A stretch of DNA of 64,000 nt. Source: Aspergillus flavus (Eukaryota; Ascomycota; Eurotiomycetes; Eurotiales; Aspergillaceae). The position numbers and the translations under genes were made by a program. Below, one piece after another: positions 1 through 64,000 of this stretch. The stretch is from positions 2,294,001-2,358,000 of the forward strand of contig NC_092407.1 of the NCBI RefSeq assembly GCF_009017415.1, read 5' to 3'. The stretch's first letter is position 1; every line of letters begins with the position of its first letter. A model generated the notes under the pieces. The model had not been told where the DNA came from. It searched no databases and saw only the letters and a list, made by a program, of their open reading frames with translations.

Positions 1-1860
1 TTGTTCACCACGAACAATCTCCTTGGCTACAGCGGGATCCATCTCTTCACCAACCATCATAATAACAATACCTCGGTCATCGAGACCTCTTCGACCAGCA
101 CGACCGGACATCTGAATAAATTCTGACGGGGTGACCCAGCGCTGACTGAAACCGTCGAATTTGCGAACGCTTGTGAAAACAACGGTTTTCGCGGGCATGT
201 TAAGACCGATGGAGAATGTTTCAGTAGCGAAAAGAACTTTGATGAGACCTTCTTGGAAGAGAATTTCAATGGTCTCTTTCAAAATGGGAAGGAGACCAGA
301 GTGGTGGACACCGATACCTCTGCGCAAGAGAGGTAGAATGTTTTGAATCTGGGGGAGGTTCCTGTCCTCTTCCGAGAGCATTTCAATCGCACTGTTAAAA
401 ACCTTGGAAACCATTTCCTTCTCAGAGTCGTCATTAAAGGCCAAGTTGCTCATCTGCAGAGCACCTGACTCGCATTCACGCTTGCTGAAACTGAAGACAA
501 TCACAGGGTTGTAGTTTTTGATCATGATCATCTTGACAATCTTATAGATGTCGCTTGGGCCCTTATTTCCACCTTTATTCAACTTCTTATCTTTGCCTTT
601 TCCTTTCCTCTTGGCCATAGCATCCGCTGGGTCATCGCCCTTTTTGTCCGCAATAGTACTCATAGCCTTCTGGAAGTTTTCTTCGCGGAACACGCCCTTC
701 TCGTCTACAACCAGGTGAATTCCATCGGCACCAGCAGGGAAGAAATAATGTTGTAAGGGTGTCGGTCTGTAATCGGTATAAACAACGTGGCAAGGTTGAT
801 TGTGCATCTTCACGATCCATTCGGCGAATTGCATGGCATTGGGGATTGTGGCAGACAAGAACACATAGCGAACCTTATCTGGAAGCAGAATAATGGTTTC
901 CTCCCAAACCACACCTCGGGCTGTATCCACAGTTAACGAGCTGAATTCTAGCGTCACCCCTGAAGAGACTTACTCGCATCGCGCATATAATGGATTTCAT
1001 CGAAGACAACCCAGGCGACTTCACGCATAATCTCGGAGCCACGGTACAGCATAGACCGCAAAATCTAAAACATGTTAAAATTACAAGGCTCAGAACGGGG
1101 TAAGGAAACCTACCTCCGTTGTCATAACCAGACAAGTAGCCGTTGGATTGATGGTAACATCACCCGTCATTAGACCAACATCTCCAAACTCTGCTGCAAA
1201 TTCTCGGTATTTCTGGTTGCTAAGGGCCTTGATCGGACTTGTATAGATAACTCTCTGGTTGTTCTTCAAGCTCTGGGCAATAGCATATTCGGCGACGACG
1301 GTCTTTCCGGCACTAGTGTGGGCTGAAACTAGCACACTCTCCTCTCTTTGTATTGATGCGATGGAAACCTGCTGGAACGGATCGAGGGTGAACGGCCATA
1401 CTCGTGCCGGGTTCTCGGGAGGTTTATGCTCGGAGATGGGCACGTATGGATAGTTCGGCGGGATCGCGACCTGATGGCGGATTTGGTGCGATAGCACAAC
1501 GGATGCCGAATCATTGGCGGCTTGAAGTCCTGCAGATCCGGCGACTTCACGCTCTTGCGCTGTCTCGAACAAGTCGGCTACCACAGGTTCCGGTTCCTTC
1601 TCGAGTCGCGGCCGTTTCGCATCCGGTTGTTCATTGTTGTCTGTCGTGGGCGCGTCGCCCTCCTCTGGCTCGGAAGTCTCTTCAACGGGGGTATCGACAA
1701 CGGCGACAGGTTCCTTTGCTTCTACGGTAGCACCGCTTTCCTTCACATCCCCATTGACCTGACGCTTCTTGCTCTTGTCTTTCTTGGGACGTTTGGGAGC
1801 TCCATCAGAGGGCTTAACAGCCTGGGGCTGGTCCTCAAAAACATCGAAAAGTTCATCCAT
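1..1860 (-). CDS. mtr4: Mtr4/Dob1-type exosome RNA helicase (N-terminal half, runs off the left end)
   Basis: A DExH-box RNA helicase of the Ski2/Mtr4 family; Mtr4 unwinds nuclear RNA for the exosome in the TRAMP complex. I chose the ATG at 1860 (protein begins [10 protein letters not shown]) over the in-frame ATG at 1890. Exons read on the minus strand are 1860-1114, 1064-974 and 920-1, with introns at 1065-1113 and 921-973. After a charged, disordered N-terminus come Walker A (SAGKT), [26 protein letters not shown], the DEIH box ([10 protein letters not shown]), SATIPN, and near the window edge [11 protein letters not shown] and [10 protein letters not shown]. The C-terminal arch/KOW and helical parts lie outside the window. 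It is divergent from the cytochrome oxidase gene. Ski2 is the main alternative, but the N-terminus and the FDEIHYMRD context favour Mtr4. Confidence 0.93.
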
Positions 1861-2231
1861 GGTCGGTCGAACGTTCAAGGTCGGCCGCAAGGAGCAAGGA
1901 CGGACAACGACCGGATGGTTGAAGTGCTCGTCGCACTATGTCGCACTCGCCGATTCACTGAGAAATTTCAATGTTCCTTTTGACGCGGGCGGCATGTGAT
2001 TGGTCAGAGCCACTACTGCTGGTCTTTCCGCCGGACAAACTTGCCGTTCGGAATGGTATACACGTGACCCGGCTCCGGGCCGACGATTGTCATTCCACCA
2101 CTCCTACTCTTCCCGCCAGTTACGAGAAGAGTAGATTGCCTTGACCATCCGTGCCCTGTTGCTTTCCTCAAGGTAGGTAAACTGCTGGCTGGTGATATAC
2201 ATCTTCCCAATTGCATCTGACACAACCCAAG
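1861..2231. promoter_or_regulatory. Divergent promoter between mtr4 and the COX VIIc gene
   Basis: A 371-bp divergent intergenic region. ATTGGTCA at 1999-2006 is a reverse-strand CCAAT box of the kind bound by the HAP/CBC complex, which commonly regulates respiratory genes. That fits the oxidase subunit on the right. No TATA element is obvious. Confidence 0.5.
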
Positions 2232-2596
2232 ATGAACGCCGCTACCGCTCTGCGGGCCAGAATGGCCACCTCTTTCGTCGCCCGTCGTGGCTTTTCCACC
2301 ACCCGCGCCCAGCTCGGCAGCCCGTACCACTACGCTGAGGGCCCTCGCTCGAACATCCCCTTCAACCCTCTTACCAAGTTCTTCTTTTTCCGCTACTGGG
2401 CTTTCATGAGTGAGTGATTCCCAATTGATCGTTACGGGTTGGATTCGTTCTGGGTTGCTAACTTCAAACGTTTAGTCACCGGTTTCGGTGCTCCCTTCGC
2501 CATTGCTGGTATGTTATTCATAGATTTGGCGATGGTTATGGTCAAATATCTAACAAGATCTTTCCTACAGTCTGGCAGACCTACAAGACTCGCTAA
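2232..2596 (+). CDS. cox8: Cytochrome c oxidase subunit VIIc (yeast Cox8-like), mitochondrial
   Basis: A small nuclear-encoded subunit of respiratory complex IV. Exons are 2232-2409, 2476-2508 and 2571-2596; the joined reading gives about 78 residues ending WQTYKTR. The first ~25 residues (MNAATALRARMATSFVARR) are arginine-rich and lack acids, as expected of a mitochondrial presequence. The mature part has the family pattern: a soluble segment (YHYAEGPRSNIPFNP), then one transmembrane helix starting FFFFRYWAFM and continuing ITGFGAPFAIAVW. Both introns fall at phase-consistent GT-AG sites, and the second splits the V of AVWQT. The gene is too short and too interrupted to stand out in a simple ORF scan. 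It is divergent from mtr4. Confidence 0.9.
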
Positions 2597-3116
2597 GCGG
2601 GTTTTCGCAATGTATACCTTCTCCGCGCCATGGGATCGTTGGGCACTGGGAATTGGTCGAAAATGTACCCTACACTGGAAGTATTCGGAATTTGTGTATA
2701 AAGCAAGAGAATCGATTATTAAGCTCTGAATTCCGGTGTATTCAATAAGCTGCATTGTAGTATGTTATCGACCTCGTAGTTGTGGTTGGAATGAATTGGG
2801 TCAAAATGGGCTGATTCCATATTAGAATATGGATGAAGTCATTGGTCGATTTTTTGTCTGCAGAGAAAATTAAAATCTTTTGGTCCGCATCCGATTATGT
2901 TTGCAAAGCTCCGCAACTGTAGGAACATAATCTATACTTCTTCCTTGTCGAACTGCTAGATGAAGATTATTTCTTGATCTAGCTTTAATTTTTTTTCTAT
3001 TTTTCATTTCTATTCTGTCTTAATCCTCTTCTATATTTCTTTTTCTTCTACCCCAGAGCTTCCATTGATTTATGGCCGCGGGGTAAAAAAAAAGATTACA
3101 ATTAAACTTATCAGAT
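2597..3116 (+). promoter_or_regulatory. Upstream region of elp1
   Basis: Gene-free 520 bp holding the 3' end of the COX VIIc transcript and the elp1 promoter. A pyrimidine-rich tract at about 2975-3055 and an A-run at about 3085-3095 lie just before the elp1 ATG, a common fungal promoter/5' leader composition. Nothing else is recognisable. Confidence 0.35.
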
Positions 3117-6100
3117 ATGCGCAACTTGAAAAATGTTCGCCTCGCCGAGGTGCAGCTTCAGAGTGAGCTGCCATTAACAGCTACTGCTTGGGACACTGCC
3201 TCGGATGCAGTAATTTGCACTTTTGGTCCTACTGAGAGCAATCCAGTTATTGAACTTAGGAGAAAGCGTCAAGACGCCTATTTCTCAGAGCCCGTAGGCG
3301 CAGATGTGTTTGAGTGCATCGCCTCATGGGACGCACCATGCCCTCTGCCAGACCTCCCCTGTGACCGAGTTCTCTCTCTCCATTATTTTGCAGACAACCT
3401 TAGTGCCTGTCTAGTACTTGAAGGGGGTGATATCGTCATTGTCCGTGAAGAACCTCTTCCAGGGGAGGACAAGATTGAGATTCTGGGCTCGGTTGATGTG
3501 GGCATCACTGCTGCTGCTTGGTCTCCAGACGAGGAACTCTTAGCTCTAACCACAAGAGCTAACACATTCTTGTACATGACCAGGGAGTTCGAGAATGTGG
3601 CTGAAATTACCTTCACTCCAGAGGACCTCAAGGCGTCTCAACATGTCTCCGTTGGCTGGGGAAAGAAGGAAACACAGTTTCAAGGAAAGAGAGCCAAGGC
3701 TCTTCGTGACCCGACGGTCCCTGAAAGGGTAGACGAAGGAAAGCTGAGCAGTAATGATGATAGGAGGACAACTATTACCTGGAGAGGAGATGGTGCCTAT
3801 GTCGCGGTAAATAGTATCGAAGAGGGTACTCGTCGCGCAATCCGCGTATATTCTAGAGAGGGAACCTTAGACAGTGTGAGTGAGCCAGTGGATGGGCTGG
3901 AAGGGGCCCTGAGTTGGAGGCCTTATGGTAATCTTATTGCCGGTATCCAACGACGTGACGATCGAGTTGATGTTGTATTTTTCGAAAGAAACGGCTTGCG
4001 TCACGGAGAGTTCACACTTCGCCTCACTGAGGAAGAAATGTCATCCTGGGCATCGGATATCCACCTGACCTGGAATGTCGATTCGACGGTACTCGCTGTT
4101 CAATTCAAAGACAGGGTCCAGCTCTGGACAATGGGTAACTATCATTACTACTTAAAGCAGGAGTTTCCTGTGGCCGTGAACTCCAGCTGCCCAAATCCTT
4201 TTGCCTTCAAGTGGCACCAGGAGAAGACACTGCGCTTTGTTGCAGGCGCTTCAGGTACTTTCTCTGTATCTGATATTGATTAAGGAATATGTACTGACTG
4301 CATTGCAGAGTCGATATTGGACGCGGAGTTTGTGTTTGACGTCTCTCATGGTTCGACTATTGTGCCAAATGATGTTGGAGCTGTTGCTGTCATCGATGGA
4401 AGTAAGTTTTAATTGCTTCCAAAGCAGATTTAATGCTCCTCTAACCAAGCAAAGAAACTCTCAAGTTGACTCCGCTGAGGCTTGCGGGTGTCCCGCCACC
4501 TATGGCCCACAATGAGTTGATATTGGACTCGAACGTTATTGACGTCGCGTTCAGCAAGTCGGGCACGCGTATTGCTGTCCTGACGAAGGATTGTTTCTCT
4601 ATATTTATGTGGTCCCTCAAGACTCGCCCAGTGGCTGCACCTATTCTTGAGTCGAGCTATCCGTTGTCTGATGCTTTGGACAGCAGGCCTCGGCAACTTG
4701 CCTTTATCAATGAGAATGAGGTTTATATCCTCAAGAGTCGTGGACCGAATAATGCCAACATCGAGCAAACGACTTTGGAAACTAGAACAACCAAAATCGC
4801 GTACCAGGCGGGCGAGTCGGAGCAGTTGGTTTCAATATTCCCATCCCTCAACCATGAGGCACTGTGGATTTCTCACATCAGCCAATATGGACAACCAATT
4901 GCCTACTCCACCATTTCTATGCCATCTACAGAGGAATTTGTAGCAGCCCCGTACACGCAGAGTCCTTCCGTCGACACATATTGGGCCAATGCCGTTCAGC
5001 TATCAGAAGATGAGGTAATCCTTTTTTTGGACCCTAGCTCGCTACTTATTTCTCGCGCATGCTAATCTTCGAAGCATCTTTTGATCTCTATGACAAAGAC
5101 TGGCGCCTTGTACGCGAATAAGACTCTGCTTGCGAAGAACTGCACCTCCTTCCTCGTGACCCAATCCCACGTCTTGTTCACTACTTCTCAGCACCTCCTA
5201 AAATTCGTTCACTTGACCAGGGCAGAGGGTGAGTGCTTTAAAGTCCATCTTATGCCGCATCATGGCTAACCCTTCGGCAGACATGGAGGTCCCTCCTGAT
5301 ACGCCAGAGACCGACGAGCGTTGCAGAAGCATTGAGCGTGGTTCGCGCTTGGTGTCGGTAATACCTAGTGTGTTTGCCGTTGTGTTGCAGGCACCTCGTG
5401 GTAATATCGAGACCACATACCCCCGTGCTCTTGTCCTAGCGGGCATCAGGTCCTTCATTGACCGCAAGAACTACCGCTCGGCTTTCCTTACCTGCCGCAG
5501 CCAAATGGTAGATATGAATATTATTCATGACTACGCCCCAGAACAGTTCATGGAAAGTGTCCCATTATTCATTGACCAAGTGAAAAGAGTTGACTTCATC
5601 GACGAGTTTCTGTCCCGTCTAAGGTACGTCCAATGTGCACATTCTCTTGTAGGGTGCTCCCTTCCTAACAATGTACAGCGAGGAGGATGTCTCTGAGACC
5701 CTGTACAAAGATACGCTGAAAACACCTAAGGCGGACGACAATCTGGTACCTGCCACTAAGGCCCCGGCCAAGGGTAAGGTTAATCGGATCTGTGATGCCT
5801 TCTTGGCTGCTTTGGACAAGAAGATCGATACTAATCTGCATAATCTTGTCACGGCACATGTTGTCAAGTCACCACCAGACCTTGAGGCTGGTCTTCAACT
5901 GGTTGCACGCCTGAGAGGTAAGTCTAAATCTCACCACCATCCTTGGCCAGCCGCTCACCTTACAATAGATCAGAGCTCCGAACAAGCAGAAGATGCAGTG
6001 GAACATATGTGCTTTTTGTCCGATGCCCACCGTTTATACGATACTGCGTTGGGTCTATACGACCTTGAGCTCACATTGCTTGTTGCCCAGCAAGCTCAAC

Positions 6101-7524
6101 GTGTAAGTAGCGCCAGCAAATCCGCAAGCATGTTATTCTAAAGCCGTTTAGGATCCTAGGGAATACCTCCCATTCTTGCGCAAGCTACAGCAGCTGCCTG
6201 AGCTTCGACGACAGTTCGAAATTGATAACTATCTCGGACGATGGGCCAAGGCTCTGGGACATCTTCACGTGCTTAACGCTCATGATGAGCTCAGGGCGTA
6301 TGCTATCAAACATGTTTTGTATAAGGATGCCATCGATCTCTACAAATACCAGCAAGAGCAACTACGCGACATGACCAATCTCTACGCCGACTACCTCTAC
6401 GATCAATCCAAATACAAAGAAGCAGCCATCGGTACGTATCCCTACACATACCTCTCTATCCCACAATACAATATATCAGCTGCTAACGAACCCCAGCTTA
6501 CGAATCCCTTTCCCTATACACCGACGCCTACCAATGCTACCAGCGGGTCCATCTCTGGCGCGAATCCCTGTACTGCGCAATAATGGTCCCATTATCAGAG
6601 GAAAAGCTCAAAGCACACGCACTGGAATTAGCCACCACCCTGATAGAAGAGAACAAAGACTACGTCTCCGCAGCACACATCCACGCAGAACACCTCCACG
6701 ACGCCCCCTTGGCCGCCCGTCTCCTGTGCCGCGGTTCTCGCTTCGCCGACGCAACACGCCTCCTCGCACTGCACGGCAAGCAAAATCTCGTCCCGGAAAT
6801 CGTAGATACAGGTCTGGCAGACGCTATGGGCTCCATGACCGACCTTCTTGCCGACTTCCGATCTCAGCTGAACGCCCAAGTACCACGTATCGGGGAACTG
6901 CGCGTTCGTCGCGCTACCGACCCGCTGGCCTATTTCGGAGGTGATCCCACGATGGGAGGAGATATGGGTGTCGATATCCCAGATAACGTGTCCCTTGCAC
7001 CTACGGATGCTTCTACACTTGCCGGTCGCAGTATGTTCACGAGGTATACTGGCAAGACGGGAAAGACTGGCAAGACGAATATGACGAGACAGACTTCCAA
7101 GACTCGTCGGAAGGAAGAGCGTAAGCGTGCTAGTGGTAAGAAGGGAACAGTGTACGAGGAAGAATACCTGGTGAACAGTGTACGGCGTCTTATCGAAAGA
7201 GTCAACTCGACGGTGTCTGAGGTCGAGACTCTTGTTAGTGCACTGCTCCGACGGGGCATGCGGGAGCGTGCCGCCGCTATTGAAAAGGCTATGCAGGAGG
7301 TGCTCAAGTTGTGTACTGACTCTCGAGTCGAAGTGTTCGGTGCCGTCGCTTCGCCAGGAGGCGAACAGACTGACGGCGCTGAGCCTGAGACTAATGTGAA
7401 TACTGCTGAAGAGGTCTCACCGAGGGGTGGTCAGCGTGCTTTCGCGGACAGCATTGCGGCTACCCTAGGTGTTCGAGAAGCACCGGCAGTCAAGGAGCTG
7501 AAACAGTCGGCGTTGCTGAACTGA
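3117..7524 (+). CDS. elp1: Elongator complex subunit 1 (Elp1/Iki3)
   Basis: The scaffold subunit of the Elongator complex, which modifies wobble uridines of tRNAs. Nine exons: 3117-4254, 4309-4401, 4455-5014, 5075-5228, 5281-5623, 5679-5917, 5969-6102, 6152-6431 and 6497-7524. They sum to 3969 nt, an exact reading frame of 1322 residues, the usual length for the family. The N-terminal half is WD40-like: the start MRNLKNVRLAEVQ and the stretch AAWSPDEELLAL are characteristic of IKI3 proteins. The C-terminal half is helical/TPR-like. A basic segment near residues 1170-1190 (KTGKTGKTNMTRQTSK, then RRKEERKR) matches the conserved Elp1 tRNA-binding basic region. It is convergent with erg19. Identity is firm; individual splice sites are hand-placed. 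Confidence 0.95.
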
Positions 7525-7814
7525 AGCCTTGACGGCAGAGGAAATGACTGAGAACTACCACGAATTTTTTACCTAAAACAGGGTCTCAAAAAGTTGGAAT
7601 ATTAGAAATGTTGATCAATAAACACATATCAAGTAAAGCAATGACCATTATTAACTGTAGACTTGCTTCTGGCATAATTCGCATATAGTTTAACTTAGGG
7701 TATCTCCTGTGAAGCAGATTCCGCCAAGATTATGTTTAATTTAGGAAATTTTCAGACTTTCAGTCGATCACTCTGCCCGACAACGCTAAAGTGACCGTGC
7801 TGTAAATCTTCTTT

Positions 7815-9099
7815 TTAGTTGGAGAGAATGTCACCTGTCTCACTGACGAGGTGGTCGTTGACACTGACAGGACCCTCACCGACGCCGGTCAAGATCACAC
7901 GACTGACACCATCCTTGAGCACATCAACAGCCCTAGAGTCCACCTTATCCAATGCCACACCCGGAGCGGTGAAGCTCTTAAGAGGTTCGTAGAACGGACC
8001 GTCCCAGCCCTCACTGCTGGCGCCCAGGATAGCCTTGACGGTACCGGCAACGAGTTCAGAATCCTTCTCAAGGTAGTAGATGACCGCGTTCGGACCAGCA
8101 TCAAAAGTGTAAGCGCAAACCGTACGACCGACGGCACGGTTAATATCGTGGACGAGCCTAACAGCGGCGCGAGAGACATCGTTCATATAGAAGATGGGAG
8201 GCCAGGAGTCGAGACAGGTGGCGTGGAAGCCATTGGAGTCCCGCATGGTAATCTCGGCGAAGGCAGGGAAATCTCGGTTCTGAATGGCAGTCTCAATAGC
8301 CGCCATCCGCTCGGGTACAACAGATTCCGCGCGGGTCGCGAAGAGGTTGGAAGTAGCAACGGTGGTTTGCATACCCTCCGTACTGGGCACATCCTTCTTT
8401 TCAGCGCTGACGACCAGGATGAGCGCACGCATCTCAGGCCAGTGTGACTCGGGAGCAACCTCCTCAGCCAAGCTGTCGCTACCATCGGCAAGAGTTCCGG
8501 CGCGCCAGGCCACATATCCGCCCATCAGAGACCGACAAGCGGAACCAGATCCCTGACGAGCGATGCGGCTGAGGTCTCGGGGGGACTGGGGAAGCTGGTA
8601 AAGGTCGGCGACGGCACGGACGAGCGCTGCGAAACCGGCGGCGGAACTGGCGAGGCCAGCGGCGGTGGGGAAGTTGTTCTCGGAAACGATCCGTAGGGGA
8701 AGGGTAGACAGTCTCGGCAGAGAAGAGTCGGCAGCTTCAAGTTCCTGGCGGAGGGAGCGCAGATTCGAAAGGCAAGCAAGGGTGCGCTTGGAGGACTGGA
8801 TATCTTGAGGTTTGCCATTGAGGATAAGCTCGTCGGCAGTCGGGTACTTGGCAGAGCATGAGGCAGTGGTGAGGGTGCGCAAAGAACGCTGCGAGAGGGT
8901 TACAGAGAGGGAGGAGTTCGTAGGCAAGTTCAGAGTGGCGTCCCTTTTACCCCAGTATCTTCAGATCCATGATTAGTATCAATGTAGCCTAGTGACAATC
9001 GTGCTATTCAGGGGTATGGAAGACAAACTTGATAACAGCGATATTGACTGGGGCTGTGGTGGTGGCCCGAAAGACCGTACTGTCAGAAGGAGCAGCCAT
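7815..9099 (-). CDS. erg19: Mevalonate diphosphate decarboxylase (ergosterol/isoprenoid pathway)
   Basis: Converts mevalonate 5-diphosphate to isopentenyl diphosphate with ATP, the last step of the mevalonate pathway. Exons are 9099-9029 and 8958-7815, joined across an intron at 8959-9028 to give 404 residues, the normal fungal length. The short first exon starts MAAPSDSTVFRATTTAPVN and runs into the conserved IAVIKYWGKRD. Downstream are PTNSSLSVTL, the GHMP-kinase glycine/serine ATP loop (PTAAGLASSAAG), the SACRSLMGGYVAW motif and FDAGPNAV. Choosing the ATG at 8927 would lose the conserved KYWGKRD, so that start was rejected. It is divergent from the heme lyase gene and convergent with elp1. 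Confidence 0.95.
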
Positions 9100-9702
9100 A
9101 TTGGTAGGATAGAAGGTGATGACTGTCGGATAATACAGGAAGAAGAGGTGTGGTGGAGGAAAAAGAGGTCGTATATGAGGGAGGGAGCTGGACGATGAGG
9201 GGCAACGGATTTCCCTGTTGGGAAATATGATTTATGGGCAGCAAAACTTCAGAGCTCCGCATACACGCACTAGCCCCGTTCGGGGCAGGCGGGGCCCTCA
9301 GTACATGATCTATACAGTACTATACAATAGTGACAATAGTCCTACGATCGCTTCAACTTTATCCCTTTCCAGCAAAAGGATAAGCTTGTCCCTGCATCTG
9401 ATCAATTGACATCTCTGATACTCCTCCTGGTATCAATATGAGAAGCCTAAATGGATCAATGAGTCTCAGAAGGGTGCCGTATCCTAGTTACTACTCGATA
9501 TGATGAATCGAGAGACCGCCTTCCCAACAGAGAAGAAATGCGGAGCAAATTCAATTCCACTAGAAGGCGGTGAAACTGTCAGGACTTCTCTCTCCGCCTT
9601 CCGCAAGTAAATCTTCTTCCATAGAAATCGACGACCCGATTTGTCATCGGCATTCTCGTCTGCCCTGTCAATCAACCCCAGAAAATTCGAAAAGATCTGA
9701 TA
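9100..9702. promoter_or_regulatory. Divergent promoter between erg19 and the heme lyase gene
   Basis: A 603-bp divergent intergenic stretch. I see no long ORF with family features and no clear TATA box; a short CTATACAGTACTATACAATAG near-repeat at about 9310-9330 is the only local structure. Confidence 0.35.
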
Positions 9703-10575
9703 ATGGGAGCTGGTGCGAGTACTCAGTCAACACCTGCCGCCGAATCTGCGCCGGCTGCAACATGTCCGGTGGATCACAAGACCCGTGAGATTTGGCTACA
9801 ACAACATAAGGCCTCAGGCGGTCCTCCTCATCCTTTACCTACAGAAGATGGGGAATCAAAAGCAAAGTTACAACGACCACTGTCGAGTGACCGCGAAGTG
9901 AGCAGTATTCCCAGAGCTTTCGACCAAGACCTGAAGCAACCTTCTCCCAATGCTGCCGCGGAACCTCCATCCCCATATACTACATCGGCTGTATCGCACG
10001 GCACGCCCTCAAATGCGGAAGCTGAAACTGGTCATGATGAGAAGAGCGGGAATTGGATTTACCCATCGGAGCGCCAATTCTTCGAAGCATTGATGCGCAA
10101 AGGTAACACACCGGCTTCCAGCACTTCGCCTACTGAACTAGCAACTTCTGTGGCATCCATTATCCCAATCCATAATGCCGTCAACGAGCGTGCCTGGCAA
10201 CAGATCCTAGAATGGGAGAAACAAGCGCCCCGGTCTGATCCTGGCAGCAAGAAATGTGGAGGCCCGAAGCTATATTCATTCCGCGGACTGGGCGTTGACC
10301 CCCAGTTCCTGAGTCCTCGCGCTCGCATCAACAACCTAATGGGTTACCAACTACCTTTCGATCGCCATGACTGGGTCGTAGAGAGATGCGATGGAGAGAG
10401 AGTCGAGTACGTTATTGATTTCTATCAAGGGAAATCGTCTGGAGCCAACGGTGGACCGGCCGGTTTGGCTGCTAATGCCGGGCCTGGCAAGTTGAGCTTC
10501 TACTTGGATGTACGGCCGAAGTTGAACACTTTTGAAGGCTGCAGGATGAGATTTAGCCGCTTCACAGGCTTGTAG
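9703..10575 (+). CDS. Cytochrome c / c1 heme lyase (holocytochrome c synthase family)
   Basis: Attaches heme covalently to apocytochrome c or c1 in the mitochondrial intermembrane space. A single exon of 290 residues. A CPVDH heme-regulatory motif sits near residue 21. The central and C-terminal family signatures follow in order: NWIYPSERQFFEALMRKGN, RAWQQILEWE, GPKLYSFRGLGVDPQFLSPRA, PFDRHDWVVERCDG, YVIDFYQGK and the closing YLDVRPKLNTFEG. Fungi may have separate c (Cyc3) and c1 (Cyt2) lyases. The MGAGAS start and single CPVDH make me lean towards Cyt2, but I cannot decide without comparison, so no symbol is given. There is no classical cleavable presequence, as expected for this family. Confidence 0.88.
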   Translation: MGAGASTQSTPAAESAPAATCPVDHKTREIWLQQHKASGGPPHPLPTEDGESKAKLQRPLSSDREVSSIPRAFDQDLKQPSPNAAAEPPSPYTTSAVSHGTPSNAEAETGHDEKSGNWIYPSERQFFEALMRKGNTPASSTSPTELATSVASIIPIHNAVNERAWQQILEWEKQAPRSDPGSKKCGGPKLYSFRGLGVDPQFLSPRARINNLMGYQLPFDRHDWVVERCDGERVEYVIDFYQGKSSGANGGPAGLAANAGPGKLSFYLDVRPKLNTFEGCRMRFSRFTGL

Positions 10576-10917
10576 AGCGGCTCACCATTTACGTTCGCGA
10601 TGCACATAAGGGCGATCTGGAGTTTGGTTGCATATTGGGCAATGGTCTTTGATGTATAATCTTTGTATAACACACAAGCTATGTATGATACTCTAGAAGA
10701 AGGAACAAATAAGGATAGAAGGACGAAATGAAGATACACTTCCCTCACTTCGCATGCGCCTGCTGGTCATAAAATTGAGTCATGAGAGAGAATAGATAGT
10801 TCATAACAATACATAGAACTGCATACAAGAGGATATCATGAACAAGAGCCGCCATAATGAACAATACAAGTAGACTAGGAATGATAGGTGGAAAGATTAA
10901 GGCGTAACTGAACCGAC
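10576..10917. other. Convergent 3' intergenic region (heme lyase / pep12)
   Basis: 342 bp between two converging genes; presumably both 3' UTRs and polyadenylation sites. AT-rich, with no supported coding sequence. Confidence 0.4.
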
Positions 10918-11787
10918 TTATCCAATAGTAGCCGCCAGCACAATGATAGTTAGGATGACGGCAAGGATGACAAGCAGACAGCAAGCCTTGTTCCGGGCGT
11001 TCTTTTGATGTCTGCTGGCACTGCGGAGCTCAACATTAGCTCCTCGGGTGTCGTTGGTAACATTTTCAACGTTCTCGCTGATTATATCGAGCTGGCCTCC
11101 TTGCTCGTGAACGATGTGGGCGACATCGCGGAACAACTCATTGAGTTCGCCAACGCTTTGCTCAATATTGCGAATTTCTGCTTCGCGCTCAATTATTAGA
11201 GACTCTTGGAAGTCCACCTCATCCTGGTTCGCAAGTCGAGGCTGTTCCTGAAGTAGCTGTTGCTGTTCTTGCGTAGCTCCCTCAACCGCTGGTTGTTCAC
11301 CTTCTTCCACGGCGGTGCGGGCAGCAACAGCAGATGCGCGCTGCTTCTCCAAAGCCCGGCGTTGGACAGTTTGGAACTCATCCAGAGTAGCCTTGAATTC
11401 TGAAGATAGCTTTTGCTGTGTCCATTTTTGAGAAGGCTATCGGATGAATGTCAGTAGCGCGTTACATAGAGTTTGGCTTTATTCGCATACATTAACATCC
11501 TCCCATGCTTGCACCTTCTTGATACCTTCGCCTACTCCCTTGAACCCCGAACGAGTCTGCTCTAAAAGATTGTGAACTCGTTCACGGACTCGTTCCGTGT
11601 CTCGCCTTGTCCCTAGAAGCGCGATCTGGTCCGATAGCCGGGTGATGTTCGACGTTAGGCTGAACAGCTGATTCGAAAGACTCTCAGTGAGTTGGTAAAA
11701 CTCGGGATCATCTCGATACTGTGGATCGTCGGAGCGACGCAGGGTAGTAGGCTGTGATTCTAGAGAACTAAGACGGTCGAAAGACAT
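10918..11787 (-). CDS. pep12: Endosomal/vacuolar Qa-SNARE (Pep12-type syntaxin)
   Basis: A t-SNARE for membrane fusion at the late endosome/prevacuolar compartment. Exons are 11787-11491 and 11436-10918 (intron 11437-11490), giving 271 residues. The N-terminal half is an Habc-type helical bundle (SFDRLSSLES, LSNQLFSLTSNITRLSDQI). A coiled SNARE motif follows, running from REAEIRNIEQSVGELNELF through VHEQGGQLDIISENVENV, with the glutamine that marks Qa-SNAREs in VHEQGGQ. A C-terminal tail anchor (CCLLVILAVILTIIVLAA) ends the protein. It is divergent from ndc1. Vam3 is the nearest alternative; fungi of this group often have one gene serving both roles. Confidence 0.87.
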
Positions 11788-12184
11788 GGTGGGCGATGCG
11801 ACGCAGCGTGACGATGAATGGAACAGTGTTGGAAGAGGGCCGCCGGATGAAACGTCAACCTGCGGATCGCCGGGCGGTCACCTGGGTTTCTGCCGGGATT
11901 TGCAGGCTGCAATAATATGGTGCGTGGCTAGTGGGTCCATCACCTGACCAACGGGTTGTGGCTAGTGTGTTTTGATGCTTTTCCCAAAAAGCTTCATTTT
12001 ATCGTCGCATGCTGCCGTCGCTGCTCGGAATCTCAGTTGCCCGTTCAGCTCATACGTCGAATTGCCTCTTGATTTCCTAGTTCTGGCATATAAGGATAGT
12101 ACTGCGCAGCAGTTCTGATCATGCTGTGAATTTTCATTCCTTCTCTACCTAAGAGATCTTGGAGTCCCCCATTGAACTAGCATT
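11788..12184. promoter_or_regulatory. Divergent promoter between pep12 and ndc1
   Basis: A 397-bp divergent intergenic region. No TATA box or convincing factor site is visible by eye. Confidence 0.35.
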
Positions 12185-14288
12185 ATGGCTGCTATCCGCC
12201 CGCGCCCATATCGGCGCATCCTGACTTCAGCGCTGCACCGACGCTTCGTTCATGCTTCTGCATTAGCGCTGCTTGTCTGCTACCTAGTCGCATTCTTGAT
12301 TGGGGATAAGTCGTCCTGTAAGTAGCAGGAACCCTTTTTTACTACAAATGACGGATTCTTGGAAATGCTGCATTTGAACGAATTGGTGGTTAACAATGTC
12401 ACCTTCCGCCAGTTTTATGGGCTTGGTTTCCCATTGGAGCATGTGGAATTCGTACCGTCTTGCTCTTTATCTGCAGTCTCGTCGTTTTCGTATTGCGTGT
12501 TGGACAGATACACATTGGCTCGCGAACAACTGCCTCTCCTTTAGGCACTCTAAAGTACCTTATTCCGCTCGATGTCGTCCAAACTTTTGGATGGTATATT
12601 TTCTCGGCATGGTGGTTTAGTGAGATCTATAAATGGTCATCTTCCAGTGGAGCACACTTGGAATGGGTCAATAGAGGCCGGTATGTGCCCCCCGCAGTAC
12701 TCACGGAGTCTTGTAACCTAAGAGATATAGGCCCCACGAGCGCGCAAGCTTAAACGAAAGGCCCATTTACCTCTACACTTGCCACCTACTACTCGCAATT
12801 GTGCAATCAGTTGTCCATCTGTATTACGATTTCGACCGTGTACCTATTCCGGTTGCTAAACGGGCTGCCGGCAACGCTGATCAGAGAACCCACCCAGTGG
12901 AACCGGTGTCTAAGCGCTTACAGGTTGCGTTACCTGGACTTATAAAAGACGGCTTCACAAGAAGTGCTGTGGTCGCCGCAGTCTGCCCTGTGGTGTATAC
13001 CTTCTTCCTAAGACGCCCGGCCTGGAGCTTCACCATGTACTGGGCGAAATTATTCTGGGACTTCCCTAGGTCTGCCGCGGCTCCTCCAGGACTTATCGGG
13101 CCAATTGGACCAGGCTTGCTACTACGCACGATGTGCTCCGGAGGTCTCCTTGTTCTTTGCTGGCAAACTGCCAATCTTTTCTTCTCCGCATTCCTTAGCA
13201 AGGAGCCACTCAAACGTGGCCAGCCATTGACGGCTGAGACGAAAGACCCCAATGGCAGCTTATTGACGGGGCTGACCGCAAAGAAGGAGACTGTTAAATC
13301 TTTCGCATTCTGGGAGCTATGCTTCATCAGTCAGAGATTTGCTGACCGACGAAAGGCGATCTTCAATGATATTGATCGCGACGGTGGTCCAGCGTGGTCG
13401 CAGATCCTGCAATCTGCCACCGAGGTTATCAAGGGCATTGCTACTCGCATCGACGAACAGAAGAACCCGTCATCGGGTTCCAAGCCTGCACAAGCCGAAC
13501 AGACTGAACCGGTCCTCCGTACTCTGCCTCGGTTAACAGACCCTCTCAAAGCGGACAACGTCTTTGCTCCCTCTCCCAAAGCGAACTCGCGGCAGGAGAA
13601 GATCGGGGAAGTCTTCAGCTCAACAGCCAAGTCTTACGGACAATCAGCAGATTGGACCCCTGCTGCCCGGGCCAAAGCCCGCGATGTCTTCGACCGTGCA
13701 TCCACTGCCATATTGAGCCCAGAGCGCAAGCAGAAACTTCTTGCTTCATCGCAAGAATTCAAGATGCTCACAGGCACTTCAACCTGCAAGCCAGAAAACC
13801 TTAACCCATTCATCGCACAGCTCCTCCGCTCTCCAGTAGGCCGACTCTTCCGACAAACGTACGACCGCCGCCTGTCAGGCATTGTCCTAGGCGCGCCACA
13901 CGCAAACCTATGTCCCATCGTCGACGCCATCGAGTCGCTCACCCGCCTACTCATCGCAAGTCTGCAGGAAGACCAATACGGCAAAGTGCAGGCCGATGTG
14001 CCTGACGTCGTACGCCTCTTCACGAACACCATCACGACCCTGGAGCCCTTTATCCACGGCGGTCTCGACGCCCACTGGACAGACGTCAACTTCCCACCAT
14101 CAAGTAACCCCGAAGCACAAGCAGAGGCCCGTCGAGTCCCAGACGTGGATCTCGTACTCGACACCCTCAAGAGCTCTCTCAAGGATCTCCTATCCGCATT
14201 CAACCTCTACCTCAAAGACATCGGACTTGTCGGCAAGGACCTGCGACTGGCAAAGGAGGCAGCAGGGTTAATCGAGGAAGGACTATAA
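12185..14288 (+). CDS. ndc1: Nuclear pore / spindle-pole membrane protein Ndc1
   Basis: An integral nuclear-envelope protein needed for pore-complex and spindle-pole-body insertion. Exons are 12185-12317, 12413-12680 and 12731-14288, joining to 652 residues. The start is MAAIRPRPYRRILTSALHRR, typical of the family, followed by a first membrane helix (ASALALLVCYLVAFLIG). More hydrophobic helices follow in exon 2 (TVLLFICSLVVFVLRVG, DVVQTFGWYIFSAWWF) and early exon 3, then a long soluble C-terminal domain. The reading before the second intron (EWVNRGR) continues as PHERASLNERPIYLY. The first exon and its intron are needed for the conserved arginine-rich start, so a start inside exon 3 is wrong. 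Confidence 0.85.
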
Positions 14289-15269
14289 ATTCAAATCAGG
14301 CGTCATGAGAGTCTACGGGGGATGAATTCTGTTTTCCTTTCTAAATTACCTGGTGTAGGCGGTCGGTGTATTTATACTTCGCCCATTGTCTTAATGAACA
14401 TTGGCTTTTGGTCGTTGTATGTTTTGGTTCTACTTTGCCCGGTGAAAAAAGTTACGACTTAGATTAGTTCCTATGCATTGTTCTGGCGTTGCGATGCATC
14501 AAATTCAATGGTTTTGACTTCTTTTTCTATTATTGGGTATTGCCTGCTCAGACCGTCACTCTATTGTAGTATGTCGAGTTTTTGTATATCCTTTTCTTTT
14601 GGCCATATACAGAAATCTATTTACAGAGATATCAAGCACCCGGTACAAAAGTCTCCCAAGTGCCACATCATAACGACCATAAACAGGTGAGAAGAGAAGG
14701 CGAGAAAGGGATGAAGAGAAGCAAATATGAAGAAAACAACCCATGCGCAGTAAATGATCCAGACACAACCTCCCAAGTCAATTTCTCCAAGACTCCATGT
14801 CCCCCATCGCCAAAAGGTGGCTGAATTGAGAAAAAAAAGGAAAAAAGATAGTAAGGAAAAGCAAGTATATCATGTCACATCATGATGACAGTTCCCCCTT
14901 TCTATGCTAAATTGGCCACCGATGCTTTATAAATCAACCATAATCCCACCCTATACCATGTCCTATTTGTCCCAGATGAAAAGTTTTTGTTGAACGCAGA
15001 AGCTGAGTGCATATGATGCATGAAAGAGATGCACTAGAAGAAATTGCACTCCGCCTACGCGGAGTGGCAGTAAACAGACAGGATTCGGTGGAATGTGATC
15101 CTGACGACGGAAAGTGGGTATTTTAACCTTAGAAAAGGAATATAAAGGCAGAGAAATAAATGCAGCACGTGCCCAGGAAAAACACAAACTTGTAGTCGTC
15201 TACAGCGCGTCAGAGCATTGTAACTCCACAGAAACCCTGATCCAGTAGTGTACACCAGCGCAATGGTTG
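14289..15269. other. Convergent intergenic region (ndc1 / C2H2 protein)
   Basis: 981 bp between convergent genes. T-rich and A-rich stretches suit two 3' UTRs. No reading frame with recognisable family features. Confidence 0.4.
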
Positions 15270-17579
15270 TCAGCAGCCGCTGAGGACCTCGTTAATGTTA
15301 TTTGACGTAAGTGTCGCAGTCGTTCCCATTGCAGGGCCGGGTCCGCCGTTGCTAGTGGCGTTTCTGGGTTCAGGAGGCGCTTCCTCTTTCATACAGGCGT
15401 TCTCCAGGATGTTGGTCCACTTTCCACTGGTTCCAGCATGACTGTGCTTCAAGTGTTGTCTAAAATGGTCCGCGCGGTAGAATTTCTTCGCATTGTTGCA
15501 CTCCCCAAATTTATGCACTGTCGTCAAATGCTCGAACCTGCGGTCCCAGTCAGGCTGAGGGAAATTAGAAAATTCTTCACCGCAATAACCACAGGTGTCG
15601 TGTGAGGGACCTGCATTCGTTTGGCTTGACGGAGAAGACGAAGGATGGAACGCAGCCTGGTATCCTGGTAGGGCAGCGCATGACCAAGAATGACGGCGCA
15701 AATGGAGCGAGTTTTGGTGGCGCTCAGCTTCATTTTTGTTTTTGAACCGATTGTTACAAAATAAGCAAGAGTACTGTTTCTCCATCTCATGTGCGCTATT
15801 GAAGGGTCATAGGTTAGAGAATGTCCTGTCACCGATGAAACTTATAGACTATATTGAGACTTACCGAAGTTCCTCGGGACTGTCAAACTTCTTAGGTTTC
15901 TTGGGACAGCAATCGCAAATGAACAAACCACCCATCTTGGAACCTGCTTGGTTTGGGACGTTCAAGCTCGTCTGCAAAGACATTTTCCTTGCGACATTTG
16001 GATTAGGTGGTTCTAGCGTATTAGTGCCCGGAGCACCTCTCATTGCCGGTTGGTTTGAAACTCCGCCAGGGCTGGTAGGGTTGAGATGAAACTTGTCATG
16101 GAATGATTCGAGGTCCGAATTTGGAGAAAGGCCCCCAGGCGACCGCTCATACACTGACGCGCTTGTAACGCTGCTTCCTCCCACTGAAAGAGCTGCTGAC
16201 GAGTACGATCCAGAAGTTCGAAGGCTCAAAGTCGACGCTGCCGATATACTCCCATGGCTCTGGGCATAGGCGCTATTGACAGATAGAGTATTCGTAAACG
16301 GGTGGCCAGATGTCCTTCGCTGCGAGAGATCACCATTACTTGTCGTTACATGTAGCGTGTGCCTATCATCGCTAATTGGTTCTCTCGGAGGAGAAGATGC
16401 TCGTCTTTTCATGCCGGATTTGGATGTGTCCAAGTACGGCGGTGTTGCTTCACGAACATTGAATAAACGTGGTAGCAATGATTCGTCCGTTGAGAAATCT
16501 CCTTCGATGTCTGAGAATATACCTTGATCATAGCTTCCCCGATTCGATCGACTCGGGAGACTGAGCGAGTCTTCGTTTTGCGGTGTGGCTCCACCTCCCC
16601 GACGGCGGACATAGTTAGGATTATCGTAGTCTACCGCAGAAGAAGGCGCACTGCTCTCAACACTCGGACTTCGGCAACCGATATAGTCTCTCCAGCCAAC
16701 TTTAGTCCCAGGCGATATCCCACCCGACTGAGAACTGATGGACCACCTCACGTCGAGCGTAGACCCGTCAGAGCCACCAGGTGAGGGTAAGCTTCCAAGA
16801 TTTCTAGAAGGTATGGGAAGTGTTGATATAGGGCCTCTATTATCGGTACCCAAACTTAAAGACTGTCGAGGAGAGAGTGGTTTCCCTATTTTAGACAGAA
16901 GATGCTGGTCATATGCATCAGACGAGTCCTTCACGCTCCGTCGTGAGAAGTCCTGCTCGCCTTTCAAACTATCAATTGATATTAGTGATACTGGCCTGGA
17001 TGGAGGAGTTATAGCGAAACATTCAATGAAAGAACATGGAACGACGGTTTGAGAATGCGCAAACCAGGAAGGGTGAGCGACGTTCAAGAGCGCCCCCCTG
17101 AGAACTTACATAGGACTGGTGTTAAAGGGAATTGAATTCCGGAAGCCGTCATCCGCTGGTGGTGGAGGCTCAATCCGTATATGAGCCTCCGGACTTCTTG
17201 ATAGAGGCAAACCGCTGTGTCTGCCATCCAAATCGTCTAGCGCCATTCGATCGGATTGAGGTACGGCTTCTAAACGGCGATGGCCACCAAATAGACTCGA
17301 ACTCGGATTGATGGGGGCCAGTTTTGCACTGGGTCCCTTAGAATTAGCATGCACCCAACCAGCATCGTAACCGTCTTCTAGGTCTCTGATGCGCGGCGGC
17401 GGTGGAAGTGGCGGTGGAGCAAATGTGTTCATTGAACTGGCGGGAATTGGCATAGGCCCAGGCAAGGAATATGACTGTCCCGGCATGGCATATGAGGGTC
17501 GTTCAGTAGCGCTGTGATAAGAACCACTAGTGAAATCATGCACATTGATCGAGGGTGGCGAAATTCGCGGCAAGTCCAT
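15270..17579 (-). CDS. C2H2 zinc-finger protein, probable transcription regulator
   Basis: Exons are 17579-17110, 16995-15865 and 15795-15270, an exact frame of 708 residues. The first ~500 residues are low-complexity and rich in Ser/Pro/Gly (for example the APPPLPPPP run), with no fold I recognise. The C-terminus carries several zinc-binding clusters: FICDCCPKKPKKF, a classical C2H2 finger (YSCLFCNNRF with a downstream H-x4-H-like pair in AERHQNSLH), a CGYCGEEF unit ending HLTTVH, and DHFRQHLKHSH. The acceptor at 15796 gives the smooth join EELRAHEMEKQYSC. I do not recognise a named orthologue. A 6.2-kb gene-free region lies upstream, an arrangement often seen at developmental regulators. 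The fingers are clear; the biological role is unknown. Confidence 0.78.
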
Positions 17580-20500
17580 CGTACGATCAATTGCTCATCA
17601 ATTCAAGATTAAAAGGAGAGACGAGTTAAACAACGAAACGCAAGCCCTCACCAAAGTCGTGGGTGATATAAAAGAGGCACGACGTTCGTTGTTAGCTGGA
17701 TGCAATTTGCAGAAGATCAATAAGTAGATAGATGATGAATTAGCCCCGCTTAACGCCTCAAGAAGATCCTGCTTCTAGAGCCAGCGCAAAAGCTGCAGAA
17801 GTGCTAACAAAAGTCGGAGAAGGCGAAAGAAGTAGAAGAGTCAAACTGCAGTAGGAAGACTGCGGACTTGGTGGCAATAGTGGTCAGGGTCTGCCAAGCG
17901 GTAGCTGGTAAGTGGTCGGGTAACTTTGACGAGAGCAGGATAGGGCTGAGCAGGCAGTAACCCACCTCCTCAAGGTCCGTTGGGTTGCGTTGACAAGATT
18001 TAATTTGATTTCCAGGTGACCAGATCAGTCATTCACTATTTCAACGGCTTTTCGCAACAGTCGCGCACCAGTTTGCGAAACCAGTTGTGTGCCATCAATT
18101 CGCCGGAGAGCGGCAATTTAGTGAGAGAGGACGGCGCAAGGACCACAAGACATAGTGAAGACTTGTTCAGAAGGGGGGCTTTGGGTGTTTATAAGTAGCC
18201 GCTGATATATTCGGGAGAAAGTTGCAGCGGAGGACAAGCGGTTATGCAATGTATGCCCTCGAGAAAAGGGAAAGGGTGGGTAAATGTTAGACAAGATGCA
18301 GTGAATCGGTTGTTTCCCCACGATCAACCCTCTTTCTAGAATCCGGTAAGTTCGGAGGGGATGGAGAATCTCAGAGGAGAACAAAAACGGTCGCAGAGCA
18401 CGTGTTGGTTTTGTACAAATTCAACAAGGAATGGAAAGGGAGGGAAAGTGAAGGTAAAGTTCAAGTGACAGAAAGGGCCAGTCAAGGTGACGGCGGGCCT
18501 GAGGCAGACAAGGAAGTGCCTCAAGGTGTAAGTTCAGATTGTATGTATAAGGTGAGGCAGAAGGTCTGGGTGGACAGGTAAGAAAGTTGGAAGGATGGTG
18601 GTGCTAACCACCGTCTTATTGGTCCCTACAAGGCTTTTTGGGCGGGAGGAAAATAACGTCTGTAATTTCAAGATTGATTTTGCCTCTTGACTTCTTCCGT
18701 CTCACTAGGTGGTTTTTCCCTTTTTCTTTTTCCTTTTTTTTTTTATTCTTTTGTCTTTTTGATTTCTTTGTCAGCTATGTAAGCATGGACAAATTTCAAA
18801 ACTTGCGCCAATGAATAGAAGGAATACGGGGTAGTCGTCGTAATAATACTTATTGGGGATAAGAAAAAAAAAAGTTCGTATGTATGGAGGAGAGGCAGAG
18901 ATTAGAAGGACAAGACCTAGAAACCTAGATAATAATAACCAAACTTCCATTATTCACAATGATACAAACGTTGGTATTTCTGTCTCCGCTTTTACTGCAG
19001 TTTGGTCAGGGTGGACCCCGTGGAAGTTAGACTGACCAACTAAGATGGAGTCCTTTTCCTTCGATATGACTGCGGTAATGAACCAGGGGAAAAGAGAATT
19101 GTGAAAAGGAAACATTCATACTTACAAGGCTAGAAAGGAAAAGACCCGAGACGCAAGAATGGTCTTAAGGCTAGCCAAGGGACCCGTGAATATTTCTTTT
19201 TTCTTTTCTTTTTCTTTTTTCTATTCTCTCTAAATTATTCCTCTATTTTGGGGGGAAAAGCCAAATGAAAAAATAAAATAGAACAGAATAAGAAAAACCA
19301 CAAATTTCGTTTATCCCCCCTTAGGGAACACCTTGCATTTGCTTTGCTGGTTAAACTTTTGGGTTGCTTGTCAGACTGTTGCAGTACCACAAATTGTAAA
19401 AAATACTCAAAAATACCACGTATGAGCACTGAGGCGTTACCCAGCAAGGTAAAATTGTACGAAACGTAAGGAAGGTCAGAATACGTACATATGGCACGGT
19501 TACTTCGTATGGTACTTGTCCTTGGCTCTGGAACAAAAGATTAACCTCATGGCTGGACTCAAGAACCACATCGTTTCAAAATGCGCGCGGGATGGCAGGG
19601 CTGGTGGATGGCCACGTTTAATGGGATCTACCAAGAACTGCTAAATCATATTTAATATCACTCAATATGTCACTGGGACTTGTAGTTACTTTCCCTTTTC
19701 AGTAAGTCATCCTTTTGATTGTTCCTGCTATGAAAGTTAAACCTGCATTTCGGAGCCTTGAGACGAGACTACCACAAGATAATACAGCGGGGAATTCCCC
19801 TCAAGGCAAATTGTCTCATGTTTGCCTGTTGAGAGAGAGAGAGAGAGAGAGAAAAGGAGGAGCAAGGAAGAAGTGGGTTTGTAGTTGTCTTTTCTCAGAG
19901 AGATAGTAAGTAATCCGTCATCAGCCATGGCCAAGAGGAAAACGCAAAGTTGATCATATGTTTACTTTTTAAGGTCTGTCTTAGCAGAACTTTAAGTCAG
20001 GCCTTTGATATCATTCTTTAGCCCATATTCCCCCCGTCATGAGGCACACAACAACACCTCGCTCCAATAATAAAACCCCATGGCTTTGTAGTGAGTCAAG
20101 GAATGATTTATTTGAATTTTATTACCGTGGACTGGAGGAATGTAAAAAAAAAAATTTAGAATTATTATTTTTTTCGTTTTTAGAGCGGTGAGCACGGACT
20201 AGCGTGGAAGGGCGACTGGGGACGGATGCTTTGGAATGAGGCAGTGCTGGCAGATTCTTGCCATTATCATTCGTTATTATTTCATTTTTCATGGTTTGTG
20301 GTCAATTGGACTCAACCCATACCCGCCGTTACCACTGACAATGTCGCTTCGAATGTTCTGTCCCCGTTCGATTCTCACACGCCATTGGATTCTCCCGATG
20401 CCTGCCGCTGGACTAGAAACATGCTTTTTGGCCTTAGGATGGGGATACAAAAAAAAAAAAAAAAAAAAAAAAGGTTTCTACATCCGCTTAACAAATGTTT

Positions 20501-23500
20501 GATATCCAAGGTTGCATGGTGCCCGGTCGACTCCTTTTACCCTTACCAGGGACAATTTTCTCGCTAAGTTCGGTGCCTGGACAGATGGAGATCTGACAGA
20601 CAAAAGAATGAACATGAACATTGCAATCGAGACTCGTAAGGCTTCGCTAGAAGATAACTAGAAAGGCGGGTCACCCTGAGACCTTTTCCCCTTCTGGAAA
20701 GACCATTGTATCGTCGATATTAAGATATTTGAATATGAAAAGTATGGTCCTCTGAAGTCGACCTACCTAGACGGGATTTTCCTCCGTACAACATCTTGAC
20801 TTCTCATACTGGTATACAGTGTACAGTGTATAGTGTACAGTATTTCCTTTGCTATTGTCTCCTTTTCCTTCGAAATGATTTTTACTTGTGTTATAATAAG
20901 AAAAAATTAAAGTATGTCTCTTGATTCTCAACAAATCAGTTTCCAAATTTACCACAAGGTGTTCCCAGCCATACATGAATTACCTGTGAAATTCCAGAAG
21001 AACTTAATAGGAAGAGCACCGAACACAGTCACTCTCTGCCCAGGGTACCGAGTGCATACATGCACCCGACTACTACATACACTATAGACCCACCGTGAAG
21101 TGTGCCGACGAACGTCAGCCAACTATTAGTGGCCTTGTCGAGCTTGACCCGCCGCCAATGTGGTCTAGTGGGACCCACTTTGTCCTTAGATACATGCACT
21201 GCCACAGTGCTGTCATTTGGCATTTTCCGTCGCACCCCGAAGACTCCGTCCCTGGAATTGGATGGGTAAAACGCTTAAATTATCGTAGTATAGGGAGGAA
21301 AATGAGGGGTTGACGGTCTGAGAAATTCCCTTAAACCTAAAGAAAAAGGGGTAGTTGAACAAGAATAGCAATACTCAAGACCTTGGCCGGGGGAAGTAGG
21401 AATGTCGGAGGTTTTTTACGGATATGATATCCCAACTCTATAACGCACTGGGGCCCTGCGGTGAGGAACTGGAACAAATAGCTGGTAATCACATAGGGAT
21501 TATTTGAAAATTATTTTGGGCTAAAAAAAATGATAATAAAGAAAAATACAAAAGTAAGGCCCAGTATGGAAGACGGAGTACCATTCTCGTTTCGTTCCAC
21601 TGGTCTCCTTTTGACGCCTCTTTAAGCAATAGGAAGCTGCCGCAAGAATTGTCTTGGGAGCTTCATCCCCGTTGCAGGTTTCGCTAGCAACAGATAAATA
21701 ATCAAAAATAAAAATTAAAAGGCCGAAGAGGGGGCAAAATGATTCAAGGCAAGGGTAACTTGCAGACCCCAGTTGATTATTGTTCTACTCTATTCGGTAA
21801 TGCTATCACTATTGAAATTTTTCTTCTTCCTCTTCTTCCTCTTCTTTTTTTTTTTTTTTTTTTTTTCGCCACTACTGACGGCCCTCTGCACACCACAGTC
21901 TGTATGCGGTCACAGTGGCGATCAGAAGAGGTGATCAACTCCAATCTCGTCTATTCAGCTCCTATCCTCCACAGCTGAATGGAAAGGGAATGGATATGTC
22001 TTCTCTGGTCCACGCTTTCCTCTCGTTGTTGAGTCTTACGCGCCCACTTGAAAACCATCACCTGGACAACAACACACACGCATGCATCCACTGGGTTGTG
22101 GCAATCCGGCGGATTCCATTTGCTCTGCTAATTCTAGCTGTTCGTAAGCCTATACGATGCGACGCTTGTTTTTGCCATCATCCCATACTTGATCGACAAT
22201 CCGATACGATTGGGCCGTCGTGCACAAAATGGTCGGCGTCTGATCGAAAAGAGGGGGTCCTGTAGTCATCAAGATGAATTGCTAGTTTACAGGTCCCGCA
22301 CGTAAGCACTATATATAGTCGGTCGGTGGATGTAGTGCGAGTCACACGTCTCTCGTGACTGGATGGGGTGAAGATGTTGTCTTATAATTTACGTCGTGAT
22401 ACGGAAGCCCTTCGCAGGGACAAGGGTTAAAAGTGAGTAAGAAAAAGCAAGCATCCAAGTAGAGTTAAACTACTTGCCATACAAAAGCGCCGTCAGCCTT
22501 AAGCCTTAACAGGCTGCAGGCTAAGTCCCGTGCACAGGCCTGCTGACATCGTAATCCAGGCGCTAGTTAGCCAGTATTGACTACTCAGGCATGGCTAGCT
22601 GAACTGGCCTCAGCTAGTAGTAGCACTTAGTACCCAATCAATGTTAGATTGCACAGTGCTCACTCCGCAAGATGTATGAGAGTTGAGGAGGTCAAGCTTA
22701 ATCTACTGTGATCCCAACTGTGCTCTTCATCTTTGCATTTGATTGATTGAACCTGAATCAGGCGTCATGTGAGTATCAGGGGGGAAATTTTAGTGTCGAG
22801 TCAGGGTCTTCCTTCTAGTAGCACCCATACACGGCTCATGGTGAGACAGAAAACGCAATCAACATACGCACATCCAAAACTTAAGAAGTCAAAATTTGTA
22901 AGGACGTACTCTGGAGTCTGGACAGCAGTCTTAGTCCAGGCACTAAAAGTAGAAGCATATTTGTCGTCGGTGGAATGCGAGCCGCACAGACTCCTTCATC
23001 ACATGTGGCCAATTGATCGACGTGAACTTTTACCACAGCGGAGGCGGTTTGAAACAGTGCAAATCTGAAACTACCTGAGGATTTGGGACCTTGGCGTCTA
23101 TTCGACACCAATCATTGTTGGGAAGGGGGCTTGAGGTTATCCGATTCCGTCCCGCACTTACGAATGAGGATAATCCTTGATGCAGCAGTGCGGAGTTTTG
23201 ATTGTATCCATTCCTTCCAAGACTTCAACTGACGACTTGCAGCACAGACGTACGTGCATGCATACCTCCAAGAATCCAGTTTCAAGAGATTTTGGTTCCA
23301 TCTCAGCGCTACACAGTACAGTACTTAGTACATTTCTGAACCTACAAGTTGCGTAGATAGTCAACCAGGATGGATTCGAGAGATTTGTCACATAGTTAGC
23401 CACAGAAAGTATGGTGTCATTGTCCACTAGATAATTGCAAACTTTCATGCGGGACAAGCGATATTCGACCTATCTAATCGAATCCATTCCTTCATTCAAG

Positions 23501-23807
23501 ATTCAGGGTTCAAGACTAGTAATGCGGGGCCACCAACCTTATTGCCTCAGGCCCCAACAGTAGCCTGCCCTTGCCCTTGCCCTACACCCTAGTTGCCGTT
23601 CCGTGCCGCCCTCGTAGGCCTTCCTCCACCAGCCAATGATGCCCCCTCATCGGATTCTTGGCTTGGTAGTATCTGAATTTGGCTAGAAGGATCATTGTCA
23701 ACGCTTTGCATTCTACGATCACAGATATCCATCCTCCGTCCCATATCTGACCTAGTACGATATCATCATTCTTATGTGCATTAGTGTTACTCAAAGCGGT
23801 ATTCACA
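17580..23807. other. Exceptionally long gene-free interval upstream of the C2H2 gene and yvh1
   Basis: 6.2 kb with no reading frame longer than about 115 codons and none resembling a family. It contains many homopolymer and simple-sequence tracts: pyrimidine-rich runs at 18715-18755 and 19195-19230, a GA dinucleotide run near 19830-19855, a ~20-nt A run near 20451-20473, CTT-type repeats leading into a long T run at 21820-21866, and GTGTACAGT-type short repeats at 20815-20842. No transposase, reverse transcriptase or long terminal repeat was found. It probably holds the promoter and long 5' leader of the C2H2 gene, the yvh1 promoter, and possibly untranslated RNAs. Confidence 0.45.
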
Positions 23808-25365
23808 ATGGCTATGAATCGTATTCCTGGTCAGAATATTTATATTGGAGGGTTGGTCTTACCTTGTCCCTCAATACCCGTATTAAACCATTGCGTTGGG
23901 CTAGAATCCTAACAACGCGGGGCAACAAATATACTCTCAAAAGCCCGAGTCAAGAAAAAGAAAAGATACTTTTACATCGAACCGCTTGCTGACCTATAGG
24001 TTTGACGTGTAGCATTTTCTCCCTTAAGAACAGGGCAGCATTGGAAAGAGCAAACATTACCCACGTACTATCGGTATTACGCCTGCAACCACAAGAGGAG
24101 ACATTTGCAGGCTTCCAACATCATCGCATCGATGTGGACGATGTTGAGGATGAGAACCTCCTAGAACATTTCCCCTCCGCCATTAAGTTCATCCAGTCTG
24201 GATTGGATGCTGGTGGGGGCGTCCTGGTCCATTGGTTAGTCTACGGTCTACCCCTCTTCCCTCATCTCTACTCATACCAACAAACCCGCACTGTCCCCAT
24301 ATACTTGGGTGGCCTGGCTGGCCGAGAAAACTCTATGGTTCTGGGCCCAAGCGTTTTCACTCTTCTGGCCTTCCATCCCAATGTATAGTCAAAACGAAGT
24401 TCTGATCGATATCACGTGCTCTCCTCACGAGTATGGGTCTAACTTCTAGGCCAGATGTTGTCATATTGAAATGTTTCCATTGGCCTCAGGGGAATGCTTA
24501 GATGAGAGGCATTAAGAGTTATTGTTACTGATAGTAAAAATAGTGCGATGGGAAAATCCCGTTCAGCCACCATATGTATCGCTTATCTACTCCACCAGCA
24601 GCCAAGTGCACTGACGCCGCAGTCCGCTCTTGCTATTATTAAGGAAAGTCGGCCACTTTGTGAACCGAATGATGGGTTCATGAAACAGCTGTCGATATAC
24701 CACCAAATGGGCTGTCCAGACGATGTGATCAGCCATCCGCTGTATAACCGTTGGCTTTACCGCCGCGAAGTTGAGGAAAGTGTAGCATGTGGGCGCGCGC
24801 CGGAGATGAGTTCCGTGTTATTTGAAGACGAACAACCTCACAAATCCCAAGACAATACGGATCGAACAACGGAAATTAAATGTCGGAAATGCAGGTCAGT
24901 TTTCCTTAATTTAAGATAAACCTCTCCAGATAAATGTTGACTGTATTCGGCAGACGAAACTTGGCGACCACGCCATTCATCATACCACATGGCCCGCAAA
25001 ACGGTGCAAAGGGACCAACCGACTGCGCCCACATTTTCTTACATCCTTTAACGTGGATGCGCCCGTGCCTTTTCCCTAACGGTGAAGATGATGGAGCACC
25101 GTCTGGGGATGCGCCCCTGTCTGGTCGATTGACCTGCCCGAACACCTCGTGTGGTTCCAATATCGGAAAGTTTGCATGGCAGGGTATGCAATGTAGCTGC
25201 GGCGACTGGGTAGTCCCCGCAATCGGCCTTGCGAAGGCTCGAATCGATATGTCCCAACGTGTCAATGTGGGAAGGCTACCTCCAGCTGCCCTAGGCATCC
25301 GTATGCCGCCTAGTATGAGGCCTAATCCTGCGGATGATTCCACAAATGGACGGGGCAACCTCTAA
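23808..25365 (+). CDS. yvh1: Dual-specificity phosphatase Yvh1 with C-terminal zinc-binding domain
   Basis: A phosphatase whose zinc domain releases Mrt4 during 60S ribosome assembly in yeast. Exons are 23808-23851, 24013-24234, 24544-24894 and 24954-25365, joining to 342 residues. The start MAMNRIPGQNIYIGG joins to IFSLKNRAALERANITHV. The catalytic loop is split by the second intron and reads VHCAMGKSRSAT, with the nucleophilic cysteine at the junction. The C-terminus has CRKCRRNLA, HIFLHPLTWM, LTCPNTSCGSNIGKFAWQGM and QCSCGDWVVPA, the zinc-ligand cysteines of the Yvh1 family. The introns are unusually long for this locus (161 and 309 nt). The downstream gene-poor stretch begins immediately after. 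Confidence 0.9.
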
Positions 25366-28280
25366 GTTTACGACGGCTACTGCGCCTCAGGGGAAACTGA
25401 TACAGCGGATACTTCGCGAATAATTACCACTGCCGATTGAACACACATAATTTTTTCTCTGGTATCCAGCGTTTGAAGGACCGACGAACCTCGCATCACG
25501 TGATACCAAGCTCTCGTTTACAGATCGCCGTGGAGAGTAGAAGCTGTGCGCCTTGGTCTACTTGGCCGAACTTCAACTATTTCCCGAAGCGGTGTATGGG
25601 AAAGGGCACTGCAACGATACCTTTGTGTTAAATAAAGTTGGGCCTTGCGTATACGCGTTGGTCTTCGCAGATCCACCGCACCGGGGAGATAACAGATAAA
25701 CAAGAGCATACATGAACAGGCGTCTAGCTACCAGAAGACTTGGGTCTAGGCACGCAGAGTTCAGTCTTGGTGCGACCCATCTCTTCTTCTAGAGGACCCT
25801 GATGTCGATCATCCCGCAATGGAGTTGATCTACCAAGCTAGCAGCGACGAAATAACTTTCCGTGACGACAGGCGCGACAAAATCCGTACAATTTGATAGC
25901 TCATAGAAAATCAGATCCCAGAACTGCTGAGAAAAGTTGATATTATGACATCACTGCTGCGAAGGCTTTGCTTGATGGTTCTGAGCAAGATACCAGCAGA
26001 ATGCCTTGATACCCGAGGTGTCCAAGCGCTAGAACCTGTCAGGATTCAGGGCTTCACCCCACAACTCCACGAGGCTGTTTTTACGGCAAGGCCCACTGGC
26101 TGGGAAACCCGCCAATGGACGGGCAGAACAAGTCCCGGGATCTGCGGCGTGGGAAGATCGGGGAGGACTAACTCAAACTCCCAGTGGGCAGTCGTGCACA
26201 AGTTCCTGAGAAGGGAACATTAGTAATCGGTGCAGGCGTATCGAGAGTCCGTGACCCGGTTCCAGGACGAGACCAGGCTCCAGCAGGGTAGGCCTAGCCT
26301 ACTCACTAGCTCCGGCACGGGGGCTGTGCAAACTGCTCTTACGCAACTGGGGGGCGCTAGACCCATGGATGCCCTCCTGCCGTAACGCTCTTGTATCAGG
26401 ATCGTTACCCAGTACCGTTGTCGTAATTTTAATTCCGGCGAACCCCTGACCCACCGTATTTCAATTACCGCCAGACCGCTTCATACTTATACTCCATAGT
26501 GGCAACAGCAATCGCAATTATGATGATCACTCACTCTGAAGGAGTGGATTGGATTCCCTGGGATCATCTTATAAAGATCAATGCAAATGTTATCAGTGAG
26601 CTACTACTGGCCTTGGCGGTGGACTTTCGGGCTTCCCATCATTCCCTCCATTCCTCGGTGATGAGATTTTCACTCTTATATCCATCCAAGGGAGGAGGTA
26701 GGATTCGAAATGCTTCTGAACCAGATCCTATCCATGGATGAATGTCGGATAAAAGCGACAACCTCCTTCCAGAAGCGACTTTGTATCGAAAATGACGTCA
26801 CTTGCACACGACAACTCAAGCGTCTCGTCCAGTCAATGCAGCCATCGACCTCATCAATCGGGTGTCAAAATGAAACCCGACTCTAAGCCCTAAGCGCTAC
26901 AAGACACCACATGCCACAAGATCCCGTCGAACCAACCATATTAAAAATCAGCACAATATTCAACTCTCACAAGCTCTGCATAATTCAACCACTATAAAAC
27001 ATGCATCCACACCAGTGCCCCCTTCGAAATACCCCAAACAACCAAAACGGAACCCCTTAGATACACCCCAAGCCCTGAAACTCGAACTTCTCCCCCCCAC
27101 CGAACCGAAGGGCCCTAACGACAGGCAGCAGAGAGTGCACTGCCTCCTCTTTCCCCACTATAATGCATACAGTAATACAGTATACCTCCTTATTCCCCAC
27201 AGAGACTGGAAATCGAGTCAAGAATTAAAGTCAAGTAAATGAAACCGTCCGTTCCCTGACATCATGGCGCTTTTGTGCCGGAGCTCTGATTGCACAAATC
27301 TCGAGAGTCCCTATGGAGGATCGAAATAGGGATATGTATGCATGTGCTCCGTCGTTAAGCCGGAGTCTACTACTAGTTACCTGCCTAGGCTAGGCAGAAT
27401 ATGCAAGATGTATCGGTGGCTTTGCCTCGAGCTGCCAGTTGGTCTGTGTTTGTGCATGACAGGTGTAGGCTATGTTAAGTATATGATGCTCCTTGCTTGG
27501 TATATCATTTTTTTTGTCAGGTTAGCTTACGTATTGATTGGATTGTTTATGTAAATTGTTTGTATACTATAGATGTATATCCGATGCGTGATCTAATATA
27601 GCTTCATATGGCGCGTAGTAAGTATTACTTTTCTGTCATATTGACCGGTTAGAGTTGGGGTTCTTCTCCCGCGGCCTCCCGCACGCTATTATGGCCCGTC
27701 GTCGAACCGGATATACGGAATTTCACATACATAGTTCGAGCATAAGAGTACGAACTGTTGCCTGTAAGGCTGAAGTCCCTGATTTGGAAGCTTCCGCGTC
27801 GTGCCTAGTGCTGAGCTATCGCATCTGTTGGGTTCCGCTTAGAGTGCCTTGCCTCGCTTCCGATGTTGACTGAGCCCCCGGGTGGACCAGGCAGACTTCA
27901 GGACTGCGGCATTAGATGTTGCAGACGGTGTCATGCGGTGAGTGTTGGCTGACTTGGTGATCAGACCATGGGTTTGATTGGGACGGATTCTTAGCTGATT
28001 TGTAGCGCAGCTGTATTATTTAGCCAGATTCGAGCAGAAGATTGGGTTCAAGTACGGTTTATCTCAGAAATGAGGGTGGCACAATGAGTAACCGTGGCTG
28101 CGCGAGCTTGTCGTTTATTTCATCTTCGCAGCGACGCTCTAATATGATCGTCGTATTGCCGCGCTTAATTATATGACGTCGAGATCCCCGTTTAAACGAG
28201 CTGACGAATGGACACTTCACTTCGCTATTAACATCCTAATCCGTTCGGACGAGGCAAACCACCCCGTAATTTTGACCTCA
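25366..28280. other. Gene-poor interval, possibly degraded sequence
   Basis: 2.9 kb without a supportable gene. Several ORFs of 60-92 codons exist but none shows a family motif, good codon pattern or splice continuation. The segment around 26880-27130 is strongly A/C-rich on the plus strand, and a CTATAAAAC element lies near 26990, so an untranslated transcript cannot be excluded. No long repeat or transposase was recognised. Confidence 0.4.
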
Positions 28281-29111
28281 TCAGAGCCCTCCAGACGGGA
28301 CAGACGGAAAAAAGGAGGGATCCTGCAGGCGCTGACGATTTCTCTTGGCAGCCTCGAGATTACGCAGTCTGTCGATGCGCATCTGATAGAAATTTCTGCG
28401 AGCCAATCCGGTCAGATCATGCTGAGCTGGGAAAGGGAATCCGGATCCTGAATCGGGTTAGGACTTACTTATGCAATGCGAAAATACGAGGCCCGTCATC
28501 CGACGTCGACGTGGACTGTGCTGACTTCTTGAGGGATTCAATCTTTCGTGTGTCAGCTTTAGCTTTTTGTTTGTCGGTTCTGATTCACGTTCAGGGTCTG
28601 AGCGTCTGGGTGGCCTGAGGGAGAATGGGCAGGGGAGGTAGGGTAGGGTAGGGTATAGACCTTATCGTCTCGTTCCTTCTCGTCATTGCCCTCCTGTTTG
28701 TCGGTGTTGGATGATTTTTCTTCCTTCTTTGACTCTTCGTCGGGTTTCTTCTCTTTCGACTTGTCTTTTTTCTTTTTTTGTCTCTCCTCGTACTCCTTCT
28801 TTACTTTCTCGATTTCTTTGGCTAATGCCTCTTCTTTCTTCTTCTTTTCCTCGGCCTCTGTGTCAACGATAGGAGAGCAGAAATGCCGATCCTTTAGATG
28901 AATAGGACAAACGTAGAAGAAATCCTTCAACGATGTTACTAATACCGTTCCATACCAACTAGTTATACTTTGAAAGAGGTTAGGAAGTATTTACCTTGTT
29001 GTCAGGCGTGATCATGACGCTGCTCGAGGGCTTGTGGCAGACGTAGCACGCCTTTGCCGCGGTGTCTGCTACCCGGCGGAGATGGTAGATGTTTTGGAAT
29101 GGCCCACTCAT
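28281..29111 (-). CDS. vfa1: Vps4-associated protein 1 (Vfa1 family)
   Basis: Vfa1 regulates the ESCRT ATPase Vps4 at endosomes. Exon 1 (29111-28995) encodes MSGPFQNIYHLRR and the first cysteine pair (CYVCHKPSS). Exon 2 starts at 28924 (DFFYVCPIHLKDRHFC, second Cys/His set), then a long Lys/Glu coiled segment. The C-terminal exons supply ADTRKIESLKK...PRIFALHK (ending 28469) and NFYQMRIDRLRN...LQDPSFFPSVPSGGL (28395-28281), the conserved Vps4-interacting tail. One junction is unresolved: exon 2 ends in phase 0 at 28656 (gtctat donor), but every acceptor before the ADTRK exon is in another phase. This may be an unusual splice site, an extra mini-exon or a small sequence error; the flanking conserved blocks are all present. 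Confidence 0.8.
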
Positions 29112-29489
29112 GTTCAATGAAAGGTGGATTATGGATCTAGTGGGAATAGATGTGTATATACGGGAGACAACCGAGAAACGTTCTGTACAAATATGTATGG
29201 AGGGGTCCAAGTAGTTGGGGAGATAAGATCTTGTTTGGCCTTTATCGGTGCGGAGATGTCATGTCATGTGACTGGTATAAAGATCGATCGTGATCTTGTT
29301 TCTATGCGTATTTTTGTTTAGTACTCTGGACCATGTTCAGTAGACGTACATGGATATTACTATGATTAGTTGCTATGGATTTGCTTTTGTTTAGAAGGTA
29401 TACACGATACCCTATGCTTTCCGGAGTCCATGAGACTCTTAAAGCCTGTACGCCATACTATATGCCAACATTATTCTATACAGTAACAT
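29112..29489. other. Intergenic region between vfa1 and the thioesterase gene
   Basis: 378 bp, the vfa1 promoter and the thioesterase 3' end, both genes on the minus strand. TGTGTATATACG near 29150 is a weak TATA-like sequence. Nothing else is seen. Confidence 0.35.
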
Positions 29490-31106
29490 CTATTCAGTCA
29501 CACTATCCTTGAGCCCTCTAAGAGCACTAAACTCCCTCGACCCAGCAGGAGCCAATGCAGCCGCATTCTGTGACCGTCTCCTGGCATCGGTCCAGAGCAT
29601 AAACTCGCCGTAACTCTTCGGCATGACCTGAATATCCTTCTCAACCAAGAAGGTGTAGTTGAACTGGCCGGTCGACTTCTTGGTGCCATGCTCCACATCC
29701 CTGACCTTGGTGTCCACGCGGACCTGAACCTTGGTGTACTTGCTGCCTGACTCGGTTTCGACAGGCTCTGTATAGGCAACCGTGGCGCGAAGGTACAGGA
29801 CGCTGCCGACGGGAACGGGGTTCTCGAAGGTGCTAGGATCAAGGGAGATGAAGTTGGGTCGAGCGTGGGAGAAAGACGCTACACAGCAGAATGCAAGCTC
29901 GAAGGTCTGCTTCAAAAGGAAACCACCGAAGATCATGAAGTTGTGACGGTTGCGGTCTTGCGGCTGCATGATCATGGCTGATTTCAAGTTGGTGTCGCTC
30001 ATGAAGACCATGTTTGATGGTCTCTGATCGGGAGATTCGGGGCCTGTGTGACGTTAGTGGCTGTGACCACAACAGAGCATTGGAGAGTAGCCACGTACTC
30101 AGGTATGACATCTCCTTGGTCCACATGGAGTGAATCAGGTTACTCTCTTCGTCGTCTGGGGCCTTCTGAAGCAGACTTCGTTTTCTCAGCCCTTTCTTGG
30201 CCTGATAGTTTTCTTCTCCCTTTTTGAAGAGAAGACGTTCTTCGTCGGTTTCTAGCAGAAGGGGTGCAACATTGACGGGTCTAAGGAGCGTTAGTACGGT
30301 ACTATGAGACGCAGCTACTCGACGAACGTACTTCTTGGTAGCCGGATCCAGAGACACCATTGTGAAGGCGCAAGTGATCAGGACGTCCTCAGGTTTCGCC
30401 TTCTGTCCTTCAGGAGGGGCCTTTGCGACCTGCAGAGATATCTCCATACTAGAGCGGCCTGTAGCGTAGGTAACCTGGCCACTGAGCTCGAGATCGCAGA
30501 TCTCCATCAGAGGATGTTCGATGGTGATTCGGTCACATGCAGCGGTCACAGTCGTCACCGAGCCTCCGGTGTGTCTGTAAGCAATGATACCGGCTAGGGC
30601 ATCCAGGTCCATCAGTAGCGATCCCAACCTGGCTTCGTCAGCAATGACTCATTCTCCAAGGCATATATGTCAGATTGGTTACCTGATATGCCCCGAAGCA
30701 TTCAAATATGTATCAAGGAGCCATTTGTCTTGTGCCAACGGCAAAATCTGTTCAAACATTAGACCATGACTCAGCAAATGCAAGCATTCTTACTCACAGC
30801 ACTATAATGACTATCCGACATCTTCTTAGGGGTCAGATCGGGCTTCGCGACCGGCGCAGAAGCTCCCTTGCCGGACTTCGCATCCTCTCTGCTCTTCGTC
30901 AATGCTTCAATCCACGGTGTCTTGACGCGCATGGGCATCCACGTAGGTCGGGACGCCGCATTGGATTGACTGGTGTGAAAATCCTTGGACGCAAGACACA
31001 ATTGCGATGGGCGCTCTGCGGCCCTTGTCCGGAGAATGCTATTAGTTGCAGATGTTAAGCATTTCGAGCGGGTCGCAGCGGACCGTCGCGTGGTTAGTCC
31101 CAACAT
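29490..31106 (-). CDS. Mitochondrial acyl-CoA thioesterase (Acot9-like, double hotdog)
   Basis: Hydrolyses acyl-CoA to free acid and CoA. Five exons (31106-30798, 30747-30683, 30628-30332, 30280-30099, 30043-29490) join exactly to 468 residues. The N-terminus (MLGLTTRRSAATRSKCL...) is basic with no early acids, a likely mitochondrial presequence. The body shows two hotdog-type halves: GSLLMDLDALAGIIAYRHT with VTAACDRI, then RHNFMIFGGFLLKQTFELAF with FISLDPSTFENPVPVGSVL, the pattern of Acot9/brown-fat-type thioesterases. The first long reading alone lacks the mitochondrial exon, and reading through the intron at 30281-30331 inserts a non-family segment, so the spliced model is preferred. It is divergent from the 2-hydroxy-acid oxidase gene. 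Confidence 0.85.
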
Positions 31107-31740
31107 TGTGTAAACTTAGGTTAGTTCCAGAGGGCGTTTGGGAGGAAGGTTAGTTGAAGGGAGAGTTTGGGGTAGAAATGGTCACTGTCGGCATCGGGGT
31201 CATGTTCCCGAGGCCTGTTGGCCGATTACCGATCTTTCTTCCGGAGGATATCGGGACCCGTCAAAGGTTATTCCCTCGGGAATTTGCACGGCTTCTTCAT
31301 GTTGGAGGATAATATTCGATGTGTCAAAAGAGTTCATGGCTATTCTTAGAATATAGTATGGACTACGAGGGGGATGTTCAATCCGTAGGACTAGTATCCC
31401 TCTCAATGCTGCATGTCGAGGAACATCATTTTAGTTCATCTGCTCAATGACATCATCGCCGTCCTCCTATCTTATCGGCGATGTCATGAACTCCTATTGT
31501 TGGTGAAGAACTATGTCGATGCTTCTTCCAATTAAACGTTCTCATACTCCTAAGAACCAACAATTATTGGCCTGTGTCCCTGTCAGGGTTTATCAAGAGC
31601 TTAATTGATCTGCTCCACCATGTCTCTCGCCCGAGAGCTGCGTCAAAATGAAGTCATAACCCATATAAATACATGATGGTCGTCTCTATTCTTTACGTAG
31701 TAAATTTTATACAGACAGATCAATTGAAGCCTCCTGAACA
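31107..31740. promoter_or_regulatory. Divergent promoter region with a TATA element
   Basis: 634 bp between two divergent genes. TATAAATA at 31664-31671 lies about 77 bp upstream of the hydroxy-acid oxidase ATG and is a good TATA box for it. No other element is clear. Confidence 0.55.
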
Positions 31741-33178
31741 ATGAGTGACCCAACAAACCCCAACATCCAGAAGAGAACAACGCCACAATGGGCGTTGTAC
31801 CAGCGCGAGAACTTCTGGAAGCTCAACGAGGGCCAAACGCCTCCTTTCAACACAGGTACGACGTTTCCTGCACTTGACTAGCAAAAGTAAGCACCTTGGG
31901 CTGACCATGGCTCGTGTCCGCATAGATCCTATCAAATTGGAGCAGTTGGCTCATGAGAAGCTTAGTCAAGGCGGTTGGTATGGCTCCAACTTCTGCAATT
32001 ATAGGACGTATATTGTCTAATACATGCGTAGGTACTATGCATCCTCTAATGCGGGCATGTCCAACACCCACCTGGCGAACCGTCAAGCCTTTTTCCGTCA
32101 CCGTATCATCCCCCGACAACTAGTAGATACCAACCTGCGAGATACAACTACGGAGATCTTTGGACACCACGTATCAGCCCCAATAGGCTTTGCGCCCATC
32201 GGAATCAACAAAATTTACCATCCATCAGCAGAAGCCGCAGTCGCCAAGGTTGCAGGCGAACTCAATCTCCCGTACTGCCTCTCTACAGCAGGAAGCACAC
32301 CGATTGAGAAAGTCGCAGAAGCAAATGGCCAAGGTCCCCGGTTCTATCAGCTGTATATGCCGCATGATGACGAGTTGACACTGTCTCTCCTCAACCGGGC
32401 ATGGAAGTCCGGGTTTGATGCGCTCATCCTCACTACTGACACCTGGCAGCTTGGCTGGCGACATGACGATGTGGCCAATTCCAATTATGCCTTCTACCGC
32501 GGGACCGGTGCCGACCTAGGCTTGACAGACCCTGTATTCCAGAAGCGATGTCGCGAAGAAGGTATTGACCCGGAGAAGGACATCGTCGCAGCCTCGGCAA
32601 AATGGATTGACTCCGTCTGGCATGGACGTGCATGGTCCTGGGAGAAGATCCCCTGGTTAATCGAACAATGGAAGAAGATTTCCGGTGGAAGACCTTTCGC
32701 TATCAAGGGGATCCAGTCGGTCGCAGATGCAAAAAAGTGCGTCGAGTACGGCGTCGACGGTATCGTGGTGAGCAATCATGCCGGTCGGCAGGTGGACGGA
32801 GCCATCGCAAGTCTTGATGCACTAGAGAATATTGCCAATGCTGTTGGTGACCAGATTTACATCATGTATGACTCTGGAGTTCGCGGCGCGAGTGATGTCG
32901 CGAAAGCGCTGGCGCTGGGTGCCCGGTTCGTGTTTGTCGGCCGGCTCTGGATCTGGGGGCTCAGTATCATGGGAGAGGAGGGAGTCCGTCATGTTATGAA
33001 ATCGCTGCTCGCTGACTTTGACATTTTCATGTGTGTTGCGGGATTCAACAGCGTGAAGGAACTTGACCGATCGATTTTAGGTATGCTTGCGTATGTGCAG
33101 CTGTCTTTTCAATGAGCTAACACTTCTGTAGAATCATACCCGAAAGGATATACCCTTATCCCGGACAAAGTCTTGTGA
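31741..33178 (+). CDS. FMN-dependent 2-hydroxy-acid oxidase / lactate 2-monooxygenase-like
   Basis: An FMN enzyme of the (S)-2-hydroxy-acid dehydrogenase TIM-barrel family. Exons are 31741-31855, 31926-31977, 32032-33080 and 33132-33178, joining exactly to 420 residues. Visible signatures are APIGFAPIGINKIYHP (FMN-phosphate/entry strand), LILTTDTWQLGWR, PFAIKGI with the flavin lysine, and the active-site SNHAGRQVDG containing the catalytic histidine and the substrate arginine, then YDSGVRGASDVAKALALGA. The usual motif is SNHGGRQ; alanine replaces the first glycine after His here. The QVDGA form and the spacing resemble lactate 2-monooxygenases more than glycolate oxidases, but the substrate cannot be told. 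There is no heme domain and no presequence, so it is probably cytosolic. Confidence 0.82.
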
Positions 33179-34213
33179 ACTGATGAAGTAGACATATAAT
33201 GCAATGCACTGCAAGGGTTTATACGCAGTATAGAACAGGGGACACTGTCTGCTGGAGTAGGAATAATACATATGAAGACCTCCACACCCACTTTCCTTTT
33301 AGTCCCATGCAACCTCTTCTATCACCGCCATCCGAGTAACCATCACATAAACTATCGCCCAGTAAAGGCAAAGTAATCTATCTAAGCTTTTCCCAGGTGG
33401 GCCCGGTTAAGGAGATCTGATAACCATAATTCCATATAGTCGACTCAGGTTCCACATAGTTCAACCTCAAGATCACAAGGCTGACAGACCTCGTATATAA
33501 GTAGACGATCAGTGCAGAAGATACACTTAATATGTAACAGTTGGTGTCTGGGGTAGATATAACTGGCTCATTGATCCCTGCTTAGTGCCGACACTAGCCT
33601 CCATGATCTCGATAGCGTTACATCTGCTGGGATATAAACTATGCTGCCTGAAATGTAATGACTTGTCGAGCTTGAGCAGTCGGTGACTGACGGGGTGTGA
33701 CTTGGTGAATGTAATAAGAGGGGCTTGTAGAGGCTCTTGCTTGTGTTTCTTATGTTGTATGTGGAAGGTTTGAATTTTCTAGGATGCAGCGACGTCTAAT
33801 TAAGCGAGTTCTTATCTTGGTGGCACCTCTGTGGTCAAGGGCTATGTGCTAATTACGGGGATATTGGGACTTCAGACAGTTGAGGTGTAACAGTTTCTTT
33901 GAGTAGAATTGTCCGGATAAAAGAATGATTGTTGTCCGGACTGAGAAGTATCTATTTACCGATGTTGAGACGGTATAGTTCGAATATATAGTCCTAGACT
34001 AGGGACATCGTACGTGCATGCGAGGTATGTCCCAGGAGGCCGGATGATAGAGGCGCCAAGGTACTGACAGGAGAATATACAGAAAGCCTTCAGAACGATC
34101 GCAACTGCAGCGGCTGATGCCATGGTCGCCATGTTCTAACGGGTACTGGGTCGGATAGTAGTATTATATATGCAAGAAATAGTAGCGAACCTATTGAGAC
34201 TCACGTGATCACA
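33179..34213. other. Convergent intergenic region
   Basis: 1.03 kb between the converging oxidase and aspartic protease genes. No reading frame longer than about 60 codons has any family signature. It marks the end of the dense housekeeping block. Confidence 0.4.
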
Positions 34214-35635
34214 CTAGGCGAGCCAAAGTGTGCACAGAACGACCATCAAGGCAGGCAGATAATGCACGCCGGTCTTCACACCAGCAGAGGTAGCTTCTGT
34301 CGCACTTGAGCTCGCGGCGGCAGCAGTAGCGGAGTCAGCCTTGTCGGTTCCAGTAGCAGTGGTAGTTGTCGTAGATGCCTTTGCGCTGGAGTTCCCACGC
34401 ACCGCAAACCCGACGCGGTCTTGGTCGAAGTCAAACACCGTATACACGTTCTTGAGGAAGACATCGCCCACAAGCCATTCGTTGTCACCGAACATCTGGT
34501 GGCCGATGATCGTCGAAACACAACCCGACCCGTACTTCGAACCGACATAATCCTTGGGAGAAATTGTATAACTCTTGCCCGAAAAAGTAAGTTCAACTTT
34601 GGCAGTGGAATTGCAGGGAATAACGAAGTTTTCGTCCCCCGAGGCACTGGAGCCTGGAATCAACTTATGCAATGCGGCTGCATCCTTCGGTGGGATCAGA
34701 GCGTAGGATGTGCCGGTGTCGATGATGGCCGTTTTGTTGACGAAGTTGCAGGCATTGCCATCCACGCTGGCATCGTCCAGAGGGATGGTCCATCGATTGT
34801 TACCGCTGAGAGCGTCGGTGTACGAAATGTTCCCGGTAAATTTAGTCTTGTCGACGCCACCAAACGTCACAGCACCATCCTTCCCTCCGTCGGCAGCGCG
34901 AGAGAGACTGAAGCTGACAATGTTTGACTTGAGGGATTTCTGCTCTATGACGGCTTCCATGAACGAGGGACCGTACGATCCCTCCTCAGCGCGGCCAAGG
35001 CCGATAATTCCATCCATGGGGTAATTCTGAAACTGGTCCGACGCATTGGAAGCCAGTCCGAACAACATGCGCACATCCATACCAGCAATCGAGAAAGTAT
35101 CATTTCCGAGGACGCCACTAACCTGCCCGGTTCCATAACCCACGCCCCATTCCTTGTTGGTTAGTAGGAGACTTGTCGAAGCGTGTTCACCAAATGTGTT
35201 GTGCAATTTGCAGGAATTTGTTGTGCAGTCCGACCCGAAGAGCCATGTATTGACACCACCGGAGTCCAGCATCATCCACATCTTCTGACCTTGAGAGCCA
35301 ACTTTGACCGCTGCAAAGTAGGTATAGTCATTTCCGCCTTGGTTGAGCGCGGCCGTATTGGGTGATGTCGGATCATCTGATAACATAATCTTGAAATTGT
35401 TGTCACGGCGAAAGGCGGCCCTTTTGATGTCCAGGGTTAAAATATCATCCCCGGTGGCTGATTCCGGTTCATCCTTCACATCCTCTGACGGCAACTCATA
35501 TGGGAAAAAACGACGCAGTAGCTTATCACTAGCGGCATCGGTAACAGGATCACCAAGCTCTATGTGGTAGGGCACAAATGCCGTGACACTAGCGTAAAGA
35601 GATGATGTAGCGAGAAGACATCGTAAGAAACGCAT
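34214..35635 (-). CDS. Secreted/GPI-anchored aspartic protease (yapsin/candidapepsin-like)
   Basis: An A1-family aspartic endopeptidase, single exon, 473 residues. A signal peptide ([19 protein letters not shown]) is followed by a propeptide of about 80 residues containing KLLRRFF and DIKRAAFRR processing-type basic sites. The first catalytic aspartate is in [14 protein letters not shown], with DSGG instead of the usual DTGS/DTGA. The flap-type tyrosine lies in [29 protein letters not shown] follows, and the second aspartate is in [14 protein letters not shown]. The C-terminus has a Ser/Thr/Ala-rich linker followed by a hydrophobic tail ([14 protein letters not shown]) typical of a GPI attachment signal. 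It probably acts at the plasma membrane or cell wall. A TATAAATA at 35846-35853 (TATTTATA on the coding strand) lies about 210 bp upstream. Confidence 0.88.
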
Positions 35636-37903
35636 GACTTTATGTCAATTCTTCTAAAAAGAGAGGAAAGCGAACGGGCGCATTCGTGGGAAGAGACCGA
35701 CAAGCGGCAGTCAGGTTGAAAGAAGATGTCTGGGCTAGTATTCGATAAGGAACGAAAGATGATAATCAAGTCTTATGCAATACAAACTCGGAGAACGCTG
35801 TTTCTATGAGCAATTAATTGAATAAGACCCGACCAGACCAGCGGTTATAAATAGAACCCGAACAGAAGACAAACCGCGGAGGGAGAAGAATGCTTCGTGA
35901 AAAAACTGTAAGTAAGAAAGAACAAAGCCACATGCAAAGGAAGGAAGAGAGAAAAGACAAGCAATGCAGCCAACAGACCTGAAGTGAATGGTATTATGCA
36001 GCGATAGCCATGAGGGGAAGGACGTATAAAGAGCCGGATGCTACAGGCATGGATAGGAGTCCCAAAGTTGTATTACACAGAGGAGGACCCATCCTCCATC
36101 ATTCAGGAGCAAATAGTAGTCGGGGGGCTTCAACGGCCAAGCTCTTGGGTCTTCATGAGTGGCTCTGGTCGGAAACCGGCGCTGCTCTAGGCCCCGATCT
36201 ACAGCTGGACCGAACTTCTTCCATGGCTACCAAGTGGAGCTGAGTGAGGGGAGACATTGAGACAAAAAAGAAATATTCCCAGTTGATCCCCTGAATTGGA
36301 ACCTTGATTTTTCGGGTCATTGCATCATTGGATCCCCAAGGTGATCAGCGGTGGTGCGAATGAAAAGCGAAGACAAAGAATATGGGGAATGGATGGATGC
36401 AACTTCCACACATACATTAGTCTGCTCACATTCCCTCTTGGGTGGGTAGATTGTGTTTGAACATGTCGAACTATTTGTACGAACCACATCAGGGGCAACC
36501 TCTTTTTTTTCCCAGTGAGCCTCGGAAGTGTTTCAAATCTCCTCTTGGCATGACAGCTACCGATCCACTCGCTCAAGGCAACTCTTGAACTGGGTTAACG
36601 TGTAAATAGGAGAATTCTGATGGTTTTCCTTCCCCCCTTTGAGAGGAGTCGAAAAAAAAGAAAAAAAAACAACCGGTTGATCTGTCTCTTTGTGTGCAGG
36701 CGTTGATCGATCCGATTCACTGCGATAATTGAAACGACGGGGATGTTTGGTCGCAACCAAAGTTCTAGACTGCAAGCTGACGCACTCTCGGGCGCCCCAC
36801 TGCCCTCTTTTTTTCGCCACGATTTCAATGTGACTGTGTAAGGGTTATACACGGCATTAAGAGGCGTTTGTTATACGTACACGAGTGGCTGCGGTTCTTT
36901 TGTGGCTGCTAACGTAATGTCAGGCACTGGCTGAGTGTCTCCACGATGGGCCCATCGCTGGAACCTCTGTCCAACTTACTGCTCCAAATGTGGTATCGGG
37001 GCGGGTGGGATGCCATCTCCGTACCCCAGTCATGATAATTAATTGTGACATCGTAGTCGTCAAGCCGGCTTCAGGATATCTTCTGTGATAGAGTACGGGC
37101 CGTGCTCTCATCCTCCTGGGTGGAACACAAACACATTTCGAGAAGAAGACAAAGAATGCCGATCATGCAAACACATCCGAATAGGTCCGTTCTTGCATGG
37201 CAAACCTTGAAATTGGTATTCTCAGGCCAAGACGACCTGATCAGTAGTCGTGCATACGAAGTAAGTGAGCAGTTGTTTTCAGCAGGCCCCTTGCCGATTT
37301 CATAAGCTGTTTCAGTCACTTTTCAGGCGCTCGCCGAGTAGCCCGTGCATCCCGTACAGAATCCTCAGAGATGCCTGTCTTGCTCTCCCAGCGGAGTATC
37401 CTGGTTTCCCAGGTTGGCTCCTACTCATACCACGTGATATCACACGTACGGAATAGCATCGGTAGACTTTGGATCTTGTAACTCCACTCTCTATTTTTAT
37501 ATTATCACGAAGCCCAGAAGGAATGTTTTGATACCATTCTATTAAAATAGATTCTCGGCAGATCTAGGTGAGACCAGGTGAGACACTCTAAATAAAGGAA
37601 AAACACTAGTTGGTGGCTATTATACACAAAGTTGTTCTAGTGTAGGATTTATACTTTCTCGCACGTATCAATCCTATGCAAATTTGGGTTATGTTAGGCA
37701 TTTGGATTCTGAACTAGTGCTGATTTTATTCTTTCAGACGCAGGGTCCTTACTGGGAAGTAGCGGGAAAAGATTTGCGAAAGGGACTGATTTGCCCCCCT
37801 TGCTGCGAATAAAAGTGAGTGGAGAAAGCACCAAGACAAATTAAAATTCAACGTCTCAAGATATCAGAGTATGGTTATTCACCATCTATAAGACTGTAGG
37901 CGT
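35636..37903. other. Intergenic region between the aspartic protease and tryptophan synthase genes
   Basis: 2.27 kb without a supported gene. It includes the protease promoter (TATAAATA at 35846-35853), simple A/T tracts at about 36495-36510 and 36645-36670, and the 3' side of the tryptophan synthase gene. The ORF at 36010-36243 has no recognisable family. Confidence 0.4.
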
Positions 37904-40169
37904 TCAAAATCTCAAGTCCCATCCGATAACAGGCCCCAACCGTGGCAGAGCAGCAGCAACACTTTGAACATCCTTGTCGCCTCTGCCACTAAGATTCAGG
38001 ACAATGTCCGTTTCCCCTTTCTTCATCGTTTTGGCTAGTTCCATGGCGCCAAATACGGCATGCGAGGACTCCAAAGCCGGGATAATACCTTCATGCTCTG
38101 CCAATGCCCGGAAGCCGACTAGAGCTTGGGCGTCTGTGGCAGCAATAAACCGAGCCCGCCCGCTGTCTTTCCAAGAGCTCAACTCTGGTCCCACGGCTGG
38201 ATAGTCCATACCAGCAGAGATAGAGTGCGTTCCAGAAACCTGACCATGTTCATCCTGCAAAAGATAGGTGTAGACTCCATGAAGCACACCCTTACTGCCC
38301 GCAGAAAGCGTTGCTGAATGATGAGACGTATCGAGACCATCTCCACCAGCTTCCACGCCTAAAAGCTGGACGCCTGACTCATGTAAAAAGGGATAGAACA
38401 TGCCAGATGCATTGCTGCCACCTCCAACGCATGCAACAACAGCATTGGGAAGCTTGCCAACGGATTCTTTCATTTGTTGTTTGGTCTCTTCGCCAATCAC
38501 AGATTGAAAGGTGCGTACAATTGTTGGGAAAGGATGTGGTCCAACAACAGAACCAAGGATATAATGTGTATCCTCGAGGTTAGTAACCCATGCCCGTAGA
38601 GCTTCATTAACGGCATCACGTAGAGTACAGCTTCCCGTTTTACTGGTAACAGCCACTACCTCGGCACCAAGAAGCTTCATACGGAACACATTCAAGGCTT
38701 GCCGACGGACATCCTCAGCACCCATATAAACGGTGCACTTCATTCCAAACTTCGCACACACAGTTGCAGTTGCGACTCCATGTTGGCCAGCACCAGTTTC
38801 AGCAATAATGCGAGTTTTATTCAGCCGTCGAGCCAGAAGGATCTGACCCAAGGCATTATTGATCTTGTGGCTTCCAGTATGGTTGAGATCTTCTCGTTTA
38901 ATCCAGATATTCGCACCGCCGACATGTTCAGTAAGCCGTTTTGCAAAACAGAGAGGGCTGGGTCTACCGATATAAGGGTAGTAGGAACGGTATTCTTCCC
39001 AAAAACTAGGATCCTGTCGTACTTCCTCGAAGCCTCTCTCTAGCTCGGCGAGACAACCCATCAGGGCTTCAGGAACGTATTGACCGCCGAACCCACCAAA
39101 GCGCGACGATTGTGCAGCGGAGTGAATTGTGTCGAGTGGATCGATCAGTGACAGGCTGTTGGGAGTAACATTTTCGGCGAGGATGGCTTTTGGCTGCGGA
39201 ACAGGCGAAAGTGGCTGGGTCAGCATCTCCTGTGAATCTCTTCCATGATTTCGCCCGGTGATACTCGATAGATACTGTTCGACATGCTTAGCTGCTTGGC
39301 CAGTAGGTGCCTCGCGTAATGTGGTGATTATTTGACTGCCAATCACACAACCTTCGGCGATGTTATGTACAGACAAGAAATGTTCGCGCGTACTGATACC
39401 AAAGCCAATCACGGATGGTACATCTCCAGACCAAGTATGGACCCGGCTTAGAAGTTCAGGAAGGTTCAAGTTTAGTTTCTTAGTTGCACCAGTCACGCCC
39501 ATTCTTGATACAACATAGATGAACGAATCGGCTATACTGCACAGGAGTTTCATGCGAGAATCGGAGGTGGAGGGAGCAATGAGGGGAACGTAAGAAAGCC
39601 TGCAGGTGATGTTTCAGCACAATCATTGCTCCATGCAAGATTATAGTAATAGGCTCATACTAACCCATTGCTCGCGCAGAGTCTTCTGAATCGAATGGCT
39701 TCCTCAAGAGGAAGATCCACGATTACAAACCCGTTGACACCCGCCTCTTTGCAGTCTTCCAGCATGCGTTCCTCACCGTAACGCAGTATCGGGTTATAAT
39801 AACCCATTAGCAGAACGGGAATCTGGAGCCCTCGATGCCTTGCTTCGCGCACTATATTCAACACAGACGAAATTGTCACGCCATTGGTTAGAGCTTTCGC
39901 ATTGGCTTCCTGGATGATTGGACCATCTGCAATTGGGTCGGTGAATGGGACACCCAGTTCGATCATATCTAGCAATTTCCCACAGACTTAGATACTATAT
40001 ATTGACAGACCGAGGGCGATAACCAATACATACCGGCACCACCATTCGCCAGGCCAAGGAGAATATCTACTGTCTCTTCGACAATGGGATATCCTGCGGT
40101 AACATAGGCCCCCAAAACAGCGCGATTCTGCTGCTTCGCATATGAAAATACTTGCTTAATCTGCTCCAT
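37904..40169 (-). CDS. trpB: Bifunctional tryptophan synthase (alpha-beta fusion)
   Basis: Converts indole-3-glycerol phosphate plus serine to tryptophan; fungi fuse the alpha and beta chains. Exons are 40169-40034, 39968-39665 and 39599-37904, joining exactly to 711 residues. Alpha domain: [12 protein letters not shown], then [15 protein letters not shown] with the catalytic Glu and Asp, and [11 protein letters not shown] linker of about 60 residues precedes the beta domain: [31 protein letters not shown] with the PLP lysine, ETGAGQHG, the PLP-phosphate loop [12 protein letters not shown], and the C-terminal [12 protein letters not shown]. All catalytic residues I checked are present. An upstream in-frame ATG at 40187 is also possible. 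Some usually invariant-looking stretches differ from my memory of fungal housekeeping copies (for example DGPIIQ, and [10 protein letters not shown] for LDYPGVGPEL). This is a clue to a paralogue, not proof. Confidence 0.95.
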
Positions 40170-40925
40170 TGTGAAAGAGGGGAGCACGATGTGAGATTTC
40201 AGGATATGAACAACGAAGTGAAGGGAGGAAGATGAGACGGCGCGGATGAAAAGAGGATAGCCGAGGGGAACAAGACATCACCGAGCTGAAGAAAGAAAGC
40301 GCTCTAGAATAAGAATGTCTGGCTAACTCCATGACTCACCTCGCTGGATTTTTTTTGTGCGCTGATATCTAAATGGTGACCAGATAAACCTGGTGGGTTC
40401 CTTGAGATCATTCGTTGCATCGAGTATTGTTTCTCCCCGCTGACAAAGCGGACACGATTTAACAAGATGAATCATCAATAAAAAAAGCCCTAGCAGCCAG
40501 ACAAAATAACAGCAGAGCTTTACTTGCAGAGTTTTAAGATGGCTTCTTTCCAGTATCATTCTCTACCAGGCTTTGGGGAGTATTGCCGTGAGAACCTCGG
40601 ATTCAGTGGGTCTTGTGCCATAAAGGACTGGTTGGTCATTACCGGCCAAAGTAAGTCCTGCACATCAGGATAATTTATTTATAATTGATTTCATGCTATA
40701 GACCTACTGTACAGCTTTGCCAGGCAAGAAAGCAAATTTAGAGCCTGGTCCTTTGACTACCCTATTTTCTATTGCATTATATACCGGATCTAAGCAAAGT
40801 AAACTGAAATACCATCCTCACAGGATTTCCATCCAAGATAGCTCTTCTTTACCACTACCAGTCTAGATTATCCGACTTTATCTCTGGCCTACCAGGGGAC
40901 TCTGTCGCCGAGATAGTTAACAAAT
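40170..40925. other. Intergenic region: tryptophan synthase promoter and SDR 3' end
   Basis: 756 bp between two minus-strand genes. The TGACTCA site at 40332-40338 is the only recognised element. No supported coding sequence. Confidence 0.45.
40332..40338. promoter_or_regulatory. CpcA/Gcn4-type site upstream of the tryptophan synthase gene
   Basis: A perfect palindromic TGACTCA about 163 bp upstream of the tryptophan synthase start. This is the consensus of the bZIP activator of cross-pathway amino-acid control (Gcn4 in yeast, CpcA in aspergilli). Its position before an amino-acid biosynthesis gene makes function plausible. A 7-bp match can also occur by chance. Confidence 0.6.
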
Positions 40926-41820
40926 TTACCAGATGTAGTTGACTTTTGTGCCTCGTTGATCTTGAAAGAAGTCAGCCCTGCCATTCAAAAACGACGAAGA
41001 CGAATTCTTTATACACACCTGCTTGATAATTCCTTGGACGCTCTCTTGAACGGTCAATGGAGCCTTTTCTAATCCAATGGATTGCGCACTACGACTACCC
41101 ATGTCTGTTTGGACAAGTCTGATCAAAGTTAGCATGCAAGAAACTATCCTGAAGTCACTAGAAAAGAAGAATGATCGTAGGATTAGAACCTACCCAGGGT
41201 CGACTGATAACGCGATCAGATGCTTGTGCTCTGCATCAATTTTCCTGACCAGGTAATTGCCAGCCACCTTGGACATTCCATAGGCCGTCGCCAGGGACGG
41301 AAGGCGCTCCATCTCACCGAAGCTGGCCATTAAAGTAGAGGTATAGACAAACTTGGGCTGACTGGCATTCTGCAACAATGGTGCTGTGGCCCTGAACAGC
41401 CTCAGTGGTCCGAGGGCATTCACGTCAAAGTGAGAAAGCACGTCCGCATCAGTCATGTCCACCACAGGGCCCCAGTGGTTGCAAATTCCTGCATTGGAAA
41501 GGACAATGTCGATATGTTCAATGTGATGCTGCGTTTGTATTTCGGAGATTGCCTCGGTGGCGCTCGATGGGATGTCGAGGCTGAGCGAGACGAGAATCAA
41601 CTGGGAGCCAGGGCCTTTTTGCAAAGCACGTAGTTCTTCTGTGTTCTCAGCTGAGACATCTCGGATGGCTGCAATGACAGTGGTGTCCTCCCTCGCAAGG
41701 TAGTGCGCTGCCAGACCTTTCCCAATGCCTGTATGGTGCCGTTAACTCCGGTACACGATATCTAAAATGCGTTGTTGACTCACCTCGATTCGCTCCGGTA
41801 ATAAAAATAACCTGGCCCAT
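40926..41820 (-). CDS. Short-chain dehydrogenase/reductase
   Basis: A classical SDR with a Rossmann fold. Exons are 41820-41784, 41728-41194 and 41118-40926, joining exactly to 254 residues. The cofactor motif is split by the first intron and reads ITGANRGIGKGLA. Downstream are LSNAGICNHWGP (NAG motif), the catalytic Tyr-x3-Lys in TAYGMSKVAGNYL, and the conserved VDPGLVQTDMG after the second intron. An acidic residue after the second beta strand is not obvious (AAIRDVS), which favours NADP(H) over NAD(H), but this is an inference. It lies upstream of the polyketide cluster and could reduce or oxidise its product; it could equally be an unrelated gene. Confidence 0.88.
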
Positions 41821-42137
41821 CTTGAGATTCGCCGAAGTTAAGTAATATGAGACTTGGATAGTTTAGTCAGGGAGAGGCAGTGTTCAACCAGTTATCCACA
41901 GGTCATCAGTCATAACCTGGAACCGAGACAGGATTATATATTATGACCAAGCACTTCGGACTAAAGGTGGGGGCCGTCTGTCACGGCGGATTAAATCCAG
42001 CTTCCGGTCAATCCAGAAACCCGACCAAGTTTCCATCACCAAGACTATATATCAGCCAATCGAATTCTAGTTATTAGGTTCCACTATAGTTTCTACAATG
42101 GGGCGCGTCTATCCCTCCTTCACCGATGATTTGACTG

Positions 42138-42812
42138 TTACTTTATACCTTCATTCGACATATCCATTTTCAACCTCATAGTCAGCGCCGCATCCACTGC
42201 TACCGCCCTCAACTGAAGTCTTCCTCGATTTCGCCCCTAGACAGCTTTCCGAACCTCTCCCGCCAAAAGCTCCATCTCTCATAAAACCCACCCCTTCCTT
42301 TCCGCAGTGAGCGCCCTCTGCCTGAAACACCAATACCAGAGTCCTTGTCGTACTTGTCGTCCCAGTAGTGCATCTGTACAGCTAGAGTCTCTATCCACAC
42401 CGCTGCAGCAGGAAGAGATATCTCTAAAGGATTTGCTAGTAGTTCTTTCTTCGGTAGCACATACAGCGTCTCGGAACAGAGGACGAGAACATCGACGAGC
42501 TTATCATGGTATTCGGGGAATTTGCATGCGCAGAACAGTGGCGGGCTCCATAAGTTGCCAATGTCTCCTCTGATAACATGGTGATAGCGTAAGAGAGGCC
42601 ACTTGCTCGGCGGCTGTATGTATATTTATATTGTTGGCGAATAGGTAGAAAAACGACAGATCGGTAAGGGGTGTATTCGTCTTCTTCTGAGAGTTGGAGC
42701 ATTTCTGAAAGGGTATGTTTTCAGTTGACCATTCATGATGTTTGGTCAATGTGGCATATTGTTGGCTGTCAGGAGTAAGTTCGTGATAGTAGGATGAGCA
42801 GCCTGATATCAT
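42138..42812 (-). pseudogene. Broken DUF3632-like gene
   Basis: Three reading frames on the minus strand must be combined to follow one protein-like sequence. The first part (42812 to about 42560) contains NINIHTAAEQVASLTL. The frame then shifts to one with PPLFCACKFPEYHDKLVDV and AAAVWIETLAVQMHYWDD, then RWSFWRERFGKLS. A stop is reached at about 42210, after which the sense continues in another frame (LRAVAVDAALTMRLKM) to the stop at 42138. The HDKLVD and FWRERF patterns are what I associate with the fungal DUF3632 family, whose function is unknown. No plausible intron bridges the shifts, so I call it a pseudogene. Sequencing errors are the alternative. Confidence 0.45.
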
Positions 42813-45417
42813 GGTCTCCTTTCTAATTGCGTTATCCTCCAGTCATAGTAATCGATACACAGTAACCACAGGCCACGTTCCACATCAACATGACTTCACC
42901 TCAACTGAACCAATGAGGAGCTGAGTACGACCTGGACTTGCAACGCATCGCGAAAATCCACTTTTCCTCCAAAGCCAATGAGGAGGGATTCCTTAGATCT
43001 CGTCCCAAAGGAGAGGACGCGTTTTTCTTCCGTCATCGTTGTTGAAGGGATGCCTGGATACTGGTCATGGTTGGCCTTAGGCGAAGATGTACAACGTCAG
43101 ATAGCGCGTAATAAGATATCACGTCATGCGTGTGACACGACAGGGCATTAATAGTGAGAATATAATGTTCTGGCTTGTTTTAGGATGATATATCAGTAAT
43201 CCTTCCCTTTGCGTATCCATCAACGGTACCAATGAATAGGAGCCTGAGGCCCACTTCCGAGTCTGCAAAGCTTGATAGCATAAACGCTCGTCTAGGAGAC
43301 ATTCACTGTCTTTGCGCTTGCGTTAAATGCCCACAACTTGTAAAGGATCAGGACACGATACAGTCAGTATTAGGATGTGCAGGGTCAAGCAATACTTGGT
43401 GGAAGCTGTACCATCGATATTTTGTGAGTGCTCAAGTAACCCAGACATAAGGATCACTTCTGTAATTGTCGAACTCGGCAGTACCAAGCATTTTTCAAGC
43501 ATAAAAATATAGACATTCAAACACTAAAACCATGTATGTTTATATGTTTGTTTGTAACGTTCTCTTGCCGTTTCAAGCCCGAACTGGCGCCGCTTTTTGC
43601 TCAGTGGGCGGCCTGGATCGTGGGATGAGTATAAAAGTGCGTGTCCTGAGTGATTCCGGTATGCTCCGGGAGCGATCCAAAGAGAAACTGAGCGCTTGCC
43701 TGAGCTTACAAAGCACTGGTCATGTGACCAAAATAGAGTCCCCATACCTCACCTTAGCCCCGCCCGTTATTTTCCCGGCCCTCTACAATCATCACCCATG
43801 GCCCCCATTGTATGGATTTTTTTTTTGTATAGCCCCAAAATAAAGATGTCTATACCCTTGAGCACCAACGGCATTACTCCAGTGTTTTATTAAACAAGTT
43901 TGGCTTACGTCTATAGAACGCTCTACCACCACTTGAAGACCCACACTAGGACGGTGACTTAATTCACCGCCCAAGAGTAGGTTCACCGCTTAGGATTGAA
44001 TTCACCGCCCAGCTAATCTACCATTAAAGTTGGAACGAAGTCAAGTAAAACAAAGACTTACGTACAAGAAATTGTCTTTGGACGATCTGCATTACACAAT
44101 ACAGTTATAGTGTGTTGTTGAAGAATTGGCCCATCCTTGGTGATTAGGTGTAGCTTGGCTGACTGATCATTGCGTTGAACAAACTAGAACGTTTCTGTAA
44201 CGGAACTCACACAGATAAGGGAACTGATGAGGCTGTTCGGTTTTAATGAGCCTGGTGCTAAGTACATCCCCTGAAAGGAAATGAGCCATTTCGGATTATA
44301 TTTCCACCTGGGCCGGGCGTGGCTAATTTGACCTTACCGTAGCCCGTGGTAAATACTCCTTCCTCCACTTTGGCGTAGTGAAGCAATCTTAGCGCCTTCT
44401 TATTCAGGTATTAAGGTTCGACCTAGAATTGCCTATATAGTGGGTTTCCTCCAGTCATACGGCTGCCGTAGTGGTGGGTCATGAAGCGTGAGTCTGGACC
44501 AGTCGTGTCTCTCTCCGTCTGCTGATTTGTGAGGCGTAATTTTCGAAATCCCTTGTTGTAATGAGTGGAATCCTACTATTTTCGACCACTTTACTCCGGA
44601 GAAGTAGTTGATAGGGTGATAAGGTGGGGGACCCATCACGGACCTTTCCGCCCGATTGTATCATCATATAGAGTAGTTAAATGGTTATACGAGGTAGATA
44701 AGGGGGGATATTGCAGATCAATTAGGTACAGTTTATGAAACTCAGTTATATAGCCTGGTTCTCAGAGTGGTCGATAACATTTCGTTATGACTCACCTTGT
44801 TGCTATACATGATTATTTGTCAGACTTGCCAGATTCCATTTTGTATACCAGAGGACTCCTCTATATGTGGTGTGTATCTGACGCCTTTCAAGGTACCTTG
44901 TTCTGGCCACCCTGCCAATCTGCCGAAGGCACTGGCAGTTAGATCTGCGTGGGGGCCAAAGGCTCCCCCCCACCCTACCCACTCCCAGCTCGTACTAAAG
45001 TGGATATAATAGGATCCTGGACCACCCTTCCAGGCCTAATCTTTAAGCGAACTGCTCCACAGGGATCACGATCTTTTCACACCCCATCTCAGTAATAGTC
45101 TTATGTGTGCAACTGTGCGCACTATTCGGCAATTACTGACCACTAAAATCTGCGCTGCATTGAACCGAGCCGTGTCCTTTCCGCTAACATGTGTTACACT
45201 AGCATACAACCGCGCTGAAGAAGTGGCCAGAGGGAGTCCGATGCTCGGAGAGGGCCGTTAGATGCTCGAATGAGCGGGCCCAGAACCGCCTGCAAGTGTC
45301 TTGCAGGAATAGTTTCTGCAGAAATAGTGTCTGCGAACCTTGTCGACCATGTCTGCAGTCTCGATGCAACATCCCGCTAGGTGGCCGTGAAGAAGACGGG
45401 AAGATGCTAGGCCGGAT
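42813..45417. other. Gene-free interval before the cluster regulator
   Basis: 2.6 kb with no supported gene. The only local structure is a short imperfect direct repeat at about 43962-44010, in which TTCACCGC occurs three times within about 50 bp (twice as AATTCACCGCCCA). A G/C-rich stretch follows at 44950-44985. No transposon features were recognised. Confidence 0.4.
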
Positions 45418-47823
45418 TTGATCAACAGAACCCCGTCAGACAATGCTACAAGCCTTCCTATTTATTCTCCCTTCGCTGCGTGGGGACCACCCACCCCCGC
45501 AATATGTCCACGGGCTTCGCCTCCAATGTTTCACACGTTCAATCTGGCCATGCCAGCGCGGCATGGTCCTGATCAACGCGCTTCAAGCTCGGCATTGACA
45601 TCCAAACAACGACAGAAAGTATCGCGGGCATGCGATCGATGCCGTACCTTCCGCACCAAGTGCGGGGAGAAGCCGTGCCCACGCTGTGTGCTTGATAAAG
45701 TCAGATGTACGTGGACCTCCAGTCCAGCCGCCAGGCAAAAGTCTAAGACCCTCGTCTCAACCGGGTAAGAAGATCTGGCAGTCGGAGTGGGATAATTACT
45801 GATTATTACTTACCGTTGAAGAAGAGAGCACCACCCCGAGCCCCGTCCCAGGGACAGTGTTCGACTCGATGCGTCTCCGGAAATCTCCCTGGCGCCGGTC
45901 ACCGTCGGCCGACCGCAAATGCCCTCAGCCCCTGCCGGTAGTGCCACTGAGATTATTCCTAATCATGGCCGCGTGAAGCTGGACGAGCACATGGAGCCGC
46001 TCAACCGCCCGGCGTATGTCTTCGTCAAAATCGATGCCTTCTTTGCCGATTCTAGGACCACGTCGCGCACCTCCACGCACGGAGCAATGGCGGATCTGAA
46101 AACTGCATATCCGGGTCCGTTTCCTGATCTGCCGAATATTGCAGCGTTGGCGGACAGGCAACCTCCCTGCAATGAGCACTTGACGGAGGATCAACAAATG
46201 TATTTTCTGAGAATGTTTTGGGAAGCATATCATCCGCTCTTGCAAGTTTCTGATGAAGCGGAATTCCAATCGCTGTTGGATTTGGATCGGCGACAAGATT
46301 CCGAGGTTGGGAGATTGACCAAGGCATTGGTAAATTGTATGACGGCTTTAGGAATCCAATACAGCCATGGGGCCGGCCTAACTTCCCGCATCCTGACTTT
46401 GCGCCGTTGTGCGGTCAATATCTCGTCAGTAGGGTATGGATATTTCCGTCGCTGCCGCGATTATATCGCCCTTCTGACCGAGCCCACACTCCTATCGATG
46501 CAATGCTACGCTCTGATGTCTTTGTATCTCATGAATGCAAGCAATTTCAGGGAGGCCTATAGCCTGCTTGGTTCCGCCATCCGTGACAGCCATAGTGTTA
46601 ATCTCCACGAGGAGCCCAGTGAGCGTCTCCAGCCAAAAGAAAGAATAGCTCAGAAACGGATTTGGTGGTTACTCTTCATGCTCGATATACAATGTTCCCA
46701 GCAGCTTGGGAAGCCAGTCGCTGTACAGACTACTACGATAACGTGTGCGTTGCCGTCAGCTGATGAACAAACGACGAGGGCGTGTTGGAAGAACCTGCAC
46801 ATCTCGACCTATTTCGTTCATGCGGTGAAACTCGCGGTGTCTCTTGCCGAGATCCAACGACTGATTTTCACGTCGAAACTATACGAGGATGCCAGCAACG
46901 TCACAGCGCTAGAACGGCGAGCGAACCTACTAGCCACATCGCTTGTTTGTTTAGAGAAATGGAGCAATGAACTACCGGATGACCTCCTTAGCCCCAGGAA
47001 GAACACGGGCCACACGGAATCTATGTCCACGGCAGAGAGTCCGATAGTGTTAGAGCTCGGAGCACCCAGCTGGCTCCACCACCAACGGGTTTTACTTGAA
47101 GTATACTATCATAATGCGTATATTATGCTTCAGCGGCCATTCATCTGTTTCCCACAGCCTTCCAATTCCTCTCCTGTCCACCAGCCACAAACAGACCACC
47201 ATGCTCGCTGCTCGCTGCAGCACGCCATAACCATGACAATTATCGTCCATGGTCTCTGCTCTTCTTCCGACGTTTTTTTCGGCTCGCCCGCAATCCTGCA
47301 CCCGCTGTGGAACGCCACGGTGACCATTCTTGGATACGTTGTAGCGAACCCATTCTCTCCTCGATCACGGAGGGCAATTCAGTGGATCTTCAAAGCCTTA
47401 GCTGTATTTGAGGCCTTCGCAGCAACCGAACCTTTCGCTGCTCGAGCTGAAAATCTCACACGAGCACTTGTCGCGAAACTGAATGACATATTGACCAACC
47501 TGGATGAAAATTCGGAGCAGACGAACAACTGCGGCAGAATCACCCTAGGATTGACACTGCAGCAATCACCCGATACTATAAGCTCAACTACGCCATCATC
47601 CGCGAACCCGGTTGACGCACCGGCGGGGTCCCTCGCGGGAGGAGGGCTGGAGCACACTTTTGATAATACATTTTTCACGGACGACAGCCTTTGCTCGTCG
47701 ATTGGAGCAGTTGAAATTAACACATGGGCAGCCTATCAAGATCATCTTGACCTATGGAGCAGCAGCCACTCAGATGGAGCGCTTGACGCAATAGATGCAC
47801 TGGGAATAGGCAACACTCCTTGA
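45418..47823 (+). CDS. Zn2Cys6 transcription factor, probable cluster regulator
   Basis: A fungal binuclear zinc-cluster activator. Exons are 45418-45764 and 45825-47823 (60-nt intron), joining exactly to 781 residues. The ATG at 45529 (MFHTFNLAMP) is an equally possible start and would give 744 residues. The zinc cluster reads ACDRCRTFRTKCGEKPCPRC...RCTW, with six cysteines in the CX2CX6C...CX2CX6C arrangement and a basic TFRTK core. The middle homology region (fungal-specific transcription factor domain) shows RDSHSVNLHEEPSE and KRIWWLLFMLDIQCSQQLGKP. A low-complexity, Ser/Pro-rich C-terminus follows. It sits directly upstream of the polyketide synthase on the same strand, the usual place for a pathway-specific regulator. 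Its target genes are inferred from position only. Confidence 0.87.
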
Positions 47824-48751
47824 GAAAAGGGATACACGATCGGCTTCTACGTCCTTTGAAAGAGAGAAGGATAGATAGATATAGATCGATAGAACTTCAA
47901 TTATAGTCCGATGCAGTAATTCCCGGTCTTTCCGGCCGTACGAAAACCCGTGGCCTAAACTAGATACAGACTCCGACTAGACATTCAGGTTAGCAAGGAT
48001 CTCAGGGGCTTCCACGAGGTTGCATCTCCAGGGCCGCCGTTCCGTATAGCCACACGTGGCAAAATCTCCGATTCTGATTCACGTCAAGTCAGTCAGATAA
48101 CGCATCATCTTCCTCTGGCGAACCGGGAGCCAAAGCTAAAGTTTTGTTTATCTTGCTCCTTAATTTGACGATACGTATACTGATAGGATATACAGATTCT
48201 TGTACTCCTTCCTGACTGGGTTTAACTAACCCTGCCCTCCCGCGCTAATCCTGAAACGGTCCCTATACGAATGATCTACGGAAGACCCGAGGCCGGAAGC
48301 CGCCACTAAGCATGGCTTCTAGTCTGTTCCGTTCCAGAAGGAGTCGTTCCGGAATCCTTCACACCCATTTAGGGAGTGATTTTCTTCATGTTCTTGGAGT
48401 ATGTTTTGTATGGCATCTTCGAAACCTTGAGGAACGATGCTTCTATCCGCGCCGCCGAATTGGTGGGAATTTCCGATATACACGTATAGAAACGCCTCAT
48501 GATGATCTTGTTTAGCGTCAGCGGGTAGCGTGCAGTCGGCCAAGTGCCGGTGCTCTGTGTCGGGACGTCAATTTGACAGTTCCCTATGCCTTAACTCAAT
48601 AGTCACATCTGGTTAGCTGTAGTAATCACGCATCCAGAGGAGGACAACGGGAGGTAGATATACAAATGTCATCCGCGTTTGGCACCATCATCTCCCTCAT
48701 TGCTTCCCAGGACAATCGATCCCCACGCGGCTTTCAACACTCCGTATCAAG
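47824..48751 (+). promoter_or_regulatory. Promoter region of the polyketide synthase gene
   Basis: 928 bp between the regulator and the synthase. A 74-codon ORF on the minus strand at 48319-48543 has a protein-like composition (FLYVYIGNSHQFGG, PQGFEDAIQNILQEHEE), but I match it to nothing; it could be a gene remnant or chance. I could not identify a clear repeated CGG-type regulator site by eye. Confidence 0.4.
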
Positions 48752-51700
48752 ATGCATCAAATTCCTGTTTTCGCCGGCTTGGGTTCTGATGCGCTTTTCT
48801 CGGAACGAACTCTGGGAACTGCAGCTGAGGATGCTAGAACATCAGAGGGCCAGATCATCTTACGAGCCTGCCATGACATCTTTGTGAAAGAGATCACCTC
48901 CGTCATTCACAGCCAGCGTCTACCCTCAGACATCAAGCTGGAAGACTTCGTGGAGCCGGAAAGCCTCATACGACCCCAGGCGTGTTATCAACGGAATAGC
49001 ATCATTCAACATGTATCTCTGTACACGATTCAGCTTCTTAGATATTTACGATACTCGACGGAGAAGCCTGGTGTCATCCTTGGTGTGGCTGGATTCTGTG
49101 CCGGATTACTGCCTGGTGCGGCGCTGGCCACGTCCAGGAATACCATCGAACTGCTATCTCGGGGCCAAGATTTCTTCTACGTAGCTCTGCATGTAGGCAT
49201 CCGGATCGAAAGCTACAAGCAGGTTATGATGGGCAAAGAAACCTGTCCACCACATCTGCCCTGTAGTTTGGTCGTCGACGGGATTACGGCCCAGCACGCC
49301 CGAGAACTGCTTGAAGAACACAACAGACGAGTATGACTTGTCCATGATCTGAGAGACCCAAGTGCTGATTTGACAATTCTAGTCTCCTGCTTCTTACATT
49401 TACTTGAGTGCTATCAACTCCGATACTTGTGTTACCCTGAGCGGTAGAGGTGATCATCTTCAGCAATTCAGCCAAAGCAGTGTGCCCTCCCAATGCAAGA
49501 TACGGCCAACGAATATTTTTTCCTTGTATCATGACCGTCACCAGCTCGAGGGAGTCCGAAGGGATATACTTCAAGACCTCCGAAACAATATACTCTTGTT
49601 CTCAACACCCTTACATCTTATTGCCCCGCTGTTTTCTAATATTGATGGGAAGCCAATTGATTCGGGCCAGCTGGCAACGTTGGAAGAACTCTGCGAGAAG
49701 CTCCTTGAGATGATGATCTTAGAGCCGGTGAACTGGGTAGCGGTAGAGGATAACGTACTTGCCGCTATCAAGCAGCCAGCCACCGCTGTGGATGCTTCTT
49801 TTGAAATTTTGAATTTCGGTCCTGGTTACGGCATATCAGGAGCCAGATATACCCTCCCAGATAACGTGAACATTGTAGCTGCGTCAATCGTCGAACCACG
49901 CCCCTCGCTACAAGACACTACTGGGATGCTGTCATCTAATGATATTGCTATTGTGGGTATGGGTGTGGACCTTCCAGGAGCTTCCAATACCGATGCCCTT
50001 TGGCAAAACTTGGCCGAAGGCGTCAATTCTTGCGTCGAGGTGAAGCCCAACGATCTCAAACATCTCCCCCAACTGCTTCCCAACTGACTCGGATTCTGTA
50101 GATTCCGTCTTCAAGGTTCCATGTTGAAGACTTTTATCAGAAGAAAGATGGCCGTACTCTAAGAACAAAGTACGGCAACTTCCTAGAAAACCCATTCATG
50201 TTCGACAACGAAATGTTTGGTATCTCCCGTCGAGAAGCCCTTTCAATGGATCCACAACAACGAGTCATGCTCCAAACTGCCTATCGAGCACTGGAAGATG
50301 CGGGATATGTCCCTGATTCAACCCCGTCATTCTCCAGGAGGACGTTCGGTTGTTTTATCGGAAACGCTACATTGGACTATACCGACAATCTTAGAGACCA
50401 CATTGATGTCTACTACAGCCCAGGTAAATCCTGTCATGCTTGACTCTTATCGATACCGTGGCAATGCTAATCGCTTCACCTTAAGGAACGTTACGCGCTT
50501 TTCAGAGTGGACGGATAAGTTACGTCTTTAAATGGAGTGGGCCATCTATCACTTTGGATACAGCATGTTCGTCATCGATGGTCGCCATTCATCAAGCAGC
50601 ACGAGCTCTGCAGGCTGGAGACTGTCGGTCGGCATTGGTTGGGGGTGTAAATGTCATCAGTAGTCCTGACGTGAGTAAATCTTTCCACTTTCCTCAGTTT
50701 TCATTAGAAAAACGAAAAAAAAAAAAAAAAAAGCAGTCCATGATGCTCTCCAAGCCAATGGAGCCACTTTTCTGAAATCATTATGAACTGACAGCGTCTT
50801 AGATGTATCTTGGTCTTGATCGAGCGCATTTCCTAAGTCCTACTGGCCAGTGCAAGCCATTTGATGATTCGGCAGATGGCTACTGCCGGTCTGAAGGCTG
50901 TGCAGCATTCGTGATCAAGAAGCTGAACGATGCGATATTGGAAGGTGATCGAATACTCGGGGTTATTCGAGGCATTGAGATTAATCAAAGCGGCAATGCG
51001 CATTCCATAACGCATCCTCATTCACCAACGCAGGAATACTTATTTCAAACGTTACTAAAGAAATCCCAGGTTCATCCTCATCAGGTGCGTAATCCCAAGC
51101 GGGTAACTTTTACCAGCCGTAGGAATTTCCCTTCTCCGCCAGGCATCCTCCGCTCGATTGCTACCACCAGGTGCTAGCGCATTTACTAACATGTTCACAG
51201 ATTACTGTGGTGGAAACACATGGCACAGGCACACAAGCCGGGGACCCAAATGAGCTTCTTAGCATTCGCGGAGCATTCTGCAACGGTCGAGATCCAGGGA
51301 ATCTTCTCCATTTTACTTCTATCAAAGCAAACATCGGCCACTGCGAGGCCGCTTCCGGCGGTGCAGCATTGGCAAAATTACTTCTGATGATGAGACATGG
51401 CAAAATACCCCCACAGATATCCCTTAAGACACTTAACCCTAAGATCAAAGACCTTGGCACAGACGGATCCGCTATTGATCGTGACGGTGCTACTTGGCCT
51501 CGATCTTCGAGACACCCGCGGCTTGCTCTACTTAACAACTTTGGTGCAGCGGGTTCTAACGGTGCCTTGATACTGCAAGAATACTCTAGCCTCAAAGCTA
51601 CCCCTCAAAATGAGGAGCAGTGCGAGGCTCACAGCTATATGCTTGGGTTCTCGGCTAGAAGCCACACAAGCCTCCTTGCCTATAAAGATGCGTTGATCTC

Positions 51701-54700
51701 TTATCTGGAGGCTCCTTCGTTACCGAGTTCTCTTCGTGATGCTGCTTATACTAGCACGGCTCGCCGCCAGATCTATGACTATCGTATTTCTGTTACCGGT
51801 TCCACCATACAGGAAATTGTCGACAACTTGAGAAACGCAGATATTTACAACATTCGCGAGTCGGCAAATCCACAGCCACGTGCGGTGTTTGCATTCTCTG
51901 GTCAAGGATCACAGGTGAAGCTCTCCATTACAGTACATCTGGATTTACGGAACTAACAAACATTGTAGTACCTAGGAATGGGCCGTGAGCTTTTAACCTC
52001 TCAACCCGAATTTAAGAAAGTGGTCCTGGACTGCGACCGATGGTTATTGAGCAATGGATATCCGGGATGTCTCAATGTAATCGCATGCAAAGACGACCAA
52101 GAACGGCAATCTCACTCATCTTCGCTACTACAACAATCTCTTCAAACAGCAGTCTTTGTCTTGGAGGTAGCACTAGCACGCCTTCTTATCTCTCTGGGTA
52201 TTATGCCAACTATTGTGCTGGGTCACAGGTATGCTCATACACCAGATTCCTCTTCTACGGTTCTATAGCTAATTTGGTTACTAGCCTGGGAGAGTACGCT
52301 GCCCTAGTTATTGCTGGTGTGATTGATTTGCAAAGTAGTCTGAAACTGGTAGCACATCGAGCAAAGCTTATGATGGAGCTGTGTGAACTTGAAAAAACGT
52401 CAATGCTTGCGGTTAACCTCAGTGCAGAGACCGTGAGACGGCACATTGGCAACAGCCCAGAATTTCACGATTTAGCTATATCTTGTGATAACAGTGAGTC
52501 TGATTGCGTTGTTGGGGGCCCAATCAGTCAGCTCCAATCTCTGAAAGCAAAACTCGGTACGATGAAGACGCGGTCGAAAATCCTCGACGTTCCAATGGCT
52601 TATCATACACACGCATTGGACCCTATATTGGTTCAATTAACGGAAGTCGCTAAGACACTCGAAATCTCATGTCCGAGAATCCCTGTTCTATCCAACGTGT
52701 TTGGCCGCGTTATTCAACCTGGTGAAAGAGCTTTCACCTTTGAGTATTTTGCCATGCATTGTCGCCAGACCGTTGCTTTCAACGCAGGCATTCGTGAGCT
52801 CTCTAGTAGTGGAATGGGGGCTGAAATCTCCCGATGGATAGAAATAGGGCCTCATCCATCTGTGCTACCAATGGTCAGCACTAGATTGGATAGAGACACT
52901 ACACATCTTCTACCTTCATTACGAAAAGGAACTCCGGCATCTGCGACAATTGCTAGACTACTATGCCATTTTTACCAAACCACTACCGTGCTGAATTGGC
53001 GAAAAGCTTTCGATGAGCGAGCAACCTTAACCACCCTTCCGGTCATGCCGTTCTCAGAGCAGGAATTTGGTATTTACTATCCACGTGAGAGTACTCAGAG
53101 AGCCTCGGGCAAGTGTGATCAAAATACTGATTCTCAAACTGGGTACACCTTCCTGTCCAAGATTGTTCAACGTCCATCGGAGACGAATAGGGAGGCCATC
53201 TTTGAGACGCCAATTGCGGTCTTCAAGGAATATATTCTGGGTCACCGTGTCTGTGAACAGGCTCTATGTCCTGCATCGGTCTACCACGAGATTGTTCTAG
53301 CTGCTTCCAAGTGGATACAGCGGGATCCAGGTGAAGAAGCCACCAGGGCACTTTCGAATGTGCTATATCCGGCACCTTTGCTATATTCAGAAGAATCTTC
53401 TGCAATTGTTAGGGTTTATATAAAGCCTGGCGGTGACCACAAGACAAACTATTCGTTCACTGTGGCCTCATACAACGCAGGTTCCGATCCGCAGCAACAG
53501 GTGATTCATTGTCAGGGGCAGCTGAAGACACGACCTGCTGCTCATGCCCAAAAGTATGCAAAGCTAGTGCCGCTCATGGAACGGCAAAAGGAACGGTTTT
53601 TGCGCGTTGACCAATCGAGCACACAGGTGTTTCTCCGAAAAGCCCTGTATGAAAAGGTTTTTACCCGGGTCGTCACATATTCCGAATTGTATCAGATGGT
53701 TCAGTCGGTGCGCATCGACCAAGATGAAGCGCTCGCAGTGTGTCGTTTCCCCAATTCACAAGGAGAGCCTTCAAGGGCGAACACGGTCATGATGGATGTC
53801 CTCCTTCATGTTGCTGGTTTCGTCGCCAATCTCAATATTGAGAATGATGAAGTCTGCATCTGCAAGGAGGTCAAATCTGCTACCATGACTCGAAATATCC
53901 CCTTCTCAGACACGACGTTCGAAGTCTATTGCAGCAATCTCGAAATCGCAGCTACCAACGTGATCATAGCAGATGCATATGCGGTCGATTCACGAGGCGT
54001 CATTGCTGTCTTCAAGGGGATGGCCTTCCAGCGAGTGAAACTAACGAGAATGGCTCAAGCCCTCCGGTTGGCAGCTGCGAGATCTGGTCATTCACATCAA
54101 TCTGTCCCAATAGAGAGAGCCAAACTAGTAGCTCCAAAACCGTCAGCTCCTAACTCAAAGCCTCCTGATATGCCCGTTGACAAGCAGCCAGCTATCAGAG
54201 AGATCATTGCGAGAACTTGCAATCTAGAGGCATCAAACTTAGTTGCGGACACCAGCCTTCACGCCATCGGTTTTGACTCGCTCATGATGATTGAACTTTC
54301 GTCCAACCTGTCTTCTAAGCTTCATACCTCAATCGATATATCAGCTCTGGAGGAGTGTAAGACCGTTGAAGACATTGAGCAACTGTGCAGCGATGAGGGC
54401 CAATCAGGACCCACCCCTATCTCGGAAGCAGAGACTGTGGACTCTGTCACGATGCCAACAACACCGGCAACGCCTGCAGATAAGCTACTCATTGCGTCTA
54501 TAATTGCCGAAACATGTGGTGCCCATATTACCTCCGTCAAGTCAGATGTCGAGCTCGAGGCTCTTGGGATTGATTCACTGATGATGATTGAGCTGGAAGC
54601 CCGTCTGCAAAGTCCATCGAACTCCAAGAAACTTTCATCTTTGGAACTATCCGAATGCAGAACAGTGAGAGATATTGAGAGATTAGTAGGTCCATATATA

Positions 54701-55777
54701 GTGAACTAGGCAATAGCAGCTATTTAGAGGCGTACAGTCCGCCCCTGACATGTTCCAGGCAAATATAGATGACGCAAAACCAGCCCAAGTTGAAGTTGAG
54801 ATTTCTTCTCCTTTATCCCCCCGAATCCTTGGTGAAATAACACAATCTCCAGTACTGGAAGCCGAAAAGAAAGAAGTGCCCGCGTCCATGAAGTTGAGGA
54901 TTGCGGCGATTCTCAAGTTACAAGAGCAACCCGAAATTGTGCATCTCGCCGAGGACAAGGCCCCCCAAAATGCCCCTCTGTTCCTAATCCACGACGGCAG
55001 CGGCATCTGTGTTCAATATCACCGACTAAGACCCTTCAATCGCACGGTTTATGCGATCCACGACCCCAAATTTCTGGACCCCGATTCCTGGTCAGGAATT
55101 CCTGCTATGGCTCAGTCTTATGCACGGCTTATTGCAAGGACAACGTCCGGTCCTTACATCCTCGGTGGCTGGTCGTTTGGCGGTGTTGTTGCATTCGAGG
55201 CTGCTCGAGTGCTAATGGCAGGAGGCTACCCGGTCACCGGTGTAGTTCTCATCGATTCACCGCCGCCACTAAATCACAAGCCGCTCTCTGCGAACATCAT
55301 CAATGCCGTTACAAAAGGTGATAGAAATAGAGGAGGCCTGGTCGGCGAGACTATTCGCAACCTTGTCAGGGAAAGCTTCAAAGCCTGCGCGGGTATGCTT
55401 GGGGCTTTCCAACCCGAGGCTGTGACAAGGACCAGTCGATCGATTCCACGGACTTTCTTGCTCCGATCAAGGGATGGCTTTCATCTAAACACGAGAAATG
55501 ATAGTCGGGGGTTGGAGAACGATTGGTTGCAGGATCGCTCCGACCCCAGGACTTCTATTGAGGGATGGGAGATGCTTACAAAGGCAAAGATGCCTTATCT
55601 GGATATCCCAGGTGACCATTTCCAGGTCTTCGACGTTGCGAATGTAAGTCGGTGGTTACTTCTAAATATCTGGAGACAAGGGAACATGCTAATTTTCACA
55701 CCATGGAACAGGTACAAGCCGTATCAAAAGCTATCGCTCACGCATGCAGTGAATTAACAAACATCTCTTCAAGTTGA
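48752..55777 (+). CDS. Non-reducing iterative polyketide synthase (SAT-KS-AT-PT-ACP-ACP-TE)
   Basis: Builds an aromatic polyketide from malonyl-CoA. Ten exons: 48752-49330, 49383-50039, 50102-50423, 50486-50670, 50803-51084, 51201-51914, 51969-52228, 52285-54685, 54738-55643 and 55712-55777. They join exactly to about 2123 residues. SAT has the active GFCAG cysteine (~residue 116). KS starts near 378, with DTACSSS (~546), VETHGTGT and KANIGHC. AT has GHSLGEY (~1000, split by an intron). PT has its histidine in [13 protein letters not shown] (~1319) and its aspartate in [11 protein letters not shown] (~1502). The two ACP serines are in GFDSLMM (~1664) and GIDSLMM (~1763). TE has GGWSFGG (~1944) and GDHF (~2092). 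The TE exon follows a stop at 54707-54709; a 52-nt intron at 54686-54737 removes it. All active-site residues are present, so the enzyme should be functional. The product is not predictable from sequence alone. Confidence 0.93.
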
Positions 55778-56263
55778 AAGAAACCCATGAGGCTATATCC
55801 ATTGGAGGGCAAGATGACTACGAGCTGTCAATAGCGGATTTTGAGTCGGGGAACGTTTCGCATACATACTTTTACTGCATAGAATGTGCTTAGGTTTCTT
55901 AGCATTTCTAGATCATGTATAGCTTTTACGACATTAAGAAGCTTTATTTTCAATAGAATTTTGTACAACTGCTTTATCTCGTGGTAATTTAAATTATACC
56001 ATGATAAATTTAGGAAGTTATGGTGAATCTGTCGCTCTCAAGACTTAGAAATATTTCCCAACCATGTCCTGGTTGTAGTATTGTAGTAGATTGGAGTATT
56101 TGAGTAAGAGACTCACCGTATCAGTAGCTCTTCTCGTATATATCCTGATGTCTATTCGACCTGGCAACTTACAGAGGACACGAGGTTTCTAGGACATTCT
56201 ATTCATGAGGAGCTCTGAGGTGATATATTCTCTCTATCAAGTTCTTAATGTGCCAGGGATCCC
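55778..56263. other. Convergent intergenic region (synthase / methyltransferase)
   Basis: 486 bp of AT-rich sequence between two converging genes, presumably 3' UTRs. Nothing else is seen. Confidence 0.4.
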
Positions 56264-57670
56264 TCAGAGCCCACATACGACAACTCCCAGATTGTAACCT
56301 GGTGCATAGGGGACCACTTTCTTGATCTTCAGTCCCACGGCTCCTACAAGCTTCGCCCATTGTTCCTCCGATCGCTCCATGGAGCTATGAAACGTCATCA
56401 TGGTCAGATCATGTTGTGTGGACGCCTCATCCACGCGCTGAGAGGGTAAGACCATTTCATCAAGCAAAATCAGAGAATCTTCCCCCAGAGCCGGGACTAG
56501 ATTACTCAGAATCTTGATGCTATTCTCGTCTGTATGGTCATGCAATATCATTCGCAAATAGTAGTACTTGGCACCTGTCTTCCAATCAGTCCCAGACCAA
56601 TCATGATAACAACACCTTTTTCGTTGTTTCTTACCTATGACAGGCTGTGGCTCGAAGAAGTTATGCGCCATTCGCTCGACATTCTCCGGAACCACCGATT
56701 TTGCGTCCTCGATCGGCTCCGGCAAGTCCTGCAAAACCACCCGACCAGGGAGATTTGGAAATCGCTCTAGGAAGGAGACGGTTTGATATCCGGCGCCGCC
56801 ACCGACATCCACGAATAGGGGCTTATCGGATGGCCAGCCCTTACTTTCCTCGTCAAACGGGTAAAGGTCGAAGCATTTGGGTTGGGATCCGCGTTGTGCT
56901 TTCATGAAGTGATTGAAGTGAGCACTCCTCACGGGATCGCCATGAACGAAGGCGAATGTGTGCAAGTCCGTTTTGTGAGCCCTTTGGAAAATGCCGTCGG
57001 TGAAACTGGTAGGGTTCTGGTAGCCTGTTTCCGCAAGGTAACGAGGCATTTCTTGATAGGTTGGGTTACACATGTCGAAGTAGACGTACAATCCGGCCTG
57101 AATCTCGGGTCTGGCGAGATTGGATGTATATCGCGTCGAAGTAAAGGTGTCTCGGCCTGCTTCTTTAAGCACCCCTAGCGACGCTAGATAGCGTAGAACA
57201 CGACCTGTCTTCCTAGTTAGAATTTCTGGGGCGCATTGAGCACTGTGGACTGAACTGGAGTTTCGGTACTTGCCGAGAAGCAACGGGTCTGCAGAGTGCT
57301 TGGCTGCTAGGTGATTGACAGTCGAGGGCTCTGCATTGTCAAGGATATCATTAAAAAGGTTCAAGTCAAGAGCCGTGCGGATTGCAGCAAAGTGAAGATT
57401 CTAAGCGACATTTTTTTTTTTAGCTTTTGAGGACAATAACTAGCAGGGTTAGGGGAAGCAAGACTCGAAAGTCTGGCAAGAGAAAGTTGAGGTACTTCTG
57501 CAAGTGCGATAGTTCAGGATAATTCATACCATGTGTATCACTCTCTGCATAGCATCCTCGGGGGTCTCGATGCTGTATTGTAAGTCTCGCAAGGTGTCTA
57601 GGAGCTTTTTGCGCTCCACATAATTGGCTGAAGCAGCCTCCTGCTGTATCTTCGCGATCAGGCTTTCCAT
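56264..57670 (-). CDS. SAM-dependent O-methyltransferase (plant/aflatoxin-OMT type)
   Basis: Methylates a phenolic hydroxyl, here probably on the polyketide. Exons are 57670-57530, 57400-56635 and 56574-56264, joining exactly to 405 residues. The first exon (MESLIAKIQQEAASANYVER...) supplies the N-terminal dimerisation helices and continues NLHFAAIRTALDLNLF across the intron. The SAM-binding motif is FVDVGGGAGYQ, and VVLQDLPE follows. The second intron lies between EPQPVI and GAKYYYLRMILHDH. The histidine in MILHDH is the usual catalytic base, and LLDEMVLP is the post-SAM motif. Without splicing, the second intron would insert a basic segment (KKQRKRCCYHDW) foreign to the family. It is convergent with the synthase and co-directional with the cupin gene. 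Confidence 0.9.
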
Positions 57671-58421
57671 GGTGTACAGCTTTCCCAAAACTTGGTTAGG
57701 TAGAGAAATGTAAGGAGTCTTCTCTCTTAATAGTATATTATGATAGACATATTTTGTAATTGCCTGTACAATTAGCGGGCTGGCAAGCATTCTCGGAGAA
57801 CATGCAGATCTGTCTGTATGTGACCAATCGGAACCTCATTACATTCGAAGAGATGTAATCCAAAGGCATGGGAAGGCGAATGCATAATTCGAAGCAGTTT
57901 GCTGTGCCTTTACGAAGCTGTGAGTGGTCGTAGGAGATACTGTACATCATCGCTTTGCCTTCCCAAATGCGAAGGAAGAACAAGCAAGCTGATATTCCAG
58001 AATGGGATACTCCGGAAGGGGGATATTCCAGATGGGGATATTCCAGATGGAGATATTCCAAAAGGAGGTATTCCAAAAGGAGGTATTCCAAAAGAAGATT
58101 ATTCCAAAAGGGGAAATGGAGCGACAACGGTACGGGCCGGATGATCCCTTCCATATCAGATTGGGTGTCTGTGCTGTATCAAGATGAAAGTAACTAATTA
58201 ACTATAATCGAGTAGTAAGATGCTGGGTTTCTCTGTATTTTTTGTCGTTCTAAAGGCCTTTGATGCTCGGTTTGTTATCAGAATCTTTTCTTGGCAGTCT
58301 AGTTCGCAAAAGTTTATGATTTTTTTTTTGAAAGAATATGAAGTAAGGAAATGTCGACCTTGAGGATTTGATTTTAGAAATAAAACAATTCATATACAGT
58401 ATAAAACTCTTAAATTAAACT
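57671..58421. other. Intergenic region containing a 15-bp minisatellite
   Basis: 751 bp between the methyltransferase start and the cupin gene end. Besides the tandem repeat at 57991-58110, ORFs run through the repeat on both strands, because the unit is a multiple of three. None is recognisable. The left half should contain the methyltransferase promoter. Confidence 0.4.
57991..58110. repeat. Tandem repeat, 15-bp unit, about 8 copies
   Basis: Consensus near GGATATTCCAGATGG, drifting to AGGTATTCCAAAAGG. Units start at 57991, 58006, 58021, 58036, 58051, 58066, 58081 and about 58096; the last is one base out of register. Two adjacent units (58021 and 58036) are identical. Because the period is 15, all frames stay open through it (GDIPD/GGIPK on plus; LEYLL on minus). 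Confidence 0.9.
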
Positions 58422-59505
58422 TCAGCGCTTCCGAACCTGAGCAATTTCCGATTTCAACCCAGAAGAGATACCAATAACAGTCTCCTCGTCTGCTCTAGAT
58501 AGCTCACTGATTTGGACGGATCCATTAGTATTCAAGCCCTTCTCTGCAGCCTTGGACTTAGCAGCTCTTGTAGCTGCTGTGACATCCTCGAGCAGATATT
58601 GGAGCTCTGCATTGGTCGGGTTGGGTCCAGCAGAGAGGTCTGCTTCTCTATCCCAGCGCTCCTTCGCGGCCCAAAAACCGTCAACTGACCGCCGAGTCCA
58701 GAACGAACTTTTCATTTTGTTTACAGCAAACTCCCAATCCGTCGTATATTCTTTGAAGAATGGCTTGTAGCCTAGCAGACCCCCAAGCCACCGGCCAATA
58801 ACCACACTGGCCCAGTAGCCAAAGAAAAGCCGAAAGGGCATCCATGCCGGTGCTGGAGTATAATGCCCGCCTGCATCGAGCATCTATGATCAATTAGTGG
58901 TTGTGTTCTATATTCCAAGTATAAGACAAACGGACTTGTAATTTTTGAATGAAATCAAGACCCCCATCGTAGAGCAGTGCGTCGTGCCAGTATCCGTACC
59001 AATTCTCGAAGAAGACTCTATCAAGCTGGTTATCAATCCCCGCATCTGAACCACTCAGTAGCACGGTCATGTATTCGCCTGAATCAGGATGGATGTGGAA
59101 ACGGTGGATCCGGTTCGCTGGGAGAGAGACCTCCCCGTCTTCTGGAGTCAGGTTGCGCGACACGCCATCAACCTCAGCCACACAGATACCATGCTCGACG
59201 TGGAAGAACTCGCTCTGGTACCGATGGAAGTGCATCGCAGGGCCATCGGGTCGTTGGGGGCTATCGATGAGCTTCCGCAGCGCAGGCGAGACAGGTCCTT
59301 CCACGTCCAGCCTGTAGGTCTGACGCATCATAAAACTTCGACCCGGGGGTGGCTCCAGGAACTCAACAGTAAGGAGGCCACCAAATCTGCAATGCGGTTG
59401 ATATTAGCATCAAGGAGTGATAGCGAAAACATGTTACACTCACTTTCGAATAGTACTCGAGCCAGCCGATGTGTGGTAGGGCACAAAGGGGGTAAGGAAA
59501 CCCAT
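58422..59505 (-). CDS. Cupin-domain protein of the polyketide cluster
   Basis: Exons are 59505-59444, 59386-58936 and 58883-58422, joining exactly to 324 residues. The N-terminus reads [20 protein letters not shown], then [17 protein letters not shown] single cupin barrel follows: motif 1 is [15 protein letters not shown] (H-x-H-x4-E-x6-G, metal-ligand pattern) and motif 2 includes [13 protein letters not shown]. The C-terminal third holds a hydrophobic, Trp/Gly-rich stretch ([19 protein letters not shown]) that may be membrane-associated, and then a charged helical tail. The metal-ligand residues argue for an enzyme such as a dioxygenase, isomerase or cyclase, but the reaction is unknown. 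Position between the methyltransferase and the monooxygenases suggests a tailoring role. Confidence 0.72.
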
Positions 59506-59870
59506 CTTGTAAATTCGACAAGTGAAGTTGTACGATTTCGAACACAAGTACGTGAGAGATCAGAGGTCACACCTGAGGATTTTCAACTCACCATTTTTAT
59601 TTATTTTCTCGCCGAGTATTCTGCTCTTCACTAATAGCATCAGTTCTGTTCCTACTGGTCCCGTTCCCAACGTGGTAGGATGTGGGGCGATCCTTATGGG
59701 CCACCAACTTGACACTCTTCGATGCCTATTGTGGAAGCCTCTCAGCATACTCTCCCGATCTCCTTGGATCTTAGCCACTAGCTTCCATAGCGAGGTGCTG
59801 ACCGTGATTAAGGCCAGAAGTCCGGTCCCCTCGTCGCGTTATTAGTGGGATATTCTTTTCAATCATTCAG
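59506..59870. promoter_or_regulatory. Divergent promoter between the cupin and FAD monooxygenase genes
   Basis: A 365-bp divergent promoter that could co-regulate two cluster genes. No clear TATA box or zinc-cluster palindrome could be picked out by eye. Confidence 0.4.
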
Positions 59871-61688
59871 ATGGTACGTCGGAAATCTGCTGTTGGTTGC
59901 ATCTATTATCTGCGGCTATATTTGTTAAAAGTTTAGAAGGTGGAAAAAATGGTACGTGTTCTGACCCTAATTATTGTCCAAGGCGCTTGACGCCCGTGTT
60001 CTCAAGACAGTTGAAATAGTCCGGTTACATATCATCATTGTCGGCGCAGGTCTCGCAGGGATTTCTGCTGCCATATCGTGCGCATTAGCCGGCCATTCAG
60101 TCACCGTCCTCGAGGCAGCAAAAGAACTTGCAGAAGTAATTTTCCTCGTCACCCACTTAGGATCAAATAATGACATCGCCTTTGCTTAGGTTGGTGCCGG
60201 CCTCCAAATCACCCCTAATGGCTCGCGCCTTCTCAAAGCCTGGGATCTTCCTCAAACCATGTGGGATCAGGCAGCTGAACCAACACAGTTGACCGTACAT
60301 CGATATTCTGGGGCAGTGCTGGCCCGTGAGGTTGACTTTGATAAGAAGATCCGAAGGAAATACGGCGTGCCTTTCGTTGATCTGCATCGAGGGGACTTAC
60401 AACAAGCTTTGTACGAACGGGCTCAGCAGTTGGGAGTGAAGTTCCATCTGAATGAACGCGTACAAAATGTTGATCCCGCAGTGCCGTTGCTAACGACTAT
60501 TTCGGGGCACGAATACCACGCTGACTTAATCGTTGGAGCTGATGGCTTGTGGTCACGAACTCGAGAATGCTTCCTAGGAACTGCTGATCCGCCCAAGCCG
60601 ACAGGAGACTTGGCATATCGAATTGTTCTGTCTCTGGATCAAATCAAAGAGCCAGCTTTACGAGACTGGGTCAGCCATCCAGAAGTCAATTTTTGGATTG
60701 GTCCTGGATCACACGCGGTTGGATACTCCTTAAAGTCGGGTAAAATGTATAATCTTGTATTGCTTGTACCGGATGATCTACCTCCAGGTATCACGAAGCA
60801 ACCTGGAAATGTCGAAGAAATGAAACTGCTCTTCGAAGGCTGGGATCCCATGTACGCAGAGTTTGACCGGCCACTTTGCATTCCGAAATTAATGACTAAC
60901 CCAATTCAAGTCTCACCCAGCTTCTAGGCTACGTTAAGAGAGTTGACAAGTGGAAACTTATGCATAGTAGGAGAGTCCAGAATCCCTTGCTATTACAGTA
61001 AACTGACAGTGTTTGAATTGCAGGAGAGGAGCTACCATCATGGATCAACGAAGCCAATAATTTTGTCTTAATGTAAGTCGATCAATATTATGTTTCTAAA
61101 ACCTAATATTTCGAGCCACCAAGTAACCATCTGACAGAGGCGATTCCTGCCATCCCATGCTTCCATATCTTGCACAGGGCGCTAATTCGTCCATGGAGGA
61201 TGGCGCGGCCTTAGGGACGATCTTAAAGTCCGTCACAAAGAAGGAGCAACTCCCGAATGCTTTGCATAAGTTTGAAAAACTTCGAAAATTGAGAAGTGAG
61301 GCTATCGCCAGGGAAACATTTAAACAGGTAGGCACTATCGATTATGTCGAGCTCTAACTTCATGTCCTATAGATCTCAGGTACATAGACTGACTTCGGAG
61401 GCTATCGACTGTAGCGGAATGATTTCCACATGCAGGATGGCCCTGACCAAGAAGCTCGAGACGAAATATTCATATCACAGCTCGGCAGAGAAGAAATCAC
61501 TGGTGCTTTTCCTAGCCGATGGTTTGTGCCCCCCTCGATAGCCCAGCAGGCATTCATCTCTAATTACCAACAGGACGTGCCCCGTTGTCCAACCATGGAT
61601 ATATGGATATGATGCGATAGTCGAAGCTGAAAAAGCGCTTAAAGGCAGAAGATTCTCCAACATTGAAGGGGAATCCCCGAAGATGTAG
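59871..61688 (+). CDS. FAD-dependent monooxygenase, salicylate-hydroxylase-like
   Basis: A group A flavin monooxygenase for aromatic hydroxylation or decarboxylative hydroxylation. Exons 2-8 are 59983-60135, 60190-60851, 60911-60966, 61024-61072, 61138-61327, 61415-61521 and 61574-61688. With the proposed first exon, only the ATG at 59871-59873, the sum is an exact frame of 444 residues. Motifs: GXGXXG in HIIIVGAGLAG, VGAGLQITPNGSRLL across intron 2, the DG motif LIVGADGLWSRTR, then YVKRVDKWKLMHREELPSW built from two tiny exons, and the GD motif LIGDSCHPMLPYLAQGA. The C-terminus is HMQDGPDQEARD and PWIYGYDA. An alternative ATG at 59949 leaves only a 31-nt intron, so it is less likely. Tail-to-tail with the other monooxygenase. 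Confidence 0.85.
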
Positions 61689-61822
61689 GGTTCAGGGAAG
61701 TTCCAGAATAAGGCAGCTGAGCTTTATATTCGCCAGTCAAATCCGCAAAAACAAAAACCTGACAGTATCCTAGCTACATGTATCTTCGTAAGGTGAATCA
61801 CAGATCAGCTTTACATTCTCCT

Positions 61823-63937
61823 TTAATTGAGATCGTTTCCCACAACTTTTCTCTTATCCTCCTTGAAAAATCCCACAAACGCATCCCCCTGGCCCTCGCC
61901 CACCCCTAGCTCCTCTTCCACACCATGAATGCTTGTCAGATTAATTTCTAGATTCAGCTCCTTCTTCTCCCACTCCATAAACCCAGGGTCTGTCTTCCAG
62001 CCCAGCGCAATGCTCAAGATATTTCTGATCCGTCCTTCGTTCAGCTCACAATGTTCATCCCTCGCCCCTTCTTTGCCTCCACGCCAGGCGACATATCCGT
62101 CCGGACGGACTAACACATAATCGTAATTTTCCCACACGTTCTTAACGTGCTTCTCTCCGGCATCCAGTTCGACATGCGTCAGCGGTATCCTCATTGCCTT
62201 GGCTACAGCTTTGAATGTCGCCACCGGGGAGGTCGCTTTGTTATCCAAACTGACGAAGCCATTGGCCGTTTGATTGTCACTTTCGACCTGCGAGAAGTCC
62301 ATCAATGACCATTCTATCCCATAGAGATCCACGATACTTGTTTGGTTATCCCTCAAGAATACATGTGGTGCCCTATGGCCGGGCCTTGTACTTGGCGTAT
62401 AGCGCATGTTATCGAATCTCGGCTCCCTCGTCCCGTCGCTCACAATGATTGCACTATTCAAATACCTCAGGTCCAGTTCCACTCCACGGTCGATATTTTC
62501 AGGTCCCACGCGGTCCAGGTGTCTTGCTACCTCGGCTCGTGCCTTCTCTCCTTCCTCGCTCTTCTCGAGGAAAATGTCGGTGTTCGGGGCCGTCATCGTA
62601 CGCACGATCATCGGAGTGAATTTGCCGATATGGGCATCGCAACGTTCGAGACGCAACATCATGTTCGGTCTGCGCTCATCTGTATAGGAAGTAACGAGGT
62701 TGCCTCCACCAATTCCTTTGTGTAAAGCGGAGAGACGCCACGCGAGCGAGATGGCGTCTTCTACGCCGCTGTTCATCCCATAGCCGCCATGGGGAGGGTT
62801 CCGATGAGCAGCGTCACCGCAGAGGAACACACGGCCATGTCCATCACGACTCACATAGGAATCTGCAAGACCAAAGTTCGGACGCCATGCATTCGCCAAC
62901 ATGATTTCGTCGATTTTAAATTTGTAAGGCTTGCCGAGACTGCCAAGGACACGATAAGGGATTTCCTCAGGATGTTCTTGGAGCTCTCTGATGGCGGCGG
63001 CATCAGCAGAACAAGGTTCGTGACAGGTATAAGTGTCAACGTCGTCTTGGTCAATCATAAAGCCGCCGTGGAGGCCAAAGGCGTGCCACCACTTGCCGAA
63101 TGGGGAGAGCTTGGTGAGTTCTTTGGACCGGAAGTGGACCATGAAAAAGGCAGCTGGCCTAAGTAGAGATAAAAATCGCCGCCATGTTAGCTGGTGTTGA
63201 CCTTTGACTGACCGGGGGGGGGGGGATGGAACACTCACAGAGGTCTTCCCTTCAGTTGAATCCCGACGCTTTTCCTTACTTTACTTTGGGCACCATCTGC
63301 GCCGACCAAGTAAGGGGTTCTAATCATCTTTTCATGATTGTCCATATCTCTGAAAGTAGCAGTGACGCCCTCGTTGTCTTCCCCAAGCGATACAAATTTG
63401 TAACCAAAGTGAGTCGCAATCAGGGGTTCGGCGAGGCATTTTTTCTTCAAGAATGCTTCCAGCACTATCTGCGAGCAACGCTGACCAGGCTCGGCAGGCT
63501 GTGAGCCATCGTTATTTGCATGAATCTTGGCGCGATATTCGTTGTTGCTTGGGATATGCTAGCAGAAGATGTTAAAGACTACGCCCCAAAGAGTTTTCTC
63601 CTTCGAATATAACAGGACATACCCATCGACTAACAAGCTTCTTGTTCACCCCGCAAGTGTTGAAAAAAATGGTATCCCAATCGCTATGCTGTGGTACAGC
63701 CCCAGGTTGTTGTCGATATTCCTCAACCAGCCCCATTATGCGCAAAATCTCCATGGTATGGCAGCTGTTGTGGTCCATCTTGGGCCAGCGTGTCGTCTCG
63801 GTATTCATTTCGCATAACGTGCATGGTACCCCCAGCTGTGCCAGCCTAAGAGCTGTCAACATACCAACCGGGCCCGCCCCTACTATGAGAGGGCCTGGGG
63901 AAAATTGAATTGTGTCGTCTACCTGGATGGAGCCCAT
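61823..63937 (-). CDS. FAD-dependent monooxygenase, phenol-hydroxylase-like
   Basis: A flavin monooxygenase of the phenol 2-monooxygenase/MhpA type (FAD_binding_3), with a C-terminal thioredoxin-like region. Exons are 63937-63623, 63558-63239 and 63158-61823, joining exactly to 656 residues. The start MGSIQVDDTIQFSPGP leads into LIVGAGPVGMLTALRLAQLG (dinucleotide fold). The DG motif is LVGADGAQSKVRK, and the GD motif region is RVFLCGDAAHRNPPHGGYGMN. The C-terminal third includes VLVRPDGYVAWRGG, the usual end signature of this subfamily. The second intron contains a run of 11-13 G (about 63213-63226), where base count may be unreliable, but it is non-coding. It probably works with the neighbouring monooxygenase on the polyketide ring. 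It starts 63 bp from the window end. Confidence 0.9.
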
Positions 63938-64000
63938 TGTGGAGTGATTTTGGAGTAGAGTGTGGAACGAAGGATGTAGTATACAGAACCATTCACAGAT

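Follow-up and report, generated by a model that had tools for sequence, protein, structure and literature searches.

A candidate gene cluster for fumigatin-type toluquinones in Aspergillus flavus

A stretch of 64,000 nucleotides from an A. flavus contig (NC_092407.1), referred to here as the window, was analysed for its biosynthetic gene content. A preliminary description of this DNA had reported a regulator, a non-reducing polyketide synthase (NR-PKS), an O-methyltransferase, a cupin protein and two flavin monooxygenases (FMO1 and FMO2). All six genes were found at the positions given there, and each open reading frame was free of stops after removal of GT-AG introns (Table 1). The edge of the window truncates the cluster, since an intact MFS transporter gene and an alpha/beta hydrolase gene come next, and the intergenic gaps among these eight adjoining genes measure 134-928 bp. 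All eight gene models are complete and the motifs that were checked are present. The least secure splice joins are in FMO1, where the ATG alone makes up exon 1, and at one MFS intron of just 36 bp. Comparison of the synthase model with the A. flavus protein G4B11_005017 gave 2115 matching columns out of 2121 (99.7%) with a single substitution; the rest of the difference consists of five residues at one splice choice upstream of the thioesterase (TE) domain, and the agreement thus supports the remaining exon joins of the synthase.

Table 1. Gene models at the locus, in window numbering
Gene product	Position	Strand	Model	Remarks
Regulator, Zn2Cys6-type/Fungal_trans	45526-47823	+	745 aa, 2 exons	
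NR-PKS, SAT-KS-AT-PT-ACP-ACP-TE	48752-55777	+	2116 aa, 10 exons	probable orsellinic acid synthase
O-methyltransferase (Methyltransf_2)	56264-57670	-	386 aa, 4 exons	
Cupin, PatJ/AtD family	58422-59505	-	324 aa, 3 exons	predicted epoxidase
FMO1, salicylate-hydroxylase class	59871-61688	+	444 aa, 8 exons	predicted decarboxylating 1-hydroxylase
FMO2, phenol-hydroxylase class	61823-63937	-	656 aa, 3 exons	predicted ring hydroxylase
MFS transporter	64477-66006			intact; outside window edge
Alpha/beta hydrolase, epoxide-hydrolase-like	66424-67284			outside window edge

Pfam analysis of the synthase detected SAT, KS and AT domains, matches of the DH fold where the PT domain sits, two ACP stretches and a TE. 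The active-site motifs, which had previously been described as intact, were recovered in every domain: GFCAG in SAT, DTACSS, HGTGT and NIGH in KS, GHSLGE in AT, GHRV in PT, the DSL serines in both ACPs, and GWSFGG together with GDHF in the TE. No C-methyltransferase or reducing domain was present among the 14 Pfam families listed for the protein, and no Pfam match was obtained for a ketoreductase, the mark of a partially reducing synthase of the 6-methylsalicylic acid (6-MSA) type. A KS tree was built from the query and the best 120 of 5666 matches, and a PT tree from the same set minus the gappy sequence P0210. In each tree the synthase falls inside an 11-sequence clade with support of 1.0, nested in a bigger group that contains Beauveria synthases and one protein named 'orsellinic acid synthase' by its source (P0166). 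A Beauveria synthase that is 47% identical to the window synthase is presumably OpS1. Among the same 120 matches, orthologs beyond the flavus group share 76-88% identity with the synthase and the next step down is at 52%. They occur in A. fumigatus, where one 90% cluster comprises 239 sequences, in A. viridinutans and A. pseudoviridinutans, and in Penicillium longicatenatum, P. angulare, P. nucicola, P. macrosclerotiorum and P. maclennaniae. Domain content and phylogeny suggest that the enzyme is probably an orsellinic acid synthase.

The closest solved relatives of FMO1 (8gsm, 8x38 and 8r2t) are decarboxylating hydroxylases. Its alignment with a '4-hydroxybenzoate decarboxylase' spans 416 residues, a decarboxylative vanillate 1-hydroxylase comes next, and FMO1 is predicted to be a decarboxylating 1-hydroxylase. 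FMO2 is of the 2,4-dichlorophenol 6-monooxygenase/2-hydroxybiphenyl 3-monooxygenase type and its best other match within its own genome is 29% identical. Its homologs were taken as the best 120 of 5270 matches, the first 72 of which were used for a tree. A Baeyer-Villiger enzyme (23lo) is found among its wider relatives. No NCBIfam family exceeded its cut-off among the best 25 of 76 for FMO1 or the best 25 of 58 for FMO2. FMO2 is a predicted ring hydroxylase, its position on the ring being assigned by enzyme class like that of the O-methyltransferase, whose closest solved relatives are LepI and MpaG'.

The cupin shares 57% identity with a protein named putative epoxidase and 55% with A. clavatus ACLA_093650, which we take to be PatJ; its identity to another protein, P0035, which bears the name patJ, is 48%. 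No NCBIfam family matched it. A metal-ligand quartet of His73, His75, Glu80 and His115 is predicted, and among the 43 aligned homologs (of 107 found) the three histidines occur in all 43 and the glutamate in 42. A homolog with 86% identity (P0001) was folded as a stand-in, with a mean pLDDT of 78.5. The fold search with this model returned cupins, the first three being quercetin dioxygenases at low query TM scores of 0.27-0.33. AtD, a published epoxidase with 62% identity to PatJ (A1CFL7.1), was demonstrated through assembly of the pathway to form terremutin from 3-methyl-1,2,4-benzenetriol, downstream of the decarboxylative hydroxylation of 6-MSA by AtA (PMC5794859). The window cupin is likewise predicted to be an epoxidase. 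The earlier suggestion that the pathway carries ring oxidation past simple hydroxylation is supported, because the family of the cupin includes the epoxidase AtD.

The regulator matches Fungal_trans at 7.9e-22, and its cysteine cluster was seen by eye, without a Pfam match of its own. Its closest paralog in the genome scores 1.2e-50 and the next 8.6e-10 (60 of 92 candidates scored). This paralog adjoins the only other cupin match of the genome. A trio of regulator, cupin and flavin monooxygenase is thereby present a second time, on contig C4, beside CoA-ligase-like genes and with no synthase match nearby. The alpha/beta hydrolase carries a Gln at the site where Cif epoxide hydrolases carry His.

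The product had been left unnamed in the preliminary description. We now propose, with a probability of about 0.68, that the cluster is the biosynthetic locus for fumigatin-type toluquinones, namely fumigatin, fumigatin oxide and spinulosin. Gene content, intact reading frames, family membership and the synthase orthologs in reported producers are observed; each reaction, the reaction order and expression of the genes are inferred. The NR-PKS would condense four acetate units, followed by ring closure by the PT domain and TE release of orsellinic acid. FMO1 would then exchange the carboxyl for a hydroxyl group by decarboxylative ipso-hydroxylation, yielding 6-methyl-1,2,4-benzenetriol, and FMO2 would hydroxylate the ring position flanked by both original hydroxyls to give a tetrahydroxytoluene. 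Action of the O-methyltransferase on the new hydroxyl would lead to fumigatol and, upon oxidation, fumigatin. The metal cupin may oxidise the quinol and epoxidise the methyl-bearing double bond to form fumigatin oxide, whose opening, perhaps by the epoxide-hydrolase-like neighbour, would give spinulosin-type products. Export and regulation would be provided by the MFS transporter and the Zn2Cys6 protein. The atom bookkeeping is exact: orsellinic acid plus one decarboxylative hydroxylation, one ring hydroxylation and one O-methylation equals fumigatin. By family, the required decarboxylating hydroxylase, second ring hydroxylase, single O-methyltransferase and epoxidase are all present. The predicted steps and intermediates are in line with the published extrolites of A. 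fumigatus, among which are orsellinic acid, 3-hydroxytoluquinone, 2,3-dihydroxy-5-methyl-1,4-benzoquinone, 1,2,3,4-tetrahydroxy-5-methylbenzene, fumigatin, fumigatin oxide and spinulosin (PMC4703822).

Production of fumigatin or spinulosin has been reported, by species name, for three of the eight ortholog species outside the flavus group: A. fumigatus, P. longicatenatum and P. maclennaniae. The texts searched gave no species-level producer report for the other five. Four of these, P. angulare, P. nucicola, P. macrosclerotiorum and A. pseudoviridinutans, had no producer record at all in the portions of text searched. P. apimei, the nearest relative of P. macrosclerotiorum, is a spinulosin producer. 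A. viridinutans, which has a synthase ortholog, is listed without fumigatins at species level but with them at the level of its series. P. frequentans has an FMO2 ortholog, and spinulosin is not among its products in the portion of text searched. Cupin matches named only P. longicatenatum among the eight species (107 rows, each a 90% cluster under one name), and the close FMO2 matches, drawn from the best 120 of 5270, named no others of the eight than A. fumigatus, P. angulare, P. nucicola and P. macrosclerotiorum. These absences carry little weight, because the rows are 90% clusters under one name and the cupin list omits even the protein of the window itself.

Linkage in other genomes was approximated by taking contigs of equal size as a shared contig, a proxy that holds no distance information, for rows hand-picked for recurring species (12 of 107 cupin, 17 of 120 PKS and 6 of 120 FMO2 rows). 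By this proxy, PKS and FMO2 are co-located in three Penicillium species, with three of five same-species pairs agreeing. The two exceptions are A. fumigatus, whose rows differ in locus-tag prefix, and the second entry for P. angulare; the A. flavus rows, which lie outside the five, disagree as well. PKS and cupin share equal-size contigs in P. longicatenatum, and eight of 13 same-species pairs agree overall. Disagreement was seen for Bathelium, Hypoxylon FL1857, A. maeteangense, Xylaria cf. heliscus and Apiospora aurea (P0211, P0099), and for two cross-pairs between the two loci of P. longicatenatum. The earlier view that the genes form a single pathway is supported in part: the synthase, cupin and FMO2 rows compared show such pairs in other genomes and not the full set. 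Distant pairs of an NR-PKS and a PatJ/AtD-type cupin were recorded by the same proxy in Nemania, Parahypoxylon, Hypoxylon crocopeplum, Hirsutella, Xylariales AK1849 and Annulohypoxylon truncatum, and as a second pair in P. longicatenatum.

These distant pairs make a wider family of products probable, and enzyme classes define the type of a reaction while leaving its position free. Another orsellinate-derived toluquinone or epoxyquinone, with the methyl on a different oxygen or with a terremutin-like epoxycyclohexenone core, could therefore be formed in place of fumigatin, but the three reported producers among the close synthase orthologs make this rather unlikely. A ring-cleaved or ring-contracted product, as suggested in the preliminary description, is improbable and not the best reading of the locus. 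In its favour, penicillic acid presumably arises from orsellinic acid via methylation, oxidation and ring opening, the terrein pathway likewise employs two flavoenzymes, and FMO2 has the Baeyer-Villiger enzyme among its wider relatives. The characterised relative of the cupin, AtD, is nevertheless an epoxidase, and no multicopper oxidase or extra ring-opening enzyme is encoded among the eight modelled genes; epoxidation accounts for the gene set and suits the species distribution. Terrein is listed, in three passages of a section Fumigati review, for A. lentulus, A. fischeri and one species whose name is cut off, and the two named species are absent among the synthase orthologs listed. Penicillic acid, the first idea drawn from the gene content, was dropped, as the term has 0 occurrences in this review. 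That the cluster is silent or decayed and yields no product in this lineage is very improbable, given that all gene models are complete with all checked motifs present, even though the single report of spinulosin from A. flavus was rated dubious (PMC6208954).

In a broader and tentative reading, the regulator, the PatJ/AtD cupin and the decarboxylating flavoenzyme may constitute a portable epoxyquinone module joined to varied aromatic suppliers. The supplier would be a 6-MSA synthase for terreic acid and patulin, whereas in the window and in Xylariales and Hypocreales an orsellinic acid synthase of the non-reducing type would take this role; at the second A. flavus locus there are CoA-ligase-like genes and no PKS match. 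The window might then represent the fumigatin version, kept intact in the A. flavus group.

The classic mould quinones fumigatin and spinulosin belong to a type of antibiotic described in 1938, with pathway proposals from the isotope era. No assignment of a gene cluster to either compound was found in the open-licence literature searched. A 2024 timeline of A. fumigatus clusters contains no mention of fumigatin, orsellinic, NR-PKS or toluquinone, and the words spinulosin, fumigatin and gene cluster are all absent from a quinone review. A 2020 paper leaves the tailoring enzymes as a topic for further investigation (PMC7186497). If correct, the proposal would assign genes to classic quinones that lack named genes in the open-licence papers searched. 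It would also add the A. flavus group to the potential producers, which is relevant to food and industrial safety lists, and show that AtD/PatJ cupin epoxidases, which are still little understood, can be served by scaffold suppliers of a second kind.

Among known systems, the terreic acid cluster of A. terreus (atX, atA, atD, atE, atG, atC) resembles the window in its decarboxylating FAD hydroxylase, the AtD cupin epoxidase, a putative transporter (atB) and a zinc-family regulator (atF), but it starts from 6-methylsalicylic acid and uses the P450s AtE and AtG and a GMC oxidase (PMC5794859). The window, in contrast, has a non-reducing synthase, a flavoenzyme as second hydroxylase and an O-methyltransferase. 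With the patulin pathway it shares the cupin (48% identity to patJ and 55% to ACLA_093650), which in the window has the His3-Glu metal-ligand quartet. Patulin, unlike the proposed product, is a 6-MSA-based lactone made without an NR-PKS. The terrein cluster of A. terreus likewise combines an NR-PKS with two flavoenzymes but involves a multicopper oxidase and a Kelch protein and gives a ring-contracted product; the earlier statement that the two gene sets differ agrees with this gene content. The oosporein cluster also holds a cupin-family protein, OpS7, together with the oxidase OpS5 for dimerisation and the GST OpS6, and oosporein is a dimer without an O-methyl group. No OpS5-type oxidase or OpS6-type GST was found within the eight modelled genes. 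The Beauveria cluster (OpS1-OpS7) resembles the predicted route of the window in that its enzyme OpS4 converts orsellinic acid into 6-methyl-1,2,4-benzenetriol by decarboxylative hydroxylation (PMC5794859). The fumigatin and spinulosin metabolites of A. fumigatus and Penicillium also compare well with the proposed route, its predicted intermediates corresponding to compounds that have been isolated.

The gene set most likely represents the fumigatin/spinulosin cluster, here in a genome of the A. flavus group (37.7 Mb in 8 contigs; the window corresponds to C3:2294001-2358000). Gene models were obtained by manual intron placement at GT-AG sites, and reading-frame continuity was checked. All six genes claimed in the preliminary description could be modelled, and the cluster is real and intact. 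Intergenic gaps across the eight-gene set measure 134-928 bp. No reading frame of at least 120 aa was detected in the approximately 2.8 kb preceding the regulator (42626-45390), and the next reading frame of at least 110 aa starts approximately 2.1 kb past the hydrolase (position 7395 of L009, a DNA piece with its own numbering). A 15-bp tandem repeat (57991-58111, 7.9 copies, 85% matches) has the O-methyltransferase gene on one side and the cupin gene on the other. A fused tryptophan synthase (TrpA+TrpB; window ~37904-40200, minus strand), one of three such loci genome-wide, is located approximately 5 kb upstream of the regulator.

Gene models of the eight-gene set (window numbering, continued past the window edge)
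Gene	Position	Strand	Remark
Regulator	45526-47823	+	gene model
NR-PKS	48752-55777	+	gene model
O-methyltransferase	56264-57670	-	gene model
Cupin	58422-59505	-	gene model
FMO1 (salicylate-hydroxylase class)	59871-61688	+	gene model; first exon is 1 codon, join less certain
FMO2 (phenol-hydroxylase class)	61823-63937	-	gene model
MFS transporter	64477-66006	+	beyond window edge, from L009; one intron just 36 bp, join less certain
Alpha/beta hydrolase	66424-67284	-	gene model; beyond window edge, from L009

The synthase is 99.7% identical (2115/2121 columns) to A. flavus G4B11_005017, which, with the FMO2 match given below, points to A. flavus or a species very near it as the source. Pfam analysis identified SAT, KS and AT domains, DH-fold matches at PT, two ACP stretches and TE, and all motifs checked were present, as previously described. 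Because neither a methyltransferase nor a reducing domain was among the Pfam families listed, a plain aromatic acid is expected, which we infer to be orsellinic acid. In both the KS and the PT tree suggested in the preliminary description (121 and 120 sequences, drawn from the best 120 of 5666 homologs), the query fell into the same 11-member clade with support of 1.0 each. This clade comprises A. flavus, A. minisclerotigenes, A. viridinutans, A. pseudoviridinutans and A. fumigatus together with P. longicatenatum, P. nucicola, P. maclennaniae, P. angulare and P. macrosclerotiorum. Beyond it, identity among these best 120 homologs steps down from 76% to 52%, and the next tree layers contain synthases of Beauveria, P. 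chermesinum and Xylariales as well as the homolog P0166, named 'orsellinic acid synthase' by its source.

Among species with synthase orthologs, A. fumigatus is reported to produce fumigatins and spinulosin (PMC4703822), and P. longicatenatum and P. maclennaniae are both reported for spinulosin. Fumigatins are also recorded for series Viridinutantes, to which A. viridinutans and A. pseudoviridinutans belong; the list given for A. viridinutans itself in PMC4703822 does not include them. P. apimei, the nearest relative of P. macrosclerotiorum, is a spinulosin producer. So is P. pulvis, and P. frequentans of the same series, which carries an FMO2 ortholog (83-89% group), has no spinulosin record in the text searched. 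The producers P. brocae, A. udagawae and A. ferenczii were not among the homologs listed, and their genomes may be outside the data. For A. flavus, a single spinulosin report exists and is rated dubious (PMC6208954); the cluster offers a possible genetic basis for it, not proof.

The top solved matches of FMO1 were 8gsm ('4-hydroxybenzoate decarboxylase', 397 bits), 8x38 (decarboxylative vanillate 1-hydroxylase) and 8r2t, with chains named salicylate monooxygenase/hydroxylase ranking below them. A 62% identical FMO1 paralog is present at C5:358972-360673; the KS match closest to it on C5 is approximately 120 kb away. FMO2 belongs to the 2,4-dichlorophenol 6-monooxygenase/2-hydroxybiphenyl 3-monooxygenase type, is 99% identical (650/656) to A. 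flavus AFGD_009957 and lacks a close paralog within the source genome (best other match 29%). Close orthologs beyond the flavus group (83-89%) are found in A. fumigatus, P. macrosclerotiorum, P. nucicola, P. frequentans, P. angulare and one further Penicillium, followed by five unnamed sequences at 58-73% and named matches at 44-47% (best 120 of 5270). P. longicatenatum, P. maclennaniae, A. viridinutans and A. pseudoviridinutans are not named among the FMO2 matches listed, whose rows are 90% clusters that may hide them.

For the cupin, 107 homologs were found, including those of P. longicatenatum (86%), A. floccosus (64%), a Neofusicoccum 'putative epoxidase' (57%), A. clavatus ACLA_093650 (55%), which we take to be PatJ, and a protein named patJ (48%). 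In an alignment of 43 of these, His73, His75 and His115 are conserved in 43/43 and Glu80 in 42/43; together they form the metal site typical of cupins. An AlphaFold model of the P. longicatenatum homolog shows a confident strand-rich domain (residues ~20-134). Among solved structures, quercetin dioxygenases and other cupins match this model best, with a low TM-score over the full chain. The cupin is likened by family to AtD; in the terreic acid pathway, AtD converts 3-methyl-1,2,4-benzenetriol to terremutin via epoxidation and hydroxyl oxidation (PMC5794859).

The sole other cupin match in the genome (53-56%) is located on another contig at C4:4509316-4510094. The regulator's nearest paralog (28% identity over 657 columns; 1.2e-50 versus 8.6e-10 for the next, 60 of 92 candidates scored) starts 1.1 kb from it, and an FMO1 homolog (37-38%) lies approximately 1.6 kb away on the opposite side. 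As the same trio of regulator, PatJ/AtD-type cupin and decarboxylating-FMO-like gene recurs there (C4:4504986-4513340; 985-9343 of the DNA piece L026), regulator, cupin and FMO1 are tied as a unit. By eye, CoA-ligase-like, amino-acid-oxidase-like and SDR reading frames and ABC and MFS transporters surround this set; no polyketide synthase match was found near it, the nearest KS match on C4 being at 4.15 Mb.

Linkage in other genomes was approximated by taking contigs of equal size as the same contig. PKS and FMO2 are on equal-size contigs in P. macrosclerotiorum, P. nucicola and P. angulare, and PKS and cupin for two separate P. longicatenatum pairs and in six further species; in five species, one being Apiospora aurea, the PKS and cupin contig sizes disagree. 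Two agreeing PKS and cupin cases have closely numbered locus tags (Parahypoxylon AAE478_007924/007930, Hirsutella HIM_01197/01202). More remote pairs of an NR-PKS with a PatJ/AtD cupin, again on equal-size contigs (P0155/P0075 of P. longicatenatum, P0119/P0038, P0146/P0043, P0122/P0041), span Penicillium, Xylariales and Hypocreales and may belong to a broader group of epoxyquinone clusters that are yet to be characterised.

In the proposed route, the C1 carboxyl of orsellinic acid (C1 COOH, C2 OH, C4 OH, C6 CH3) would be replaced by a hydroxyl, a hydroxyl would be added at C3 and a methyl then placed on O3. Oxidation at carbons C1 and C4 would give a quinone with the methyl beside a carbonyl, followed by OH and OCH3, which is fumigatin; with its remaining double bond, C5=C6, epoxidised, it would become fumigatin oxide. 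The hydrolase could open fumigatin oxide toward spinulosin, the weakest step of the route. It is closest to Cif-type proteins, presumably epoxide hydrolases, with named epoxide hydrolases and dehalogenases next; compared with Cif, the nucleophile Asp and a late His are retained and Gln replaces a His, which we take to be His177. Fumigatin is 3-hydroxy-4-methoxy-2,5-toluquinone in the old naming of a 1938 paper title (cited in PMC7186497). A. fumigatus extrolites given in PMC4703822 include compounds equal to predicted intermediates, and a review derives a numbered set of A. fumigatus quinones from orsellinic acid by reactions of the types proposed here. The title of a 1972 paper refers to a new metabolite under ethionine inhibition, which suggests that hydroxylation precedes methylation. 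The fumigatin/spinulosin gene assignment appears unreported in the open-licence literature searched; the chemistry is old, and systems of this class are already known.
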